Translations under genes and position numbers: made by a program | Notes under the pieces: generated by a model | Database searches by the model: none | Seen by the model: only the letters and a program-made list of their open reading frames with translations | What the model was told of the DNA's origin: nothing | Virus record (IMG/VR): IMGVR_UViG_3300042090_000890 | Span: 1 to 64,000 of that record | Strand: one strand, 5' to 3' | Source: a virus | DNA length: 64,000 bases | In this document: one piece after another, positions 1-64,000 of the stretch | Layout: each line of letters starts with the position of its first letter | Position numbering within the stretch: position 1 is the first letter of the stretch

Positions 1-165
1 GTCGTCACTGCGCCTGGCACTAGCACGACCCTAGTCTACGTCGGTGCAGGTTCTACCACCAGCCAGTTCATTCCGGCGAACGGTAACGCAACAGGTACGG
101 TGTTCGTGTCGGCAAGCATTACGCAGTTTGACTTCAGCATACCGATCACGAACTTCCAACCTTAA
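1..165 (+). CDS. C-terminal end of a virion-type protein (partial)
   Basis: The first reading frame is open from base 1 to the TAA at 163-165 and gives 54 residues rich in Thr, Ser, Gly, Val and Asn (starts VVTAPGTSTTLVYVG, ends PITNFQP). This composition is typical of beta-rich tail or fibre proteins, but no family can be named from so short a piece. Its stop overlaps the stop of the leftward gene at 162, so the two transcription units converge here with no visible hairpin terminator. The start lies outside the window. Confidence 0.6.
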   Translation, partial: VVTAPGTSTTLVYVGAGSTTSQFIPANGNATGTVFVSASITQFDFSIPITNFQP

Positions 166-341
166 TCGTCGATCTTGGCGAGTTCGGCTTCCAGCTTCTC
201 TTGCTCTTTGTTGAGCTGCAAGAATTTCTCTAAATGTTCAGTCTTGGCTACGCCGGTTGCCTCCCGCGCGAGCTTCAATGCATCAAGCTTTTGGTCTTGA
301 AGCTTGTCGATTTGAACTTCTAGGTCGTATATTTTACTCAC
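162..341 (-). CDS. Small coiled-coil protein
   Basis: About 59 residues, almost wholly helical and charged, with heptad-like Leu spacing (SKIYDLEVQIDKLQDQK... and KEQEKLEAELAKIDD), so a short coiled coil is predicted. I place the start at a GTG at 341: it overlaps the TAA of the upstream gene and has GGAAGG about 10 bases before it. A longer ATG reading to 407 would lie inside the previous gene. Function unknown; it is the last gene of the long leftward block. Confidence 0.6.
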   Translation of the reverse strand: MSKIYDLEVQIDKLQDQKLDALKLAREATGVAKTEHLEKFLQLNKEQEKLEAELAKIDD

Positions 342-516
342 GCTTGGCGTCAACCTTCCGGAAGATGCGAGCCATGACCCAGATAGCCCATGCGTCTCCG
401 ACTGCATGGATCATGGTCAACTGCGGAGCTTCGCACGAAGTGTACAAGCCGACTGCGGCGGTCAGTAAAATACCGACCACGCATGCGAATTTAAGAAACT
501 TAGCTTCTGGTCCCAT
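334..516 (-). CDS. Small single-pass membrane protein
   Basis: About 60 residues with one hydrophobic segment (roughly residues 8-25, FLKFACVVGILLTAAVGLYT) after a short N-terminus, then a small polar tail. The ATG at 516 overlaps the end of the upstream gene (stop at 500-502). It sits in a run of short genes with membrane segments. Function is unknown; size and topology would allow a holin-like or anti-host role, but nothing specific supports that. Confidence 0.55.
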   Translation of the reverse strand: MGPEAKFLKFACVVGILLTAAVGLYTSCEAPQLTMIHAVGDAWAIWVMARIFRKVDAKRE

Positions 517-802
517 TACGGCCTCGCGGAAAGAGCTGTGCGATTGCATACAACACTCGATCGAGTAGATTGTATCGTTTGAAACGCACAAAACCATTTA
601 AAACATATACCTGTTGGTAGTCTGCTTCGGTACCACCAGCGACTTTTTTAATCCTGCTGATGCGTACATTGAACTTGAAAGGTAACGCGCTGCCGAGCAG
701 ACCTTTGTCGGCCAACTCAATCTTCTGTGCTACTTCCAATCCCACTTTGCCCATCGGCAGTTTCGCTGACCGGTAATACTTCGGTCCGATTGTCACTTCC
801 AT
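500..802 (-). CDS. Hypothetical protein, 100 aa
   Basis: A basic 100-residue protein (MEVTIGPKYYRSAK...) with alternating hydrophobic and charged residues suggesting a small beta-rich fold. The start is well supported: AGGAGG lies about 5 bases before the ATG at 802. It overlaps the 3' end of the next upstream gene by 86 bp in a different frame, which is long for this compact genome. I recognise no family. Confidence 0.65.
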   Translation of the reverse strand: MEVTIGPKYYRSAKLPMGKVGLEVAQKIELADKGLLGSALPFKFNVRISRIKKVAGGTEADYQQVYVLNGFVRFKRYNLLDRVLYAIAQLFPRGRNGTRS

Positions 803-1370
803 CCTGTCCTCCTGTTAAAGGTGCATTATTCCATCTGTCACGAAACTTGTCAAGACGTAGGTTGATCAACTCGGACGACATTCTAGCTGCTATGCCGCTT
901 TTCACATGCTTCGAAATCAGCCGTTTATGCAGCGTAGGAGCCTTTTTGGCGACTTCTAGGTAATCGGCGACCATAATACGCCCGTCACCCATTTGATGCA
1001 AGTTCTTGGCTACCATTAGACCGGCATGCTTGTACGTGGTCGCGATCACTTCAAGAGCTTTGTCTTTCAACTCGATCGGTACCAGGAAATAGAACTGAGT
1101 CGGCAGAGGCGAATGGTCCGAAGAAACATCGTATGTCTCGGCCTTCGATAGCCAGTCGTGCTTGCCGCGCTTCTTGAGATCAGCTTTCAAGTCTGAGATG
1201 GATATCTTGGTCTCAATCTCGATCATCTTCCGGCATTGTATCGAAGAGTCTGTTCCCAGCACGTCTGCCGATCGGGTAGGATCTTCCGTGCAAACCAAGT
1301 CTAGTTGCTTCTGGAAGCGTAGCCATGCCATACCCAGCGTTTTGAGATCATCTGACCCGATCTTATTCAT
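717..1370 (-). CDS. MmcB/PD-(D/E)XK-like nuclease-fold protein
   Basis: 217 residues. The middle carries an IEIETKIS stretch followed by a DLKADLKKRGKH element. This arrangement (Asp upstream, E-x-K on a strand, then Asp and Lys-His) is seen in MmcB-like and other PD-(D/E)XK nuclease-fold proteins that act on DNA. An Asp at about residue 41 (LGTDSS) could be the first acidic ligand. The start ATG at 1370 follows GGGCGGATCA. The C-terminal 28 residues overlap the next gene. The nuclease assignment is motif-level inference; the protein could be a non-catalytic relative. Confidence 0.5.
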   Translation of the reverse strand: MNKIGSDDLKTLGMAWLRFQKQLDLVCTEDPTRSADVLGTDSSIQCRKMIEIETKISISDLKADLKKRGKHDWLSKAETYDVSSDHSPLPTQFYFLVPIELKDKALEVIATTYKHAGLMVAKNLHQMGDGRIMVADYLEVAKKAPTLHKRLISKHVKSGIAARMSSELINLRLDKFRDRWNNAPLTGGQDGSDNRTEVLPVSETADGQSGIGSSTED

Positions 1371-3438
1371 TGATCCGCCCTGCGAAGTGCGGCTCGGTCA
1401 CGAGTACCTGCACATTTTCTTCTCCAACATTTACGACTACTCGATCGTCGTTTTGCTCAACCACAGCGACTGGGGCTGCCGGTACCAACTGTCCTTGGGC
1501 GACCTGCGGCAGTGCTCCACCAGCTTGTAGTGCGCCAGCAATGGCACCTGCACCACCGCCAGCTTGTCCTTGAGCTATATTGATATTCAAATTTCCGGCG
1601 TTGCCATTGTAGACTAATCCACCGCCGCCGAACATATCCTGCGTCCATCGGCCTTCGTAAAGGTCTTCCACCTTGAACTGCATCATGATTGAGTATACCT
1701 TGTCGACATCCTCTTTCGGGACTGCCTTGTTGGAATGCGAGCGCAGTTCGCCGAATCGCAGAATGACCTTTTTATGTTCGACCAGATCATGTACTTGCGC
1801 GGGCGTTTGAGTAGTGATAGCCAGTGGACCGTTGGCCCAACTCTCGCGGTGAATCCTGCCGACGTACGTCAATTTTGGCCCTTTGTACACGCCGAAGATA
1901 ATCTCGGTGCCTTCAACCATGCGGTCTGCGTACGATGCAACGCAGTGATTCTGGTCTTTGCCCCATTCCGTGATCTTTACGGTAGTTCGCGGCAACAGGA
2001 TGCGTATATCGTCTTTGCGGGCGCCGTGGAGTCCTTTCAACTCTTCCGGCCAAGTGATGCGCTTGCGGGATTCGATGGCCTTAAGCTTGGTGTAATTGCG
2101 AGAGATATCGTCATGCAGTTCCTTGATGGTCTTCCAACTACGCTTCGCTTTAAGTCCTTCCGGGAACATCGCTTTCGATTTCTTGGACTTGAACTTGGAC
2201 GGATCTTTAAATTCGTTGAGCATTCTGAGAGCATCGCACGACCACGATAAATTCTCTTCTTTCATAAGCTTGTCGACGGTCGTGTTCATGAGATAGTTGA
2301 TCGCCTGCTCTTTACCAACCAATTTGAAAAAGTCGCGCAGTGGCTTGAAGGATTGATCCTTTTCCGTCCCCGGACCGCCGTAGGTCATATCTTGGCCGTA
2401 GTAACGATTTGTATAAAACGAACGGGAACCTTGAATTGCCCGATCGTCCACGGTCGACAAAGTAGCGTTGATGATAGCAGCTTTTTCGAGCGGAACATCA
2501 AACTCTTTCATCAGAATTCGTAACATGTCGCCGTCGTACACGATAGGGTAACAGAACTTGCCTTTCGGAATCATCATCGCGTGGATGCCGTCTTGTACAT
2601 ATCCGACGACCTGATTGTTCGTCTCTCGCACTTCAGTGAATGCGGTACTAGCGCCTGCAGCACGCATGACTGGCTTGGTCGTATTGCCGACCCACTCGGC
2701 CATAAATTTTTTGAAGTCTTTATCACGTGTAGCCTTACGAATCCGAGGATTGGAGTACATGCTGGGATGCAGAAGTATCGCCGGTTCCGCGCAATCTCGG
2801 TCGAGGACCATCTGAGAGTATGGGCATGCGAACATGCACAACTCGAACCCATCCTTAAGTTCTGGATGCTTCATATGTATGTATCCAATTTCATTTGGCA
2901 GACGGTCTTCGCGGATCGCTATTCCCAGAACACCTTTAAAGATTCCCAGCGCCCGACGAGCTATGGCCAGATCGGCAGCACAGCGTACTCGGCGCACCGA
3001 TTTAGATGTGAATCTCTTGAACTCGTACTGATTGCCTGGGACCATGATTGCTGGATCTGGCTTCTCAGACTTCCGCTCTGTGATGTATAGGGTAATGCCG
3101 CCCTTTTTGTGAAACGTCATCCCATTTACCAAGTTGTTGATGTAGTAGATGTTGTCTTCTGAATGATTCGTCATGATGGGCGCGTCAGTCAGAAGAGTGA
3201 TGGACACCAGCTCGTGAGTCTTCGGATGGAACGATCCGATGATGCTGAGCCTATACCGATCGTACGGATTGGCCCACTGTATTTGGCCAGACACATTGTT
3301 AGAAGTGAGAACGTTGGCATTGCCAGCCGCAACAAAGTATGACCCCGCTCCAGAGCCGTAGTGATGGTCGTTGTCGTTGTGAGCGAACTCGCCTTCGAAC
3401 AACAACCTTTTACTACTGGACGATATAACCTTTATCAT
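1363..3438 (-). CDS. PcfJ-like protein, 691 aa
   Basis: A large protein whose residues about 490-550 match the PcfJ-like domain known from conjugative-plasmid and phage proteins: a TEWGKDQNHCVASYADR core (the G-x-x-x-x-HCV-x-SY pattern), then a hydrophobic strand. Upstream is a long region without a recognisable fold. The last ~100 residues are a low-complexity Gly/Ala/Gln/Val linker (GGGAGAIAGALQAGG) ending in a short acidic tail. AAGGAAG precedes the ATG at 3438, and the gene overlaps its neighbours on both sides. The biochemical role of PcfJ domains is not settled, so no reaction is proposed. Confidence 0.55.
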   Translation of the reverse strand: MIKVISSSSKRLLFEGEFAHNDNDHHYGSGAGSYFVAAGNANVLTSNNVSGQIQWANPYDRYRLSIIGSFHPKTHELVSITLLTDAPIMTNHSEDNIYYINNLVNGMTFHKKGGITLYITERKSEKPDPAIMVPGNQYEFKRFTSKSVRRVRCAADLAIARRALGIFKGVLGIAIREDRLPNEIGYIHMKHPELKDGFELCMFACPYSQMVLDRDCAEPAILLHPSMYSNPRIRKATRDKDFKKFMAEWVGNTTKPVMRAAGASTAFTEVRETNNQVVGYVQDGIHAMMIPKGKFCYPIVYDGDMLRILMKEFDVPLEKAAIINATLSTVDDRAIQGSRSFYTNRYYGQDMTYGGPGTEKDQSFKPLRDFFKLVGKEQAINYLMNTTVDKLMKEENLSWSCDALRMLNEFKDPSKFKSKKSKAMFPEGLKAKRSWKTIKELHDDISRNYTKLKAIESRKRITWPEELKGLHGARKDDIRILLPRTTVKITEWGKDQNHCVASYADRMVEGTEIIFGVYKGPKLTYVGRIHRESWANGPLAITTQTPAQVHDLVEHKKVILRFGELRSHSNKAVPKEDVDKVYSIMMQFKVEDLYEGRWTQDMFGGGGLVYNGNAGNLNINIAQGQAGGGAGAIAGALQAGGALPQVAQGQLVPAAPVAVVEQNDDRVVVNVGEENVQVLVTEPHFAGRINE

Positions 3439-3958
3439 CGGCTTCCTTGATGAATTTTTCGATTTCTTTCACGCCACGGAGAGTGATCTCTTCGAACTCG
3501 GAAGTCTTCGTTTTCATGACCTTGAACGTTAGGCCAACGTTTTGGCCGTTCGCGTTCTTTTTGGCTTCAGCAAAGCCTTTCTTAAGCTCCGCCAGCTTGT
3601 TCTCCGGTAGCTTCAATTTGGCGGATGACTTCTGCTTCCTTGCCAAGTCGCGAGTTTCCTTGTCGGTCAATTTCTTCGGAGGCTTCTCTTCCTCCTGCTT
3701 TGCAGGCGACTCCTCTTTCTTAGCAACTACTTCTGGCGGAGACTCGACCTTCTCGGCTACCGACTTCAAACCTTCGAGCAATTTCGACTGTTTCAACTTC
3801 TCGATGAAATCGCCCGGAATTTCCCGTATCTCGGCAACCAGGTCTTCAAGCAGATCCTCGAAGGGCATAGCGTCAACATCGCTGCGCTTCGGACGAAGGT
3901 CGAATACGTAAATCACAAGCCCAGCAAGCAATAGCGCTATAATAATCCAGTCTGTCAT
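3413..3958 (-). CDS. Membrane-anchored charged protein, 181 aa
   Basis: An N-terminal transmembrane helix (residues about 4-19, WIIIALLLAGLVIYVF) is followed by a long Lys/Glu-rich helical region with a proline-rich acidic/basic linker (residues about 75-100) and a small C-terminal domain. The topology suggests a cytoplasmic coiled-coil body tethered to the inner membrane. The gene overlaps both neighbours (ATGA with the oxygenase gene upstream). I do not recognise a family. Confidence 0.6.
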   Translation of the reverse strand: MTDWIIIALLLAGLVIYVFDLRPKRSDVDAMPFEDLLEDLVAEIREIPGDFIEKLKQSKLLEGLKSVAEKVESPPEVVAKKEESPAKQEEEKPPKKLTDKETRDLARKQKSSAKLKLPENKLAELKKGFAEAKKNANGQNVGLTFKVMKTKTSEFEEITLRGVKEIEKFIKEADDKGYIVQ

Positions 3959-4818
3959 ATAAGCCCCAATTCTTTCAAGCGTTCGGTTAAATAGGAACCC
4001 GCCGTGTGACGCTCTGACAGCACGGTATTCGGGTTTGCGTGCAGAAACAATGGCATACTGTAACGCGACACGTTCGACTCTTCTCCGGAAGGATTGACCA
4101 CGCGGTGAGTCGTGCTTTTGTAGTATCCGCCGGTTGCCTCTGCGAGCATGTCGCCGACGTTCACAATGATCGGGTTACCGGCGCCGACTTCCACTTTGTG
4201 CCACACGCCGTCATTATCTTGCACTTCCAGACCTGGCTGTGTCGCCGCCGGTAAAAGGGTCAGGAAATTGATATCCTCGTGAGCTGCTGCTCGTACGGCC
4301 CCGCGCTCAACATCTTTGCCGAGAGGTGGATAATGCAAGATTCGGTAGAGAGTATTCCAGCAGCCGGTTACGGCGTCTGCCCATTGTCGATCGCATTTAT
4401 TGATGCCGACAGGAGTTGCTCTCTCAACTGCATTCAGCAGCTTCACGGATAGTGCTTCGAGCGAGATGAATGCCTCAGATGTTACGCGGCGCAGGTTCAA
4501 CGGAAGCGGAGGTAGTTGGTCTGCTATGGTCGGGTTGTTGCCGAAATAGTGATAGAATTCTTTGATGTCTGCGACTGTAGCGCCTTTGGCCTTTTCGGAC
4601 TTCATTGGAAAGTAACCAGATTGAGTTTCTTTCTTGAACATGAACCGATTCTTGTACGTCGGATGTTCGAAGAACCCGGCCCATGACTTGTAGCAGTCCT
4701 CGAATACGCTGGCAGGTATCCCGTGGTTCGTGATGACCGCGAATCCTGTGTCGCGCAGGGCCTGGACCAACCGCCCGTTAGCGTCTTCGTCCTGCAAATT
4801 TATCGTTGGCACTTTCAT
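3955..4818 (-). CDS. 2-oxoglutarate/Fe(II)-dependent oxygenase (isopenicillin N synthase-like)
   Basis: 287 residues with the full architecture of the IPNS-like dioxygenase family: an N-terminal DIOX_N-like segment (RDTGFAVITNHGIP, about residues 22-35), then the double-stranded beta-helix core with the iron triad H180-x-D182 (AHEDINFLTLL) and H238 (STTHRVVNP), and the 2-oxoglutarate-anchoring R252-x-S254 (SRYSMPLF). All metal and cosubstrate ligands are present, so it should be active. Such enzymes oxidise small molecules or modified bases; the substrate cannot be read from sequence. Its start overlaps a 52-residue membrane protein gene. Confidence 0.88.
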   Translation of the reverse strand: MKVPTINLQDEDANGRLVQALRDTGFAVITNHGIPASVFEDCYKSWAGFFEHPTYKNRFMFKKETQSGYFPMKSEKAKGATVADIKEFYHYFGNNPTIADQLPPLPLNLRRVTSEAFISLEALSVKLLNAVERATPVGINKCDRQWADAVTGCWNTLYRILHYPPLGKDVERGAVRAAAHEDINFLTLLPAATQPGLEVQDNDGVWHKVEVGAGNPIIVNVGDMLAEATGGYYKSTTHRVVNPSGEESNVSRYSMPLFLHANPNTVLSERHTAGSYLTERLKELGLI

Positions 4819-4936
4819 TCACAGTTTCCTTCTCGCGTTTCTTGCGCGACTTGATCTTGGATTCTAACATGTGAACCAATGGTAACGCAACACAAAGAGC
4901 GATCAGGCACATCATGTCAATCTGTTGCTGGCTCAT
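4778..4936 (-). CDS. Tiny membrane protein, 52 aa
   Basis: Found by reading the strand directly: the ATG at 4936 follows GGAAGG and opens 52 codons to the TAA at 4778. The product has a hydrophobic helix (residues about 8-23, MMCLIALCVALPLVHM) and then a strongly basic stretch (SKIKSRKKREKE), a typical inner-membrane anchor with a cytoplasmic basic tail. It overlaps the upstream gene by 20 bases and the oxygenase gene by 41 bases in another frame. Function unknown. Confidence 0.55.
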   Translation of the reverse strand: MSQQQIDMMCLIALCVALPLVHMLESKIKSRKKREKETVNESANDKFAGRRR

Positions 4937-5219
4937 ACGAAACCTTCCATAGCCTGATGCACCATCGGTATACCTTGCTCCCCAACTGAACGTGAACGTA
5001 CAGCATTCTGCGTTTATCGATCACTTTTCGCTTCCATTTCGGTCGACCAGAATGCTTCCATGTGCCGTATATCGTCCATAAAAACTGATAGTTGTACCCA
5101 GGACAGAACAACAGCGAGAGTCCCTTTCCGTCGTAGTATTCTTGCGACGGGTCAACTTCCCACGAATAAAACGTTGCAAACCTGATAGGCTCTCCGGGGC
5201 CTTCTTTCCGCTCTCTCAA
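4917..5219 (-). CDS. Hypothetical basic aromatic protein, 100 aa
   Basis: I place the start at the TTG at 5219, which overlaps the TGA of the upstream gene (TTGA) and has GAAGG about 10 bases before it. A longer frame to 5375 runs through the upstream gene and has a composition unlike the rest. The 100-residue product is rich in Trp, Tyr, Arg and Lys (GYNYQFLWTIYGTWKHSG), with alternating strands. No family recognised. Confidence 0.5.
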   Translation of the reverse strand: MRERKEGPGEPIRFATFYSWEVDPSQEYYDGKGLSLLFCPGYNYQFLWTIYGTWKHSGRPKWKRKVIDKRRMLYVHVQLGSKVYRWCIRLWKVSYEPATD

Positions 5220-5506
5220 TGGACTGGGCCTTCGTACTCGGAAAATACAAAGCTGCCGTTCATGCCGAAGTGGGCGCAGTTGTGATCGCGATGCTGCATG
5301 GTCATGTCGGCTTCGGCGACGGCGTTGGCTTCCACACCGTGGCGGACAAGAAACCGGCAAGTCACATCCGGACAACGCGATTGTATCTTGTCGACGAGGC
5401 GAGTGTCTACTTTACCGTCCGAGAAGGTCTTCGTTTCGGTCACCTTCACTTCGAAGAATTGTGTCGCCATGTCCATGTTTCGGATATAGAGCTTGCACGT
5501 TCTCAT
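5216..5506 (-). CDS. Hypothetical protein, 96 aa
   Basis: A 96-residue mixed alpha/beta protein (MRTCKLYIRNMDMATQFFEV...) with several Cys and His residues (C49, C54, a THQHRDHNC-like cluster near residue 75) that might bind a metal. The ATG at 5506 has GGAGG five bases upstream. An alternative ATG at 5572 with a weaker AGGA site would add 22 residues and close the 73-base gap to the subtilisin gene. No family recognised. Confidence 0.55.
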   Translation of the reverse strand: MRTCKLYIRNMDMATQFFEVKVTETKTFSDGKVDTRLVDKIQSRCPDVTCRFLVRHGVEANAVAEADMTMQHRDHNCAHFGMNGSFVFSEYEGPVH

Positions 5507-5579
5507 AGGTCCTCCATCTTCATGATATCGGACTGCTTTCTTAGAATCAACTGTATTGTCAGACTGTTTCATAATGATC

Positions 5580-6800
5580 CTACCAAGTGAATTTAAAGGC
5601 CAGTTGCTTGTCGATTACCGCTTTGAGAATGAAATATGGGACACCGCCGTACTTCGCGATTTCCTTCATGTCGTTCGTGATGTACCGTTTTTCAAGCATC
5701 TTCGTCATTTCGTCGACTTCGCCCTTAAGCCCGCTTTGCATGTAAGCTGCGTCCAGCGCATGGCTTTCGGCGTCATTCATCGGTATCCCAGCGATGCCAG
5801 CCGGAGCGCGCCGGACGGCCCTGCGCATGCGCAGGCGAGAGGCCGGTCGACGATGGTGCGTCATAGGCGGCTTGCGTTCGTACAGAAGACCTAGATATTT
5901 GTCGCCGCGCAGCATACTCATGCGGTTAACGAGCGTGCCAGTCATGATAGCTGTCGCCTGGGAAGTGCCAGTCATGTATCCGTACTGGTCGCCTGGCAGA
6001 GTGGAATATACGTTGTTACCAAGCTCGTACTCGACCTTCATCTCACCTGGCTTAATCGAGTCCACTTTCCGATCTTGCGATAGCGTACCGGAGTAATTGG
6101 AAGTCGGCAGTACGGCATTGCCACGGTCGTGAGCCGACACCATCACGATTCTTGGATCGTACGCGGCGGGGTAGTATTTATGGATGTTGATGTCAGACCT
6201 TTCATTCCCGGCAGCGGCAACGAACAAGCCTCCTCGATCGAGAAACTCTGTAACCGCTGCGCGCTCTTCCTCGCTAGGAGCAAGACCGCCGCCGGAGTAA
6301 TTGATAACCGACGCTCCCATTTTGTTCGCGTACATGATCGATTTTACCGTATTTATTAAATTGTTGGACTCATTAGATTTCGGATCATAGTAGCGCAAAA
6401 TTATTAGGCAATAGTCTGCAGATCCGGCTTCCAATGCGACCAGTCCGGCAATGTGCGTACCGTGGCCGTGATGATCAGTCAAGTCGTTGTTATTGTCGAC
6501 GAAGTTCCAACCGTACACGTCATCGATGAAACCGTTGCCGTCGTCGTCGATTCCATTGTTGGACTTGTCACGGCCACGAGCGTCTTTGCCGGTTTCGCCT
6601 TCGTTCACACAGAGATGTTCTTTTATTCCGAGGTGGGTGACTTGGGCGCCAGTATCGATTACGGCTATCTTCACGGTCTTGGCGGTTACCGGGACAGTTC
6701 TTTCAACGACCGGCCAGCCTCCTGCGCCTTTAACGGCATCCAGGCTATCAGCTGCGGCAAAAGAACACACCAAATAAAGTGCAAGCAACAGAGTTCTCAT
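5580..6800 (-). CDS. Secreted subtilisin-like serine protease (S8 family)
   Basis: 406 residues. An N-terminal signal peptide (hydrophobic 3-17, cut site near AAADS) is followed by a peptidase S8 domain. The catalytic triad is complete: D49 in AVIDTG, H113 in GHGTHIAG, S280 in MTGTSQATA, with oxyanion-hole N199 in AAAGNE. A calcium-site-like NGIDDDGNGFIDD loop lies at about residues 82-94. After the catalytic domain, about 110 residues form a basic Arg/Pro linker (RRPASRLRMRRAVRR) and a helical tail. Export implies action in the periplasm or outside the cell, for example on envelope proteins or during lysis (inference). Confidence 0.93.
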   Translation of the reverse strand: MRTLLLALYLVCSFAAADSLDAVKGAGGWPVVERTVPVTAKTVKIAVIDTGAQVTHLGIKEHLCVNEGETGKDARGRDKSNNGIDDDGNGFIDDVYGWNFVDNNNDLTDHHGHGTHIAGLVALEAGSADYCLIILRYYDPKSNESNNLINTVKSIMYANKMGASVINYSGGGLAPSEEERAAVTEFLDRGGLFVAAAGNERSDINIHKYYPAAYDPRIVMVSAHDRGNAVLPTSNYSGTLSQDRKVDSIKPGEMKVEYELGNNVYSTLPGDQYGYMTGTSQATAIMTGTLVNRMSMLRGDKYLGLLYERKPPMTHHRRPASRLRMRRAVRRAPAGIAGIPMNDAESHALDAAYMQSGLKGEVDEMTKMLEKRYITNDMKEIAKYGGVPYFILKAVIDKQLAFKFTW

Positions 6801-6818
6801 GCCAGCATAATCTCATAA

Positions 6819-7244
6819 TCAGTCGACTTCGTCAACTTCGTCCTCTTTATCCTTCAAAGGGTTGAAAGGATTGCGATAAATACGATTTTTCTCAGGCAGC
6901 CATTCGGAGGCTGGCTTATCGTCCATGATCCAATCGAATTTCGATATCGTATATGTGAAAACGTCTTCCAGGCCGAGCGCGCAGACGATCTTGTACGCCC
7001 ACTCCTCGCCGCCCGCAGACCAAGCCACGATCGTAAAGTCGCGGGCAGCAAACTGTTTTACGATGTTGATGTGGCGACTGTGCGGGAGGCACGGGACTTT
7101 GATGCCGGTCTTCGACGTGAGCCATAAGATCGAGTCTTGGTCGATGTGATCCGGTATGCCTTTTTCAAACATGTCCATCAAGACCATTGTCTCGTCGATG
7201 TCGACGCCGAACGTTTTCTGTCCGCATTTAATTCTTTTTACCAC
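6819..7244 (-). CDS. HAD-like phosphatase
   Basis: 141 residues with the haloacid-dehalogenase motifs in order: motif I VDIDET (D15 nucleophile, D17 acid/base), motif II S76 in AWSAGGEEW, motif III/IV K102 and D108-D109 (SKFDWIMDDKP). No large cap domain is present, so it is a minimal C0-type HAD able to reach sizeable substrates such as polynucleotide ends or phosphoproteins. Related minimal HADs occur in phage end-healing enzymes, but no kinase is fused here. The acidic C-terminus (DKEDEVDEVD) is unusual. It overlaps the upstream gene by 17 bases. Confidence 0.8.
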   Translation of the reverse strand: MVKRIKCGQKTFGVDIDETMVLMDMFEKGIPDHIDQDSILWLTSKTGIKVPCLPHSRHINIVKQFAARDFTIVAWSAGGEEWAYKIVCALGLEDVFTYTISKFDWIMDDKPASEWLPEKNRIYRNPFNPLKDKEDEVDEVD

Positions 7245-7779
7245 CGTACACCTTCAATACTTCGCACCACGGACCGTGACCATGGAGATCCGTGTCTTTG
7301 TACCCTAACTTATGGGCGCCGCAGTCACAGATAGTCAGCGGCTTGGTTACCTCATCGTCATCTTCGAATTCGCCGAATATGCCCATTTTAGTTCGTTTGT
7401 ACGGCAGCGCTGGAAGCCCACAGAACTGATTCACTGCCTTTTCAATATCGACTATCCCGTATTTAACGCTCGTGCCGATTCCAGGCAGCTTGAACCCACT
7501 CGTTTTCGGGGTATATACCGTCACGTCGCCGGTTTGGGCTTCGAACGTGAAAATTGCTTCGATATCTCCGTACATCAATACCGGGTCCAACAACCATTGC
7601 GATGAAATCTTTCCGTGAACGTTGACGTATTTGATCAAATTTTTATCCACGAAAGGCAACGCCAGCACGACGTACCAGCTATCGTGACCGTTATCGTCCT
7701 CGTATGTGAGAAGATCGTAACTTGGATACGGGCCAGTAAGAAGTGGCATCAGAATGCCAGTCAGTTTGCTGATCATCAT
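7228..7779 (-). CDS. Hypothetical protein with C-terminal Cys/His motif
   Basis: The ATG at 7779 overlaps the upstream TGA (ATGA), giving 183 residues; the longer frame to 7878 is buried in the aminopeptidase gene. The body is beta-rich (SYDLLTYEDDNGHDSWYVVLALPF). The last 30 residues carry a probable zinc site (CDCGAHKLGYKDTDLHGHGPWC: C-x-C, H, H-x-H, C). Small CxC...H..C sites like this recur in phage proteins of unknown role. Translation is probably coupled to the aminopeptidase gene. Confidence 0.6.
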   Translation of the reverse strand: MMISKLTGILMPLLTGPYPSYDLLTYEDDNGHDSWYVVLALPFVDKNLIKYVNVHGKISSQWLLDPVLMYGDIEAIFTFEAQTGDVTVYTPKTSGFKLPGIGTSVKYGIVDIEKAVNQFCGLPALPYKRTKMGIFGEFEDDDEVTKPLTICDCGAHKLGYKDTDLHGHGPWCEVLKVYGGKKN

Positions 7780-8540
7780 TCCACCGTCAGAATTTCGTAA
7801 CCGGTGTCGGTCACCAGCACGGTGTGTTCGAATTGCGCGGACAATCCTTTCGGGCAGACGTACATCTTGACCTTGCATTTGTCGTATCCGAAGAGCGGTT
7901 CGATGTCGACTGCCTTATAGCTTTGATTCTCCCACACGATCGGCTCGACCGTTATACAGCTCCACGGCTTCAGAACGTCGCCTGTTCCAAACCGCCCTTG
8001 AGATGGTACGAACGGGAAATCATGGAAAATCTTGCCTATTCCGTGGCCGCCGATGTCCTTTACCAGCCACAGGTGCGGGTATTTCTTTTGGATGAGCGAT
8101 TCAGTAGCGAAGCCAATGTCGCCGGTCTTACCGAACGGTCTGATAGCACGGATGCCAGCATCCCGCGCTTCTAAAGCGGCCTGGATGACTACAGCCGCCT
8201 TCGGTAGCACATTCCCGATCGGGATAGTGACAGAGCAGTCACCGTGGTACGGGCCAACCTTGACGGTCACATCGATGTTTACGGTATCGTCCTGTCTGAG
8301 GCATCGGTCGTCTGGCACGCCGTGGCATAGTACCTCGTTTACGGACGTACAGATGGTCTTCGGGTACCCACCGTAGCCGAGGCAGGCGTTCGTTCCGCCG
8401 TTCGAGAGCGTGAAGTCGGAAGCAATCTGGTCGAGTTCATTGGTCGACACTCCGGCGACGGCGTGCTTCACGGTATGAGCCAACACTCGCGCTGCGAGCT
8501 TGCCAGCCTTTCTCATGCCATTTACGAACTCTTTGTCCAT
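7776..8540 (-). CDS. map: Methionine aminopeptidase, type I
   Basis: 254 residues, the usual length for type I MetAP. The five metal ligands are all present: D90 (NIDVTV), D101 (HGDCS), H166 (GGHGIG), E199 (TVEP) and E238 (FEHTVLVT); H73 (CHGVP) fits the substrate-binding histidine. It removes the N-terminal methionine after deformylation. A roughly 30-residue insertion (about 203-233) lies between the last two ligands. It is followed downstream by a coupled hypothetical gene and preceded directly by peptide deformylase (1-base overlap), so the two methionine-excision enzymes are co-translated. Confidence 0.95.
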   Translation of the reverse strand: MDKEFVNGMRKAGKLAARVLAHTVKHAVAGVSTNELDQIASDFTLSNGGTNACLGYGGYPKTICTSVNEVLCHGVPDDRCLRQDDTVNIDVTVKVGPYHGDCSVTIPIGNVLPKAAVVIQAALEARDAGIRAIRPFGKTGDIGFATESLIQKKYPHLWLVKDIGGHGIGKIFHDFPFVPSQGRFGTGDVLKPWSCITVEPIVWENQSYKAVDIEPLFGYDKCKVKMYVCPKGLSAQFEHTVLVTDTGYEILTVE

Positions 8541-9022
8541 TAAACCCTCTGGCGAAACGTGATCCCGTCGAGATGGTCAACCTCGTGGAGTATGCATCGG
8601 GCTGTGATGCCGGTAAAATTTCCTTCAATCTGATGCCCGTCGAGATTCTGCCAGGCAACTCTGATGTACGTCGAGCGCTTGACGGCCAACCTGACGCCTG
8701 GGAACGAAAGGCAACCTTCATCGTCGGCCTCTGCAGTTTCGGACGAGGATAACACGACCGGGTTGATCATGACCAACCGTTGGCCGCCGGGAATCGGCTT
8801 CTTGTTCTCATCTTTCATCTCGCGGGTATTGATGACGATGACCCGTCCGAGCAGACCGACCTGGTTGGCCGCCAGCCCGATGCCGTTGAACTTCTCCATC
8901 GTCGCGAACATACGCTCGACGATCGATCGCAGATTGGCGGTCTTGAAGTTGTTCATCGGCTGACACTTCTGTGAGAGGAACTCGCTTCCGTCCTTCTGAA
9001 TCTCGTACGTTTTCATTTGCAC
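8540..9022 (-). CDS. def: Peptide deformylase
   Basis: 160 residues with the three PDF motifs intact: GIGLAANQVG (47-56), EGCLSFPG (102-109, metal ligand C104) and HEVDHLDG (146-153, H146 and H150 metal ligands, E147 catalytic). It hydrolyses the formyl group from nascent peptides. The protein ends soon after motif III, without the C-terminal helix of long bacterial forms, as is common in phage PDFs. The ATG at 9022 or the one two codons later could be used. It lies directly upstream of methionine aminopeptidase. Confidence 0.95.
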   Translation of the reverse strand: MQMKTYEIQKDGSEFLSQKCQPMNNFKTANLRSIVERMFATMEKFNGIGLAANQVGLLGRVIVINTREMKDENKKPIPGGQRLVMINPVVLSSSETAEADDEGCLSFPGVRLAVKRSTYIRVAWQNLDGHQIEGNFTGITARCILHEVDHLDGITFRQRV

Positions 9023-9249
9023 TCCATTCTGGCGTTAAGACACACTTCCGCATCCATCAAGGCATCGTCTTCCGTGGCCGGTCCACGGAGTTGCTCGCGT
9101 TCGGCGATCTTGGTCGCGATACATACACGCCATGCTATCTTCTCGGCCTCCACTTTAGATGGAGCTGTGCCAACGCCGCCGGAGCCTTCCAGCACGCGGC
9201 ACGTCATCGCCTGGGCCGACCATAAGAAAAAGACTGCGAGCCACTTCAT
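9013..9249 (-). CDS. Small exported Cys-containing protein
   Basis: 78 residues beginning with a probable signal peptide (MKWLAVFFLWSAQAM) and then four cysteines (about C17, C43, C70, C77) that could form two disulfides in the periplasm. The end ARMECK is short and charged. It follows directly on a membrane coiled-coil gene and overlaps the deformylase start. A lipobox is not clear (AMTC), so an o-spanin assignment would be speculative. Confidence 0.6.
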   Translation of the reverse strand: MKWLAVFFLWSAQAMTCRVLEGSGGVGTAPSKVEAEKIAWRVCIATKIAEREQLRGPATEDDALMDAEVCLNARMECK

Positions 9250-9551
9250 TTTGCCTTCGCTTTCAATAGGATTTCATACTTGTTGCGCATGTCGATTACG
9301 TCATCCTCAAGTTCGCCTTGGACCATGATATTTTTGTCGTTGAACTCTTCGATTCGACGAACAATGTTCGCCATCTGCTCTTCGTCGGCGTGCTGTTGAT
9401 TGCGAATGGATTGGAGCATAGAAGCCATTTCATCCACTTCCGGCGGAGTCGGTGCGTGGTATTGCAAAAATTCGATATAAAACACCATCGTGCATATGCC
9501 AATAGCCAACCCGATAGCACCGTACAACCACTTCTCGAATTTATTTGGCAT
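9246..9551 (-). CDS. Membrane-anchored coiled-coil protein (i-spanin-like topology)
   Basis: 101 residues: a short cytoplasmic N-terminus, one transmembrane helix (about residues 9-27, LYGAIGLAIGICTMVFYIE), then a long helical coiled coil rich in Glu, Gln and Asn. This is the topology of inner-membrane spanins. It is followed (ATGA overlap) by a small exported protein and sits 0.3 kb from an M15 peptidase gene, so a lysis cassette is possible. Sequence alone does not prove it. Confidence 0.6.
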   Translation of the reverse strand: MPNKFEKWLYGAIGLAIGICTMVFYIEFLQYHAPTPPEVDEMASMLQSIRNQQHADEEQMANIVRRIEEFNDKNIMVQGELEDDVIDMRNKYEILLKAKAK

Positions 9552-9759
9552 TCTTGAGTCCTTCTTTCGGCCCGTAATACTCGACCGGGTGAGAGCCGTC
9601 TTCGTACTCTTCTATCGCACCTGGGTAGTGGATGTCAATGTATTTGGAGATCAAGGCGAGGACTTCGCCTTTCTGCAGATCGTGCTTTTCGATCATTTGA
9701 CCGCCTACGATCCGTTCGATTTCGTGCATGATATCGCCCATTTTCATCATCTTTGCCAT
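9541..9759 (-). CDS. Hypothetical protein, 72 aa
   Basis: A small acidic protein (MAKMMKMGDIMHEIERIVGG...) with a helical N-terminal half and a Tyr/Pro-rich C-terminal tail (DGSHPVEYYGPKEG). A TGATATAAT promoter-like sequence ends only five bases before the ATG, and no ribosome site is visible between them, so the mRNA may be nearly leaderless. No family recognised. Confidence 0.55.
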   Translation of the reverse strand: MAKMMKMGDIMHEIERIVGGQMIEKHDLQKGEVLALISKYIDIHYPGAIEEYEDGSHPVEYYGPKEGLKNAK

Positions 9760-9764
9760 AGCCC

Positions 9765-9773
9765 ATTATATCA
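9765..9773 (-). promoter_or_regulatory. Extended -10 promoter (near-leaderless)
   Basis: Read leftward, TGATATAAT lies five bases before the ATG at 9759. The usual 6-7 bases from -10 to the transcription start would place +1 at the start codon. No -35 consensus is evident 17 bases upstream. Confidence 0.5.
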
Positions 9774-9804
9774 TACGGGCGAACTACGGCAACACCTTCT
9801 CACT

Positions 9805-10233
9805 TTAGGGCGTGAAATAGCGTCCGGATGGTCCAGGCTGTCTCAAATCGACATGGACCCACGTGGTTGTTCCGCGCTCCATTCTGATACCGAGCGTCTC
9901 AAGTTGAGGTTCCAGAATGTCTTTCACTTGCTGTATGGTCAGATTTGGAGACGCATCAAAATCGCATGCGAGGTTCATCGCATGAACGTCCATGCCGGTC
10001 GGCAACAGAATCTTTTGCTCGATGTTGTACTGCGGCGAGCGAAACATGCAGTGTACATTCATCGGACAGCCGAGAGCAGATCGTACTTCTTCCAGCTTCT
10101 GACAGAGAGACTGTAGCAAGTCAAAGTTGGCACCGTCGGCTTCGGTAGCCAGTCTGCCCCAATTATGGAGCATTAAGCAGTCTTTTACGCTGAAATGATC
10201 CGTTACTGGATCATTAGGTGCGGTCCAATCCAC
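9805..10233 (-). CDS. M15-family D-Ala peptidase (endolysin-like)
   Basis: 142 residues with the zinc-peptidase M15 pattern: a CMFRSPQYN strand region, then H84 and D91 (HAMNLACDFD), and H127 with D129 (WVHVDLR), ending in GRYFTP as in many phage M15_3 proteins. These residues supply the two His and one Asp zinc ligands. The reaction expected is cleavage of D-Ala-containing peptide bonds in peptidoglycan. There is no signal peptide, so exit would need a holin. The GTG at 10233 follows AGGAGG. It is the best endolysin candidate in the window. Confidence 0.8.
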   Translation of the reverse strand: MDWTAPNDPVTDHFSVKDCLMLHNWGRLATEADGANFDLLQSLCQKLEEVRSALGCPMNVHCMFRSPQYNIEQKILLPTGMDVHAMNLACDFDASPNLTIQQVKDILEPQLETLGIRMERGTTTWVHVDLRQPGPSGRYFTP

Positions 10234-10241
10234 GACTCCTC

Positions 10242-10460
10242 CTACGGGTGCTGCTTGATGTACTCGATCTTGTTTCGAAGATCGGTAATCTTTTGCTGCA
10301 GCTGTTTGGTAAACGCTTCAAGGTCTTTCAACTTGTGGGCACACATGTCTTCGTTCATATTGTTCGCATGCGTCATCGTCTCGAACGCTGCCGTCTTGAC
10401 GAAGCCGGTCGTTTCGAACAAACCCTCGATTTCCTTGGCAACCATGCTATACGAGAACAC
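10242..10460 (-). CDS. Small helical protein
   Basis: About 72 residues, helical, ending in a short coiled coil (KDLEAFTKQLQQKITDLRNKIE). I use the GTG at 10460, which has GGAGG nine bases upstream and overlaps the end of the preceding gene. An internal ATG at 10445 lacks a ribosome site. Function unknown. Confidence 0.55.
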   Translation of the reverse strand: MFSYSMVAKEIEGLFETTGFVKTAAFETMTHANNMNEDMCAHKLKDLEAFTKQLQQKITDLRNKIEYIKQHP

Positions 10461-10647
10461 GGATATCGTCCTCCAAAATGGATGGATATTGGGCGCGGAT
10501 CATTTCCTTCGCCTTCTGTATGCTTTCGGCCAACGTGGGCTCGACAGACACTGCATGGCCAGCGTACTCGCCGCCTTTGGTCAACTCGACTTCTACGGCT
10601 GTTTCGATCGACGGGTGACGATCGATGCGTGCAGCTACTTTGAACAT
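10447..10647 (-). CDS. Hypothetical protein, 66 aa
   Basis: A 66-residue protein with a beta-alpha-beta feel (FKVAARIDRHPSIETAVEVEL, then a helix SIQKAKEMIRAQYP). Its ATG overlaps the TAA of the upstream pyrophosphohydrolase gene (TAATG), so translation is coupled. No family recognised. Confidence 0.55.
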   Translation of the reverse strand: MFKVAARIDRHPSIETAVEVELTKGGEYAGHAVSVEPTLAESIQKAKEMIRAQYPSILEDDIRVLV

Positions 10648-11105
10648 TATCCACCAGCCCCTTGAGTTGTCACCAACGGGACACTTACTGCTCCGCCGGA
10701 GCCGCCAGCAGCTACGGGCGTAGTCAACTTCTTTTCAAGGCGAGCTATTAAGTCGCCAGCGGCTCCGGCGGTCGGGCGGTTATCAACGAGATTGCCGGTT
10801 TCTTTGGCATCTACGATGATTCCGAGGCAAGCCAACGCGTGGGCGAGGTGCGGTTTGCCTGAGTCGGCAGCATTTTCTTCGCCGTCCAGCCAGGCCATCA
10901 AGTGGCGCATGGCGGCGTCGACGTAGATTGTGGCGACCACTTTGTTCTGTCTCCAATTATACGGACCATACTTTTTTGCGCCATCTTCCATCGCGAGAGC
11001 TTGGTAGATGATGCTCGAAGGTGGAACGAGGTGAAGATTCACCTTTTTCATACCGAGCAAGTCTTTCGGATTCGTGCCTAGTGTCGTACCGTTCGTTGAA
11101 TTCAT
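10647..11105 (-). CDS. MazG-like dATP/dGTP diphosphohydrolase-type protein
   Basis: 152 residues from the ATG at 11105, which follows GGGAGGT. The N-terminal ~95 residues match the all-alpha domain annotated in phages as dATP/dGTP diphosphohydrolase N-terminal (DUF5664-like): a NPKDLLGMKK opening, a LAMEDGAKKYGPYNW helix, HLMAWLDGEE with its acidic pair, then a GKPHLAHALACL helix. Family members hydrolyse dNTPs to dNMPs and include enzymes in altered-base nucleotide synthesis. The last 40 residues are a Gly/Ala-rich tail. No companion PurZ or DatZ gene is seen here, so base replacement is not implied. Confidence 0.7.
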   Translation of the reverse strand: MNSTNGTTLGTNPKDLLGMKKVNLHLVPPSSIIYQALAMEDGAKKYGPYNWRQNKVVATIYVDAAMRHLMAWLDGEENAADSGKPHLAHALACLGIIVDAKETGNLVDNRPTAGAAGDLIARLEKKLTTPVAAGGSGGAVSVPLVTTQGAGG

Positions 11106-11106
11106 G

Positions 11107-11895
11107 TTACCTCCCATTTAAAATTGATTTAACGGCTGCCAAAGGTACAGCGTACGCCCATGATGTAGGTCCGTAAGCGTACACCACTCCGACCAGATTT
11201 CCGACCGAGTCTACCACAGGACTTCCGGAAGCGCCAGGATACATTGCGAGAGTAGTGATCAGCGCAGAATCTGTTTCCGAGCAAAAGTCTACCATCTTAC
11301 TGGCCGGGAATAACGGACTTTCTGCTAGGAACGGGTAGCATTCAAACAGCTCTTGGAACTCAGATACCCTAGACGTAGACGCGTCTTTCATGGCTTGGCA
11401 TTCTTCCAAAGAAATGGCGGTACCTATCACACCGACGCCGACGGTTTCGTCCAATATACCGACTACTTCACCTGAGATGAACGTGAAAGGATTCAGGTTG
11501 GGATGCCCAGCGTAATAGATTGTCTGCCCGTAAGCGAGGCCACTGGCGAGTCTTATGCCAGTTTCGTTGGTCGGCGGCTTCAGCAAACACAGGTCCGAAT
11601 TATCTGATACGACTACTATGTCTATCTGTTTTTCGCCGTCTGGCGTAGAAGCCCATAGACCGCCGGTTTCTGCACCTTGGCAAACGTGGCGGTTGGTCAT
11701 GATATACGTGTTGCCGGACGGCGCCTGGATATAGAACCCGGTGCCGCCGGAACCGTTAGGAAATGACGGTTCGTTCTTCTGGGCCAACATGACCACTTTT
11801 TTCGATAGGTACGAGCGTAAAAAGATCCGCTGTGCTCGCGGCACTTCGAAGGCGATGATGACCATCGCTGCCAATAAAAAGAACGCAACGCTCAA
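11107..11895 (-). CDS. Membrane-anchored trypsin-like serine protease
   Basis: At least 262 residues. A hydrophobic N-terminal segment (VAFFLLAAMVIIAF) anchors or exports the protein, followed by a chymotrypsin-fold protease with the full triad: H70 (TNRHVC), D101 (NSDLCLLK) and S225 (GASGSPVVD). Four or more cysteines in the C-terminal lobe could form disulfides in the periplasm. The TTG at 11895 has no ribosome site; an in-frame CTG at 11928 lies five bases after GGAGGA and would add the basic segment LIRLISRALAT before the membrane helix, so the true start is probably 11928. Confidence 0.88.
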   Translation of the reverse strand: MSVAFFLLAAMVIIAFEVPRAQRIFLRSYLSKKVVMLAQKNEPSFPNGSGGTGFYIQAPSGNTYIMTNRHVCQGAETGGLWASTPDGEKQIDIVVVSDNSDLCLLKPPTNETGIRLASGLAYGQTIYYAGHPNLNPFTFISGEVVGILDETVGVGVIGTAISLEECQAMKDASTSRVSEFQELFECYPFLAESPLFPASKMVDFCSETDSALITTLAMYPGASGSPVVDSVGNLVGVVYAYGPTSWAYAVPLAAVKSILNGR

Positions 11896-11924
11896 GGTCG
11901 CAAGCGCGCGGGAGATAAGTCGAA

Positions 11925-12404
11925 TCAGAAACTTCCTCCGATACTGAGACCGTACACCTTATTGGTCAGACCGAACACGCCAACGCTGAACGGGCCGATG
12001 ATACGACGCTGTATGTGAACGCCGTAGCCCATAGAGCCTGTGTTGAGCAGTGTGTCGTCCAAGCGACTAGGAGTCGCAAGCGCGGAGATGTTCCAATCCG
12101 AATTGATGTTTGTCGTCGTGGTTGTGGACTGTGTCGTCGTAGTGGTATTTTTCTGGTCTGTTGTGACAGAGTTGCTCTTGTCCGTAATGTGAATTTCTTC
12201 TTTGACTGTACCATCTTTCTCGATGGTTTTGTCGATGGTTTCGTCTTTGTTGTCTGCCACGTCCGTGACTTTGTCCTCATTTGAGTTTGTGACCGTCTGC
12301 GTCTTAGTGACCACTTGGCTCGGAGTCGAATACCGACCAACGCAGAAACTCGCGGCGATGGCCGTGACCAGCACTATCGCGCCTGTTTTTAGACTGACTT
12401 CCAT
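11925..12404 (-). CDS. Exported Thr/Asn-rich protein
   Basis: 159 residues with an N-terminal signal anchor (residues about 6-22, KTGAIVLVTAIAASFCVG), then a polar Thr/Asp/Lys-rich stretch with a TTTTTQSTTTTTN tract, and a C-terminal beta-rich region (GYGVHIQRRIIGPFSVGVFG) ending in GGSF. Architecture suggests a periplasmic or surface protein. It ends in sequence that provides the ribosome site for the downstream protease gene. No family recognised. Confidence 0.6.
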   Translation of the reverse strand: MEVSLKTGAIVLVTAIAASFCVGRYSTPSQVVTKTQTVTNSNEDKVTDVADNKDETIDKTIEKDGTVKEEIHITDKSNSVTTDQKNTTTTTQSTTTTTNINSDWNISALATPSRLDDTLLNTGSMGYGVHIQRRIIGPFSVGVFGLTNKVYGLSIGGSF

Positions 12405-12423
12405 ACATTCTCCTTTGACCCGG

Positions 12424-13116
12424 CTAATCTAGCACGAAGTCGTGTGTGCTGAGATTCCTCTCTTTGATTTGAGATTTCGCCCAGCCAATATAGTCTATAC
12501 CATGCTTCTTGCAGATTGACCTAGCCTTTTTTCGGATATCGTACTCCGTCAGCTTCAATGTGGCCAATTCTGACAATTTATCCCGGTAATCGTCAAGATT
12601 CTCTTCGAGTATGCTGCGGAGCTGCTGGCGGCGGGCCTTACGGACCCACACTGGCTCAGGCGCCGATTCCTCGACTGCCATGACCGGCGCTTCGATCGGG
12701 TAATCTTTGCCGTCTTTGAGAAACGAGTCGTAGACTTCGTCGAGGCTCAGGTCGAGATGATTCTCTCGTATCCGGAACTTGCGATCAAGAAAGTCGTAGA
12801 AGTTGGCCAGCTTTTGGTTGATGCCGTGCATCATAACGTAATAGTAGTCTTTTTTCGACTTTCCGTCGAATTCACTGTTCAGAAATTGCAAACCGAGTAT
12901 CTGCACGATGCTGAGCATGTCGTCGAAGTCAAAGCCGTACCTTGTCAAGGTGTGCTTATTGGCCTGGAACGTCAGGTTCGCGATGTGCTTCGCGCATTTT
13001 TGGAACTCGCGATCGGCCAGAAGGGTATTTGCTTCTTCGTTGGCGAAGGCTTTGCGGGCTGGATTCTCGCGCAGGTAGCAGGCTTCGAAGTTGTCTGACA
13101 CGTTATTTCTGGTCAT
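12424..13116 (-). CDS. Helical protein with weak sigma-region-2 resemblance
   Basis: 230 residues, mostly helical. A segment at about residues 55-80 (RYGFDFDDMLSIVQILGLQFLN) has the spacing of sigma region 2.1-2.2 (hydrophobic-D-L/M-x-Q-x-G-L), followed by YYYVMMHGINQKLANF, which sits where region 2.3-2.4 would. A second helical half contains ARRQQLRSILEENLDDYRDKL. Resemblance is weak and could be coincidental. The gene follows the primase gene with an ATGA-like overlap, which argues for a DNA-related role. Confidence 0.4.
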   Translation of the reverse strand: MTRNNVSDNFEACYLRENPARKAFANEEANTLLADREFQKCAKHIANLTFQANKHTLTRYGFDFDDMLSIVQILGLQFLNSEFDGKSKKDYYYVMMHGINQKLANFYDFLDRKFRIRENHLDLSLDEVYDSFLKDGKDYPIEAPVMAVEESAPEPVWVRKARRQQLRSILEENLDDYRDKLSELATLKLTEYDIRKKARSICKKHGIDYIGWAKSQIKERNLSTHDFVLD

Positions 13117-14111
13117 CTGAACCTATTGTTGGGATGAAACAGGAAGGTAGAGCCCAACGGTTTGGCGTTTTCGAACGCAGTCTTTGCTTCTTCCAACGTA
13201 CACTCTCCGAAGTCGGCTTTCTTACCCGCCGCTGCGCAGCGGGCGACGACTGATGCCGGAACGTCGATCTTGTAATACGATTCAAATGTTTTCATGTCTG
13301 CGATCTCATTCATTTCTACCGCAGCGTCGTCGTCGAGCGCCAGATACAGTTTTCGTATACCATAACTCTTGATTATGTCAAGTTGTTTATCAGTAACCGC
13401 CTTGCCCATAGTGCAAACATTCGAGCCGACGAGATCGAACTTCAGTGCGTCAAACGGACCTTCGGCCATGATCGCGAAGTCTGAGCCTTCGAGATTGTCC
13501 GCGAACATGACCAAGATATCCCGTCTAAATCCGTCGTTGTTGCGCATGCGCAACCCCTCTTCGACAGGATCTATGTGACGTCCTTGGTACCCGTAGCAGT
13601 ACCCTCCCATCATGATCGGGAAGTACACGCGGCGATAATGTTTAGAGTATGCCATGTCGTACTTTGAGGCCATTTCTGGCGTGACACCGCGTCTGGCGAG
13701 ATAGGACATTCCTTCCGCAGAATCCGGACTCAAAATGTCCGTCATGTAAAACTCCGGCCATGCCAGAGCTTCGATATCGCTAGTAGCGTCTTCCCGTTCT
13801 TCTAGCCCAGAGACAAACTCTTGTAATTTCTCATCCGCCTTGACGCGGTGCTGTCCGTCATCGTCCGTTCTGAGCATTGCCCGCGCATCCTTGATCGGGA
13901 TGCCCATCGTTAATGAAACCCAATCCGGAAACCACCGTTTGCCGAAGTCACACGAAGCACGGTAACACCGCGATGCGCCATTTTCTTTTAGAATCGAGAA
14001 CTTATCTTCGCGCTTGCACAGAGGACATGTGGTGCGCAACGTGTTGCGCTTTTCCACGTACGCGACGCCGGATTCGGACAAAATTGCGACCATTCTGTCC
14101 CGAAGGCTCAT
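13113..14111 (-). CDS. DNA primase (zinc-finger and TOPRIM)
   Basis: 332 residues. An N-terminal CHC2-like zinc ribbon uses C29-x2-C32 (TTCPLC) and C49/C54 (SRCYRASC), followed by a linker and a catalytic TOPRIM region: MAEGPFDALK (the E of motif 1) and LALDDDAA (the D-x-D motif). These are the metal-binding residues of DnaG-type primases. No helicase domain is fused, matching the separate DnaB-like gene at 32156. The gene lies directly downstream of the UvsX-like recombinase, in the replication part of the leftward block. Confidence 0.85.
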   Translation of the reverse strand: MSLRDRMVAILSESGVAYVEKRNTLRTTCPLCKREDKFSILKENGASRCYRASCDFGKRWFPDWVSLTMGIPIKDARAMLRTDDDGQHRVKADEKLQEFVSGLEEREDATSDIEALAWPEFYMTDILSPDSAEGMSYLARRGVTPEMASKYDMAYSKHYRRVYFPIMMGGYCYGYQGRHIDPVEEGLRMRNNDGFRRDILVMFADNLEGSDFAIMAEGPFDALKFDLVGSNVCTMGKAVTDKQLDIIKSYGIRKLYLALDDDAAVEMNEIADMKTFESYYKIDVPASVVARCAAAGKKADFGECTLEEAKTAFENAKPLGSTFLFHPNNRFR

Positions 14112-14113
14112 TC

Positions 14114-15232
14114 TTACTCCGAGTCTTTGATGCCTTTGATTCGCTTGAAATCGATCATCTTGACATCGCGCAATAATTTCTCTTGGAGTTCCGTGTTATC
14201 TCGGATAGCAGTAAGGCACTTCACCGCTCCGTGATACGTGTCTTCGCCGATCTTGTAGTAGGCCGCCGAAGGTTTTTGTATGACACCATGATTGAGAGCC
14301 AGCTGAAAGATTTCCTCATACTGATTAACGATACCATCGTCGTAGTTGAGAGTGAACTCGGCGGTGCGGCCAGCGTATGGAAATGAACTGTCTTCCACGC
14401 AGAAGCGCATCTTGTGGCCGGTGCGCTGGGCCTTGTCCATCAAATCTTTCACGGCTGGGTCGTTGAACTCTTCGTTGAGCAGGCTCATTTTTCCGTCTTT
14501 CCACTCGTTTCTTTCGATGTAGCAGAAATACTCGAAGATGTGTTTGGTAGCCCAACCTGCTTGCATCTTAACGCTTCCGGATTTCTTGGCCTCTTGGGTG
14601 TCTTGCTCTGCGCGTACGTGAGTCGTACACAGCAAAGCGATGTTGTGGCGACGTATGACCGGCAGAATGCGCATCAGACCATCTTTGATCGTGAGAGCGT
14701 GATCGCCGCGCTGCTGCGTGTCGACCGTATCTGCATCCAGCGTGCGACGGCCTTGGATACCGGACAGAGAATCGATGATCACCAATTTGATGTTCTCGCC
14801 TGCCTCGCATAGGGCGGCCACGTCGTACTCGATGAAGTCAAAGATTTCGCTAGGAACGTTCGTATCGCGTGCTTTGAACCGCTTCGGATCTATGCCGAAT
14901 TTTCGCATGTTCGTCGCGGACAGCTGAAACTTGCTGCGAAGCTCCGAATCCAGTTTGATGGCCTTGGCTGTCGGATCATCGGCGTGCAGCTGGCCGATCG
15001 TAGCCGATACAAGAACTGACTTGCCGCCTTTCGGAGGACCGTACCACAGCGCGCCTGCGCCGAACGGAAGACCCCATCCTGGCTGAGCAAACGCCCAATT
15101 GATGGAAGGACTAGGCGTCTTGAGGCAGTTCATCAAAGCCTCTTCGCCAGCATCTGGCTCGACCATACCTTCGATTTCGTCCAGTTTGCTCCACGAGCTT
15201 ACTACGCGGCGTTTCTGTTTCTTGTCATCCAT
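14114..15232 (-). CDS. uvsX: UvsX/RecA-like recombinase
   Basis: 372 residues from the ATG at 15232 (AGAGGAA upstream; it overlaps the previous stop). Walker A is GPPKGGKS (65-72) and Walker B is LVIIDSLSG, followed by a disordered-loop region with HALTIKDGLMRILPVIRRHNIALLCTTHV, as in RecA-fold recombinases. Length and features fit phage UvsX-type strand-exchange proteins. It acts on ssDNA with the gp32-like protein encoded just upstream and supports recombination-dependent replication and repair. Confidence 0.85.
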   Translation of the reverse strand: MDDKKQKRRVVSSWSKLDEIEGMVEPDAGEEALMNCLKTPSPSINWAFAQPGWGLPFGAGALWYGPPKGGKSVLVSATIGQLHADDPTAKAIKLDSELRSKFQLSATNMRKFGIDPKRFKARDTNVPSEIFDFIEYDVAALCEAGENIKLVIIDSLSGIQGRRTLDADTVDTQQRGDHALTIKDGLMRILPVIRRHNIALLCTTHVRAEQDTQEAKKSGSVKMQAGWATKHIFEYFCYIERNEWKDGKMSLLNEEFNDPAVKDLMDKAQRTGHKMRFCVEDSSFPYAGRTAEFTLNYDDGIVNQYEEIFQLALNHGVIQKPSAAYYKIGEDTYHGAVKCLTAIRDNTELQEKLLRDVKMIDFKRIKGIKDSE

Positions 15233-15800
15233 TGCTTTTCCTCTCGTCTTTGCCCATGAAATTAGCTTGTGGGCTTTCGTACGTTCGACCAATTGTTCCG
15301 ACCAAATTCGGAGTCGGAGCCGAACCGCGATTCTGCGCGGACTCTGCGACCGACTTGTGCGCTCGAACAAAAGACCAGAATGCTGTTTCTAGCACAGCCT
15401 TGGCGGTTGTCAACTCATTCATGATGTCGAGCGATTTCTCGCAATCTGGGTCTGTCGCATATAACGCATCTCGTATATCCTCGTTCATCTTCATGCCTTC
15501 GGCCTTAAACCGTTTGGCTTCTTCGACCGCTTTGCCGAGGGTAACGCGGGCGCGGTTCTTGTCATGAACCTTTTTGATCTTCAAAATCTCATAGTCTATC
15601 CAGGCCATGTACTTGCCAGCTTCGTTGGCGGCCTCGTTGAACAGACCTTCCAACTCTTTCTGGGTAGCCGGATTAACGAAACGAGCCTCGTGCATTCGGC
15701 GGTTCGCTTCGTCTATCCGTGTCATATCCAATTCAATTTCCGGCTGATCAAAGTACCCTCTGGGCACCTTAATCGTACGCGGAACAGTTGGGAGATTCAC
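15225..15800 (-). CDS. Helical protein between SSB and recombinase (possible mediator)
   Basis: 191 residues, strongly helical and charged in the middle (about residues 28-145), with an unstructured Asn/Pro/Gly C-terminal tail (APTPNLVGTIGRTYESP). No family recognised. Its location between the gp32-like protein and the UvsX-like recombinase is the place where T4-like phages need the mediator UvsY, so a loading role is a position-based guess only. Confidence 0.55.
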   Translation of the reverse strand: MNLPTVPRTIKVPRGYFDQPEIELDMTRIDEANRRMHEARFVNPATQKELEGLFNEAANEAGKYMAWIDYEILKIKKVHDKNRARVTLGKAVEEAKRFKAEGMKMNEDIRDALYATDPDCEKSLDIMNELTTAKAVLETAFWSFVRAHKSVAESAQNRGSAPTPNLVGTIGRTYESPQANFMGKDERKSNG

Positions 15801-15802
15801 GA

Positions 15803-17056
15803 TTATCCTTCTTTCTTAGGTCTCACCATGTTGATGAACTCTTGATCGTCCATCTGAGCTGCCGGAGCGGCTGTTTGACCAAATCCTGCCGGAGGCGGTG
15901 CGCCAAAGCCTGCTGGAGGCGGTGTAGGAGCTTGTGGGGCCGGTTCAGCAGTGCTTCCGAACCCAACCGGAGGTGTGAAGCCTGCCGGAGGCTGGAATGC
16001 CGCTGGCGGCGCCACAAGCGCCGTTGGAGCTGGAGCAGGTGCTGTAGCAGCCGGTGTCGGTGTCGGAGCGCCAAAGCCTGACTGGAACGCTGGCGGAACT
16101 GCCGGAGCCAAAGGCTGTTGCGTACCGAGTGGTGCAGAAGTTGGTGCGCTGAAACCAACCGGAGGAGGAGCTGCAAACGCCGTGGGCGGCGGCGCCATCG
16201 TCGCAGCCGGTGCAGGTGCTGAGCCGATCGGAGGCACATAGCCCTGCGGCGGCTGATAAACCTGAGCCGGTTTGTTTTCTTCCGCGAACAACTGGTCCAT
16301 GTACTGAGCACGGGCGTTGCCTTCCAAGGCAATGATCTGAGCGATCTGCTCGACAGTCAGAATGCGATTGAACAGCATTCCAAGGTCTGCCGCTTCCGGG
16401 CCGAGACGCTGAGCGAAGGCTTGGTCGATGTGGTGGATAACTTCGGCGTATCTTCCGTCTGGTTGGCGGTGCATGTAGAGTTCAACGTTGAAGATCGCCT
16501 GCGCGTCGCCTTTGTAGGCCGACTTCTTTTGGAAGGTCAGGTATACGCCTTCAAGGCCGCAGATATCGCGTCCGAGAGCTTCTTGCTTCTTGCAAAGATC
16601 GTCAAGAGCTTTGAACATCTTAGAACCGATCGGTAGGATGCCGATGCGGTTTTCCGGGTTCACGACGTTGAGGTAATACTTCCGTTCTGCTTGGAACGGG
16701 AAGATATTCTCATCGCGGAACTTCTTGACTTGGTCTTTCGGCGCGCCGGAGTCGGCCCATGCTTTAAGCTGAGCTTCCAGCTCGGCGACTTTGTCGCAGA
16801 CGGGGCAGTGCGCCGTGATAACCTTCGTCTTAAAGTTGAATTCTTCGACGCAACGGAACGGACGCTGTTTGCCGTCTGTTCCTCGGAAGCCACGGTGCGT
16901 AGCGTAGAATTGAGCATATTTGCTCTTCGGCGCGAGGCTCTTGATCGGCGGCAGAACGCGGTAGATATTTTCCTTATTGGACTCAATGTCGAAGAATCCT
17001 GCTCGACCTTGTCTTCCGTATGCGGCTCTGCCGATCGCTACTTGTTCCGTATTCAT
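15803..17056 (-). CDS. gp32-like single-stranded DNA-binding protein
   Basis: 417 residues. The N-terminal ~235 residues resemble T4-gp32-type SSBs: a zinc-binding set C69...H83-C84-x2-C87 (FRCVEEF, TAHCPVC), and OB-fold strands (ERKYYLNVVNPENRIGILPIG). The next ~165 residues are low complexity, with repeated PPAGFG, PPVGF and AAPPP units, and the C-terminus ends with a conserved-looking acidic/hydrophobic tip (MDDQEFINMV) that would recruit partners. T4 gp32 is about 300 residues; the long Pro/Ala tail accounts for the difference. ATGA overlap with the upstream gene. Confidence 0.75.
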   Translation of the reverse strand: MNTEQVAIGRAAYGRQGRAGFFDIESNKENIYRVLPPIKSLAPKSKYAQFYATHRGFRGTDGKQRPFRCVEEFNFKTKVITAHCPVCDKVAELEAQLKAWADSGAPKDQVKKFRDENIFPFQAERKYYLNVVNPENRIGILPIGSKMFKALDDLCKKQEALGRDICGLEGVYLTFQKKSAYKGDAQAIFNVELYMHRQPDGRYAEVIHHIDQAFAQRLGPEAADLGMLFNRILTVEQIAQIIALEGNARAQYMDQLFAEENKPAQVYQPPQGYVPPIGSAPAPAATMAPPPTAFAAPPPVGFSAPTSAPLGTQQPLAPAVPPAFQSGFGAPTPTPAATAPAPAPTALVAPPAAFQPPAGFTPPVGFGSTAEPAPQAPTPPPAGFGAPPPAGFGQTAAPAAQMDDQEFINMVRPKKEG

Positions 17057-17799
17057 TGATTCTCCTGTGTCTGAGGCTGTTCAGCCTCGGTTTTTAATTT
17101 TGATGTCAGAGATTTTTTGATCCCTGCCAACTTCTTTTTCACGGAATCAACGGTTACTTCATCGTCCGACGTGATTACCGTGTTTGCTTGGCTAAGATAT
17201 TGCGAATCGATCTCTTTGTCAAGGTTATAAACCACGACCGGCAATTTTGCGCCGCTGAAGCGGGCTTCTAGCGCTTTCTTCTCGATTTCCCGACGGGTAA
17301 TCGCCGACTGGAGCGACGAGCCGTAGTTGTTGTCGATCAACTTCGACACCGCGATATCGAACGGAGAGTCGTAGATGCCATCGGAATAGCCGTTGATTTT
17401 CGGCGTCGGCAACTCTTTCATCTCGTATTCCATCTTGACCTTGTGGAGTTCTGCGATCAAACGGAAGTGGGCGTGCGAACTGTAAACGCTGCCTACTGCG
17501 GCCTGGCTAAGTTGAGTAACCAATCGGTTTTTCACGAGATTAAAGTCTACTGAGATCGACCCAAGGGTATCGGCAGCTTTGGCAAACTCGGCTGCTGTGG
17601 AACCTTTCACACCGATGATCACAACGTGGTTCATGACCAACGCCTTGTAATTACGGTATAGTTTGTCCAAATCCTTTTTGGCGTTTCGGACCATCGCTTC
17701 GACACCGTTTCGTGTCCGTGGGTCGGCATCGCCGGGATTGAGCTTTGATTCAGCTTCCTTGTCTTCGATCTTGGCCAGGGCTTCTTTGAGTTCGTTCAT
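17053..17799 (-). CDS. Helical protein upstream of SSB, 248 aa
   Basis: 248 residues, with charged helices at both ends and a central alpha/beta part (NHVVIIGVKGSTAAEFAKAADTLGS). No family recognised. It is the first gene behind a TGGTATAAT promoter with GGAGG just after it, and it is coupled to the SSB gene by an ATGA overlap, so a replication-associated role is likely. Confidence 0.6.
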   Translation of the reverse strand: MNELKEALAKIEDKEAESKLNPGDADPRTRNGVEAMVRNAKKDLDKLYRNYKALVMNHVVIIGVKGSTAAEFAKAADTLGSISVDFNLVKNRLVTQLSQAAVGSVYSSHAHFRLIAELHKVKMEYEMKELPTPKINGYSDGIYDSPFDIAVSKLIDNNYGSSLQSAITRREIEKKALEARFSGAKLPVVVYNLDKEIDSQYLSQANTVITSDDEVTVDSVKKKLAGIKKSLTSKLKTEAEQPQTQENQ

Positions 17800-17814
17800 A
17801 GTACCTCCAACGCC

Positions 17815-17823
17815 ATTATACCA
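17815..17823 (-). promoter_or_regulatory. Extended -10 promoter upstream of the SSB operon
   Basis: Read leftward: TGGTATAAT, then 15 bases containing GGAGG, then the ATG at 17799. The same spacing is found before the chaperonin gene. No -35 consensus is visible. It would start a transcript with a leader of only about 8-9 bases, serving the gene at 17053, SSB, recombinase and primase. Confidence 0.65.
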
Positions 17824-17826
17824 GAA

Positions 17827-20800
17827 CTATGACATGTTATATTTTTCCAGATCAGATTCTGCGAGCAAAGGATTGATCGATCCGAGCTGGACGCCGCGCG
17901 GCGAAATATAGAAAGAGGCGAGAACCGGCAGCTTCTTATATCCGATCTCTGCGGAATCAGACTCTTTTGGCGGCCACAGCATTTCCTCAGTGAAGAAACC
18001 GTTGACGTCAAGTACCATCTTGTTCGCATACTTGGTTTTATTTTTGTATGGGAACGATTTCTCTGAGATGACATACGCGAGCACGTAGAACCGGCGTTCG
18101 TTGGGCGAGATACGAGCCGGATGGTACGTATTGTCGCCGCCATACGGTAGCAGTCTGTCGAACATCTGTCCGAGCCGTTCAGCCGGTACGCCAGCTGTAA
18201 ACTTAGATTTGAACAATTCTAACAGGTTGCCGTCCAGTACCGGGAACCCGTCCTGTGTGAACCACCCGTTTACCTCGTGATCCGCCACGATCGGCATCTG
18301 CCGCCCGCCACGGTTCTTGAGCATGACCGGTCGAAGGTCCTCGGAATGGATCTGAACCAATTCTTTACGTAGCAGGTACTTGCCTAGCAAGGATATGGAG
18401 GAGAACTCTTCCGGAATGGCCTCTGGCCTTTTGCCGCGAACTTCTCCGCGAACCTTTTCGAACTCGAATAACTTATCCTCGATCATTACACTCGTAGTGA
18501 ACAACGAATCCAATACTCCAGCCGCAATGAGCTTCCTGGCTATACCGGCGTTGACTGCCGATTTTCTAACCGCCGCAGTCTTTTCTTGGGCTTGACCGGA
18601 TTCTTTGGCAGCTTTCTTGACTTTGGCGGCAACTTTCTTGGCCTGCTCCTCTTCCTTGGTCGGGAAGTGGCTGCGTACAAAATGTTCGAGAGAAGTATAC
18701 GGCTTGCAGCGCATTAAATCTTCGTACGCCTTTTCGCCTACGCCGGACAGAATCGAAAAAGGCGCCACAATACGCTCACCGACGATTTCATACGATTCTG
18801 TTGACATATTAATGTCTGGCAGAGCCGTGAATTCTTTGACGTGCTTCCAAAATTTTGTCGCCAACTCATCCTTCGAAGAGTTTGAAAGGATCGCCTTCCA
18901 CCAGTCAAGTTTATAATTAGTCTTGAGGTACATACAGGCGTATGCGACATAAGAGTACGAAACGGCGTGAGATTTGTTGAAAGAGTAATTGGCTGATGCG
19001 TCGATCTGTTCCATCAACAATTTTACTTGATTTTCGCTCCATCCGCGAGCAAGAGCTTTGTCTCTGAGCTTCATGGTAGCGTCTGCCAGAACTTTCTTAT
19101 TCTTTTTACCAATACCGCGTCGGACTTCATCTGCTTCCGCGTCGTCCATACCGCCGATATCCGTAAAAATCTTCATAGTCTGTTCTTGGTAGAGCTGAAT
19201 CCCGTACGTGTCTCTTAGAATCGGTTCAAGATCCGGATGTAGATATTTGATCGCTTCGCCGTTCGCGCAGGATAGAAATACGTCCGCCAGAGTGCGACCG
19301 TCGCCGGAAGGCGCGTCGAGAGTACCAGGTCGGCAGAGAGAGGTGATCGCCGCATTTATCTCGATCAAATCTACCAGATTCTTTATCTTATCCGGCTTCA
19401 CAATCTTGGTCTGGTAAGGTCGCACGGTTGGAGTATCGAACTGGAAGACACCAATCGTGTTACCGGCTGCGAACTGCTCTGCGCATTTCGGGTCATACGG
19501 CAAATGGAACGGGTCCAACTGCAAACCTGTGCGCTCTTTGATCGACTTGACGGCCAGTCTGATATCCCGCAATGTGTTCAGTCCGAGAAGGTCGAATTTG
19601 ACCAGACCGGCGGCTTCTGCAGGCTTTGGCGAGAACGCAGTAGTAAATTCGTCGTTCACCTTGATGATCGGGACGTAATCTGTGATAGGACGGTCTGCGA
19701 TCACAAACCCGCATGGGTGCGACGACTTGTTGCGCACGATACCGAGCATCTCTGACACGACCTTCCACGTGTCCGGATTCTCGTCCGCATACTGTTTAAG
19801 GAACATGTTGGTGTCGTACAGGCCCGGCGTGTGGACCCCGTCCTTGTCGGACCCGAACACGAAAGCCTCGTCGTCAGTACCTTGCGGAGTGGAAGGCAAC
19901 TTGGTACATAGCCGCTCTGTGGCGGGCCGGACTTGGCCGTATTGCGCCCGCTCAGCGTCTTTGATTGATGACTTCAGCCGGAGGAGCATGTCGATTGAAA
20001 GTCTGCACGCCTTGTCGCCGTACTTCTGTTTAAGGTATTCGATGACAGTCTCTTGGTCAGACACGTCCATATCGACGTCGGGCAGGTTGTTGGCTTTGAT
20101 CCGACCGGCTGTTAGAAAACGACCGAATGACAGGTTGTGTTTCAGCGGATTAACGCCTGACACGCCGATCAGGTACATCAGAAGTGACCCGGCAGCTGAT
20201 CCCCGCACATTCATAAGCACATCATTGTTCCGGCAAAAGTTGGCGATGTCCTCGATCGTTTCGACGTATGACAGAAGGTTCAGTTTCCCGTTGAACGCCA
20301 GAATCTGCACTTCTTTTTTGAGCTGTTCGAGCATAACCGGGTCGCCCCAGTCCATACGGCCCCATTTGTCGATCGTACCTTTCAGCCGACCGAGGAACCC
20401 TTCAGCATCACCGGCTAAGATCCATCGCTCTTTCGAAGTTTGAAGTTTGAAACCGTCGAAATTGGATGCCCACGCATACGAGTTGTCGACCCACTCTTCG
20501 ATTTTCTTGTCGGATACTCCGAGAGATTTCTGCAGGATGGCGGCTGCTTCTTCCGTCGGCATGATATGATACGAGTTGTGGAAGCGCCAGTTCTCTTCGC
20601 CGTTGCCTAACTTGGCGTCTTGAATGACTTTTTGATCTTCTGTCGCAAAATGAGAATCGAGCGAGATTATTACTCGGTCGCCGTTTTGTTCGGCCAGTGC
20701 GATCACAAACTGATTCAACGGCTTTTGCAGGTCGCCTTCCGGCGCGTGATGGGTACATTCGTGCGGCTTGTAATATCCTTCTTTAACTATGCGACCATCT

Positions 20801-21504
20801 TCACCTTTTTCGGGTTTCTGCCAGTCGTGGGTCACCGTATGCGGGAACACTTCGATGAAAAATCCGTCTTTACCGGCTATTTCACGCATTTTGAAATACA
20901 TCCAGTTCGCTTTTTCGACGGACGGTTGAATGAGACCGTCGCGGGAAGCCATTAGAAAGTTTTGGACTGGACCTTTCATGCAAGACGAGCCAATCGTTAT
21001 GTGCCCGGCTGCGCCTTCCAGCTCCGCCAGCGTGATCATTGGCTTCAGCTCGTCGTACTTTTTTACGGCGCGAGAGTACATCGCCTTCGACAGCCCGCAG
21101 AAGTACCGGTACGCCCACTCGTCTTTGAAATGGATGGTTACGTGCAGGTATTGATTCATAGCCTTCGACTGTATGGCGCGCTCGATCGCCTCGGTGTTAC
21201 CTTCTTTGATGCGCGGCTTCCATACGCCGGTTCGATATGCTTCACGGTAGATGGCCACATACTCTTCATGGTACGGGTTTACCATGTATGCTTCGATGCC
21301 TAGGATAGGCTTGAGATTCGCTCCGGCGGCGGCGGTATACAAGTCCATCGCTGAGTTCATATTGCCGTGCTCCGTTAGGCACACGTGGGTCGCGCCGAGC
21401 TGCGCGTTGCGTTTGACGATCTGTTTGACCGTCGACGCGCCATCGAGGCTGTGGTCCGAATGTGAATGCGGATTGATGAGCTGCCGGAATTTTCTATCGT
21501 TCAT
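17827..21504 (-). CDS. dnaE: DNA polymerase III alpha subunit (DnaE-type replicase)
   Basis: About 1225 residues, close to bacterial DnaE. The N-terminal PHP domain carries H13, H15 and D17 (NPHSHSDHS) and a TEHGNM strand; the palm has the catalytic D476 and D478 in LPDVDMD, preceded by the MNVRGSAAGSLL stretch; the fingers include GVFQFDTP, and a YQEQTMKI segment with FNKSHAVSYS matches conserved polymerase-III positions. A helix-hairpin-helix/OB region follows. I choose the ATG at 21504, which overlaps the upstream TAG and follows GAGGG. Most phages use family A or B polymerases; a C-family replicase is seen in some large phages. Confidence 0.95.
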   Translation of the reverse strand: MNDRKFRQLINPHSHSDHSLDGASTVKQIVKRNAQLGATHVCLTEHGNMNSAMDLYTAAAGANLKPILGIEAYMVNPYHEEYVAIYREAYRTGVWKPRIKEGNTEAIERAIQSKAMNQYLHVTIHFKDEWAYRYFCGLSKAMYSRAVKKYDELKPMITLAELEGAAGHITIGSSCMKGPVQNFLMASRDGLIQPSVEKANWMYFKMREIAGKDGFFIEVFPHTVTHDWQKPEKGEDGRIVKEGYYKPHECTHHAPEGDLQKPLNQFVIALAEQNGDRVIISLDSHFATEDQKVIQDAKLGNGEENWRFHNSYHIMPTEEAAAILQKSLGVSDKKIEEWVDNSYAWASNFDGFKLQTSKERWILAGDAEGFLGRLKGTIDKWGRMDWGDPVMLEQLKKEVQILAFNGKLNLLSYVETIEDIANFCRNNDVLMNVRGSAAGSLLMYLIGVSGVNPLKHNLSFGRFLTAGRIKANNLPDVDMDVSDQETVIEYLKQKYGDKACRLSIDMLLRLKSSIKDAERAQYGQVRPATERLCTKLPSTPQGTDDEAFVFGSDKDGVHTPGLYDTNMFLKQYADENPDTWKVVSEMLGIVRNKSSHPCGFVIADRPITDYVPIIKVNDEFTTAFSPKPAEAAGLVKFDLLGLNTLRDIRLAVKSIKERTGLQLDPFHLPYDPKCAEQFAAGNTIGVFQFDTPTVRPYQTKIVKPDKIKNLVDLIEINAAITSLCRPGTLDAPSGDGRTLADVFLSCANGEAIKYLHPDLEPILRDTYGIQLYQEQTMKIFTDIGGMDDAEADEVRRGIGKKNKKVLADATMKLRDKALARGWSENQVKLLMEQIDASANYSFNKSHAVSYSYVAYACMYLKTNYKLDWWKAILSNSSKDELATKFWKHVKEFTALPDINMSTESYEIVGERIVAPFSILSGVGEKAYEDLMRCKPYTSLEHFVRSHFPTKEEEQAKKVAAKVKKAAKESGQAQEKTAAVRKSAVNAGIARKLIAAGVLDSLFTTSVMIEDKLFEFEKVRGEVRGKRPEAIPEEFSSISLLGKYLLRKELVQIHSEDLRPVMLKNRGGRQMPIVADHEVNGWFTQDGFPVLDGNLLELFKSKFTAGVPAERLGQMFDRLLPYGGDNTYHPARISPNERRFYVLAYVISEKSFPYKNKTKYANKMVLDVNGFFTEEMLWPPKESDSAEIGYKKLPVLASFYISPRGVQLGSINPLLAESDLEKYNMS

Positions 21505-21715
21505 TAGGTACCATACCCTCTCGGAGCTTAAGGATAGCAGATTTGTATAAATCTTCAAGCTCTTGTTGCGTAATGCACAAGGCCTTGCAGATCACGCTAT
21601 CTGGCGCGCCGTCGGGGTAGTAGTCGAGGAACGCTCTGAGAGAGTTGGAATGCTTTGGAGCATGGATATAGTCAGAATCTCTGGATATTTTGATGAGTTC
21701 TTCTTTCTTAATCAC
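21494..21715 (-). CDS. Stand-alone sigma region 4.2-like HTH protein
   Basis: 73 residues. The C-terminal 35 residues (PDSVICKALCITQQELEDLYKSAILKLREGM) have the helix-turn-helix spacing of sigma-70 region 4.2 and similar response-regulator HTHs: an A-x-x-x-x-I-T turn, then a recognition helix ending in A-x-x-K-L-R. This is the DNA-binding unit missing from the sigma factor encoded at 34968. It sits directly upstream of dnaE with overlapping ends. It could also be an independent small transcription factor. Confidence 0.6.
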   Translation of the reverse strand: MIKKEELIKISRDSDYIHAPKHSNSLRAFLDYYPDGAPDSVICKALCITQQELEDLYKSAILKLREGMVPNER

Positions 21716-22082
21716 GTTTGAACTCCAACACCTTGCACTGCAGCGCCGGTATTTCGCCTTGCAGCCGGGCTATCTCGGCCTCGACGATCTTGATGCTCTT
21801 AGCGGTGATCGGTATCTGCTTGCGTAGGTGTATGACGGATGCCCAGTTGTATATACGTTGGTCACGGATCGTTCGATACTCTCGGAGGGATACCGCTTCG
21901 GCGTATTTGCGGAGATAGCTCAACGTGGTGTCTATGCTTTCGACATTCGACTCGGCGCGGGCTAACTCTTCTTCGGATTTCCGCAGCTCGTACTTCAGCT
22001 TTTCTAAGTCGGATTTGGCAGTTGCAAGCTGAAATTCAGCATGCAAATATGCCGGATTTTCATTGGTGAACCAGAGAACCAT
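21708..22082 (-). CDS. Coiled-coil protein, 124 aa
   Basis: Almost entirely helical with clear heptad patterns (ATAKSDLEKLKYELRKSEEELARAES and a C-terminal EIARLQGEIPALQ). A short hydrophobic/aromatic N-terminus precedes it. No family recognised. It overlaps the sigma-4-like gene and lies in the polymerase operon. Confidence 0.6.
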   Translation of the reverse strand: MVLWFTNENPAYLHAEFQLATAKSDLEKLKYELRKSEEELARAESNVESIDTTLSYLRKYAEAVSLREYRTIRDQRIYNWASVIHLRKQIPITAKSIKIVEAEIARLQGEIPALQCKVLEFKRD

Positions 22083-22083
22083 T

Positions 22084-22404
22084 TCATTTTTGAGCCTTGC
22101 TGTCCCTGCAGACGTTGCACGTCAAGTATGTTTTCTGCGTCCCATCTCTCAGCTTGATGTTGAGAGGTACGTACACACCTTTCTGGCAGTTATCGCAGAC
22201 AAGACTATCTCCCCGCTTACGCGCCTTTTTGTCTTCGTGTTCTGTGTGGTCCGGGGATTCGGCAAGAAGATCGTCGATCATACCTTGAGCTTTTTCAAGG
22301 TCGCGTCGCAATCTAGTATTTTCACGCTTCAAGGAATCCGCTTGCCTTTTGAGCATTCGAATCTTGTTGTCCTTGTCGCCGCGATCACCGTAAGTCCGGC
22401 TCAC
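22084..22404 (-). CDS. Zinc-ribbon coiled-coil protein, 106 aa
   Basis: A basic N-terminal coiled coil (DNKIRMLKRQADSLKRENTRLRRDL) followed by a C-terminal zinc ribbon with two CxxC knuckles (VCDNCQKG and LTCNVCRD). This layout suggests a nucleic-acid or protein adaptor. I use the GTG at 22404 with GAGG upstream. Function unknown. Confidence 0.6.
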   Translation of the reverse strand: MSRTYGDRGDKDNKIRMLKRQADSLKRENTRLRRDLEKAQGMIDDLLAESPDHTEHEDKKARKRGDSLVCDNCQKGVYVPLNIKLRDGTQKTYLTCNVCRDSKAQK

Positions 22405-22421
22405 ACAAGCCTCACAAAGAC

Positions 22422-22427
22422 ATTATA
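22422..22427 (-). promoter_or_regulatory. Candidate -10 (TATAAT) upstream of the zinc-ribbon gene
   Basis: Read leftward, GACGTATAAT lies about 17 bases before the GTG at 22404 and contains the stop codon of the phosphoesterase gene. The TG of the extended -10 is missing, so it is weaker evidence than its relatives at 17815 and 31393. Confidence 0.4.
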
Positions 22428-23718
22428 CGTCAATTCCTTTAAATGGCTCGATGATCTTGTCGAGGGATGCGTCCAACTCGGCGCCTTGGGCATTGATGAA
22501 CCTCTGATCGCCTACGGCGAATTTTTCCGTCGTCTCCCAGATGACCTGGTCCTGCGGCGAGCGCATGATGCTCAGCGTCTGAGCGAAAGAGTTCGGTGGA
22601 ACCAATGGCCCGTTTAGGAACAGGTAGGTCCCATTCGGTAAATGGATACAAAGCGAAATGTGAACGTGACCCATCGCGACAACTGCTAACTTCTCATCGT
22701 CTTTGAGCGATGAGTTCAGTCTGTTGATGCGGTCTTCGATGGAACGGATCGAGATCGTATTGCCTGGGTTGCCGACGGCCAAGTTGGTGTCACCATGCGT
22801 CACGTATACTTTGTGGCCGAGAGCTTCGTAGATGACCCACGGCGTTAACGGCTGGTGGAATGTGACATTTTTTAGATGCGAGCACGCTTTCTTGACGGCG
22901 TAATAGATCGTGGTTTCAACCGCGTTCCACTTCATCGACGTCGCGCGTCCGTGGTGGACTGCCATGTCTCGACCATGGTTGCCGACGGCAAAGTTGACTA
23001 CCACTTCTGGGTAGTTCTCTGCCAAACGACCGATGCCTTGCGACAGAAGGTGAATGGCGCGGCACGCCTGCTCGTGGATCGGAGCAGCGGTAGACTTGTC
23101 GTGAAGTTCGTTCTCGATTACGTCACCGATGATGTTCGCTACCAAGCGCGTTTCCGAGCGGTAGTGGGTCTTGTATGCACAGACGTTCTTGATCACGCGG
23201 GCGAACGACCGAGCCTCCTCGACCTTGCCCCACGAAATGCCGGTCTCTTCCGAGGAAATGTCCGAGCCAAAGTGCAAGTCCGACAGGAGAAGATTTACAA
23301 CGCGCTTTATGGGCTTGTACGCGTCTTTTGGTTTGAATGGCGCCATTCTGATCGGCTTGAGCTGGCTGATGGCCGCTTCCATACGCTCGATGAACAGATC
23401 GCGAAGTTCAAGCTCTCGTTCGGTCTTAAGGTATTTCTTGCGAAGTTCTTTCACTTCGCCGATGGTCGCACGGTCTTTCGGAAGGTCTTTCTCGAAGAAC
23501 AGCTTTTTGACGGCGTTGTATCCGCCGACTTTGCGGAGCTGCCATTCTTTGAAGTAGCCGCCGTTTGCGTAATAGTCTGGAAGCGTGAGAAGTCCAGGTT
23601 CGACGTCTGCCTGTTCTGCGACAGTCCGAATATCGTTGGCTATCGCGTTCAGCAGCTTTTGGCCTGTAAGCCTAGAAACACCGGTCTCTGGCTTTACAGC
23701 CTTTTTCTTCTTGGACAT
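22423..23718 (-). CDS. Calcineurin-like metallophosphoesterase with N-terminal extension
   Basis: 431 residues. The first ~130 are basic and helical with an HTH-like GGYNAVKKLF segment. The metallophosphoesterase core has the five motifs in order: D-x-H (LLLSDLHFGS), GD (NIIGDVIEN), GNHGR (in place of GNHD), a THGD histidine and GHVH (MGHVHIS). GNHGR changes the usual Asp to Gly-Arg, as in several phage phosphoesterases. Substrate could be nucleic acid or nucleotide. This is separate from the SbcD-like nuclease at 36363. Confidence 0.75.
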   Translation of the reverse strand: MSKKKKAVKPETGVSRLTGQKLLNAIANDIRTVAEQADVEPGLLTLPDYYANGGYFKEWQLRKVGGYNAVKKLFFEKDLPKDRATIGEVKELRKKYLKTERELELRDLFIERMEAAISQLKPIRMAPFKPKDAYKPIKRVVNLLLSDLHFGSDISSEETGISWGKVEEARSFARVIKNVCAYKTHYRSETRLVANIIGDVIENELHDKSTAAPIHEQACRAIHLLSQGIGRLAENYPEVVVNFAVGNHGRDMAVHHGRATSMKWNAVETTIYYAVKKACSHLKNVTFHQPLTPWVIYEALGHKVYVTHGDTNLAVGNPGNTISIRSIEDRINRLNSSLKDDEKLAVVAMGHVHISLCIHLPNGTYLFLNGPLVPPNSFAQTLSIMRSPQDQVIWETTEKFAVGDQRFINAQGAELDASLDKIIEPFKGIDV

Positions 23719-23734
23719 CTATACCGCCTGTGGT

Positions 23735-24466
23735 TCAGGTTTGTTCGGATGCTGGAGACGTAGCTGGGGAGTCGATAACGCCCGGCGGGACTGCCGGTTC
23801 ACCTTCGCCCTTCGCGTAAATCTTAACATACGAGTACACCTGAACGATGGTTGTTGAGAGGACTCCATCGTCAAGATTAAGATTTACCACGTCATTTGCA
23901 GCTTTTCCAAGGTAATTTTGCTTCGTATCCTTTTCGAGTTCAGGATTGGCAAAATTGAGTACCCGATATTCCGAAATGATTTCAGGTGTTTTGGACTCAT
24001 CTTTCGGAGTAAATGTCTGCGACACAATGACCATAGATTCCGACTCGATGACGGGAGATTCTTCGATGATTTTCAACTTCAGCATGCCTTCGACTTGCCC
24101 GCGATCGTTTTCTTCCTGTGACTTCCTGAGATTTGTCATGACATTTTTCTGGTTGAGTACCTTCGTCTCCGACAGCTCTGTCACGACCGCTGCGAACATC
24201 TTTGAAAGTGACGCGAACGAAGATTCAAGACCCATGCATCGGGTAATGATAGCGTTATTCTGCTCGTTCAGGTTCTTGTGTCTGACATTGACGCCTTCGG
24301 TGATATTCTGTATCGCCTTGGTCAGCGTTGCCAGATCCTTCCGGAGGTTGCCGACATCCTGGTTGATCGTCGGCATGCTCATGGCCAGCTTTTCGAAAAC
24401 AGCCAGCTTCGGAGTTAAGGAGGCGAGGGATTGCTCAATCTTCGCGATCTTATCGAGTGTGTTCAT
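23735..24466 (-). CDS. Helical protein, 243 aa
   Basis: Residues 1-120 are coiled coil (IAKIEQSLASLTPKLAVFEKL...), followed by a beta-rich C-terminal half (ESMVIVSQTFTPKDESKTPEII) and a Pro/Ser/Thr tail. This resembles an oligomeric structural or scaffolding arrangement, but no family is recognised. It sits within a leftward group expressed from the promoter at 25354. Confidence 0.55.
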   Translation of the reverse strand: MNTLDKIAKIEQSLASLTPKLAVFEKLAMSMPTINQDVGNLRKDLATLTKAIQNITEGVNVRHKNLNEQNNAIITRCMGLESSFASLSKMFAAVVTELSETKVLNQKNVMTNLRKSQEENDRGQVEGMLKLKIIEESPVIESESMVIVSQTFTPKDESKTPEIISEYRVLNFANPELEKDTKQNYLGKAANDVVNLNLDDGVLSTTIVQVYSYVKIYAKGEGEPAVPPGVIDSPATSPASEQT

Positions 24467-24475
24467 GCGTACTGT

Positions 24476-25348
24476 TTACCTCTGTTTAAGCATCATGTCA
24501 AGGGCTGCGGATAAACTGCCGGTGCCAGCTCCCGCGTCAGAACCACCGCCGCCTTCGCCGATACCTGGTGAATTGCGTATGCGAGCTACCTGACGAGCGT
24601 TGAGCATGTCCATTTGGGCCTGAGAAGGCATTGGCTGCGGTGGGCGGATAGTCGAGACTGCTTGCGAAAGGTCTTGGCCGGTAAAGGCATTAACGTTGTT
24701 CGACTTCTTGCGCGGTGCGTTCGGCTTGGCCGGTGCGGCGGGTGCCGCAGCCTGTGCTGGTACGTCTTCGGTAGAAATGACTTGGCCGTTGCGCTTAACT
24801 ACCCGGCGGGTAACGGTCTTGCGTGTGGTCGTTGTTGGCGCTGGAGCGGCCACGGGCGGTGCGACCTGTACGTGCTGATGCGTAGTAGGAAGCTCTTGAA
24901 TCTGAGGCTGTGGCACTTGTACGGCGCTTATAGACGGAACGGATGACACGAGCCGGTTCTTCTCGACCAACTTGCGAGCGATATCCTTCAGTGCGACCGT
25001 TTCTTCGTCCGAAAATGGAGATTTGACCTGGATCGGTTGCATTGAGCCAATGTGGCCTGGCTTGCCGTCGGCTTTGATGCCGAGCAGCACTTCCAACCGG
25101 AACTGGATGAATTCTTTGAATTCTTTGCGAACAGCCTTGATGATTTCTGGCCGGGCCGAACCGGGAGCGAACAGTTGGTGATTCAGAAGCGCTTCGTACA
25201 GTTTGGCTTGTTCGATGCGGGCGATGGCCTCGTTGATGATGGAAGTGGTCGCCTCGGCCTCTTCCGTCTCTTCGATAACCTCTTCTTCGATTTCCTCGAC
25301 GATCTCTTCTATGTCAGTATCGAGAAAATTACTGTTCACATCGTTCAT
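24476..25348 (-). CDS. Acidic and Pro/Ala-rich protein, 290 aa
   Basis: The N-terminus is extremely acidic (residues about 11-35, alternating Glu with Ile, Val and Thr), then a helical domain (about 40-140), then an intrinsically disordered basic/proline region with TTTTRKTVTRRVVKR and a Gly-rich end (GIGEGGGGSDAGAGTG). No family recognised. A TGGTATAAT element ends five bases before the ATG, with no ribosome site between, so translation may begin on a nearly leaderless mRNA. Confidence 0.55.
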   Translation of the reverse strand: MNDVNSNFLDTDIEEIVEEIEEEVIEETEEAEATTSIINEAIARIEQAKLYEALLNHQLFAPGSARPEIIKAVRKEFKEFIQFRLEVLLGIKADGKPGHIGSMQPIQVKSPFSDEETVALKDIARKLVEKNRLVSSVPSISAVQVPQPQIQELPTTHQHVQVAPPVAAPAPTTTTRKTVTRRVVKRNGQVISTEDVPAQAAAPAAPAKPNAPRKKSNNVNAFTGQDLSQAVSTIRPPQPMPSQAQMDMLNARQVARIRNSPGIGEGGGGSDAGAGTGSLSAALDMMLKQR

Positions 25349-25353
25349 GCAGT

Positions 25354-25362
25354 ATTATACCA
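25354..25362 (-). promoter_or_regulatory. Extended -10 promoter (near-leaderless)
   Basis: Read leftward, TGTGGTATAAT is followed by only ACTGC and then the ATG at 25348. It overlaps the TAA of the RuvC-like gene. The spacing predicts a transcript that begins at or next to the start codon. Confidence 0.6.
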
Positions 25363-25969
25363 CAGTTTTCTGTTGCGGAGATAAAACCACGTTTAAATCG
25401 ACTTGGACGGCCACTGGAAAGGCTATCTTGAAGGACTCGTTGTGCCCGTACGTTGCGAGGCAAACAGCGTCGGCGATGTCATGGTCTTTTTTCAGAAGTT
25501 CGAGTTTGTATTTCTCGTTAACCCAGGCTACAGCCAGATGCTTCGGCGTTACCTTGCCGCGAGCTTCTTTAGACTTCACGGCCTTATTATGCTTGCGCTG
25601 GTCTTTCGATAGCTTGATTTCCAGCCTTGAACGCCAACGCGAGGTGTCAACATACTCCGTCTTTGGTGCCCACGGTGTGGCCATTATCCAGTCAAGAGTG
25701 AGGCAATGGATGAACTCCAACTGCTTTTGGTCCGTACGGAACGAGCCTTGATTTGTTTGCTCTATGATGATTTTGTCTGGCTCCGAATTCAAAACCAGTT
25801 TGGCAATTTCATTTCTCATATCGCGGGCGCGGCAGAGAAGCGAGAAGTCAGAGCAGAGTGATGGGTCGTCGACGTGCGGCGCTTTCATCAACCCGTATGA
25901 AAGAAGAACGCCGTCTTGTAGGACGGCGTATCCAGTCTTTGTGCTTATATCGAGTCCGAGGATTCTCAC
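25355..25969 (-). CDS. RuvC-like Holliday-junction resolvase
   Basis: 204 residues with the RNase-H-like RuvC active site: D7 in LGLDISTKTGYAV, E70 in IIIEQ, and D164/D167 in DHDIADAVCLA. The order and spacing match RuvC-type resolvases of phages and bacteria. It would cut four-way junctions made by the UvsX-like recombinase or clear branched DNA before packaging. It overlaps the upstream gene by ATGA. Confidence 0.82.
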   Translation of the reverse strand: MRILGLDISTKTGYAVLQDGVLLSYGLMKAPHVDDPSLCSDFSLLCRARDMRNEIAKLVLNSEPDKIIIEQTNQGSFRTDQKQLEFIHCLTLDWIMATPWAPKTEYVDTSRWRSRLEIKLSKDQRKHNKAVKSKEARGKVTPKHLAVAWVNEKYKLELLKKDHDIADAVCLATYGHNESFKIAFPVAVQVDLNVVLSPQQKTVV

Positions 25970-26262
25970 GGAGCTTTTCCGCGCTCTTCCAGGATTTTGT
26001 AGACCAACTTACGTTTGAGTTTGAGAGCGGCGAGAGGTTCAGTGTACGTCTTCGCTGCCTGTTTAGCCTGCTCTCGCAGACTTTTCAAGTCTTTGTCTTT
26101 TTCCATCTCATTCTCGTTAAGCGTCACCTGAATGGCGATCGTCGCTAAACGGCTTCTGAGATTGTCATCGGTCGCACCGTAGACTTCTTGGGCAAACGTT
26201 TCGTCAACGTCTTTAACTTTGTCCCATAGAGTCTTCGGACCTTTGCGTGCTCGGCGTGCCAT
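25966..26262 (-). CDS. Small helical basic protein, 98 aa
   Basis: A basic, helical 98-residue protein (MARRARKGPKTLWDKVKDVDE...) with a central LRSRLATIAIQVTLNENEMEKD helix and a Lys-rich end. No recognised family. Its stop overlaps the start of the resolvase gene, so the two are probably co-translated. Confidence 0.55.
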   Translation of the reverse strand: MARRARKGPKTLWDKVKDVDETFAQEVYGATDDNLRSRLATIAIQVTLNENEMEKDKDLKSLREQAKQAAKTYTEPLAALKLKRKLVYKILEERGKAP

Positions 26263-26271
26263 CGACAGCTC

Positions 26272-26601
26272 CTACTGAACTGTCGCTGGTGCTGGGCTTG
26301 CGTCCGTGCCGGATGCGCTTTGGCTTCCGGAGTCAGATGCAGGTGCCGGTGCAGGATCGCTGCCACTCGGAGCTGCTCCGCTGGAAGAATCGGCTGCCGG
26401 TGCGGCGCCTGCTGCCTTGTCAGCCTCTGCTTTTTCTGCAGCGGTCTGCTCGGTTACAGTCTGCAACGCGAAGATCGCGCCTTTCAACTGTTCCCGTCGG
26501 CTTTGCAACATTTCCAGATTTTGCTGGAGTTGCGTGATCTGCTGATTCGTTTGGTTCAGCTGATCAGTAAAATTTTTCGTGAGATTCTCTACTGCTTTCA
26601 T
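26272..26601 (-). CDS. Coiled coil with low-complexity tail, 109 aa
   Basis: Residues 1-55 form a Gln/Leu-rich coiled coil (TNQQITQLQQNLEMLQSRREQL). The rest is a disordered Ala/Ser/Pro/Gly/Asp tail (PAPAPASDSGSQSASG). The ATG at 26601 follows AGGAGGT. It is the first gene behind the promoter at 26619. No function can be assigned. Confidence 0.55.
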   Translation of the reverse strand: MKAVENLTKNFTDQLNQTNQQITQLQQNLEMLQSRREQLKGAIFALQTVTEQTAAEKAEADKAAGAAPAADSSSGAAPSGSDPAPAPASDSGSQSASGTDASPAPATVQ

Positions 26602-26618
26602 GGGTACCTCCTATTCAC

Positions 26619-26627
26619 ATTATACCA
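26619..26627 (-). promoter_or_regulatory. Extended -10 promoter
   Basis: Read leftward: TGGTATAAT, 17 bases that include AGGAGG, then the ATG at 26601. It overlaps the TAA of the upstream gene. It belongs to the same promoter family as 17815 and 31393. Confidence 0.6.
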
Positions 26628-27054
26628 TACAATCGGGCTCGGCAGTCCAAAGAATATCTAAATCAACGAATTTTTCGTCGTGGATAGCCGACGCGACGGC
26701 TCGGACGCCGAATTTTCCGATCTCTTTGTACTTCGAATCCATCTGAGAAACGTAGTCGACGAAGGCGCTGAACTTCATTTCCCACCGACGGATGAACTCG
26801 AACGGGATACCTTCGGCGAGCGAGACTGACTTGGCGTACCGGCGATGGTCCTCGGCTGTAAAAAAGACTCGGATCTGTCCTTCGAGAGCTTCGGCGCCGT
26901 CCGGAGCTTTTTCTAAGAAGATTTGGCCGATCTGGTCTTCGTTGTTGACAATGCAGATATAAACACTTGAATCAGCTACCATTGTTTCAAAATATCTTGT
27001 GTACAGAATTGGCGGGATGAACGGTCTGAATTCGAAGCTAAACTGCGTTGACAT
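26620..27054 (-). CDS. Hypothetical protein, 144 aa
   Basis: From the ATG at 27054, inside the end of the SbcC-like gene; the longer frame to 27120 is unlikely. The product is an alpha/beta protein with aromatic strands (STQFSFEFRPFIPPILYTRYF, SVYICIVNNE). No family is recognised. Tight linkage suggests it is co-translated with the Rad50/SbcC-like ATPase. Confidence 0.55.
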   Translation of the reverse strand: MSTQFSFEFRPFIPPILYTRYFETMVADSSVYICIVNNEDQIGQIFLEKAPDGAEALEGQIRVFFTAEDHRRYAKSVSLAEGIPFEFIRRWEMKFSAFVDYVSQMDSKYKEIGKFGVRAVASAIHDEKFVDLDILWTAEPDCMV

Positions 27055-28819
27055 ATGATTCTCTGCCGTCGTACTCGATGTTGACTGTCCGGTCGAAAGA
27101 CTCTTTGATCTCTGTTGCATGATCGATCATAAGTACGAGACCTTTTACACGGCTCTTAATCATTTCGATTACGGCCATCTTTTCGCTGGGTCCAAGTCCT
27201 TCCATGACTTCATCCAGGCCAGTCCATTGGACTGCGCATCCCGACCGAGAGCGGATTGCTTCCGCTGCAGCCAAGTCCGAGCACAACTCGATGGCGCCTT
27301 GTTGGCCGCCGGAGAGATTGTCATCGAGATCGACGTCCAACCCATTACGCGATATCGTCACGGAGATTTCTTTCTTGGTTGTTCCTTTCGTTTTCACGAG
27401 CTTGTTCGATGAGATAGTAACCGTGAAGTGTCTGGCGTTCGGGAAATAACTGAGCATGTCATTCGTGCGAACTTCAATGTCCTGGAGTATCTCGTCGAAG
27501 ATGCAGCCTAAGAAACCGCCGCGACCGAGTAACTCGGCAGAATGCTGTTCGATAGCCAGATTGGCCTCTTCGGTCGCCAGCTTCAGCTTCAACTTCTCGT
27601 ATTCTCCGAGCTGTTTCTGATAGAAGTTCGCTTTATTGACGGTCGTCTGGAGGTTAGACGCGGCGGAGTTCATGGCCGATTCCGCTAATCGGAACGGTGC
27701 AGACAGAGAGCCAAGTTTACCGTTCAGGTCCCGCAGACGTTCATTCAAGCCGACGTCTTTTATCATCAAATTGGCGTGGCGATCGACAATCTCCTGGAGA
27801 CTATTAAGAATAGGCTCGGCATTTTTGATGTACGTGATGTTCGTCTTCATCTTTTCAACTAGCCGGTCTATCTCGGCGTTCGTCTGATCGAGATATGCTT
27901 TGGCCGCGTCCCATTCTCTCTCGCAAGTCGGGCACGCGTTTTTCTCAAGTTTCGCGACCTTGTCTTGTAGCGACAGAATCTGATTTTTGACGTTCGCGTT
28001 CTCAGTCTTCTTGGAATTAACCGAGTAGTTAAGATCGTTGATCTTTTTGATTTCCTGTGCAGCTACGGAAATCTCCTGTCGGAGACCGTACTGTTCAGTT
28101 TTAACGGCGTTGATCTCGGCGTTTATGCCGTCTGCCGCCGCAGGACTACCCAGAGACAAGAACTCCAGCTTCGCCTTATTGTGCGTTTCGTAAGCCTTGT
28201 CGATATCTTCCTGCGAAACATAGTTGCCGGACATGTTCGCATCATAGTGTTGAATGTCGCGCTGAGTCAGTTTGATCGCTTCCAGAATCCGATTAGTCTC
28301 TTTGGTGAACTCATCCGCTGCCAGCTCGACTTCACCGAGGTTGAGCGGTTGCGTCAGAAATTCTTTCAGCTGCGAGTCGGTGGACCGGATGATCGTACCT
28401 TTCACGCGCTGTTTCCGATACGTGATCATCTTCAGCATATCGGCATTTGTACCGAGCATTTCGAGAAGATGCTCGCGTGGACCTTTGGTCAGGCCGGGAT
28501 ATACCTCGCCGTTGATGATCAAACTTAGTTTTGGGTCCATGACCACTTCAACCAAGTCCGGACCGATCTGGATGGTCAACTTCAAAAATATCTTTTTGGA
28601 ATCCCAATTCTTGATGGATGCGAGCGTTGCGTTCGATATGCCGAGGCAGACCGCTATCGCTTCTAGGATGGTCGTCTTACCAGATCCGGAGGATACTTCC
28701 GAACCCTTCCAGTGGCCGGAAATGAGCATCACTGCATTGCCGCGAGGGAATGGGATTACGGTACGTTTTCGGAAGGATCGGAACCCTTCAAGCTCTAAGC
28801 TGACGAGCTGAATGTCCAC
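27038..28819 (-). CDS. Rad50/SbcC (T4 gp46)-like ATPase
   Basis: 593 residues from a GTG at 28819 that overlaps the upstream TAG (TAGTG). It has an N-terminal ABC half with Walker A G45-S-G-K48-T-T inside an unusually extended loop (GHWKGSEVSSGSGKTT), two coiled-coil arms meeting at a zinc-hook CxxC (ACPTCER, middle of the protein), and a C-terminal half with the signature NLSGGQQ and Walker B near LDEVMEG. With an Mre11-like nuclease (36363) it would form the DNA-end-processing complex. It is shorter than E. coli SbcC (about 1050) and like T4 gp46 (560). Confidence 0.85.
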   Translation of the reverse strand: MDIQLVSLELEGFRSFRKRTVIPFPRGNAVMLISGHWKGSEVSSGSGKTTILEAIAVCLGISNATLASIKNWDSKKIFLKLTIQIGPDLVEVVMDPKLSLIINGEVYPGLTKGPREHLLEMLGTNADMLKMITYRKQRVKGTIIRSTDSQLKEFLTQPLNLGEVELAADEFTKETNRILEAIKLTQRDIQHYDANMSGNYVSQEDIDKAYETHNKAKLEFLSLGSPAAADGINAEINAVKTEQYGLRQEISVAAQEIKKINDLNYSVNSKKTENANVKNQILSLQDKVAKLEKNACPTCEREWDAAKAYLDQTNAEIDRLVEKMKTNITYIKNAEPILNSLQEIVDRHANLMIKDVGLNERLRDLNGKLGSLSAPFRLAESAMNSAASNLQTTVNKANFYQKQLGEYEKLKLKLATEEANLAIEQHSAELLGRGGFLGCIFDEILQDIEVRTNDMLSYFPNARHFTVTISSNKLVKTKGTTKKEISVTISRNGLDVDLDDNLSGGQQGAIELCSDLAAAEAIRSRSGCAVQWTGLDEVMEGLGPSEKMAVIEMIKSRVKGLVLMIDHATEIKESFDRTVNIEYDGRESYVNAV

Positions 28820-29346
28820 TACAGACCGCCTTTTGAAGAGTTTTCTTCGTTCCACATAGGCTGCATATTGTTGTAATGGCACGCCGCACGCAGTTCTTCC
28901 ATATTTTCCAAATTAAACTTAGAAAGTGGCTTGATATGATCTATAGACCATCGGCCCACGCCTCTTCCATAATTATCCCAAGACATGGAATCTTTGAATA
29001 GTGCGCTAAGATGAAGTTTAAATTCTTCTATGGAACAGCCGAGATTTCGGATCGCTCCTCCACATCGGACGACTTTCGTCAGTCTGGCTCGCAAATTATC
29101 TCGAAGCCTAAAATTTATTTCAGTCTTTCTTCGAATCCGAAATCTGGCGGATTGTCGGGCAGAAATTTTCGCCTTGTTCGATTGAAAATATATCTTCTTT
29201 TGTGCCAATTTTTTAATGCGATTTTTCTTGTACGATTTCCTACCATACGCTTGATATTCGGCTTTTTTCAAAAGCCTCCTGGCTTTGATTTCAGCCTTGT
29301 GATTCTGATAATAACGCTTGTGTGCGTCAGTGTAAGTGTTATTCAC
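28819..29346 (-). CDS. HNH endonuclease, probable free-standing homing enzyme
   Basis: 175 residues: a very basic N-terminal half (KKAEYQAYGRKSYKKNRIKKLAQKK, likely DNA contacts) and a C-terminal HNH motif (RWSIDHIKPLSKF, then a HYNNMQPMW segment and a Lys-Gly end). DH plus N-x-x-x-N matches phage HNH nucleases. The GTG at 29346 has GAGGAAA upstream. By eye the gene is more AT-rich than its neighbours, and it lies between a zinc-ribbon gene and the SbcC-like gene, with only 1-8 base overlaps. These are signs of an inserted mobile gene. Confidence 0.8.
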   Translation of the reverse strand: MNNTYTDAHKRYYQNHKAEIKARRLLKKAEYQAYGRKSYKKNRIKKLAQKKIYFQSNKAKISARQSARFRIRRKTEINFRLRDNLRARLTKVVRCGGAIRNLGCSIEEFKLHLSALFKDSMSWDNYGRGVGRWSIDHIKPLSKFNLENMEELRAACHYNNMQPMWNEENSSKGGL

Positions 29347-29590
29347 TTTCCTCAGTATTCTCGCTATGCTTGTCGGCTCTGTCCGACATTATTTCTTCAA
29401 TGTTATGGAGCCGTTCGACCTTCCGGGCCATTGCTCCGTTGTCCAACTGTTCGACTACCGATATGCTACCAGTACGTATTACCGCCTTTGACTCGGTTTT
29501 GCAAGTCGGGCACGAAACAACTCGCTCTCGACGAACCAGAGATACTCTAAATTCGCCGTGGGCTGGACATTTGAAGGTGAACCAGGCCAT
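29339..29590 (-). CDS. Small zinc-ribbon protein
   Basis: 83 residues from the ATG at 29590 (GGAGGACACTG before it; TGATG overlap with the chaperonin gene). A zinc-ribbon-like start (FKCPAHGEF...VSCPTCKTES) is followed by a charged helical tail (ADKHSENTEESE). It resembles FmdB-type regulatory ribbons found in many phages. Translationally coupled to the chaperonin. Confidence 0.6.
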   Translation of the reverse strand: MAWFTFKCPAHGEFRVSLVRRERVVSCPTCKTESKAVIRTGSISVVEQLDNGAMARKVERLHNIEEIMSDRADKHSENTEESE

Positions 29591-31377
29591 CAGTGTCCTC
29601 CGTGGAGTGACCCTCGCTCGCCGATCGCTTTTTCGAACTGGCGGACCATGTCCTCTTCCGACTTGTCGGTCTGGTAGTCGCGTTTGAAAGCTACGATCCC
29701 GCCGAGCGTTCCGATGAGCGATGCGATCGAGATGCTGTTGCGAATAGCCTCGGCTACAGCCGGGAGAGAATCGAGCAGATCGGTCTTGCCGACCCATTTT
29801 TCTTCAGAGATGTCGTACGTTTGCTTATCGTTGAGCAATAATTCGCCGATCTGGCGCGTGATCTCCTCTTCGTTGTATCCGTAGTTGGAGTACAAAAGTT
29901 TGACCGGCTCAAGCAGAGCCTCCGCCAAAATCTCGATCGCATGGCGCTTGGCCGAAAGCGGCAATGAAAAAGCAGACGTATGAAGGTCGGCGGCCAGCCG
30001 GACCAGCACGTAGCCTCCGCCGGGAACAGCTCCGTGTTTGATAGCGCCTTTGATTGCCATCCAAGCGTCTTCCGCGCGGTCGCGCTTCTCGCGCGTCTCG
30101 CCCGCCGACGGACCGTAGATGTTGAGTCGTACGATGCCAGACGTGAGCTTGCCTTTTCGGATGTTCAGATCGTTTTCTTCGTAGTCTGATTCCGGATTTT
30201 TGAGCTGTTCCTTCAGTTCGTCGACGCGGATCTTGATGGCATCAGCGTCTTCGTCGGCGAAGATCATAGCCTTGAACCGGCTGCACTCAAAACGCTTGAC
30301 GCGGCACGAAGCGAGCAACCCTTCAGCGTTGATGTCTGTGATCGGATTGTCGATCGGATTGAACACTGTCGTGCCCGTGTACGCTTGCAGATCATACAGC
30401 AAGTTGGTCCGCCAGTTCATGATGGCCCGCTCCGGTGTCATCAGCGGGAAAACCTTCATGGCTGACTTTGGGTGGTTCCAAATCACATGCATGTCGCCGA
30501 GAGCTTGATCAGAGAAGCCGTGGGCAACCAACACAACGTTGTGCTCCGGGCGCTTAGCGGCCTCGGATGCTGCATAAAGTTTGTTCAGTGAATCGAACAC
30601 CTGCATGAAATCATTGATGATTCCGTCAAACAATACAAAGATCGGATTGTCGAGGACGACCATCGTGCCGGTTTTGTCATTGATGAAACCATTCGCCAGT
30701 GTGCGGCATGACTCCTCGTACCCGCGCTCGGAGGTGTAGCCATTGATCTTCTCGATCGCGTACCGCGAGTTACCGCCCGCATTGATTTCGACGATCGTCA
30801 TGTCGCCTTCTTCGCCGACCAAGTCCAACCCTTCGATGACTTTCTTGGCCAGTTCCGTGTCTCCGTTGGCAGACAGACAGGCGACCTTTTCGAGTGTTTC
30901 CGAGTAGTTGTCAGCGTCGATCAACAACTTTTCCGCCTCAATCTGAGACGTTATTCCCGGAATGAGACGCTGCATTTCCCGAACGATTTTCTGCGGCGAT
31001 AGCTTCGGATTGTTTTTCACAACGTCGATGGTCGCGCGGCATATCGCACTCGAAAGTACCGTGGCAGTAGTTGTTCCGTCACCGGCTTCGGAGGCGGTTC
31101 GAATCGCCGCATCGCGGGCAGCTTCGAGGATGAGTTGTTGGATCGGATTGTCATAACCAAGTGACTTGATTACGGTAACGCCGTCTTTCGTGATGATCGG
31201 TTTCATGTTAATCTCAGACCGTTCGAGCAAAACTTGTTTGCCGCCCGGACCCAGCGTGATCCCGGCCATGCGGGACATGTGATCGAGAGTATCGATCGTA
31301 TGCTGCGTCAGCTTGTCGCCAGACGGGACCATTACCTTGGCTGCGGATTTCGGCTTTGAGACCTGGAAAAGTGACAT
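29590..31377 (-). CDS. GroEL-like (Hsp60) chaperonin
   Basis: 595 residues from the ATG at 31377 with GGAGG before it. Group I chaperonin hallmarks: TLGPGGKQVLLE with KDGVTVIKS near residues 42-71, the ATPase GDGTTTATVL (99-108, D100 catalytic), and HGAVPGGGYVLVRLA in the C-terminal equatorial part. The apical domain is divergent, and the Gly-Met-rich tail of bacterial GroEL is absent. It folds phage or host proteins in an ATP-driven ring. No GroES gene is visible in this window. Known phage chaperonins (for example that of Pseudomonas phage EL) can work without a co-chaperonin. Confidence 0.9.
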   Translation of the reverse strand: MSLFQVSKPKSAAKVMVPSGDKLTQHTIDTLDHMSRMAGITLGPGGKQVLLERSEINMKPIITKDGVTVIKSLGYDNPIQQLILEAARDAAIRTASEAGDGTTTATVLSSAICRATIDVVKNNPKLSPQKIVREMQRLIPGITSQIEAEKLLIDADNYSETLEKVACLSANGDTELAKKVIEGLDLVGEEGDMTIVEINAGGNSRYAIEKINGYTSERGYEESCRTLANGFINDKTGTMVVLDNPIFVLFDGIINDFMQVFDSLNKLYAASEAAKRPEHNVVLVAHGFSDQALGDMHVIWNHPKSAMKVFPLMTPERAIMNWRTNLLYDLQAYTGTTVFNPIDNPITDINAEGLLASCRVKRFECSRFKAMIFADEDADAIKIRVDELKEQLKNPESDYEENDLNIRKGKLTSGIVRLNIYGPSAGETREKRDRAEDAWMAIKGAIKHGAVPGGGYVLVRLAADLHTSAFSLPLSAKRHAIEILAEALLEPVKLLYSNYGYNEEEITRQIGELLLNDKQTYDISEEKWVGKTDLLDSLPAVAEAIRNSISIASLIGTLGGIVAFKRDYQTDKSEEDMVRQFEKAIGERGSLHGGH

Positions 31378-31392
31378 AGAACCTCCAATTGC

Positions 31393-31401
31393 ATTATACC
31401 A
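31393..31401 (-). promoter_or_regulatory. Extended -10 promoter for the leftward block
   Basis: Read leftward: TGGTATAAT, 15 bases containing GGAGG, then the chaperonin ATG at 31377. It is the first promoter of the ~31 kb leftward block and faces away from the promoter at 31436. Confidence 0.7.
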
Positions 31402-31435
31402 CATCTCCTGATATGATCCGACGGTGAGGGAGTTC

Positions 31436-31444
31436 TGGTATAAT
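31436..31444 (+). promoter_or_regulatory. Extended -10 promoter for the rightward block
   Basis: TGGTATAAT reading rightward; a start about 7 bases on would give a short leader with GGAG before the TTG at 31467. The two opposing -10 elements are only 34 bases apart, so they probably share regulators. No -35 consensus is visible on either side. Confidence 0.65.
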
Positions 31445-31466
31445 TACGTGAACAGTCGGAGTGTAT

Positions 31467-32159
31467 TTGAAAATCAACGATCCACAACAACGAGATGATA
31501 AAATCTTTGAAGCGATGCGCTCCATGAGCGGTCGTGCGTTCAAAGTTTGGCTGGCCACTTTCGTGGACTCCGAAGGCTATCACACTCCTACCAAAGAAAT
31601 AATGGCCCGAACTGGAATTAAATTCGAGAGGAACATTTACACAGATTTGAAATGGTTGCGCGAGAACGGTTGGCTTGGACATGATCAAAACAATCATGCT
31701 GACATGATCAAAACAATCACTGATCAAAACAATCATGATCAAAATAGACATGATCAAAACAATCATGCTGACATGATCAAAACAATCATGCCGGACATGA
31801 CTAAAACAATCATGCCGTCTATATTAACCAAGAAAGACCTAGAAACCAGGCAGGCTGCCGAATCTTCCGAAGTCGAACAGCAGATCGAACAGCTGATTCA
31901 GCATCCGAAGATAGAGAACAAGGATTTATTGACCGGCTGCCTCAACAGACTTCGTTCGGGTAAGGCTTTGACAGACAATCAGTTAACGGCTATACAAAAT
32001 ATCTGGGACCAATTCGGCTCGACATCTGTTCCACCTGAACCGGCCCCTAAGTGGGACTCGACTCGCTTTCCGGAAACATCGACAAACGGGACCGCCGAAG
32101 AAGTCGCGTCGTGGATGCAGTTGATCAACGACTTTCCCGTTAAGAAAAGGAACGCATGA
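31467..32159 (+). CDS. Replication initiator-like winged-helix protein with intragenic iterons
   Basis: About 230 residues from a TTG at 31467 (GGAG five bases before it; a GTG at 31461 is the alternative). Residues about 8-70 look like the replisome-organiser/primosomal winged helix (DDKIFEAMRSMSGRAFKVWL... TKEIMARTGIKFERNIYTDLKWLRENGWL). Residues about 72-115 are an odd repetitive stretch (HDQNNHADMIKTI) encoded by seven DNA repeats. A helical C-terminal half could load the helicase encoded next (ATGA overlap). The layout mirrors lambda O, whose gene contains the origin. Inference, but well supported by context. Confidence 0.65.
   Translation: MKINDPQQRDDKIFEAMRSMSGRAFKVWLATFVDSEGYHTPTKEIMARTGIKFERNIYTDLKWLRENGWLGHDQNNHADMIKTITDQNNHDQNRHDQNNHADMIKTIMPDMTKTIMPSILTKKDLETRQAAESSEVEQQIEQLIQHPKIENKDLLTGCLNRLRSGKALTDNQLTAIQNIWDQFGSTSVPPEPAPKWDSTRFPETSTNGTAEEVASWMQLINDFPVKKRNA
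31678..31816 (+). repeat. Seven intragenic iterons, candidate replication origin
   Basis: Consensus CATGATCAAAACAATCATG: 6-bp inverted arms CATGAT/ATCATG around CAAAACA. Copies have their TGATC (TGACT in the last) at 31682, 31705, 31721, 31736, 31751, 31774 and 31798, giving spacings of 23, 16, 15, 15, 23 and 24 bp, so most are 1.5 or 2 helical turns apart. Copy 4 is the most degenerate. They lie inside the initiator-like gene. They could also be autoregulatory operators. Confidence 0.75.
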
Positions 32160-33478
32160 CGACAACGATACAGGTAAAAACTCACGTTCCTTCCCAACTA
32201 GAGCCAGGCCAAGAACAGGCCGTTATCGCGTGGTGTAAAAAGTACAAATTCTTTAATCGTGTTTCTGGCAAGATAAAACACGGTTTTTTCATGAGTCAGA
32301 CTCGTTATGCGTTGTACGAGTATTTGGTTACTATGCACGCCCAACGCTCCAATACCAACATACACGACGCTGAGTTTGTGGACTACGCCGGTCAACAGCA
32401 GGTAGACCCCGTTTACCAAAAAGCGTATCGCGCAGAAGCGACCGCATGTTGCCACGCGTCTAGTTCGTACGATGATAAGCGCGTGCTCATACTGATCGAG
32501 CAGCAGCTGAGATTTTTGGCTGCCAAGGATGCTATTAAGGATCAAGGTAAAAATTTCAGTGACGGCAATTTAAACGCTATTTTTGATCGCAACAACAAGA
32601 TGAATCAAGCGGCAACTATCCAGTCCTCGATGTTGCCGGAATCTGAAGACGTGTTGGCCGAGTTGAAGCAAGAGCGGGCTATTCGAATTGAGGGTCTCCG
32701 CAACAAACTTCCGTTTATCGATGAACGGGTTCAGTTTACACTGAAGCCGGGTATGACCGTAATCGGCGGATTCTTGAAGGCCGGAAAATCAACTCTTATG
32801 GCCAATTTGGTGCCGGTCATATTCCGGACTGCCCCGACCAAGAAGATTCTGTTATTTTCTCTTGAAGACGGAACCGAGCGTGCCATCGCCCGTATCGCAT
32901 GCTGCGGATGCCTTGTAAACAGTAACTACTACCTGTCATCTCCGGAACTTCTTACCGCTGACGAGATCGACCGCGTCGATAAAACGGCAGAGTGGCTGAC
33001 AGAGAGGATCGCGACTGTCGGCGTCAAAAATTACAAAGTTTTTGAGTTGGAATCTGTACAAGAAATCTTGATGAACGCAAAGTCCGATCCTGATATAAGT
33101 TGCATTATTTTTGATCATTATCAGATAGTTAGGGCTTCGAAAAATCCAAAGCTCCGCGACAAATACGCCGTCTTAAAGGAGTTCGGTCCGTGGCTTACGG
33201 AATATGCCAGTGATCTAAAAATCCCTTTGGTCATGTTGGCGCAGCTGAGAGCGGCGGACGAAAAAAGGAACGAAGAGTTCGCCGATCTGATCAAAGACGA
33301 TCGCCAAATTGCCCAACACGCCGCAGTCATTCTTGGCGTAAAGCGGTCGGTAACGGAGATTGGCGAACAGATCACGGAAATAAAATGTCACTACTCTCGA
33401 TGGGGAGACAAAGAAAACGTTGGCACTTTTTCGTACAATGGCGGTAGACTAATCTTCAAGGCTGGGACTGCGACATGA
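32156..33478 (+). CDS. DnaB-like replicative helicase
   Basis: 440 residues. The C-terminal RecA-like half (about residues 180-435) has a Walker A GGFLKAGKS (204-212, slightly unlike GxxxxGKT), a LLFSLEDG strand, Walker B SCIIFDHYQ, and the motif-3/4 like LVMLAQLRAADEKR ... DLIKDDRQIAQHAAVILGV (DnaB H4 region). The N-terminal half is divergent. It would unwind DNA 5' to 3' ahead of the DnaE polymerase, loaded by the protein encoded just before it. Confidence 0.8.
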   Translation: MTTTIQVKTHVPSQLEPGQEQAVIAWCKKYKFFNRVSGKIKHGFFMSQTRYALYEYLVTMHAQRSNTNIHDAEFVDYAGQQQVDPVYQKAYRAEATACCHASSSYDDKRVLILIEQQLRFLAAKDAIKDQGKNFSDGNLNAIFDRNNKMNQAATIQSSMLPESEDVLAELKQERAIRIEGLRNKLPFIDERVQFTLKPGMTVIGGFLKAGKSTLMANLVPVIFRTAPTKKILLFSLEDGTERAIARIACCGCLVNSNYYLSSPELLTADEIDRVDKTAEWLTERIATVGVKNYKVFELESVQEILMNAKSDPDISCIIFDHYQIVRASKNPKLRDKYAVLKEFGPWLTEYASDLKIPLVMLAQLRAADEKRNEEFADLIKDDRQIAQHAAVILGVKRSVTEIGEQITEIKCHYSRWGDKENVGTFSYNGGRLIFKAGTAT

Positions 33479-34971
33479 ATATGATTTTAGCCACACCTTC
33501 AACAATTATCCTGCCCGAAGCCTCGGATAAGGTAAAAGAATTCCTTACTTACAGCGATGCGTCCATCCAGTATCAGATCAAAGAGCTTTCGAAAAAACAC
33601 CACTGGAAACGAAATGACCCAGAAGCGTTCGACGCCCGCATGAGCGAGCTAAAGTCTCAGGCGTATAAATCACTTCTGAAGTACGATGCTAATGACTCGC
33701 CGTACACGTATGCTGGCCTGTGGCATGAACTTGGCGAAGAATTCGGCTGGACCATATCCGGTGAGTTCGAGTGTCAACCGCCGAAACACATGATTCCATG
33801 GTCGCACAAGCCGGAGCATGAGATTCGGTATTACCAGGATGACGCGGCGGAGGCACTGCTCGCAAACGCCCATCGCGGGCCAGTAGCGATCGAGCTGCCG
33901 ACTGGCTCCGGCAAGTCCCGGATCATCGAGGAAATTTGCAAACGCAATCCAGTGCAGACCACGATAGTCACACCTTCAAAGAACGTGACCAATCAGCTGT
34001 TCCGTGAAATGCAATGGTTATTCGGATCAAAGTTGGTCGGCAAGTACGGCGATGGCAAGCATGACATCCACAAACTTTTCACAGTTTGCACGGCCCAAGC
34101 CCTCATGCGCATCGAGCAAGGCTCGGAAGAGTGGGAGTTCTTCTCTGAATGCCAGCAATTCGTGTGGGATGAGTCGCATACGACTCCTGCCAATACGTTC
34201 GATGCCGTAGAGCTTGGCCTTCTCAGAAATGTCCCGTACCGCTTCCACGTTTCGGCTACTCAGATGCGACATGACGGCCAGGACATGAAGCTGCGCGGCA
34301 TCATTGGTCCGATCGTGTACAAAAAGGAATTCAAGGAACTGGTCGACGAAGGCTTCCTCGCCCGCCCGTATTTCAAGGTATTCAACGTCGCCGCCTATGG
34401 CTTGGCCAACAACCGCGACATAGCGCGTGAACAGCGGGAACAGCTTTATTTGAACCCGAACGTCAACCGTCTGGCCGCTGAGTTTGCGATCAAGTCCATC
34501 GCTCTCGCGAACCGCCCGACGCTCATCCTGCTGGATGAGTTCGTACAGTTTGCGGCGCTACGCCCGTACCTTGGCTCCATACCGTTCGAGTTCTGCCACG
34601 GCGGAGCCAACGGCGAAGACAAGAAGGGAACGAAGGTACGCGATATCCTTCCGAGAGAGTTCTGGGAATCCGACGTCGAAGGTGCCGTTGACCGCTTCAA
34701 TCGTGGTGAGAAGAAACTGTTGGTAGGCACCAAAGCAATATCAACCGGCGTGGACACCAAGCCTGCAGGATGCGTGATCAACCTTCAAGGCGGTCTATCC
34801 GAAGTGGCCACGAAGCAGGCGATCGGTCGTGGTACTCGCGTTACGGAGACAAAGAAAGACGTGATCGTGGTCGACTTTCGCGTGGTTGGATCTTCGGCCA
34901 TGGAACGACATGCAGATACCCGCGTCGAGATTTACAAGACGATGGGTGATGTCCAGGAGATCACAAAATGA
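33475..34971 (+). CDS. SF2 DNA helicase (UvsW-like)
   Basis: 498 residues with superfamily-2 motifs in order: motif I ELPTGSGKSR (about 139-148), motif II WDESH (about 231-235), motif III SATQMR, motif V KAISTGVD and motif VI QAIGRGTR. The ~130-residue N-terminal part is specific and may bind DNA. UvsW-type helicases remodel replication forks and recombination intermediates, which fits the UvsX-like recombinase and resolvase here. Both ends overlap neighbours by ATGA. Confidence 0.85.
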   Translation: MNMILATPSTIILPEASDKVKEFLTYSDASIQYQIKELSKKHHWKRNDPEAFDARMSELKSQAYKSLLKYDANDSPYTYAGLWHELGEEFGWTISGEFECQPPKHMIPWSHKPEHEIRYYQDDAAEALLANAHRGPVAIELPTGSGKSRIIEEICKRNPVQTTIVTPSKNVTNQLFREMQWLFGSKLVGKYGDGKHDIHKLFTVCTAQALMRIEQGSEEWEFFSECQQFVWDESHTTPANTFDAVELGLLRNVPYRFHVSATQMRHDGQDMKLRGIIGPIVYKKEFKELVDEGFLARPYFKVFNVAAYGLANNRDIAREQREQLYLNPNVNRLAAEFAIKSIALANRPTLILLDEFVQFAALRPYLGSIPFEFCHGGANGEDKKGTKVRDILPREFWESDVEGAVDRFNRGEKKLLVGTKAISTGVDTKPAGCVINLQGGLSEVATKQAIGRGTRVTETKKDVIVVDFRVVGSSAMERHADTRVEIYKTMGDVQEITK

Positions 34972-36053
34972 TCGATCAGCCGGAAGAGCACATCAAGCGT
35001 GATTTGTACAACCAGTTCCGGCACGAAATGAATCTGGTCCTGCGCGAGAATGACGAATCGAACGGACAATCCCAAAAAGTTCTGTTGAACGAGCTTTTCA
35101 AACTCGAACGAGAGTTCAAGAAGCTGATGCTGATGAACGAGCACGGAGCGATTACGTACAAGAAGTTCATCGAGTTTATCCTCGGCGATAAGTCCGAAGG
35201 CGGCAAGGGCAACAAGCTGTCGATCCGCCCGTACTTCCGAGAACGGCAGGACACGTTCTCGAACAAAGTATTTCCGATTCTGGACCGTTTTGCAGAAGCC
35301 CAGGAAGCCAAAAAGCCGGTCGACAAAGAAGCTAAGTCGATGCACCACTTTCGCATCAACTACCTCTTCGTGCGATGGGTACTCGACAAGTCGCCTGCGG
35401 GTACGCTCAATTATCGCGGGCCGAACAAGCGTAAGATGAAGATTTTGCACGATAAAATAGTGCATATACGTCATTTGTTGTGCGAGAATAATCTACCACT
35501 CGCGCTTAACCGAACGGCCTTATTCTTTTCGAAGATTCCACCGAGCCATGCTCAGTACATGGATCTGGTTCAGGACTCCGCCAAAGGACTTTTGGAAGCG
35601 ATCGACAACTTCGTGCCGCCGTACAAGACTGTCTTCCGATCGGTTGCAATCGGTCGGATAGGCTTGAATATGTCGGAAGACGTCGGCGCTTCGCTCGTCA
35701 AACTTCCGCCGAAGGACAAGCGTATCCTGTACCGGGTCCGGAAAGCAAAACAAAAGAACGTCGACATTTCCGACAAAGACTTGCAAGCATTCGTTGGCGA
35801 GAGCTTCAAAGGCACCACTTCCGCTGAGATAGAAATGATCGAGGCGGCTTCCAACCAAGTCGTTTCTATTGATGCCAAGGACGAGCATTCGAGGCCTATG
35901 TCAGAGACCATCGCGGACCCGACCAGCATCGAGGATCACGTAGAACGTACCGAGGTAGCCAACCAGCTCCTCGTACAGCTCAATAAGCTCAAGGTGATAG
36001 AGAAGAAAGTTTTGTTGATGAAAACCGGCGAAATATACGGTATCTTCGAGTAG
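34968..36053 (+). CDS. Sigma-70-like factor lacking region 4.2
   Basis: 361 residues. The middle matches sigma region 2: ENNLPLALNRTALFF aligns with the region 2.1 core, DLVQDSAKGLLEAIDNF with 2.2 (the Q-x-x-x-x-GLL-x-A pattern), and VFRSVAIGRIG with 2.3-2.4, although the usual Trp-Trp pair that melts the promoter is replaced. A region 3-like helix set follows, with VVSIDAKDEHSRPMSETIADP similar to region 3.2 before region 4.1 (LNKLKVIEKKVLLMKTG). The protein then stops (IYGIFE), so the HTH of region 4.2 is missing. The first ~130 residues are phage-specific. Confidence 0.72.
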   Translation: MIDQPEEHIKRDLYNQFRHEMNLVLRENDESNGQSQKVLLNELFKLEREFKKLMLMNEHGAITYKKFIEFILGDKSEGGKGNKLSIRPYFRERQDTFSNKVFPILDRFAEAQEAKKPVDKEAKSMHHFRINYLFVRWVLDKSPAGTLNYRGPNKRKMKILHDKIVHIRHLLCENNLPLALNRTALFFSKIPPSHAQYMDLVQDSAKGLLEAIDNFVPPYKTVFRSVAIGRIGLNMSEDVGASLVKLPPKDKRILYRVRKAKQKNVDISDKDLQAFVGESFKGTTSAEIEMIEAASNQVVSIDAKDEHSRPMSETIADPTSIEDHVERTEVANQLLVQLNKLKVIEKKVLLMKTGEIYGIFE

Positions 36054-36061
36054 GAGGAATT

Positions 36062-36373
36062 ATGGCGCTTTTTACCAAGAAGGGCGAGCTGGCGATCACA
36101 AAGCCAGAGTTTAAGAAAATCGAGGCTGAAGTGGTCGGCGGCATGGCTCGCATCTCTCAGCGCATAGCGGTGACCGAAGCGGTCCTCGTGATGAACTACA
36201 ATTTCCAAGGCGTTGAATTGCGTGCAGGCGACAAGATCCTGTTGCGCGGCGACTCCGGCCTAACCAAATGGGCTGCCAACGAACTGCGGCTCGAAACCGG
36301 CGAAGTGTTCGTCCTCTGTCCGGAAGATGTCGTACTTGGATATCGCACCTTGGTGGTTGGGCATGGAGGATAA
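36062..36373 (+). CDS. Hypothetical protein, 103 aa
   Basis: A 103-residue protein with a helical start (TKPEFKKIEAEVVGGMARISQRI) and a beta-rich second half (VELRAGDKILLRGDSGL, GEVFVLCPEDVVLGYRTL) that looks like a small barrel. AGGAGG precedes the ATG. It overlaps the SbcD-like gene by 11 bases. Function unknown. Confidence 0.6.
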   Translation: MALFTKKGELAITKPEFKKIEAEVVGGMARISQRIAVTEAVLVMNYNFQGVELRAGDKILLRGDSGLTKWAANELRLETGEVFVLCPEDVVLGYRTLVVGHGG

Positions 36374-37421
36374 AATCAACAGGTACCACATTGTCATACC
36401 GGTCGGCGACCCGCACATCCGCAAGGAAGATATTCCGGAAGCAAAGAAGTTCATAAAGTGGCTCATCAAAAGTGCGTTCAATCTTTACGAGAACACGGGC
36501 GATAAGATACTTGTGCTGTTCATGGGCGACCAACTGAATGACTTTGGCATAGCCAGAGCTGAAGTGCTAGAATTTTGGAAATGGGCCTATGACGAATTTA
36601 AGCCGGTAAAAGGCGCCGTAGACACAATGTCTCTGATCGGCAACCACGACATGAACCAAGAGGAGTCCGCTTCGACCATGTCCGTGTATGATCAGCGCAC
36701 TATTCTAGCCGGTAGAGAACCAGTGTTCATAAACAATACCGCAGCCGCTATTGGGTTCGTTCGCAGTGAAGATGTTTTTCGCGCTCACGTCATTCAAGCG
36801 TACAACGCGGGAGCCAGGACTATTTTTTGCCACGCCGAATTTGAAGGATCGCAGTACGAGTCCGGCACATACGCGCCGAACGGTTTCAAACTTGACCGGT
36901 ATCCAGACGACTTGTCGTTCATCACCGGCCACATTCACAAGCAACAGCAGTTCGGCAAGGTATGGTGCGTCGGTACGCCGCGTCACTTGACGAAATCCGA
37001 TATAGGCGAAGTCAAAGGCGTAAACGCTTTGAATCTCACGAATGGCGTTACACTGTTCTCGCCGACGCCGGAAGATGTGTTCGAGTCGTTCAAATCGATC
37101 GTCCTCGAAGAATCACCTACGTTTGACGAGAAGGTGATAAAAGACATTAAGGACTCGACCAAGGTGTACATCGAGATCAAAGGCTCTCGCGACTTCTGTA
37201 AGAAAATCGCTCGACTGATTCCGTCTCTGTGCAAGGTTCGGTCGACGTACACTGATCTTGAAAGAACGGCCACGGTTAAAGAATCCGAAGGCATTCCGAA
37301 GACATTCGCGAAGTTTTCGGACGAGTATTTCAAGACGCACAATGTGCCGGACCACGTCAAGAAAGCTATTTTGGACAAAGTGTTTAAGAGATGTCCGTCT
37401 TTAAAGGATGGTGTACGATGA
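36363..37421 (+). CDS. Mre11/SbcD (T4 gp47)-like nuclease
   Basis: 352 residues from the ATG at 36363. Calcineurin-like phosphoesterase motifs are in order: GDPHIR (D-x-H), MGDQLND (GD), IGNHD, FCHAEF and TGHIH. Residues after ~270 form a separate domain like the capping region of Mre11/SbcD proteins. It would process DNA ends with the Rad50/SbcC-like ATPase, whose gene is 7.5 kb away on the other strand rather than adjacent as in T4 or E. coli. Confidence 0.8.
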   Translation: MEDKINRYHIVIPVGDPHIRKEDIPEAKKFIKWLIKSAFNLYENTGDKILVLFMGDQLNDFGIARAEVLEFWKWAYDEFKPVKGAVDTMSLIGNHDMNQEESASTMSVYDQRTILAGREPVFINNTAAAIGFVRSEDVFRAHVIQAYNAGARTIFCHAEFEGSQYESGTYAPNGFKLDRYPDDLSFITGHIHKQQQFGKVWCVGTPRHLTKSDIGEVKGVNALNLTNGVTLFSPTPEDVFESFKSIVLEESPTFDEKVIKDIKDSTKVYIEIKGSRDFCKKIARLIPSLCKVRSTYTDLERTATVKESEGIPKTFAKFSDEYFKTHNVPDHVKKAILDKVFKRCPSLKDGVR

Positions 37422-37741
37422 GCGACGTCAAAGCTACCGTAGAAGAGCAGCTGCAGCTGTTAAAAGGCATGACGGTCAGAACCGGCATGATCCACGAGGC
37501 GCAAGCCCTCCAGCTCAGAAACTGGCCTATGCTAATTCCAAGCGTATCCAAAGCAGAGGCACGCGTCGACACAGAACTGCAGACGGTCACGTTCGTGTGT
37601 AAGGCGAATAGGCTGTACTCGAACAAGAAAACAAAGTTGCTGTACAAGAACATCGGCGAGTGGGTACGCAACCTACTCTGGAACGAGACTCGCGTAGTCA
37701 TCGAAATCAACGGCAAGAAGGTCTTCGACACGGCCAATTGA
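37418..37741 (+). CDS. Hypothetical protein, 107 aa
   Basis: ATGA overlap with the nuclease gene and AAGGA upstream. The product starts with a helix (EEQLQLLKGMTVRTGM), followed by strands (VTFVCKANRLYSNKKTKLLYKN) and a final VVIEINGKKVF hairpin. No family recognised; last gene before the packaging module. Confidence 0.55.
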   Translation: MSDVKATVEEQLQLLKGMTVRTGMIHEAQALQLRNWPMLIPSVSKAEARVDTELQTVTFVCKANRLYSNKKTKLLYKNIGEWVRNLLWNETRVVIEINGKKVFDTAN

Positions 37742-37748
37742 TGATTTT

Positions 37749-37757
37749 CGGTATAAT
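37749..37757 (+). promoter_or_regulatory. Candidate -10 promoter of the packaging module (near-leaderless)
   Basis: CGGTATAAT ends five bases before the ATG at 37763, and the intervening GAGGT doubles as the ribosome site. If used as a -10, transcription would start at the ATG. No -35 consensus is seen. Confidence 0.45.
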
Positions 37758-37762
37758 GAGGT

Positions 37763-38419
37763 ATGTCGAGCGAAAAAGGCCTCCAATTATACCGACCTGA
37801 CGATTACGTGACGCTTGCGAAAGCTGACCTTTCGCCGGAAGATCAAATAATTCTGACAGCTTACGTCGAAAAAGGCGGTCACCCGCTGTCACCGGTCGTG
37901 TCGACGAATATGTTCGAGTTGTTTTTGAACGGTTCGGATGCCCACGAGATCCACCGCCTCAACAGCGCGTTCCCTCTCGGCGCGATCATGGATGCCCAGA
38001 TCCGTTACAAGTGGACCGCCGCCCGCGACGCGGACGCGCTCGCCCGCCAGAGCAAAATGCGAGATACCGTTATGCGGGCGCAGGTCGCTACGACTGAGCT
38101 GATGTCTGACATGCTGGTAGCGGCCAACAAGCAACACAGCGACAAGCTCAAGAAATTCATCCAGACCGGCGACGAGAAGGATTTGGATGGCGCGCTGAAT
38201 ATCGAATCCCTGCACAGCTTGCTAAAGATCACCGAAGGGTTGCTCAAAATTACCGGCCAAGACCGTGTGTCAAAGGTCAAGACAGAGAATACGCAGAACT
38301 TGAACGTCAGCTTGACCGGCGCCGGGCCGTCCAATGACCTTTCGGACGAAGAGGCTGGTCGAATCCTTGAGATTCTGTCTGATGCAAAGCGGAGGAAAAA
38401 TGCTGAGTCCAAAAAATAG
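37763..38419 (+). CDS. Candidate small terminase subunit
   Basis: 218 residues. The N-terminal half has an HTH-like arrangement (EDQIILTAYVEKGGHPLSP... ELFLNGSDAHEIHRLN), the middle is a long helix (residues about 85-180, suited to ring oligomerisation) and the C-terminus is polar and basic. Size, helix content and the place two genes before the large terminase suggest DNA recognition for packaging. No sequence motif confirms it. Confidence 0.45.
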   Translation: MSSEKGLQLYRPDDYVTLAKADLSPEDQIILTAYVEKGGHPLSPVVSTNMFELFLNGSDAHEIHRLNSAFPLGAIMDAQIRYKWTAARDADALARQSKMRDTVMRAQVATTELMSDMLVAANKQHSDKLKKFIQTGDEKDLDGALNIESLHSLLKITEGLLKITGQDRVSKVKTENTQNLNVSLTGAGPSNDLSDEEAGRILEILSDAKRRKNAESKK

Positions 38420-38861
38420 GATTCTAGTATGGCAAGTGAAAAATAAAATCTTCCAAAAGTTGTATAAATTTTTGGTATGGGCTTTCGGCATGGAAAGCGA
38501 GATCATCGATGTGCTCAATCGAGCCAGAGGCGAGATCACTGGCCTCCGTGCCGACAAGGAAAAGCTGGAGAAACAGGTTGTACTGCACGACCGTGGCACT
38601 TCCCTCGACGTACGTTCGTCACTCGCGGCTATCGATCTCGATTCGCTCGGAGAGATCATTTGGATAACGGTCGGCGACGAGCGCATGCTTAGGGCTGACG
38701 TCTTCAATCAGATACGAGACTATTACAACACTCACGGAAAAGGTCACTCGATCTTGTTGGTCACTGGCCCGAACGTGACGTTCAAGTCTCTCACGGACGG
38801 AGATTTAGAAGAAGCTGGGCTTCGCCGACTTTCGAGGCTTGAGCGCATAGGCTTACGATGA
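38400..38861 (+). CDS. Hypothetical protein, 153 aa
   Basis: The ATG at 38400 follows GGAGGAAAA and overlaps the previous gene by 20 bases. The product has an amphipathic aromatic N-terminus (LVWQVKNKIFQKLYKFLVWAF), a short coiled coil (ARGEITGLRADKEKLEKQVV) and a compact C-terminal alpha/beta part (SILLVTGPNVTFKSL). No family recognised. Coupled to the large terminase gene by ATGA. Confidence 0.6.
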   Translation: MLSPKNRILVWQVKNKIFQKLYKFLVWAFGMESEIIDVLNRARGEITGLRADKEKLEKQVVLHDRGTSLDVRSSLAAIDLDSLGEIIWITVGDERMLRADVFNQIRDYYNTHGKGHSILLVTGPNVTFKSLTDGDLEEAGLRRLSRLERIGLR

Positions 38862-40765
38862 GTGTTTCCCGACCGGTCGATCCACATTTAGCTCAGACAT
38901 TTCTAAAGCGCTTCACGAGCCCGAAGCACGCTAAGACGTGGATTCACAATTTCCTCGATCTGGACTTCCCGGATTCGTGGGTAGACCCAGATTCGAATTC
39001 GAGTCCGGTGCATTGGCTATACGAAACGTACAAGATGTACGAGGCCAATATGGGCCACACGTCTCCGAGCACGATCGTGATTTCCTCGCGGGAGTCGTAC
39101 AAGACACTTTCAGAAGCGGCGTTCGCAATCATCATGATGGTCCAATTCGGCGCCTCGATCGCTCATATGGCCGCTATCGTACCGCAGGCGACCGCCGCGC
39201 AGAATTACATTTCCATGTTCATCGACAAGATCAAACCGTATCTGGAATACCACAAGATCGAGTTGGACTCGTCGAACGCAAAGGAAATCAGTTTAAAGCT
39301 GAATCCCGGCACGCCGGAAGAGAAACAGGCGTACATGAAGATCATCGTTTGCACCGTTACCGGCGCGAACAGTTCGCATACGAACATCTTCACGATCGAC
39401 GAGATCGATACGATCCGGTCTCGCGAGCAGCTGCGCGCCTACAAAGAAGCGGAGTACATTCCTGGAGTGTTCAACGGCCAGCATCCGGTTACGATCAAAA
39501 CATCGACATTGAAATTCCCTGGCGGACTATTTACCAAAGAGATGGAGAAGGCCCAGAAGTCCGGCCATCGCGTATTCCGGTGGAATATCATCGACATCAC
39601 TGAGAAGTGTCAATCGGCCCGACATCTGCCGGACAAGCCAAAGCAGTTCGTGTATGTTGCTCGCAGCCTGCCGCTTCGGACCATCACGGAAATCGAATAT
39701 GCGAATCTGATCGAAAAGGAAAAAGAAGGTTTCGACCGTGTCGAGGCGTACGAAGGTTGCCTCAAGTGTCCTCTTCTTCCGGTGTGCCGCACCCGTTTAG
39801 CGCACCGCTCCGAAAAGGATGTTGGCGGTTTGTGGAAGCCGATCGATTTTACAATCTCACAGTTCGACAAAGACCCGGACCTGGCCGAAGCTCAGCTGAT
39901 GTGCTGGAAGCCTTCGTCCGCTGGTATGGTTTATCCCCGATTCGTCGATCTCGCCGATGGGACCGGCAACACGTACAGTCTTAAGCAGGCGTGGGAAGTT
40001 TACACCGGAGAAAAAGCGCCGACAGGCCTCGTGTTCCCGCACCTGATCGAGTTCATGCTCAGCAAAGGTATTCGGTTCTATGCCGGTGTCGATTGGGGCA
40101 CCACACATGCCTTCGCGATTTCGGTGTCCGCCAAGATGCCAAATGGCGAATGGTGGTTGGTAGACGGATATTCCGTACCGCAGCTCGAATTCGCCCAGAT
40201 GATGGCGCTCGCGATAGAAGTCCGGGACATGTACCGCGTCGCGCAGTGGTTCGCGGATACATCGGAGCCGATGTTCATCAAAGAATTCAAGAACGCCCGC
40301 ATGCCATGCAAGAAGTTCACGAAGGATGTCTTCGGAGGCATCTCAGCTGTTCGCGGTCGGATTATCAACGCCCGCAACCGTCGGTTCTTGAAAGTCATCA
40401 AGCACGACCGAACTGAGCTGTTCATCAAGATGTTTGCGGAGCACTGCTTTAAACTGGATACCCTCGGCAATCTGACGAAGGACCCGGACGATGGTGAGTA
40501 CGCAGATATCGCTGACTCAGTGCGGTATCAAGCCCAGAACCTGTACAAGATTTCCAAGATCAATACTCCCCCGCCGCCGCAGCCGGTCAACCCGTTCGAA
40601 CAGTTCTTTGCACAGACTCCTACTCCGGAAAAGCACTTTCAGGATTGGCAGACCCAGAAAAGACAGGTTTTGGACGGCGGAGACACCTCCGCAGGTTTGA
40701 AGGGAAAGTCGGCTGACGGGAACGTTATATGGGACTTTGGCACCGAAGAGGGTGCCGATGATTAG
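38858..40765 (+). CDS. terL: Terminase large subunit
   Basis: 635 residues. The ATPase half has a deviant Walker A SSRESYKTLS (76-85, K82) as in many TerL proteins, Walker B NIFTIDEID (D181, E182) and a coupling STLK segment (about 216-219). The RNase-H-like nuclease half begins FYAGVDWGTTH (D412) and ends with EYADIADSVRYQ (last acidic site). An insert with C301, C304 and C310 (CLKCPLLPVC) could bind zinc, which is unusual. It cuts concatemeric DNA and drives it into proheads. A 16-bp element overlaps its stop codon. Confidence 0.92.
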   Translation: MSVSRPVDPHLAQTFLKRFTSPKHAKTWIHNFLDLDFPDSWVDPDSNSSPVHWLYETYKMYEANMGHTSPSTIVISSRESYKTLSEAAFAIIMMVQFGASIAHMAAIVPQATAAQNYISMFIDKIKPYLEYHKIELDSSNAKEISLKLNPGTPEEKQAYMKIIVCTVTGANSSHTNIFTIDEIDTIRSREQLRAYKEAEYIPGVFNGQHPVTIKTSTLKFPGGLFTKEMEKAQKSGHRVFRWNIIDITEKCQSARHLPDKPKQFVYVARSLPLRTITEIEYANLIEKEKEGFDRVEAYEGCLKCPLLPVCRTRLAHRSEKDVGGLWKPIDFTISQFDKDPDLAEAQLMCWKPSSAGMVYPRFVDLADGTGNTYSLKQAWEVYTGEKAPTGLVFPHLIEFMLSKGIRFYAGVDWGTTHAFAISVSAKMPNGEWWLVDGYSVPQLEFAQMMALAIEVRDMYRVAQWFADTSEPMFIKEFKNARMPCKKFTKDVFGGISAVRGRIINARNRRFLKVIKHDRTELFIKMFAEHCFKLDTLGNLTKDPDDGEYADIADSVRYQAQNLYKISKINTPPPPQPVNPFEQFFAQTPTPEKHFQDWQTQKRQVLDGGDTSAGLKGKSADGNVIWDFGTEEGADD

Positions 40766-40787
40766 CCTAATCTTCAAGGAATATAAT
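40760..40787 (+). promoter_or_regulatory. Repeated 16-bp element plus TATAAT (candidate phage promoter)
   Basis: GATTAGCCTAATCTTC (40760-40775) contains a GATTAG/CTAATC dyad, and TATAAT begins at 40782. The identical 16-mer recurs at 45530 with TATACA at nearly the same distance. Each overlaps a TAG stop codon and lies just before a head gene. Confidence 0.5.
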
Positions 40788-40812
40788 GCCTTGAGATTTC
40801 AAAGAGGTAAAT

Positions 40813-42447
40813 ATGCACCAGAATTCAAATGATTGCCCGGACAGTATACTGAACATGATGGTCAGTATGCTTTGCTACCAGGACGGCCAAGTTACCGACA
40901 ATCCGCACCAGCGTGCGTTCGATTATCGGCTCCGCCTTGAAAGCATCGGATGTAAGAACCCGTACGGCAACGAAGTCCTGATAGGCCCCGGCCAGTCGTT
41001 CTCGCTATTTTCCAGCGTCATTGCTACCGGGCTGACCGGCAGCTCGATCGTGAACATGGACCCGCAATCGCCGCCGGAGTCGATTTACCGGTTGTCGGTA
41101 TCATCCGGCACGACGAATAATTTCCGCACCGGTCGCACGGTGTCTGATCTCGCAGGTTGCACGGTCACGGTCAACAACAACGCCGTCGCCGTATTCCAAT
41201 TCACTGGAGCTAACTACACGAATAACAACCAGAATTTCTCGGCCAATGCTGCAATCGTAGCCGGTACGACATTGATCGCAACCGGCACGGGCGCGCCAGC
41301 TTTCAACGCGTATCAGATGACAACTGCACCGGCAAATGCTACGGCAGGCGCCGTATACCAAGATGCTCTGAACACCAATCAGCGATATACCGTCGAGCAG
41401 ACGGTCTCAGGCGGTACGACCTTGATTGCTTCCGGCCCGACACCGCCCGAATCGACTTTTGCGATCACGTGCAGCCCGGCATCAGCATCCGCAGGCGCGG
41501 TTTACCAGCTGAACGGCCATCATTACCACGTCACCACCACGATTACAGGCGGTGCGTTGCTTACGGCTACTGGCTACACACAGCCGCCTGCGTCCGGCGT
41601 TTTGACGTATGTGTCCGGTACCGGTGACCCGACGATCACATATTCCTCGTTTACGCTCTCAGGCTCTCTGACACTTTTTTCTGGTACCGGCGATGGAACG
41701 ATTACGTATTCAGGATACGTCCCGGTCGGATTGCTGACTCTCGACAGCGGCGTGGGCGATTCTTTGATCATTTACACGTCTGTCACGGCTGTCGGAAATC
41801 AGTACACGTTCACGGTTAACCCGGCGAATGCTTCCGTTCCGAACATCAGTACGGTGCAGGTCGGCGACATTATGCGCATCAACGGCCAGATGGGTTATGA
41901 TACTCCGCCTTATGCGTTTAATCCAATAAATTCAGGCAGTTGGATCATCATCGCTGTCTCCGGAACCACAGTCCAAGCGGTTCGTCCGGCGGGAACAGCG
42001 TTCCAAGCCGTCCAAGAAACACCTCCCGGCCCAACCGTCAACGATGTGATGTTCTACGCGAACGACAAGGTCATGCCCGGTATGATGTTCCAGATTACCG
42101 GCACATTCAGCCCAGTCACCCAGCGCACATACACCGTCCTTGATTCCACTCCGAACTTCATCCAGTTCTGTTCGACGCAGCCGATTCCTAAAGAGGACGG
42201 ACTGACTTTTGTGCCAGGCACTGCAACTTTTTATACAGGCGTCAAGAAAATGGTGTATGTTGAGGTTGATCAGCCATGCGCGGCCCAGTTCAATGGACAG
42301 GTCGACGTGCTGAACATGATCACACCGATCAAGCCAGGCTCAAGAAATTTGAGAGGCTTTTTAACAAAGATGGGCGAAACGTACAGCTGTACGGTCGTCA
42401 ACACTTCGGTGAATCAGGCGCACGTTAAGTTTTTTACAGTCGAGTAA
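40813..42447 (+). CDS. Repeat-rich virion protein, 544 aa
   Basis: A beta-rich protein, poor in Lys and rich in Thr, Ser, Gly, Ala and Val, placed between large terminase and portal. Residues about 150-255 hold two copies of a ~50-residue unit (SAGAVYQ...GGTTLIASG / AGAVYQL...GGALLTATG), and residues about 255-330 hold three ~24-residue units (LTYVSGTGDPTITYS, LTLFSGTGDGTITYS, LTLDSGVGDSLIIYT). The N- and C-terminal parts are not repeated. This fits a fibrous or decoration protein grown by internal duplication. The ATG has AGAGGT upstream. Confidence 0.65.
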   Translation: MHQNSNDCPDSILNMMVSMLCYQDGQVTDNPHQRAFDYRLRLESIGCKNPYGNEVLIGPGQSFSLFSSVIATGLTGSSIVNMDPQSPPESIYRLSVSSGTTNNFRTGRTVSDLAGCTVTVNNNAVAVFQFTGANYTNNNQNFSANAAIVAGTTLIATGTGAPAFNAYQMTTAPANATAGAVYQDALNTNQRYTVEQTVSGGTTLIASGPTPPESTFAITCSPASASAGAVYQLNGHHYHVTTTITGGALLTATGYTQPPASGVLTYVSGTGDPTITYSSFTLSGSLTLFSGTGDGTITYSGYVPVGLLTLDSGVGDSLIIYTSVTAVGNQYTFTVNPANASVPNISTVQVGDIMRINGQMGYDTPPYAFNPINSGSWIIIAVSGTTVQAVRPAGTAFQAVQETPPGPTVNDVMFYANDKVMPGMMFQITGTFSPVTQRTYTVLDSTPNFIQFCSTQPIPKEDGLTFVPGTATFYTGVKKMVYVEVDQPCAAQFNGQVDVLNMITPIKPGSRNLRGFLTKMGETYSCTVVNTSVNQAHVKFFTVE

Positions 42448-42455
42448 GGTGACGA

Positions 42456-44654
42456 ATGGCCAACGAAGAAGGCAAGAAAAAGCGGTACCAACAGAGACAA
42501 GAAATTGTCGCGTTGGACCCCAACGCTTTGAAGTTACTCAAAGCGGAAGCTGACGCTCGCCAGAAATCCAACGATGAAGAAGAAGTCACTCCGGCGGATA
42601 CCGGCGTGTTGGGCGAGATCGTAAAATCGATCAAAGCTCAGAACGCGATGCAGGCGGCCCAACTGGAGCGAATGTCGTTCCAGGTCGACCCGAACGCGAA
42701 CTACTCCGGCGCTCTCGGTTTTTACAAGCTCAAGCAGAACTTAACTCCTGATCATATCATCAAACGGATCTGCGGTCCGGGCGGCGACGAACTCGTTAAC
42801 GAGATTCTCCAAGCTCGCTCGAATCACATCTCGTCCTTCGGTCGGCCACGTACCGATCGTTTCAGTGTAGGCTTTGAATTCCAAGACATGGACAAGAACG
42901 CCAAGCGTTCGGAAGAAGATCAGCGGAAGATCCAAGAAATGATCGATGCCGCTAAGAAGACCTTCTGGCAATGCGGTCGCGGTACGCTCGAAGGCGAACT
43001 CGACCAAGTAAACCTGTCTCAATTCTTAAAGCTGGTGACCCGCGATGGACTTGGATTCGGACGCCTAGCTACTGAAAGAGTTTGGTGGACCAATCCAAAA
43101 ACTGGCAAGAAAGAGCTGTACGCATGGCGCGCAGCCGATGCCGGAACAATGCTCAAGATTCTGCCGCAGAAAGAGCACGATCAATCTCTCCGCCAAGAAG
43201 CTATTCGTCAGTTGCAACAGATCAAAAACAAAAAGATCGACATCGAGAAGTACAAGAAAGATGAGTACCGCTACGTTCAGGTTATCGAAGGTAAACCTAT
43301 TCAGACATTCACTGAAGAGGAAATGGTCATCTACAATTTGTATCCGACGACCGGCATCGAATACAACGGTTACCCCCTGACCCCGATCGATCAAGCCCTT
43401 AACGCAATCACGACTCACATCAACATCACGGTCCATAACAAACTGTACTTTCAGCACGGTCGCGCATCCAAAGGGATGTTGGTATTCCAGTCGGATTCTA
43501 TGGACGAGGCAGCTGCCCAGCGCATTCGCCTACAGTTCCATCAGTCTATCAACTCCGTCCAGAACTCGTGGCGCATGCCGGTGTTCGCGATCGGGTCTGA
43601 GGACAAACTGACTTGGGAAGCAATCGACAACTCAGGCCGCGATGCAGAGTTCCAATACCTCATGGACAACAATGCTCGGGTGATCTTGTCGGCGTTCCAG
43701 ATGTCGCCGGAAGAATTGCCGGGTTACGCCCACCTCGCTCGCGGAACGAACACGCAGGCTCTCTCGGAATCTGACAATGAATGGAAGCTCACCGCAGCCC
43801 GCGACGTTGGTTTACGTCCTCTGCTAAGCGACATTCAAGATTTCTTGAACACGCACATTCTCCCGTTCGTCGACGCGGAACTCGCGAAGACGCACCAGAT
43901 CGTGTTAACTGGTCTCGACAAGGATTCTCCGGAAAAAGAGAATACCCGCCTGCAGCAAGATATGGCCGTTCACATGAACTACAACGAAGTCATGGAACAG
44001 GTCGAGAAGAACCCGATCCCGGTCGAACTGGGCGGCGACTTCCCTCTCAATCCTCAGTACCAAGCAGTCGCGGATAAGTACCTCACGGTCGGCCAGATCC
44101 TGGAGAATTTCTTCAAGGTCAAAGGCGCCGCATCCGATCCTCGTTATCAGTACATCCGTGATCCGTTCTGGTTCCAGAACAAACAGCTCATCCTCCAGGA
44201 AGCTCAGATCGCGATGCAGCAGTCCATGCAAGCTCAACAGATGATGCAACAGCAAGCGCTGGCCGAGCAAGGTATCGCGACCGATGAGAACGGCAACCCC
44301 GTTCAGCCCGGTGACGATGACGACAAAGGCGGCGGAGATGACTCCGGCGGAGACGATGATTCGGGCGGAGACGACTCCGGCGGCGGAGATCAGCCTCCGG
44401 AACAGACATCCAAGGCGGAGAAAGCGATCGACATCGTGAAAGAAATCACTGCCAAGAACGTGGCCTGGTCGGCGAACAACTACGTCGTCCTCGAAAAGGC
44501 CATCCGCAACAATCACAACAGAATCTCGCGACAGCTCCTGAAGCGTCACAATGAACTTGTGACGGCCACGATGGATAACTGGAAGCGCCAGTCCGCGAAG
44601 GAACTGGCAGCCATGGGCAAAGCGCTCAAAGACGGTAAGAAGAAGGGGAGCTGA
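42456..44654 (+). CDS. Portal protein
   Basis: 732 residues, directly after terL and one virion gene and before the minor head gene. The body (about 60-520) has portal-like features: DHIIKRICGPGGDELVNEIL, a VNLSQFLKLVTRDGLGFGRLATERV core, ITVHNKLYFQHGRASKGMLV and a ELPGYAHLARGTNTQALSE stretch typical of large-phage portals. A Gln/Met-rich helix (about 585-605) leads to a Gly/Asp repeat linker (GGGDDSGGDDDSGG, about 625-645) and a basic helical C-terminus. The dodecamer would form the DNA gate at the capsid vertex. Confidence 0.8.
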   Translation: MANEEGKKKRYQQRQEIVALDPNALKLLKAEADARQKSNDEEEVTPADTGVLGEIVKSIKAQNAMQAAQLERMSFQVDPNANYSGALGFYKLKQNLTPDHIIKRICGPGGDELVNEILQARSNHISSFGRPRTDRFSVGFEFQDMDKNAKRSEEDQRKIQEMIDAAKKTFWQCGRGTLEGELDQVNLSQFLKLVTRDGLGFGRLATERVWWTNPKTGKKELYAWRAADAGTMLKILPQKEHDQSLRQEAIRQLQQIKNKKIDIEKYKKDEYRYVQVIEGKPIQTFTEEEMVIYNLYPTTGIEYNGYPLTPIDQALNAITTHINITVHNKLYFQHGRASKGMLVFQSDSMDEAAAQRIRLQFHQSINSVQNSWRMPVFAIGSEDKLTWEAIDNSGRDAEFQYLMDNNARVILSAFQMSPEELPGYAHLARGTNTQALSESDNEWKLTAARDVGLRPLLSDIQDFLNTHILPFVDAELAKTHQIVLTGLDKDSPEKENTRLQQDMAVHMNYNEVMEQVEKNPIPVELGGDFPLNPQYQAVADKYLTVGQILENFFKVKGAASDPRYQYIRDPFWFQNKQLILQEAQIAMQQSMQAQQMMQQQALAEQGIATDENGNPVQPGDDDDKGGGDDSGGDDDSGGDDSGGGDQPPEQTSKAEKAIDIVKEITAKNVAWSANNYVVLEKAIRNNHNRISRQLLKRHNELVTATMDNWKRQSAKELAAMGKALKDGKKKGS

Positions 44655-45535
44655 TGAAGCTCACCGACGCCCAGCGGAATGTCATCATCGAACGCATTGA
44701 GTCTCTCTTCGAGGGGACCAAAGCGCGCCTGTTAGGGTCGATGTTCAAAGGCCCGAAGCTATACTTCGAAGTCGTCCGTCGGTCGGACCCTCTGCATACT
44801 ATCGAAGGCTTGTACAATTTCACGCTGAAGACCATGTACGGCGCGACTGCCGAGCCGAACAAGAAAAATATCGAACATCTAGCTGAAATAACTGGGAATT
44901 ATATGGATTCCCAGCAGCTGAAGATCAAGAATCACATCTTGGCGGACGTGGCCAAGGCTAAAACGCCGTCAGAAGCGATCCGCTCGATACGCGGTCACTT
45001 CGAGCAGGCCGGGAAGTACGTCGATCTGCTAGTATCGAACGAAACCCGCATCGTTCAGACGTACGCCTCGCGCGAAGGTATCGGCAAACTGGCGTCGGAC
45101 ATCGGAGTGAAAGACCCGACCGTCGTATTCCTAGGCGTTTGCGACCATAAAATCTGTAAGTATTGCAAGAGCATGTACCACGACTCTGCGGCGATCCGCA
45201 AGCCGAAGCCGTATAAGCTGTCTCAGGTACAGGAAGGGTATTTCAAGCCGAAGGATTGGGACGGGAAGACGCCGCACCAGGCTCCGCTACATCCGCGTTG
45301 CCGACACGTAATGAGCTTCGTGCCGCCGAACTTCGGGTTCAACGACGCAGGCGTGATCGAGTTCAAGGAATTCGGCTACGATTACCACAAAGAGTACTGG
45401 AAGCTGAAGAAAGCCGAGGAACTGCCGCCTGACTCAACACCCATGGCGAGTTTCCTGAGTTACGACGAGTACTTGGAGATGAATATCATCCACGAAGCTG
45501 AACATCTACACGATGAGTTCTGCACGCACGATTAG
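44654..45535 (+). CDS. Mu gpF-like minor head (head morphogenesis) protein
   Basis: 293 residues. The C-terminal half contains the Mu-F/SPP1-gp7 pattern: FLGVCDHKICKYCKSMYHD, then a HQAPLHPRCRHVM segment, whose Cys/His residues may bind zinc. It follows the portal gene directly (TGATG overlap), as these proteins usually do. It likely sits at the portal vertex inside the head. A 16-bp dyad element overlaps its stop. Confidence 0.8.
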   Translation: MKLTDAQRNVIIERIESLFEGTKARLLGSMFKGPKLYFEVVRRSDPLHTIEGLYNFTLKTMYGATAEPNKKNIEHLAEITGNYMDSQQLKIKNHILADVAKAKTPSEAIRSIRGHFEQAGKYVDLLVSNETRIVQTYASREGIGKLASDIGVKDPTVVFLGVCDHKICKYCKSMYHDSAAIRKPKPYKLSQVQEGYFKPKDWDGKTPHQAPLHPRCRHVMSFVPPNFGFNDAGVIEFKEFGYDYHKEYWKLKKAEELPPDSTPMASFLSYDEYLEMNIIHEAEHLHDEFCTHD

Positions 45536-45558
45536 CCTAATCTTCTAATAGATATACA
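45530..45558 (+). promoter_or_regulatory. Second copy of the 16-bp element plus TATACA
   Basis: GATTAGCCTAATCTTC (45530-45545) followed by TATACA at 45553, matching the layout at 40760. It precedes the protease-kinase fusion gene, whose start region has no strong ribosome site. Confidence 0.5.
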
Positions 45559-45561
45559 TAC

Positions 45562-47310
45562 TTGGTGGTCACTTTGGGTCTGAAGATTGACGGTATCGCG
45601 ACATCTGAACACATTGATTCGTCCGGTGAATTGCTCATCGTCGAGAATCATGACATCTCCGATCTTGTGTCGGGCAAAGGCGTCATGAATTGGGAGCACT
45701 CCAATAAGTCCGATGACACGATTGGAGCAATCATCTACGCCAAGAAAATTCTCAAGAAGACCGACTGCGAGAACGACCGCCAGCGAAAATACTGGAATAC
45801 CGTCAACAAGCCGTTCGTTTACATCATAGGCGAGCTGTACGATGACGAGGAACATTCAGGTGCGCTTGCCGTCGCCGCCATGATCCGGTACTACGCCAAG
45901 AAATCTGAGAATCTCCTGACAGGCTTCTCCATCGAAGGCGCCACGCTCGAACGGGATGATTATATCCTGAAAGAGTCTGTCGGTCGCCGGGTAGCCGTCA
46001 CCCTCCGCCCGTGCAATAAGACTGCAATCGCTGGGTTGCTGGAAGATCCAAAAACGAAAGATATCGCTAAGTCGATCGAGGCAATGATGGCCCGCGTCGA
46101 TGGCAGCCTCGTCGAAATCGACTCGGTCATCCTCGACGATATGTTCATGCCGAAGGACCCGATTCTCGACCTACATAAGGCCGTCGAAAGTCTCGCGAAG
46201 TCGATCGAAGCGGGCATGTACAATGTCACTCCGTCGCAGTTGATCGGCCAAGCCGCACTTACCCGCGAGCACATCAGCGGATTCCAGCGGAACCGTGTTA
46301 AAGCTGCCGTCCGCGATTGGGACCGCAAACGTCCTCTCAAGGAAGTTCTGAAGAGCGCTCTACCGGAAGTGTCTGACGATTACATCGGACATTTCGAGAA
46401 GTTGGCCGAAGAATTGGCACTCAAGAAAAACATGCCATCCACGAAATTAACTCGCGTTGGGGCTAGACATTCGCCAAATCAACATCAAAATGAAGACCAA
46501 CAGAAGTTGATCGAAGGCTTGTACTTCGACCCGAAGAGAAAGTTCGGCGGTAAAGATTTTGATCCTGGCCACACCGGCTATCAAACCGCGATCACGAAGC
46601 ATAAAAATGACGCAGGCGCGAACGTGTTGGTCAAACAGCCCACGGGCAAATGGGCAGAGAACGCCACTCATTACTACGAGAACGCTCGCGATGTTTTTGG
46701 AATGGGCAATCACGTACCGGTTACGAATTATTTCAAGCCGCCCAAAGGATCTCAGAAATGGGATATGACTACCGATACTACGGATCGTCAGCCTGAAGGC
46801 CTGCATCATCAAGCGATGGAACTTGTCGATAAAGCCAAATCGCCAATGACCATGAACGACAAAGACCTGGCTAAACCGTTGCAAAGAGCATATGATAACG
46901 GAGACTTGAACAAACTCATGATGATGGATCAGATTCTAGGCGGAGCGTCGGATAGACACCACGGAAACTATCTGATTCATCCTAAAGGCCACGTTATGAA
47001 CATCGACAACGATCAGGCTTTTTCTTACAATATACCGGCTCCGACACCGGCGTACATGTATCAGCACATCGATCAGCCGATACACCCGGAAGCGTCAAAA
47101 TGGATAAAAGGAATTGATCCAAAAGCGTTGATCGGGAAGATGGCGGACCAAGGTCGTTCACCGGAAGAAATAAAATCCGCCGCTATGATTCTTAAACTGC
47201 ATCAGAAATACGCCGACAAGCCTATGACAGGACGCCAACTGTGGGACACTATAGGCAATCATGCTACGGCAGTTCGTCGTGAAGAGCAGCGCAAGAAGAA
47301 GGTAGCATGA
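45562..47310 (+). CDS. Prohead-protease-like and kinase-like fusion protein
   Basis: Up to 582 residues. N-terminal ~160 residues resemble phage XkdF/S78-type prohead proteases: H46 in MNWEHSNK, a beta core (KPFVYIIGELYDD) and S123 in GFSIEG as candidate catalytic pair. Residues ~205-240 carry a segment shared with the capsid protein N-terminus. Residues ~330-560 look like a PI3/4-kinase- or HipA-like kinase fold: K358 (NVLVKQPTGKW), catalytic D464-R-H-x-G-N469 and metal D482 (MNIDNDQAF). The start is uncertain (TTG 45562, GTG 45565 or TTG 45574, the last with GGTGG upstream). Confidence 0.65.
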   Translation: MVVTLGLKIDGIATSEHIDSSGELLIVENHDISDLVSGKGVMNWEHSNKSDDTIGAIIYAKKILKKTDCENDRQRKYWNTVNKPFVYIIGELYDDEEHSGALAVAAMIRYYAKKSENLLTGFSIEGATLERDDYILKESVGRRVAVTLRPCNKTAIAGLLEDPKTKDIAKSIEAMMARVDGSLVEIDSVILDDMFMPKDPILDLHKAVESLAKSIEAGMYNVTPSQLIGQAALTREHISGFQRNRVKAAVRDWDRKRPLKEVLKSALPEVSDDYIGHFEKLAEELALKKNMPSTKLTRVGARHSPNQHQNEDQQKLIEGLYFDPKRKFGGKDFDPGHTGYQTAITKHKNDAGANVLVKQPTGKWAENATHYYENARDVFGMGNHVPVTNYFKPPKGSQKWDMTTDTTDRQPEGLHHQAMELVDKAKSPMTMNDKDLAKPLQRAYDNGDLNKLMMMDQILGGASDRHHGNYLIHPKGHVMNIDNDQAFSYNIPAPTPAYMYQHIDQPIHPEASKWIKGIDPKALIGKMADQGRSPEEIKSAAMILKLHQKYADKPMTGRQLWDTIGNHATAVRREEQRKKKVA

Positions 47311-47912
47311 AAGTCTACGTAATCAAATCAGATCATTCCGAAGTGCCGTTAGCCGAAGTCCGCACGGACGGCGATACGGCCCACTTCGTAGTCGACAATA
47401 CAAACGGAAAACTGCCCCAGATGGTCCAGAGCAGTCTGCCAAAATTACGTGCGATTTGCGACAATTCTTCGCATATGCACATGGAAGAGCCGAAAACAGC
47501 GACCGTCAATCTTCTGCGGTACGTTATGGACAACGGTGATGTGGTCGAGATTACGTCGGACGGCCATACCGTCATGCTCAACGGACACCTCCTGCCGCAA
47601 GAAGAGAAGGATGCGTTGTTCAACGCCTTTACGCGTGGCGAAATCAAAGTCGCTCGTAAGACCGATGTACAGCAGGCATTGCCGGTCCTCCCGTCGAATC
47701 CGCCGTCGGAGTACGCTAAGCCGCAGAGCAAGATGAATCCGACAGTGCTTGGCATGATAGAAGATGACCAAGACAAAAAAGATACCGCCCGTGAGATGGC
47801 CACTCGCGACTATGATCCGGCCATTGACGATGCCGAGCTGTCTGATGTAGAAGATGCTGATTGGACGAAAGAATTGATGCGCTGGCTCAAATACGGTGAC
47901 AAAAATGAATGA
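47307..47912 (+). CDS. Hypothetical head-module protein, 201 aa
   Basis: ATGA overlap with the protease-kinase fusion. A beta-rich N-terminal half (VYVIKSDHSEVPLAEVRTDGDTAHFVV) includes GDVVEITSDGHTVMLNGHLL, followed by an acidic, disordered C-terminus (DPAIDDAELSDVEDADW). No family recognised. It might be an adaptor for the fusion protein or the giant protein encoded next. Confidence 0.55.
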   Translation: MKVYVIKSDHSEVPLAEVRTDGDTAHFVVDNTNGKLPQMVQSSLPKLRAICDNSSHMHMEEPKTATVNLLRYVMDNGDVVEITSDGHTVMLNGHLLPQEEKDALFNAFTRGEIKVARKTDVQQALPVLPSNPPSEYAKPQSKMNPTVLGMIEDDQDKKDTAREMATRDYDPAIDDAELSDVEDADWTKELMRWLKYGDKNE

Positions 47913-50900
47913 CGAAAAGAAATTAGCACCAGACGTACCGGCTGACACACTCCACGCTCACGTGGAGCGCCATATGGCATTACCGGAAGAGTCTCAGTCA
48001 GACAATGACAACGAAGACTTCGCGGCTGAAGTCGCCTCGCATCCGAACCTTGCGCCGCATTCCATTGAGAAGCTGTACAACCACGTGATGAAGCCTGTAT
48101 CTGCCAATTCTACGACGGCGGCCACTGGCGAAGCAGAGCCGATGTCGAATGTGATCGTCGGTAATCTGCTTAGAAATCCTAACGCACCGCAGAATATCAA
48201 ACAGGACTTTGCGCTCAAGACGTTTCATCCCGACAATCCGTCGTCCGATCTGCACGAAGAGTTGGCTGATTCCGGCATTCTGAACGAACAGCAATTGAAA
48301 GGCATGTCCGAGCAGGTTTTGAAAGCTGGCAAAGAGCCACACGCATACAAGCACCTTGGCCCGAATTACTACATGAAGTATTTTCGAGGCCGGTCGCAGC
48401 AGGACCCCAACGAACTCGACGAGGACGGGAAGGAACAGCATTCTCGCGAGATGGAGCTGGGAGAAAAAGGGTTAGTTAACTCGTCTAGGCACACGCCGGA
48501 GACATTGGATCAGACGATCGACGCGTTTTCGGCTTCGAAACATGACCCGCACGGCCTTATCGAAAAATTGGTTAACAATAGAGAAGACTTGTCTAAAGAC
48601 CAATTGAATAAGATCCATCAATGGTATGATTCCAACAAAAATGAAAAGAGCAACGCCTACAACGACGACTATTATCATAGGCAGCGCATCGATAGCTTGC
48701 TAGAGCATAAGAATGTCGATCCAGCGTTGCTTGCCAAATATGCTGTAGGCAAACGGGTCAGCACAGAAGCTCTCAAAAATCCACGCCTGCCGCAGGAATC
48801 GATCAACGGTATCATAAAACGTATAAAAGATCCCAACGAATGGGACACTCGGAACAGGGTAGAAAGTCTTCTCGAAAATCCGTCTATATCGAAAGACCAG
48901 GTTCGCGCATTGATTCAGAAGGGTTCCAATAAAGCCATCAAGCATCCTCTGGCCGACGAAGCCGCTGTCCGCGACTATTGGCAGAAAGGTTCAAAGGACC
49001 TAGACTCATCCCGCGATATCTTGCAAGCGAAGAATTTACCGCCAGACGTGTTAAAAGAGCTTGTCAATCACAAGAATCAGGAAGTCGCCGTCAAAGCTCT
49101 CAACCATCCCAGAGCGGACATGGACGTGGTCAACGAAGGTCTCAAACGCCGGGCAAAGACCGTACAGGATGCCGCACGGCTACATCCGCTTGTAGCCGAG
49201 CAACAGGTCAAAGAAGGTTTGAAATCGGGCGCGACATCTCTCGCGAACGTGTACACAGATCCGAAATTCGAAGCGCAGTTCGACAAGCTCCCGAAGGTGG
49301 ACCAGGAAGCGATCTTCAATAAGGCACACGAGAAGTACCAAGGTACCAACCTCGCCGAGTTGGCCAAGAAGACCAAGGAACGTTCTGAAAACGTCATCAA
49401 CAGCAAGATGAACCTGGCCATGGACGAGCGCGTCCCGGCAGCCATCCGCGAAGCGCATGGTAAAGACATTGCCAATATGTTCGAGGATCAGGTCCCGAAG
49501 AATCAGATGCTGGTCCAACGCACGACCGACGTGATGAGCAAAAATCACCCGGACGACAATTCTCGTCTGGTGACGGCCATTTCACATCTTGCGATCAACG
49601 GCAACAAAGATGCCCAGAGAGCGATTCTCAATAATCCTGGCTATCTCTCGGAAGTTCAATCCAATCTGGACTTGAAAGACGCCGAACCAGATTTCCTGGA
49701 AAGCGTATATCGCAAAAGACAGGAGAATCAGGCCAATAACGTACAACTGTACGATCGCGTCGGACACCCGGAATTGTTCGATAAATCCGGCCACACGCTC
49801 AGACGTGTTTTCGAAGCTCCCAACTTGCCGTCTAATGTGTTCGACGAGATTGCTCGGAACGGACAACAGATGGACCAGATCGGTGCCGGAGACTATTTCA
49901 AAAGATACAATGATCTGCCTGAAGACCAACAGAATCAGAAATACGAGCACATTCTAAATTCCGGTTCGCAAAAGGCAGCCATTTCAGTCGTCCGCGCTAA
50001 AGCGCCTCCGGCATCTTGGGACCGTGCATTCAACATGCTGACCCCAGACAATAAGCAACGTCTGATCAAAGACGAAGTCGATCACGTGAAAAGTCATAGG
50101 CCGGACGTTTTCCACAATGCCGTGCTGGGCATGTACAATGATCCGGCAGACGCAGATCGTCCTGGCATGAGCAGATACGAGAGCTATCAAGCGAAAGCCG
50201 TTAGCAAATTAGATCCGGAATCGCCGAATGACCGCTCGGTACTTGAACAGCTGATCTCAATCCCAGAGGCTCAGCCAGGGCATATGCCAGACGAAGGATT
50301 GCTGGATAATATCCCAGAGAAAATGTACAGCAAGCCCGGTGACGATTCTCTGATTGACCATGCAGCAGCTTCCGGTAAAGGTCCTCTGGCATACAATATG
50401 CTTGCCCGGAAGATGAACACTCTCAGTCGTGAGGCGTACGTCGGCAGTTACGAATCGGAAGATAAGAAAGCAGCAGCCAGACAGAAAGCTGAAGACCTTG
50501 TTACTTACTTGCACGGACGTGTTGCGTCGATGCCATCTTTCAGCGACGCGGATACAGATAATCCGACCGCCGAGAATTGGTACTCACTGATGACTCGTCA
50601 GAAGCAAGGGTACCACGACGATCGGTTCATGGGAGCTTTGAAAAAAGCAGGTGCGAACCTCGATTTCTTGGCCGACATGCCCGGCAAGGACGGCGAACTC
50701 GTAAAACGCCAGGCGCTCACGGACAACCTTCTGTCTACGCAGAAGCTGCAAGAAATGTCGCAGGCCAATTCTGTGAAAGATATTCTGGCCATCGGCAGTC
50801 CAAAGTTACGTCAGCAATCTTTGGATTCTTGGGTCGTCCAAGGAAATCATACGCCCGAAGATTTAGAACACCTTGCCAACAAAGTTGACGCATCGGTGCT

Positions 50901-53900
50901 CAATCCGGAGTCGTTCGAACACGGTCGCCGTAAGTCCATGGGCGAAGAGGCTGTCAACGTATTTAATTCCCGCATCAACAACTTGATAGACTTGTACAGG
51001 ACAAAGAGTCCAGACAGTCTCACGCATGTGATCAACAATGCTCTGCAAGTCAGCCGCTCTGACGACGATCTCACCCAAGAAGATGGCCGCCGCATCGTAA
51101 AAAATATCTTGAATCACGTCAACGGCGCAGCATACGGTTCGCCGGAAGAGAAAGCGTCCACGCTCCTGAGCACGTACATGGCTCTCAAAAAACGAGAGAT
51201 GGCGCCCGCCAATATGGGCAAGCAAATAGAGCGTGCTGCCGTAGAAGGTAAAGACTACGACACGATGATTAAGCTGTCGGATCACAAGATGCTTTCCGAA
51301 GAGGGCATAAGCTCTTTGATGAAAGCCGCCGCGCAGCCACAGACGCTCAATTCGCGCCAGATCGCAGGCGTATCCTCGATGCTCACTTCGAATACTCCGC
51401 CTAGCGCTGTACTTGACACCGCCAAGGCCTTCGAGAACAAAACGGCGCAGGAAGTGGCCGAAGGTAAACGCCCTTCGCCCGCCGACCGAACGAAGTTGAT
51501 GAGGAATCTGTTCGGCACGTTCAGCCCCAGTGAGTCCGGCCCGGAAGAAGTTCAGAAGAACGAGTTTTTAGTCAACTACATGAAAAAACAAGCGCTGGAC
51601 CCGGCAGTCTCCAGATACGCCAATACGCATTTGGCAAACATGTCTGTGCAGTTGGCAGAAGCTGGCGACGAAGATCAAGGCATCAGTCTATGGGAACAAT
51701 TGCCGAATCAGTTGACAGATTTCGACGGCAACTATCCTGACATACAAGGTGCTATCCCGTCAAAAATGCTCAACGACCCTCGTTTCATTGAGGCCTGCGG
51801 ATCGGGATGGAAACTTTCGTCCCTGGCCATAAACGCCGATAGGCTCACAGGTGCGAATGCCTCTACCCTCACGAATCGTGCGTTGGCCGCCGAGCCATAC
51901 ACTGTTGACCACCAGCAGTTGTTCCGAAATTTTGAAAATAACGAGTTCGTGGCACCAGAAGATTCTGTCAAGTTGGCGCGCAGCATGCCCGATGACAAGT
52001 TCAATTCTCTCACTCGCGAGCTTGGCCAGTCCATGGCAGGCAATCTGATATATGCTGCCCATGCCAGGATTAGAGATGTCGACGCGCTTGTAAAAGATCC
52101 GAATCTGGCTGCCCCGAACGCGCCGTTTATGGGAGCTGAACACCGCAACAAGATTCTGACAAATCTTGATGCATATGCCACTGCCATCAAAAACGCTGAT
52201 GTTGAAGAAGAAACGCCGAATTTGAAGGACAAACTTGGCAAAGTGTCCGAAATGATTGGTACGATCCACGGCCACTTGAAGACGATCGCCAATCATATGC
52301 GTTTGCAGGCGCCAGACCAGGTAGACAATATTGAATTTGCTAGGGATCACGCCGCGATGCTGACTACGCTCAGTAAAATCGCTACCACTAATCTGCAATT
52401 AGACCGCGACGATGCACTCAAAGTTATGGATATGGTAAAAGAATACCACTCTGTTCAGCAGGCAGCCGGTAAAGAACCTATGCCAGAGAAGACGTATCCT
52501 GCCACAAAGGGCCTCGTCGCCCGCGCCGAAAATTTCGAGGAGCAGGATTGGCGGGAAATGTTCAAGGCCGACCCACACGCAATTTACGCGCTGAGCGACC
52601 GAGCCACTATCCCTACTGAAGCCTTGAACGCCGCCGAGATCACCAAGATCGAAAAGTCTCGCAACAAAGACGAGAATCGAGCCAAGACCTTGTTCGTTAA
52701 GACGTCCAAGGATTGGTTCTCGAAGATGTCGAAGGAAGACGTTGCTCACCACGGCAAGGATCTTCTGCATCTGTACATCAAGCTGAAAAATGCCGATGAA
52801 ATCTTCCATAACGATTACACGTATGCGATGGAAGAGGGCATGAAGTACATGGGCGACAGTATGTCGCACAAGGAACTAACCGATCTTCTACAAGAGTCCG
52901 GCGCTTCTGACTTGCGAAACTCGTTGTTCAAGACTGCCGTCGAAAACGGTGTGGGCGGCGTAGAAAGTTTGAAAGCGTACGCCAAAGAATTCCACGACCA
53001 GATATTCTCAGGTCATTCAGATATACATGACATGGAAGCGTCGAATTTGAAGATGAAGTTAGAGCCAATCACAGCATCGCCGTACATAGATGAGGATCTC
53101 GCAGGACAAGTGTTCGATATGTACGATAGGAATAAGGGCGCCATGCACGCAGCCGCAGTTGACCTATTGGCTAATACATCAACTCCAGCGAAATCCGTGA
53201 AAAAGTTCACCGACACATTACTCCAAAATCATAAAGACGGATACAAGGACATTAATAAGAGAGCCTCTGCGAATCTGGCAAGTCAGATTATGCAGCATCC
53301 GAATGTGTCCGAGGAAGACCTTGGCGAACTTTTCGCTCTCAGCAACGAGCAGTTCCCGAAATACTTCGCTCCGTCTGGGAAGTTCAACCCGGCGCTAACG
53401 AATCCGACGTACGGCGGCAAGCTGTTCCGAGCCATGCCATTGGCTCTTCCGGAATCTCAAAAGATGGGTCCGAAAGGTGAAGGCGGTACGGTAGATGAAG
53501 GAAAGTGCCTCCGGGACATTAACTTGCAGCACAAGGATTACGAGCGCATGAAGTCGACCATGGCCATGATACCTGCCGAGGGTATGGCCTGGGCCGAGTT
53601 CAAGCGCAAGTTCCCGGCAGAAGAAAAATCTCTGCCGCCTTCCGTCAAAGCTGTGTTCACGTCAGCTCAGAACAAACCGGTCATGCCTGAGCAATTCGCG
53701 CAAGCTATGCGTTCGCTGGATGATAATTCCAAGAAGTACCACCTGACGTATTCGGAATGGGGATCTGGCCTGCAGCGTCATAACCCTCCTGGCCGCCCGA
53801 ACTTGGTTGTTCAAGTAAACAATTCCGAGGCTTCCGAGAAGGAACTTTCGCAGGACCCTAAACTTTGGTCGTTGTACCAGCATCTACTCCAACAAACGAA

Positions 53901-54498
53901 CGGCATTTCGAATGGTTCGATCGGCATGCATCCGACTACCCCGCACATGGTTTCCTGGTCGCGCGTCGACACTGATCAGCAGACGAAAGGTAAGAACGCA
54001 TGGGCGATCGAAGAGTACCAATCTGACTTTGCTCAGAAGTTCCGCCGCAACTTGAAAGCTCTGGCCAGCAAGTTCCCGTCCGGAACGAAGCTGAGCGGCC
54101 AGCATGTAACCGCCGAGGACATGAAAAAGTACGCGAAGACGATCGACAATCACCTTTCGGACTGGACGGAAGCATCCATGCAGGCGGTGATCGACAACGC
54201 GAAGGCGCAAGGCGTCACGCATTTGTACATGCACGGTGCCGAGATGCGCGGGTACATGTCGAACGGCGGGCGCTACAGCCGCGAGTTCTGGGATAATCCG
54301 AACACCAAACCGTTCACGGTTGGGTTCCGGAAGATTTACGGCGAAAATCCTGCAAAATTTGGCTTCAAGGAATGCGACTATACGGATTACCCGAAGCATA
54401 ACAAGGACATGCTCAACAATTTGAAGAAAAACAAGCTGTCCACGAAGTGCTGGGTTCTTGAGCTGCAGCCTCCGGCGCCCAAGAAGAAAAAAGCCTAA
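47905..54498 (+). CDS. Giant alpha-solenoid virion-associated protein, ~2200 aa
   Basis: About 2197 residues from the ATG at 47905 (an in-frame GTG at 47896 is possible). Residues ~30-450 contain many short helical repeats of the leucine-rich-variant type: (N/H)P-x-L/A-P-x-x-x-I (HPNLAPHSIEKL, NPNAPQNI, NPRLPQESINGI, NPSISKDQVRAL, HPRADMDVVNEGL). The long middle is helical and highly charged. The last ~230 residues hold an AWAIEEYQSDFAQKF element like the EIQSD motif of large phage polyvalent proteins. It lies between the minor head and capsid genes, so an internal head or ejected protein is likely. No catalytic motif found. Confidence 0.6.
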   Translation: MNDEKKLAPDVPADTLHAHVERHMALPEESQSDNDNEDFAAEVASHPNLAPHSIEKLYNHVMKPVSANSTTAATGEAEPMSNVIVGNLLRNPNAPQNIKQDFALKTFHPDNPSSDLHEELADSGILNEQQLKGMSEQVLKAGKEPHAYKHLGPNYYMKYFRGRSQQDPNELDEDGKEQHSREMELGEKGLVNSSRHTPETLDQTIDAFSASKHDPHGLIEKLVNNREDLSKDQLNKIHQWYDSNKNEKSNAYNDDYYHRQRIDSLLEHKNVDPALLAKYAVGKRVSTEALKNPRLPQESINGIIKRIKDPNEWDTRNRVESLLENPSISKDQVRALIQKGSNKAIKHPLADEAAVRDYWQKGSKDLDSSRDILQAKNLPPDVLKELVNHKNQEVAVKALNHPRADMDVVNEGLKRRAKTVQDAARLHPLVAEQQVKEGLKSGATSLANVYTDPKFEAQFDKLPKVDQEAIFNKAHEKYQGTNLAELAKKTKERSENVINSKMNLAMDERVPAAIREAHGKDIANMFEDQVPKNQMLVQRTTDVMSKNHPDDNSRLVTAISHLAINGNKDAQRAILNNPGYLSEVQSNLDLKDAEPDFLESVYRKRQENQANNVQLYDRVGHPELFDKSGHTLRRVFEAPNLPSNVFDEIARNGQQMDQIGAGDYFKRYNDLPEDQQNQKYEHILNSGSQKAAISVVRAKAPPASWDRAFNMLTPDNKQRLIKDEVDHVKSHRPDVFHNAVLGMYNDPADADRPGMSRYESYQAKAVSKLDPESPNDRSVLEQLISIPEAQPGHMPDEGLLDNIPEKMYSKPGDDSLIDHAAASGKGPLAYNMLARKMNTLSREAYVGSYESEDKKAAARQKAEDLVTYLHGRVASMPSFSDADTDNPTAENWYSLMTRQKQGYHDDRFMGALKKAGANLDFLADMPGKDGELVKRQALTDNLLSTQKLQEMSQANSVKDILAIGSPKLRQQSLDSWVVQGNHTPEDLEHLANKVDASVLNPESFEHGRRKSMGEEAVNVFNSRINNLIDLYRTKSPDSLTHVINNALQVSRSDDDLTQEDGRRIVKNILNHVNGAAYGSPEEKASTLLSTYMALKKREMAPANMGKQIERAAVEGKDYDTMIKLSDHKMLSEEGISSLMKAAAQPQTLNSRQIAGVSSMLTSNTPPSAVLDTAKAFENKTAQEVAEGKRPSPADRTKLMRNLFGTFSPSESGPEEVQKNEFLVNYMKKQALDPAVSRYANTHLANMSVQLAEAGDEDQGISLWEQLPNQLTDFDGNYPDIQGAIPSKMLNDPRFIEACGSGWKLSSLAINADRLTGANASTLTNRALAAEPYTVDHQQLFRNFENNEFVAPEDSVKLARSMPDDKFNSLTRELGQSMAGNLIYAAHARIRDVDALVKDPNLAAPNAPFMGAEHRNKILTNLDAYATAIKNADVEEETPNLKDKLGKVSEMIGTIHGHLKTIANHMRLQAPDQVDNIEFARDHAAMLTTLSKIATTNLQLDRDDALKVMDMVKEYHSVQQAAGKEPMPEKTYPATKGLVARAENFEEQDWREMFKADPHAIYALSDRATIPTEALNAAEITKIEKSRNKDENRAKTLFVKTSKDWFSKMSKEDVAHHGKDLLHLYIKLKNADEIFHNDYTYAMEEGMKYMGDSMSHKELTDLLQESGASDLRNSLFKTAVENGVGGVESLKAYAKEFHDQIFSGHSDIHDMEASNLKMKLEPITASPYIDEDLAGQVFDMYDRNKGAMHAAAVDLLANTSTPAKSVKKFTDTLLQNHKDGYKDINKRASANLASQIMQHPNVSEEDLGELFALSNEQFPKYFAPSGKFNPALTNPTYGGKLFRAMPLALPESQKMGPKGEGGTVDEGKCLRDINLQHKDYERMKSTMAMIPAEGMAWAEFKRKFPAEEKSLPPSVKAVFTSAQNKPVMPEQFAQAMRSLDDNSKKYHLTYSEWGSGLQRHNPPGRPNLVVQVNNSEASEKELSQDPKLWSLYQHLLQQTNGISNGSIGMHPTTPHMVSWSRVDTDQQTKGKNAWAIEEYQSDFAQKFRRNLKALASKFPSGTKLSGQHVTAEDMKKYAKTIDNHLSDWTEASMQAVIDNAKAQGVTHLYMHGAEMRGYMSNGGRYSREFWDNPNTKPFTVGFRKIYGENPAKFGFKECDYTDYPKHNKDMLNNLKKNKLSTKCWVLELQPPAPKKKKA

Positions 54499-54509
54499 CC
54501 TTTCAGTCT

Positions 54510-54953
54510 ATGAATATAGATATCGATTCCTTTTCAGCCGAAGTGACCCAAGAACTGGCCATGTCGCCGCTGGAAAAGGCTCTCCCGCCAAAGCTAAGGT
54601 ATCGTTTTTACAAGTGGTTGAAGCAATATCGACATTTGCCAATGCAGCAAGCAAAACCGTCGATGGTCAACAAAACGATCCAGGCAGCTTTCGAGCACAT
54701 GTCGGCCATCAAAGAGTTGAAAAAGAACGAATGCATGGTATCTGCTTTCGAAAACGGCGCGATCCGAATGGACTTCGGCGAAGAAGTCGACCCGAAGATT
54801 AAGAAAGCCGCAATGCAGTGGGCCAAGAAAAAAGGGCTCAAGACGATCGAGGCTTCCATAGAAAAATCGGTCGCAGCTCCGTCATATGTGATCTGTGGAC
54901 TGTCAGAACCGCCTAAAGGCGTCTGCGTCGATTACATCAAATACTCTCTCTAA
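54510..54953 (+). CDS. Hypothetical protein, 147 aa
   Basis: An alpha/beta protein with a basic middle (PKLRYRFYKWLKQYRHLP), a strand pair (NECMVSAFENGAIRMDFG) and a helical Lys-rich segment (KIKKAAMQWAKKKGLK). It begins 11 bases after the giant gene. No family recognised. Downstream lies a 108-bp intergenic region. Confidence 0.55.
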   Translation: MNIDIDSFSAEVTQELAMSPLEKALPPKLRYRFYKWLKQYRHLPMQQAKPSMVNKTIQAAFEHMSAIKELKKNECMVSAFENGAIRMDFGEEVDPKIKKAAMQWAKKKGLKTIEASIEKSVAAPSYVICGLSEPPKGVCVDYIKYSL

Positions 54954-55002
54954 AAATTTTTTAGTCAACCAAATCAATAAGTTAACCATTTTGGTCAACT
55001 AT
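54950..55002. promoter_or_regulatory. Intergenic dyads and GTCAAC/GTTAAC repeats
   Basis: An A/T palindrome CTAAAAATTTTTTAG (54950-54964) overlaps the stop region of the previous gene. It is followed by AGTCAACC (54963), GTTAACC (54981) and TGGTCAACTAT (54992-55002). The last 11-mer recurs at 59013-59023 in another regulatory gap. The cluster may be operators controlling the capsid operon. No confident -10 was seen before the ATG at 55062. Confidence 0.4.
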
Positions 55003-55061
55003 TGGTACCTAATCGTATGGTCTGTAGAACGAACGTTCAATCCTTAATAGGAGGATAAGAT

Positions 55062-55553
55062 ATGAGTGCTTTCACCGCCCAGGCAAAAGTCAGAGAACTG
55101 ACGCAGCGACTTCAGTTGCTGATGCCGACTGCTACGATTACGCAGGCGCTTGACGCCAATGGTTATCCGGCAATCAACGTGGCCTACAACACGGCTGTTG
55201 CCCAGACCAAAGTTCTGCAAGATCCCGCCCAGTCCGCAACCGATCCGATGATCGGCGGCGTTCCCGGTCCGGCATATCGCGTGAACGGCCTCGGTCTTGC
55301 TCAGACTGCTTACAGCCCGCACGTCATCGAATTGCTGCAAGACAGCGATCAGACCGACGCGGACAGTCAGTCGTTGAAAGCTCGATTGCATCAAGCTCTC
55401 GGAAAGATGGGACTCAAGATTTTCATCAGTCAAGCTACGCAAGCTACGATTTTGGCGGCTCCAATCGCCTCTTTCGATGCTACTTTCGCAGCTGCGACTC
55501 CGTTGATCTCGATTCCGTCCGACGAAATCAATCCTCTTATCCAGAGTTCGTAA
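55062..55553 (+). CDS. Probable virion protein, 163 aa
   Basis: A 163-residue Ala/Thr/Gln-rich protein with strong AGGAGG before the ATG. It has no charged clusters, ends SSDEINPLIQSS-like, and shows alternating short helices and strands. It lies two genes before the capsid gene, where decoration or head-completion proteins are common. No family recognised. Confidence 0.55.
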   Translation: MSAFTAQAKVRELTQRLQLLMPTATITQALDANGYPAINVAYNTAVAQTKVLQDPAQSATDPMIGGVPGPAYRVNGLGLAQTAYSPHVIELLQDSDQTDADSQSLKARLHQALGKMGLKIFISQATQATILAAPIASFDATFAAATPLISIPSDEINPLIQSS

Positions 55554-55584
55554 TAGGGCTCTAACTAAGAAAGGGAATTGGAAC

Positions 55585-56430
55585 ATGAATAAGCCAAAAT
55601 GGACTGACCAAGACGTACAGAGCATCCTTGACAGCGTTGAAGAAACGATTGCCAAGGCCGAAGCTCTTGCGAAGGCAGATCCGGCTGATCCAGATCCGAA
55701 GGACGATAAAAATGCGCCTCCGGATCAGTCAGCTGCACCGGCTTCTTCTGACGCGCCGCCTTCCGGCGACGCTCCTCCTGCAGATGGTTCGGCAGACGGC
55801 TCTCAGCCGCCTCCGGACGGTTCGCAACCTCCGATGGACGGCTCTCAGCCGCCCGCAGAAGGCCAAGAACAACAACTTGCAGCCGAAGGACAACCTGGTG
55901 AAGACCAGCCCCTGTCTGACGAAGAGCTGGCTCAGATTTACGGATCGATGCCGCCCGACGAACTTGAGAGACATTACTCGATCATCCGACAGCAGCTCCA
56001 AGCTGCCTACAGCCAAGATCAAGGTGCCGCTCCTGCTGCTCCTGAGTCTGCTGCTCCTCCCGCTCCTGCTGCACCGGCACCGCAAGGTCCGCCGCAAGAG
56101 ATGGGCAAGTCGGAGAAAGATGTGATCGCTGCTCTCGAAAAGCGCGTGGCACAAGCCGAAGAAGCCAATCAAATGGTTGTGAAGGCTTTCGAAGCCCTCG
56201 CAAAACCGGCCCGCAAGTCGATTACCGAGATTCAGGTCATGAACAAGACCGAAATCGATAACTCGCAGCAAACCGGCCCGATGACGGTCGAGCAAGTCAA
56301 AGAGAAAGCCCGCAAGCTCTCTCCGGCCAAGCTCGAAAAGTCGGAACGTGACCTGATAAACCGCCTCTTCATCTCAGGTGAAGGTGCAGAAGAAGTTGAA
56401 CGAATTATCCACTCTAAGGGAGGGAAATAA
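55585..56430 (+). CDS. Candidate scaffolding protein
   Basis: 281 residues, directly upstream of the major capsid gene. Residues 1-30 are helical, 30-130 are acidic, Pro/Gln/Gly-rich and disordered with tandem DGSQPP units, and residues 160-281 are helical and charged (EKDVIAALEKRVAQAEEANQMVVKAFEALAKP, then a Lys-rich end ERIIHSKGGK). This profile, disordered and acidic then helical with a basic C-terminus, is typical of phage scaffolds, which bind the capsid protein through a basic C-terminal helix. Confidence 0.65.
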   Translation: MNKPKWTDQDVQSILDSVEETIAKAEALAKADPADPDPKDDKNAPPDQSAAPASSDAPPSGDAPPADGSADGSQPPPDGSQPPMDGSQPPAEGQEQQLAAEGQPGEDQPLSDEELAQIYGSMPPDELERHYSIIRQQLQAAYSQDQGAAPAAPESAAPPAPAAPAPQGPPQEMGKSEKDVIAALEKRVAQAEEANQMVVKAFEALAKPARKSITEIQVMNKTEIDNSQQTGPMTVEQVKEKARKLSPAKLEKSERDLINRLFISGEGAEEVERIIHSKGGK

Positions 56431-56432
56431 TA

Positions 56433-57824
56433 ATGGACGATCTAGTCAAGACTCTTGAGAGTCTCGTGAAAACCTTGGAGGCCGGTAACTACAACGTAGC
56501 GCCGTCGCAGTTGGTCCAAGGATCAGCACTCCAGATCGAAAACCTTGAGCCTGTGATGCACAATGTGACGTTTGACGACAGTCACATCAAGCTTCAGAAG
56601 CTCTTCTCGGTGAAGAAAGCCAAGTCATTGCTTGTGCAGTTCAACCGCCAGCTGTCTTATGGACGGTTCGGTGGAACAGCGCAGCGTGAAGGCGCGGTTG
56701 GCGACTTGAACGTCGGCGACTATATCCGGGCTACGGTTCCGATGTGTTTCTACTCTTGTGTTGAGCGCGTAACGATCGCGGCCAACATGGTTGAGACCAT
56801 CGACGGCAAGAAAGCCGAAGACCGTGAGGCAGATAACGCCGCAATCAAATTGTCGGCGGACATCGAGTTCGACTCTTTCAAAGGAAAAGCCGATTTCTCG
56901 AACAACGGCGTTTTCGACGGCAACCCGGCCCTCATGCCGGAACTTCCGAGCATGCTCGGTCTCGACTCGCAAGTTCGCATGTCAGACATCCTCGTTTCGA
57001 CGCAGGATCTGATGTTCGCATCTTACGGATCGAACAAGTCGGTCGTTCTCTCGCAGAACGGTTCGCTTGATCAGCCGATCATCGAATCCGCAGCTCTCCG
57101 CAGCCGCATGAACATGGGTAAAGCAGAAACCATGTTCGTTGACCCGGTCATTCTGTCCGGTTACAACACCTCGGTCGCTCTCGGTACGGGCGTGAACTCG
57201 ATCCAACGGATCGTGCTCGCAGGCTCCGCACAAGACGCTACCGGTGCTGACCTTCGCAGACAGTGGGTCTCGAACGGAACAGTCGGTCTCGAAGACTCGC
57301 GCTTCTTGTCCGGCAAAACCTCGCCTCTTCGCGCAATGATCGGCAGCCCGCTCCCGCCCGCAACTGCGGTCGGCACGCCCTCCGGCTCCGGCGCTCTCAT
57401 CCCCGCTGGCACGTATGTGTACGGTGTGACGGCTGAGAACGAACGCGGTGAAGGCGTCGAGATGTTCTCGGCATCTGTTGTGGTCGCAGCTGGCCAGCAA
57501 GTGGCTCTCGTGATCGCAGGCGTTGCAGGCGCTTCGCTCTACAACGTGTATCGCGGCACTTCGGCCTCGAACGCTTACTACATCGGTCGCATCGCTGCGA
57601 ACGGTTCCGCAAGCGTGACCTTCACCGATCTCGGCAACAAGTCGCCGGGCTTCGTGACCGGTTACCTCGTCCAGAAGGACACTTGGGGATTCCACGAGTT
57701 GGCTCCGTACTCACGTATGAAGCTCGCAATCGCGGACTTGAGCGTTCCGGAAGCGCACTTCCGCTTCCTGACTCTCGCAGGCTACCAGCCTCGCAAGAAC
57801 GTCATCGTCGACAACTTGTTCTAA
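56433..57824 (+). CDS. Major capsid protein (HK97-fold-like) with Ig-like insert
   Basis: 463 residues behind GGAGGG. The body resembles HK97-type capsid proteins of large phages: a helical N-arm, a FGGTAQREGAVGDLNVG strand region and a C-terminal HELAPYSRMKLAIADLSVP stretch. The first ~40 residues (LVKTLEAGNYNVAPSQLVQG) are nearly repeated in the protease fusion. Residues ~315-410 form an extra beta-sandwich-like domain (TYVYGVTAENERGEG, ASLYNVYRGTS, SASVTFTDLG), the pattern of Ig/FN3-like phage surface domains. Codon choice is strongly biased, as for an abundant protein, and a terminator follows. Confidence 0.8.
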   Translation: MDDLVKTLESLVKTLEAGNYNVAPSQLVQGSALQIENLEPVMHNVTFDDSHIKLQKLFSVKKAKSLLVQFNRQLSYGRFGGTAQREGAVGDLNVGDYIRATVPMCFYSCVERVTIAANMVETIDGKKAEDREADNAAIKLSADIEFDSFKGKADFSNNGVFDGNPALMPELPSMLGLDSQVRMSDILVSTQDLMFASYGSNKSVVLSQNGSLDQPIIESAALRSRMNMGKAETMFVDPVILSGYNTSVALGTGVNSIQRIVLAGSAQDATGADLRRQWVSNGTVGLEDSRFLSGKTSPLRAMIGSPLPPATAVGTPSGSGALIPAGTYVYGVTAENERGEGVEMFSASVVVAAGQQVALVIAGVAGASLYNVYRGTSASNAYYIGRIAANGSASVTFTDLGNKSPGFVTGYLVQKDTWGFHELAPYSRMKLAIADLSVPEAHFRFLTLAGYQPRKNVIVDNLF

Positions 57825-57855
57825 TAGAGCAAGGTAAAAGAAAGAATTCGAAAAG

Positions 57856-57878
57856 ACCCGGCCAAAAGCCGGGTTTTT
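57856..57878 (+). terminator. Intrinsic terminator after the capsid gene
   Basis: Stem ACCCGGC (57856-57862), loop CAAAA, stem GCCGGGT (57868-57874), then TTTT and a further CATTTT. Perfect GC-rich pairing and a T-run make it a clear rho-independent terminator for the head operon. It also faces the leftward gene that ends at 57883. Confidence 0.9.
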
Positions 57879-57882
57879 CATT

Positions 57883-58179
57883 TTAAGCGGCTTTTCGTGA
57901 TACGACGCGACGCGCCTTAAAGTCCACTACAATCAGTTCGCCGGTTTTCGACGGAACGGTGATGTCGAACGAGTGGTCGCGGATCACGAACCACCGCTTA
58001 CCGCCGACCACACCGACGAATGAACATCGGAAGCCGGAAAACCCCGGCGCGATCTTCCGGACCTGCCGGATAAGTTCGTTGTTCTCGCGGGTCACTTCGA
58101 TCTTGTGGGATTTTATGCCGTACAGCATCATCTCCTCGACGATTAGATACGCCTCGTCGATAGCAGTATTGAGCATCAT
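57883..58179 (-). CDS. Hypothetical protein, 98 aa
   Basis: ATGA overlap with the upstream leftward gene. It has a helical N-terminus (NTAIDEAYLIVEEMMLYGI) and a beta-rich remainder (GKRWFVIRDHSFDITV, ELIVVDFKARRVV). No family recognised. Encoded with the gene at 58176 as a two-gene operon set against the rightward head and late genes. Confidence 0.6.
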   Translation of the reverse strand: MMLNTAIDEAYLIVEEMMLYGIKSHKIEVTRENNELIRQVRKIAPGFSGFRCSFVGVVGGKRWFVIRDHSFDITVPSKTGELIVVDFKARRVVSRKAA

Positions 58180-58973
58180 GCGGCCTCCTTCAATTTTTCT
58201 TGATCTTGTTTCTTGCGCGCCTTCTCAGCTTCTTTGCCCAGGTATATTAGGTACCTAGTTTTACACCAATCTTCCAGATCGTCCAGTATCAAGCTGCGCT
58301 TACCGGCGACAATGAAGTACATGCTGCCAAGGCAAATTGCCGTAAAGCGGGCCTTTTCCCATTTCGTTTCTCGCAAAAAGAAGCCTCGCTTCAAGTCTTC
58401 GAACGTCTTTTTCAAGTGTTGGCGTTTTAGAGCCATCTTGCGCTGAAAAACTATACGCTTTGCCCAACGCGGCACCTCTGGCGGCTTAGGGTCCATGGCG
58501 GCTTGGACACCGGCCCATGCCAGCACGTTGCGCCACGATTGTACAGAGTAGAATGTCCCGGTTCGCGGGCAGACGATCGGCGCCTTCTCGTGCGGGTACC
58601 ATCTCCTCTGACCGTCGACTGTGAATGTTTCGAGGGCTTCGTGGACCTGCATTTCGGTGTGGATCTGACAGATCAACCGCTCAAAGAATCCTTCCGGGCA
58701 TACAGGATACACGTCTTCGTAGTCGAATGCCGCACGGTGGTATACCGATATCGGCTCGCCGAACTCGGTGAAGCTGTGGAATTTATTGCCGAACTGGTCC
58801 CGCCAGTCGTGGCGCGACCCTTCCGGGTCGGTGTTTGGCACCCGCCAGGTCAAAGTCAGGATGTGTTTACCCCATCCGTTTTCGTGCAGTTCGATGTTTA
58901 TACCGTACTTCTCTTTGCCAGGGAATTGACATCGATCCCACGCCCGCCTCATGTCCTCGAATATATTTCTCAT
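58176..58973 (-). CDS. Hypothetical protein, 265 aa
   Basis: A Trp-rich protein (MRNIFEDMRRAWDRCQF...) with a beta-rich first half (NIELHENGWGKHILTLTWRVP), a Cys-containing middle (VCPRTGTFYSVQSW) and a very basic helical end (KEAEKARKKQDQEKLKEAA). A strong sigma-70-type promoter and GGAGAG precede its ATG, so it is probably expressed early by host polymerase. No family recognised; a host-takeover role is a context guess only. Confidence 0.6.
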   Translation of the reverse strand: MRNIFEDMRRAWDRCQFPGKEKYGINIELHENGWGKHILTLTWRVPNTDPEGSRHDWRDQFGNKFHSFTEFGEPISVYHRAAFDYEDVYPVCPEGFFERLICQIHTEMQVHEALETFTVDGQRRWYPHEKAPIVCPRTGTFYSVQSWRNVLAWAGVQAAMDPKPPEVPRWAKRIVFQRKMALKRQHLKKTFEDLKRGFFLRETKWEKARFTAICLGSMYFIVAGKRSLILDDLEDWCKTRYLIYLGKEAEKARKKQDQEKLKEAA

Positions 58974-58990
58974 GGCACTCTCCAGTGTCC

Positions 58991-59019
58991 ATTATCTGAT
59001 AGTCCACTGAAATGGTCAA
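58991..59019 (-). promoter_or_regulatory. Strong sigma-70-type promoter, leftward
   Basis: Read leftward: TTGACC (59014-59019), a 17-base spacer, then GATAAT (58991-58996), 17 bases before the ATG at 58973. It is a near-consensus host promoter. Its -35 lies within the TGGTCAACTAT repeat shared with 54992, so a repressor could bind there. Confidence 0.75.
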
Positions 59020-59052
59020 CTATAAAATGGTAGCCAAAAACGGTTTCTGACG

Positions 59053-59058
59053 TATAAT
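59053..59058 (+). promoter_or_regulatory. Candidate -10 for the rightward late-end operon
   Basis: TATAAT followed by 19 bases including AGGAGG and then the ATG at 59078. It resembles the TATAAT-short-leader arrangement of the other promoters but lacks the TGG. It diverges from the promoter at 58991. Confidence 0.5.
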
Positions 59059-59077
59059 GAGTCGTACAGGAGGCCAA

Positions 59078-59386
59078 ATGAGCTATATTTCAAAGAAAGA
59101 AAAGAAACGTGTCTCAAAGCTGATCACCAACAAATTATTGGCGATGGGCGTCAAGGACGAGTTGACGATGGTCGGGTCAGGGAAGACTCGCCAATTTTAT
59201 CGGAAAGACGATAAAGGCAATCTGATCACCGAGAAAGGTAAGGACGGCAAGGCTGTACCGAAGCTCTTCGACGTGGAAATGCCGATTGCAATGAACGTCC
59301 TCCGCCGGACCGTCCGCGAGCTGCGGAACCAGCCGGTGGAAGTCATCAACGCTTTTCTGAATATGCAGACCGGCCCGCAGGAGTAG
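59078..59386 (+). CDS. Hypothetical basic protein, 102 aa
   Basis: From the ATG at 59078 (CAGGAGG upstream; the ATG at 59057 is too close to the promoter). It is rich in Lys and Arg with a beta-hairpin-like middle (TRQFYRKDDKGNLITEKGK) and a helical end (VLRRTVRELRNQPVEVINAF). No family recognised. Confidence 0.6.
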   Translation: MSYISKKEKKRVSKLITNKLLAMGVKDELTMVGSGKTRQFYRKDDKGNLITEKGKDGKAVPKLFDVEMPIAMNVLRRTVRELRNQPVEVINAFLNMQTGPQE

Positions 59387-59387
59387 A

Positions 59388-59978
59388 ATGGCTAAGTGGA
59401 AGGAAATCGAAATCAAATGGAACGCGCGGCGAGTGCGTCGCGCTGATTTCAACAAGGCATTGAGAGCACACCTTCGCGGCAAGAAGTGGAAGCTGGTCTC
59501 GATCGCTGGTTTCGACTATTACCATATCAACGGCCCGTTCGTGCTCAGGCACCGGCATGGTGCGTCAACTAACGAGCTGACAGTCAAAGCCCGTACCTCA
59601 AATCAGTCGACTACCGTCCGGAAAGAAGTGAACGTCAAGTTGCCGCCAGACGCGTCGCCTATGCTCGTCCGCGAGATGATGGTCGAACTCGGCTTCAGTA
59701 AGATCCTGCCGATCTACAAGGACTGCGACATCTACTTCGTGAAAGACGGCAAGTACATAGTCGACATCGTGTGGTACCGCGCATCATGCAACGGCGAGCG
59801 CCGCATGGACCTGATCGAGGTAGAGATCCACAATGCCCCGATTAAAACATCGATCGAAATGCTGAACAAATGGAAGAAATTCCTTTCAGAGAACTTCGGC
59901 TTGACCGACTCCGATATCATCAACGATTCCCTATATGAAATCTACTCTGGCAAACGCTACAGGATGAGCAAATCATGA
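59388..59978 (+). CDS. CYTH-like triphosphate-tunnel protein
   Basis: 196 residues. Features fit the CYTH fold (class IV adenylate cyclase, thiamine triphosphatase, RNA triphosphatase): an N-terminal E-I-E-I-K strand (WKEIEIKW), an LRHRHG and NELTVKAR pair of strands with Arg and Lys pointing to triphosphate, RKEVNV, and a later IVDIVWYRAS ... LIEVEIHN strand set. Such enzymes bind a triphosphate with metal and hydrolyse or cyclise it. Several acidic and basic tunnel positions are present but I cannot align all. Translationally coupled to the next gene. Confidence 0.5.
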   Translation: MAKWKEIEIKWNARRVRRADFNKALRAHLRGKKWKLVSIAGFDYYHINGPFVLRHRHGASTNELTVKARTSNQSTTVRKEVNVKLPPDASPMLVREMMVELGFSKILPIYKDCDIYFVKDGKYIVDIVWYRASCNGERRMDLIEVEIHNAPIKTSIEMLNKWKKFLSENFGLTDSDIINDSLYEIYSGKRYRMSKS

Positions 59979-60214
59979 CGCAAGAAGAAGCCGTTCAACG
60001 ATTGACCGACGTCATGTTACCTCTGATCGAAAACCGCACCCGCGATGAAGGCGAATTCGAAGGTCTTTTCGCGGCAGCGGCGGACAAATTGACCAAAGAA
60101 GAGCTGTCTGCTATACTGTGTTTCGTGATAGCCGACTACGAGATTTTCTTCGACGTGTTCGAAAAGGCGGCGGAGAACTCGATACTTAAAGGCTTGAGGA
60201 GTCGCAGTGCTTAA
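59975..60214 (+). CDS. Small helical protein, 79 aa
   Basis: ATGA overlap with the CYTH-like gene. Almost entirely helical and acidic (TKEELSAILCFVIADYEIFFDVFEKAAE), with a hydrophobic helix 2. It could be an oligomeric partner. No family recognised. Confidence 0.55.
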   Translation: MTQEEAVQRLTDVMLPLIENRTRDEGEFEGLFAAAADKLTKEELSAILCFVIADYEIFFDVFEKAAENSILKGLRSRSA

Positions 60215-60671
60215 CATGCAAGTTACCTTGCAGCCGAGAATAGAGTCAGATTACACAGGTTTATCCGCACACATGCTCGATCGCATGTCTCCGTACGCGA
60301 TCTTCGCTTCCAACAGAATGAAAAGCCAGACGGCCAATGCCTACCTCGCGTACATGGACTTCATCATGGAAGACCTGATCCGGCAAGACGAAAAGGCGCC
60401 GGTCATGAACACATTCGAAATGATGTTTCGCATCGAAAGCGCTTCAAGGCGGCTCCCAAAGAGAGAGTACGGGGTCAAAGACACGTTCAGCGGCAGGATG
60501 CGAGCGGACATCGAAGCGAGACGCTTCGCTTTGGAACACACGTTCGATCTGGCCATCTCCTACCGACGTTTTGAAGGATGCGTGCCGTTCTCGCACGACG
60601 AGGAAACGTTGAAAAGATTCCGCAATCAGACGATTGTGTCTCATCTTAAGTCACTATCCGAGAATCTTTGA
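60207..60671 (+). CDS. Hypothetical helical protein, 154 aa
   Basis: A GTG at 60207 with GAGGAG five bases upstream overlaps the previous gene; a later ATG at 60216 is possible. It is a helical protein with Arg-rich surfaces (RMRADIEARRFALEHTFDLAISYRRFEG). The stop overlaps the -35 of a strong promoter. No family recognised. Confidence 0.55.
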   Translation: MLNMQVTLQPRIESDYTGLSAHMLDRMSPYAIFASNRMKSQTANAYLAYMDFIMEDLIRQDEKAPVMNTFEMMFRIESASRRLPKREYGVKDTFSGRMRADIEARRFALEHTFDLAISYRRFEGCVPFSHDEETLKRFRNQTIVSHLKSLSENL

Positions 60672-60696
60672 CACCTGACCATAAGTTCGATATACT
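60668..60696 (+). promoter_or_regulatory. Consensus sigma-70 promoter
   Basis: TTGACA (60668-60673), a 17-base spacer, and TATACT (60691-60696), 19 bases before an ATG with GGAGG between. This is the closest match to host sigma-70 consensus in the window and drives the membrane-protein, ligase and exonuclease genes. Confidence 0.85.
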
Positions 60697-60715
60697 GATT
60701 CAAATGGAGGAACTT

Positions 60716-61009
60716 ATGAACACAATTTTTCAAATCGCAGTGATCGTGATCGCGGGTTATGTCGCAATCGAAATCGCCACGGCCATCTACATCTACCGGA
60801 ACCGTAGGACTTTGGTCCCGCGAATACGCAGTCTTCTGCGCAGCATCCTCGGCTTGGATGTCGATCGCGTTGCAGTCGATAGCGCTCTGGACGTATTGCA
60901 TCGCAAGGTCAATTACATCGGTCGTCACACCCAGTTCGAGCGCCAGCAGCTGCGTCAGATGGGCATCTTGAAAGATGATAACGTTTTGCCCTTGCGCAGA
61001 CAACAGTAA
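60716..61009 (+). CDS. Membrane protein, 97 aa
   Basis: The ATG at 60716 has GGAGG before it and begins a hydrophobic N-terminal helix (NTIFQIAVIVIAGYVAIEIATAIYIY), followed by a basic, helical cytoplasmic tail (RNRRTLVPRIRSLLRSIL... FERQQLRQMG). No family recognised. It is the first gene after the strongest promoter in the window, so it is probably made early and in quantity. Confidence 0.65.
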   Translation: MNTIFQIAVIVIAGYVAIEIATAIYIYRNRRTLVPRIRSLLRSILGLDVDRVAVDSALDVLHRKVNYIGRHTQFERQQLRQMGILKDDNVLPLRRQQ

Positions 61010-61037
61010 GCTGGTATCTTTCCTCTACGGAGGCAGA

Positions 61038-61529
61038 ATGTCCAAAGTCGTTGATAATGTGATCGGAGGCGTCCTAGTGGTTGTGGCACTAGGACTCATT
61101 TTTTCGATGCAGCTTGATCTAGTCAATCGAGGTGCGTATTCGGCACCGACTCCGTCTGCAACGCCTACCATTTCACAAGTGGAACAAGTTCTGTTGGACG
61201 CGATGCACCACACGACGGATGCTGAAGCAATCATCGCTGGATGCTCTTCCGCTGCCTTACGCGACGATCGCCTCGCAGCGGGACAACTACGCACCAACGG
61301 TCAGCTGTGCGTTCATCTGACCGGCACGTTACAGCTTAAAACGTATCTTGGTTTGAATGGTACATGTCAGACCAAGGATTACCAATGCATGTTTGCGTCC
61401 GGCGTGGCATTTGTGTTGGTGTACACGCGCAACGTGCCGCAGAACGCCGAAGAGATGAAGGCCTTGGAAGGCCAGATCGATTTTGATTACAAAAGTTGGC
61501 TTGAAAACAGAAAACGAAAGGATCAATAA
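61038..61529 (+). CDS. Membrane-anchored exported protein, 163 aa
   Basis: From the ATG at 61038 with GGAGG upstream. A signal anchor (residues about 8-24, IGGVLVVVALGLIFSMQ) precedes a Pro/Ser/Thr linker (APTPSATPTIS) and a domain with four Cys residues (C in AGCSS, LCVH, GTCQ, QCMF) that could form disulfides outside the membrane. No family recognised. Confidence 0.6.
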   Translation: MSKVVDNVIGGVLVVVALGLIFSMQLDLVNRGAYSAPTPSATPTISQVEQVLLDAMHHTTDAEAIIAGCSSAALRDDRLAAGQLRTNGQLCVHLTGTLQLKTYLGLNGTCQTKDYQCMFASGVAFVLVYTRNVPQNAEEMKALEGQIDFDYKSWLENRKRKDQ

Positions 61530-62780
61530 ATGAACATGACTTCTGCGAGCACTGGCTCATTCGACAATTTGCCGACCGCCGGACAAACTCTGGTGAAAAC
61601 CTTCCCGCGACTCTTCAAGAAGGCGTCCTCCGGCGCGATTCAATACTGGGACATATTCGCTCAGCAGAGTCCCGCAGGATATGGTCTTGTAGTAACCATA
61701 TACGGCCAGCTTGGTACTCCGAACCCGCAGCGCACTTCCGACACCGTTTCGGAAGGTAAGAACCTCGGTAAGAAGAATGCCACGACCGCCTATGAGCAGG
61801 CCATCAAGCAAGCGCAAGGTAAATGGGAAAAACAGAAAAAGAACAAGGGTTACGTCGACACCGAAGAGGCCGCTCGCGCCGAGTTGGTCGATAGCACCGT
61901 CGGCGGCGGAACGTGGCCGATGCTGGCCGAGAAGTACCGCGATTATGCCAAGAAAGTGGCGTGGCCATGCTTCGTTCAGCCGAAGCTGAACGGGCACCGT
62001 TGCATTGCTACCGTAGTCGGCGGCAAAGCAACTCTTTGGAGCCGCAAGCGCAAGCCCATCACCTCGATGCCTCACATCATCGCTGAGCTGGAAGCGAACT
62101 TCACCGACGCTATCTTGGACGGCGAGCTATACAATCAGGAAATCGGCCAGACGTCGCCGGATTATACCGGTCCGAAAACGCCCGATGCAATGACGCTCCA
62201 AGAACTAAGCGGATTGGTCCGCTCGAAGGTTCCGAAAGGTCGATATGAGAAAGTTCAATACCACGTGTACGATTTGGTCAACGACGGTAAGTTCGTGGAC
62301 CGGTACGACCAGCTCACTTCTCTGATGTCACAAGTCAATTTCCAGATCGTCTGCCTCGTGCAAACGGGCTGGGTCAACGACGACGCCGCAGTCACGAAAC
62401 TGTTCGACGAAGTCCGCTCGGCTGGATACGAGGGCCTCATGCTCCGCAATGCGGATGGCCTATACATCCAGCACCCGACCAAACGATCGAAGGATCTGCT
62501 TAAGGTCAAGAAGTTCGTAGGCGACCAAGAGTTTGAGATCATCGGCATCGAAGAGGGCAACGGTAAACTGCAAGGCCACGTCGGTTCGTTCGTCTGCAAA
62601 GCAGCAAACGGAAACGTGTTCAAAGCAAAACTGGAAGGCGAATACTCTTTCCTTAAAGAGTGTTTCGAAGACCATTCGCTGTGGGAAGGAAAGATGTTGA
62701 CGGTCGAGTATTCGGAGCTGACACCTGAAGACCAGGTTCCGTTCCAAGGAGTCGGCAAAGACATTCGGGATAAAGAATGA
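61530..62780 (+). CDS. ATP-dependent DNA ligase with N-terminal WGR-like domain
   Basis: 416 residues. Residues about 22-112 resemble a WGR nucleic-acid-binding domain (YWDIFAQ ... YGLVVTIYGQLGTP ... AIKQAQGKWEKQKKNKGY). The nucleotidyltransferase core starts with motif I PKLNGHR (K152 is the adenylated lysine; the usual Asp of KxDG is Asn), motif III LDGELYN, motif IV EGLMLRN and motif V LLKVKKF. The C-terminal OB fold follows (about 325-416). It seals nicks from replication and recombination. It is directly followed by a proofreading-type exonuclease gene. Confidence 0.88.
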   Translation: MNMTSASTGSFDNLPTAGQTLVKTFPRLFKKASSGAIQYWDIFAQQSPAGYGLVVTIYGQLGTPNPQRTSDTVSEGKNLGKKNATTAYEQAIKQAQGKWEKQKKNKGYVDTEEAARAELVDSTVGGGTWPMLAEKYRDYAKKVAWPCFVQPKLNGHRCIATVVGGKATLWSRKRKPITSMPHIIAELEANFTDAILDGELYNQEIGQTSPDYTGPKTPDAMTLQELSGLVRSKVPKGRYEKVQYHVYDLVNDGKFVDRYDQLTSLMSQVNFQIVCLVQTGWVNDDAAVTKLFDEVRSAGYEGLMLRNADGLYIQHPTKRSKDLLKVKKFVGDQEFEIIGIEEGNGKLQGHVGSFVCKAANGNVFKAKLEGEYSFLKECFEDHSLWEGKMLTVEYSELTPEDQVPFQGVGKDIRDKE

Positions 62781-63355
62781 GCAAATTTCTCGGTTACGAC
62801 ACAGAAACGGGCGGCCTGTTCGCCCGCGAACACAGCCTGCTGACGCTCTACATGGCGTCGGCGGTTCTCGAATTCGGCAAGTTCCGGGTCATCCGCGACC
62901 TGGACTTGAAAATCAAGCCGAACGAGGACGAGGCGTACTGCGTCACAGCTGGCGCACTGTCCGTCAACAAGATCGATCTTGTCAAGCACGACAAAGAAGC
63001 GATCACGATCGATGCCGCAGCCGAGAAGGTCTATTACTTCTTGAAGGAAGAATCGGAAGATGGTCGGAACAAGCTGGTCCGGATGGGGCAGAACGAACCT
63101 TTCGACAAAGACTTTCTGATCAACCATCTGCTCAAAGAGAAGATTTTACGGTTGTTCACCGATTACCACACCCGCGACACGGCGGTTGTGGCTGGTTTCC
63201 TCAAAGACAAAGGCCTTTTGCCCGGCAATGCCAGTATCAGTTTGAAAAATCTCGCAAAGGCCATGGGTATTTCCGTCCCAGATTCGGACTGGCATACCGC
63301 AAAAGGAGACGTTCATACGATGTTCAAAGTCTATGAGAGGTTCCTAACTCTATGA
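62777..63355 (+). CDS. DnaQ-like DEDDh 3'-5' exonuclease
   Basis: 192 residues with Exo I D8-x-E10 (GYDTETGGL), Exo II near D110/D112 (NEPFDKDFL), and Exo III H173...D178 (WHTAKGDVHTMF), the DEDDh set. Size and order fit the epsilon proofreading subunit or a phage exonuclease. It would supply proofreading to the DnaE-type polymerase, whose PHP domain may also retain metal ligands. ATGA overlap with the ligase gene. Confidence 0.85.
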   Translation: MSKFLGYDTETGGLFAREHSLLTLYMASAVLEFGKFRVIRDLDLKIKPNEDEAYCVTAGALSVNKIDLVKHDKEAITIDAAAEKVYYFLKEESEDGRNKLVRMGQNEPFDKDFLINHLLKEKILRLFTDYHTRDTAVVAGFLKDKGLLPGNASISLKNLAKAMGISVPDSDWHTAKGDVHTMFKVYERFLTL

Positions 63356-63368
63356 AATAGCTGGCGTA

Positions 63369-63395
63369 TCGCATATCATGATTTGTAATATGCGA
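63369..63395 (+). promoter_or_regulatory. Perfect 8-bp inverted repeat after the exonuclease gene
   Basis: TCGCATAT (63369-63376) and ATATGCGA (63388-63395) around an 11-base loop. No T-run directly follows, so it is either a weak terminator (TTTT at 63402 is close) or an operator for the promoter downstream. Confidence 0.4.
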
Positions 63396-63411
63396 ATCTC
63401 ATTTTAGCGTA

Positions 63412-63440
63412 TTGCTATCCCGCCAGGTGTTTGGTATCCT
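63412..63440 (+). promoter_or_regulatory. Candidate sigma-70 promoter for the DUF932-type gene
   Basis: TTGCTA (63412-63417), 17 bases, TATCCT (63435-63440), then a short leader with AAGGAG before the ATG at 63477. A direct repeat of GGTAT (TTGGTATCCTGGTATTG) overlaps the -10. Confidence 0.45.
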
Positions 63441-63476
63441 GGTATTGTTCAACACAATACTTTTAAGGAGTATCAA

Positions 63477-64000
63477 ATGTCACATGCAGTCGAAAATATG
63501 TTCTCGGTCAAGCAAGTTCCCTGGCACAACCTGGGCAAGATCATACAGGACGCTCCCACCATCGAAGAAGGAATAAAGCTGGCCGGACTCAACTGGGAAG
63601 TGGCAATGCAACCGACCTACCTCAAGGACGGTCGCAAGTTGGCCAGCCAGGCTGTGATCCGCACGTCGGACAACACCGTCCTCGGCGAAGTTGGTTCGAA
63701 GTACCATCCCCTCCAGAATTCCAAGGCATTCGAATTTTTCGAAGAATTCGTTCAGTCGGGCGAAGTCTCGCTTGAGACTGCCGGGTCTTTGGACAACGGC
63801 AAGAAAATCTGGGTTCTCGCCCAGCTGAACCGTTCTCCGATCGAAGTCGCCGCTGGCGATGAAGTCCGCAAGTATTTGTTGCTCACGAACCGTCACGACG
63901 GCGTGGCCTCTGCAATGGTCGGTTTCGCACCGATCCGGGTCGTCTGTGCAAACACTTTGGCAGCTGCCATCGGCGCAACTGATTCCGCTCTCCTCCGGGT
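63477..64000 (+). CDS. DUF932-type phage/plasmid protein (N-terminal part)
   Basis: The ATG at 63477 follows AAGGAG and stays open to the window end (174 codons). It begins MSHAVENMFSVKQVPWHNLGK, then GSKYHPLQNSKAFEFFEEFV, SLDNGKKIWVLAQL and RVVCANTLAAA, the pattern of the phage/plasmid DUF932 (TIGR03299) family, whose function is not settled. Own promoter and long gap upstream suggest independent expression. Confidence 0.8.
   Translation, partial: MSHAVENMFSVKQVPWHNLGKIIQDAPTIEEGIKLAGLNWEVAMQPTYLKDGRKLASQAVIRTSDNTVLGEVGSKYHPLQNSKAFEFFEEFVQSGEVSLETAGSLDNGKKIWVLAQLNRSPIEVAAGDEVRKYLLLTNRHDGVASAMVGFAPIRVVCANTLAAAIGATDSALLR

Follow-up and report, generated by a model that had tools for sequence, protein, structure and literature searches.

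Phages and exported proteases

What use does a large phage have for two proteases that carry export signals, when phage proteases are commonly regarded as capsid processors or as cytoplasmic tools of host takeover? The question is raised by a stretch of 64,000 nucleotides (the window; positions 1 to 64,000 of IMG/VR record IMGVR_UViG_3300042090_000890), in which a reading made from the sequence alone (the sequence-only reading) had pointed to a secreted subtilisin and a membrane-anchored trypsin-like protease (Table 1). We consider it probable that a large Mx1-like phage encodes here a module of two proteases directed at the envelope, which would cleave envelope proteins of the host in the course of infection. 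The export signals, the triads, the fold class, the conservation of the pair, the adjacency of the trypsin gene to a gene termed TM-OMP and the fused companion of the subtilase are supported by sequence and fold; the location of the two proteases in infected cells, their activity and their purpose we infer.

Table 1. Genes of the window considered in this analysis
Positions	Strand	Feature	Remarks
5580..6800	-	Exported subtilase (S8)	Predicted signal peptide, catalytic domain (~41-291), fused companion domain (~343-405)
9013..9249	-	Small Cys-containing protein	ORF; hydrophobic N-terminus; overlaps the 9246-9551 gene
9246..9551	-	Small protein with a TM segment and helix	Resembles an i-spanin in outline alone; look judged by eye
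9805..10233	-	M15-type endolysin	Between both proteases; PHROG 894 endolysin, E 1.4e-9
11107..11928	-	PDZ-less protease of the HtrA/DegS type, predicted to be membrane-anchored	Start at TTG (11895) or possibly at CTG (11928)
11925..12404	-	TM-OMP partner	TM segment at the N-terminus, then a charged stretch; beta-like strands at the C-terminus, with F as last residue
45562..47310	+	Head maturation protease candidate	PHROG 1028, E 8.8e-7; between portal and capsid genes

A subtilase with a fused companion domain

The subtilase gene product matches Peptidase_S8 (Pfam E 2.3e-31), and subtilisin BPN' is among its profile matches. The Asp-His-Ser triad and the oxyanion Asn lie within S8 motifs, with Asp49, His113, Asn199 and Ser280 invariant in 9/9 aligned homologues (window copy included). 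The protein begins with MRTLLLALYLVCSFAAA, in which both hydropathy (2.5 over 12 residues) and sequence reading indicate a signal peptide. The catalytic Asp49 follows some 30 residues after the signal peptide, and the I9 prodomain of classical secreted subtilisins was not found, S8 being the sole Pfam family matched with an E of 0.1 or less. These features bear out the secreted subtilisin with a complete triad that had been proposed, its export being predicted from the N-terminus. In the AlphaFold model of the fused subtilase most of the core has a pLDDT above 90, while the insertion at residues 61-100 and the C-terminal extension score low.

By sequence, this extension is a small exported companion joined to the protease, which four relatives encode as a separate gene just downstream of the subtilase: a profile of these four separate companions matches the window extension with an E of 7.5e-9. 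AlphaFold yielded no reliable structure for it. Companion C-termini end much like those of TM-OMP homologues. The case for companion homology in L005, L193, L008 and L010 is weakened, as the four-companion profile clearly finds the window copy alone (E 0.41 for L193, 0.6 for L008 and 5.1 for L010, with L005 not among the listed matches).

A DegS-like protease without a PDZ domain

The minus-strand product of positions 11107-11895 is a Trypsin_2 protein (Pfam E 1.4e-17) in which His70, Asp101, Ser223, C72 and C103 are invariant across 37/37 aligned sequences. Its structural model (pLDDT 92.7) has a predicted N-terminal helix at residues 2-31, consistent with the membrane anchor that the sequence-only reading had assigned to this protease along with a complete triad. 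The domain has an HtrA-type chymotrypsin fold with His-Asp-Ser; both the nearest solved relatives and the nearest folds are HtrA-type proteases, and structural re-alignment of the model gives Z scores of ~23-24 with HtrA1, Deg1 and DegS (a ranking among Foldseek's own matches, so that other folds are possible). We therefore rejected an ordinary trypsin, since sequence and fold place the protease with the HtrA/DegS type. From charge and cysteines, we infer that the active site would face the periplasm. The gene may start at a CTG at 11928 rather than at the TTG at 11895; this CTG overlaps the upstream stop (CTGA) and fits the gene end given in the sequence-only reading, and the CTGA overlap is also present in L003 and L040.

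No PDZ domain was found in the window trypsin (Pfam, E up to 0.1), and PDZ_6 has no match across the 97.9-kb record to which the window belongs. PDZ_6 was matched in 6/45 records, two of them over the cut-off, and a gene for a PDZ-containing protein adjoins the trypsin gene in L007 and stands near it in L206. A 'split DegS', with its PDZ encoded by another gene, was accordingly rejected as a general rule, given six matched records and two loci with such a gene by the trypsin.

Compared with the close relative L003, pN/pS is 0.21 for the subtilase and 0.29 for the trypsin, both within the range of 0.135-0.404 found for 13 genes, a comparison in which synonymous sites are nearly saturated.

Export signals among homologues

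Signal-peptide prediction had been named in the sequence-only reading as a check; assignments made here from hydropathy and motifs give both window proteases hydrophobic N-termini. A strongly hydrophobic N-terminal segment is present in 49/55 short subtilases, in the longer subtilase of the window and in 83/87 trypsins, compared with 8/141 control ORFs; it is missing from 21 of the 24 subtilases longer than 340 aa. Cysteines are conserved: 83/87 trypsins have H-x-C plus D-x-C, and 47/55 short subtilases have two cysteines as a pair. Lipobox-like sequences occur in some protease homologues. Export of both window proteases from the cytoplasm is supported by these sequence features.

Distribution of the pair

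The contig comes from a large phage whose group stands close to Myxococcus phage Mx1. Among 33 records of this group chosen by capsid protein alone, S8 occurs in 25 and Trypsin_2 in 11, with no case of trypsin without S8 (Fisher p 0.03, a value not corrected for kinship and confounded by shared ancestry). Selection by the proteases themselves gives 26/50 subtilase-selected records without Trypsin_2 and 35/50 trypsin-selected records without S8, many of the latter being fragments. Subtilase and trypsin genes stand next to each other, in the same orientation, in six other records (L045, L054, L086, L128, L204 and L205), a 90-aa ORF standing between them in L045. When viral contigs were scanned with each window protein alone, a single distant subtilase came up and no trypsin; with alignments the scans found many loci, at least 80 for each protease. 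Judged by sequence, the same pair is carried by many uncultured relatives.

In 50,697 cultured-phage records, tblastn searches with two trypsins and TM-OMP found none. A search of bacterial genomes with the capsid alignment gave one match, in a Planctomycetaceae MAG (on a contig of 16 kb), which we did not accept as the host. Our literature searches brought up no description of such an exported protease pair; in the main text of a jumbo-phage overview the words 'trypsin', 'subtilisin' and 'periplasm' are absent (PMC7824862).

Gene neighbourhood

In the nine trypsin-bearing loci examined from clade i, the clade closest to the window phage, TM-OMP adjoins the trypsin gene every time, upstream in eight and downstream in L163. 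All 13 distinct TM-OMP homologues end in F or W, compared with 24/301 control ORFs ending in F, W or Y, and the layout suggests a protein reaching from the inner to the outer membrane. At 487-1410 bp past the trypsin gene, 8/9 of these loci have an endolysin-type gene, M15/VanY-like in six and a phage lysozyme in two. In L163 no endolysin was recognised by eye within 8 kb beyond the trypsin; its subtilase sequence is the same as that of L161 of record G038 (capsid 83%), with the TM-OMP order reversed. As to the M15 peptidase noticed between the window proteases, the PHROG endolysin match agrees with it, and the Pfam M15_3 match stays below the cut-off (E 6e-4) in the window copy and passes it in the L003 homologue. 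The label 'spanin-like' fared less well: neither the 9246-9551 product nor that of 9013-9249 has a significant family match (Pfam, PHROG), and the name describes a TM-plus-helix look. The 9013-9249 product is 64% identical to its L003 homologue and has no clear lipobox by eye.

The sequence-only reading had also placed the pair in a late-type region, which finds no support in the wider context. Both proteases lie in a co-directional run that DnaE-, SSB-, RecA- and primase-type genes precede, and the terminase, portal and capsid genes are on the opposite strand from ~38.9 kb. In the sister-clade loci read, the neighbours of the trypsin look like replication, repair or nucleotide genes, and no endolysin was recognised by eye near it.

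What the pair may do

That the two proteases are virion or capsid processing enzymes merely looking exported is highly improbable. Many known phage proteases do process virions (see also PMC7824862), but both proteases here have export signals and conserved cysteines, and their PHROG matches are to families other than head maturation protease. They are probably not the capsid protease, in line with the sequence-only reading, because a separate gene at 45562-47310 matches PHROG 1028; that gene matches nothing in Pfam with an E of 0.01 or less. We rejected a head maturation role for the pair on account of this separate candidate.

Were they lysis helpers only, they would be late accessory enzymes that cut the tethers between outer membrane and peptidoglycan after the endolysin has acted, replacing or working beside spanins. 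The nearby endolysin-type genes of varying type, the TM-OMP layout and the small spanin-like gene all point that way; the strand shared with replication genes in the window, the loci in which no endolysin was recognised near the trypsin (L163 and the sister-clade loci read) and Mx1, which manages without both proteases, point the other way and leave us doubtful. The replication-type context of the window and the sister-clade loci read is what one would see if the proteases were made during replication for superinfection exclusion or counter-defence, shaving receptors or cutting envelope-located defence proteins, and the patchiness of the trypsin (11/33) is expected of host-adapted genes. The subtilase, however, at 25/33, is above what is usual for a host-specific counter-defence gene, and we hold this account to be equally doubtful. 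It seems to us rather unlikely that the phage supplies a stand-in for DegS/DegP, which would remove misfolded proteins from the envelope or set off the envelope-stress response of the host and might sense the OMP-like C-terminus of either TM-OMP or the companion: the HtrA/DegS fold, the F or W with which TM-OMP homologues end, the similar ends of the companions and the PDZ-containing proteins of L007 and L206 would suit it, but PDZ_6 is unmatched in the window's record and rare in the others.

In the envelope-module reading, which we prefer, the subtilase would be exported with a signal peptide directly ahead of its catalytic domain, an I9 prodomain not having been found, and here with the companion fused at the C-terminus. 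An inner-membrane anchor would hold the DegS-like protease domain so that the active site faces the periplasm; the gene is coupled to TM-OMP, whose membrane protein may reach the outer membrane, and both proteases together would cut host envelope proteins in infection. As to purpose, the two that we hold likeliest, both tentative, are the loosening of tethers between outer membrane and wall for exit, for which we lowered our estimate slightly because L163 has no recognised endolysin nearby, and, a little behind it, the shaving of receptors or envelope defence proteins. Of the earlier proposal that exported proteases cut envelope or receptor proteins or help lysis, the export is supported, and each of the purposes is possible.

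A more specific and improbable version is an envelope-proteolysis switch, in which the PDZ-less DegS-like protease is run by TM-OMP, reaching across from inner to outer membrane and bearing an OMP-type C-terminus, the companion folds, anchors or restrains the subtilase, and the two act jointly. If so, the TM-OMP C-terminus would replace the signal read by DegS, and a companion with a similar C-terminus would be fused in the window phage and separate in others. More generally, a conserved exported pair would make envelope proteolysis a regular step of infection in widespread uncultured large phages. Such a pair would supply testable genes for how large phages handle the outer membrane, and protease biochemistry has its own interest in HtrA proteases that lack PDZ and in a subtilase that has a companion but no prodomain.

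Comparison with known systems

With secreted subtilisins (S8) the window subtilase shares the catalytic domain, the triad and the predicted signal peptide, and differs from them in its missing prodomain and its C-terminal companion domain. Cultured phages of Bacillus and other Gram-positive hosts (e.g. Goe3, FADO) also show an S8 protease in large phages; three of the four subtilases read by eye have no N-terminal signal peptide, the one of a Moorella phage being ambiguous, and they resemble intracellular subtilisins, unlike the window copy.

The window trypsin has the protease fold of DegS (Z 23.2, 6ew9), HtrA1 and Deg1 (Z 24.2), and an N-terminal membrane anchor is predicted for it. It departs from HtrA/DegS in having no PDZ, in its conserved H-x-C and D-x-C, in the adjoining TM-OMP gene and in its phage origin. 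First in its Foldseek list is Rv3671c (MarP) of Mycobacterium tuberculosis (3lt3, E 8.1e-11; Z 22.9 with 3k6y), at a sequence identity of ~16-20%. As is predicted for the window trypsin, the protease domain of MarP belongs to a membrane protein and has no known PDZ; unlike the window trypsin, MarP has several transmembrane helices and a chromosomal gene in mycobacteria.

The nearest isolate, Mx1 (OR576727; announced in PMC10720576), has a capsid protein 52% identical to that of the window, the same DnaE, SSB, RecA and primase gene order, and a TM-OMP; unlike the window, it has neither protease, and a ClpP/head-protease-like gene stands beside its TM-OMP.

Two serine proteases and their folds

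The two serine proteases named in the sequence-only reading are real: both genes match known protease families (Table), and their catalytic residues are invariant, in 9 of 9 aligned subtilases and 37 of 37 aligned trypsins. The virus record runs to 97,914 bases, and the window covers its opening 64 kb. The trypsin gene may begin at an inferred CTG at 11928, which shares the sequence CTGA with the stop codon upstream, a layout also present in L003 and L040 (L numbers denote homologous loci in other, mostly uncultured, virus records).

The trypsin model (mean pLDDT 92.7, pTM 0.87; helix at residues 2-31) best matches HtrA1 and Deg1 (Z 24.2 each; rmsd 2.8 and 2.7 over 195 and 193 residues, respectively); DegP, DegS and AlgW score Z 23.2-23.3, and Rv3671c of M. 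tuberculosis heads the Foldseek ranking. The sequence profile also indicates the HtrA class, in accord with the structural matches. The phage protein shares the protease fold of HtrA proteases but is without their PDZ domain: none was found in the protein (Pfam) or in the window's whole record (PDZ_6). In L007 (14680-15165) and L206 (369-995), a gene adjoining or near the trypsin gene encodes a PDZ-domain protein whose N-terminus is hydrophobic. The subtilase core, mostly modelled at high confidence, matches subtilases; its model is unreliable at an insertion (61-100) and over the C-terminal 110 residues.

Features of the window
Feature	Position	Strand	Remarks
Oxygenase-like gene	3955-4818	minus	PHROG 30382, E 8.6e-85; one weak match among cultured phages; by eye, presumably 2-oxoglutarate/Fe(II) oxygenase or isopenicillin-N-synthase-like
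Subtilase	5580-6800	minus	Peptidase_S8, E 2.3e-31
Methionine aminopeptidase, peptide deformylase	7776-8540, 8540-9022	minus	Adjacent N-terminal processing pair; homologues in L003, L005 and, by eye, L040
dATP/dGTP diphosphohydrolase	10647-11117	minus	Pfam, E 8.6e-26; label of best PHROG (E 4.8e-49), 'endolysin; inhibits RNA polymerase', looks wrong
Trypsin-like protease	11107-11895	minus	Trypsin_2, E 1.4e-17
TM-OMP	11925-12404		Adjoins trypsin gene
DnaE-type polymerase	17827-21558	minus	Upstream of proteases; named from Mx1 match
SSB-like gene		minus	Upstream of proteases; named from Mx1 homologue
RecA/UvsX-like gene, primase		minus	Upstream of proteases
GroEL-type chaperonin	29590-31404	minus
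DnaB-like helicase	32156-33478	plus
Terminase, portal, head-protease candidate, capsid	from ~38.9 kb	plus

Distribution of the pair and genomic setting

The protease pair is more conserved than the sequence-only reading could tell. The nearest cultured relative that we found, Myxococcus phage Mx1 (identity 52% for the capsid, 33% for the polymerase), shares the order of its replication genes with the window; Mx1 lacks both the subtilase and the trypsin. A primase scan yielded 11 uncultured relatives, and in these plus one record found via the subtilase, S8 was present in 9 of 12 and Trypsin_2 in 6, all of which carry S8 (Trypsin_2 was over the cut-off in 5 of the 6). Among 50 records chosen by subtilase, Trypsin_2 matched 24, exceeding the cut-off in 22 of them, and gave no match in 26; among 50 chosen by trypsin, many of them fragments, S8 occurred in 15 and was absent from 35. 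Because both samples are biased, another was drawn via the capsid protein alone, comprising contigs of at least 120 kb (33 of the 80 loci among the matches listed). S8 was present in 25 of the 33 and Trypsin_2 in 11, all within the 25. This co-occurrence of the two families is suggestive only, since the Fisher test (p 0.03) is uncorrected for kinship.

A capsid search of 49 records matched 29 (one over a short stretch only) and left 20 without a match; full-length capsid identity to the window defined clades i (66% or more), ii (48-60%) and iii (28-31%). The two protease genes are adjacent and co-stranded in six records (L045, L054, L086, L128, L204 and L205), with a 90-aa ORF between them in L045; the capsid matches at 28% in four of these, and no capsid match was found for the L045 and L205 records. 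ClpP/head-protease-like genes lie near the neighbouring pair in L054 (5184-5873) and L205 (5339-6004).

The region had been read as late-type, which is not clearly so, because replication genes upstream share its strand and the structural genes lie on the plus strand. In L005 the DnaE gene is apparently split at ~3442-4590 by an intein-like insertion, judged from split frames and a C-terminal motif that we take to be intein-like.

Partner genes

At all nine examined clade-i loci with a trypsin, its gene is adjoined by TM-OMP, whose product has an N-terminal TM segment and an outer-membrane-like C-terminus. TM-OMP lies upstream in the window, L003, L004, L005, L006, L007, L012 and L040, and downstream in L163. 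The two genes overlap with ordinary start codons in four of the eight upstream cases, and in another three provided that the CTG start is correct; a 24-bp gap separates them in L004. The C-terminal residue is F or W in 13 of 13 distinct TM-OMP homologues, against 24 of 301 control ORFs ending in F, W or Y, a terminus that we liken to the outer-membrane beta-signal. A homologue of the Mx1 primase-helicase immediately precedes TM-OMP in L005, L006, L007 and L012 and is absent there in the window and L003; in Mx1 a ClpP/head-protease-like gene adjoins TM-OMP (L038, 22702-23265). In L208 a gene that looks GroEL-like by eye overlaps the trypsin gene.

The subtilase has a partner of its own, a small exported companion protein. 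Its stand-alone genes in L012, L040, L155 and L168 lie directly 3' of the subtilase gene and overlap it (ORF coordinates), and a profile of the four matches the C-terminal extension of the window subtilase (E 7.5e-9), its top match among 399 window ORFs. This fusion suggests that companion and subtilase act jointly.

Probable export and a possible role in lysis

Of 55 short subtilases (no longer than 340 aa), 49 have a strongly hydrophobic 12-residue stretch close to the N-terminus, as do 83 of 87 trypsins, versus 8 of 141 control ORFs. Such a stretch occurs in 3 of 24 longer subtilases, including the window protein, which is counted there because of its fused extension; the remaining longer ones are mostly of a different make. 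Lipobox-like sequences occur in six short subtilases and six trypsins (a loose pattern; some are doubtful when read). Cysteines lie close to both the catalytic His and the catalytic Asp in 83 of 87 trypsins, and 47 of 55 short subtilases have a cysteine pair. The cysteines are signs, not proof, of an oxidising compartment. Export of both proteases, as originally proposed, is likely.

Family matches bear out the M15 gene between the proteases, as an M15-type endolysin; the supposed spanin gene resembles a spanin in outline only. An endolysin-type gene lies 487-1410 bp past the trypsin gene at 8 of 9 clade-i loci, and this proximity favours a role in lysis. The endolysin is a lysozyme in L006 and L007 and M15/VanY-like elsewhere, with the matches of the window and L040 below the Pfam cut-off. 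Counting against such a role, no endolysin was recognised by eye near the trypsin in L163 or in those clade-ii and clade-iii loci that were read, whose surroundings resemble replication, repair or nucleotide metabolism; in L054, a DNA ligase gene adjoins the trypsin (PHROG E 3.9e-62).

Comparison with known systems

Two trypsin queries found no match among 50,697 cultured-phage records, and the literature searches listed no account of such a subtilase-trypsin pair. Two subtilase queries against the same number of records returned 22 and 32, mostly Bacillus phages. The enzyme families of the pair are known; their arrangement is new. Three of the four cultured-phage subtilases read are by eye without a signal peptide and look akin to intracellular subtilisins, and the fourth is ambiguous.
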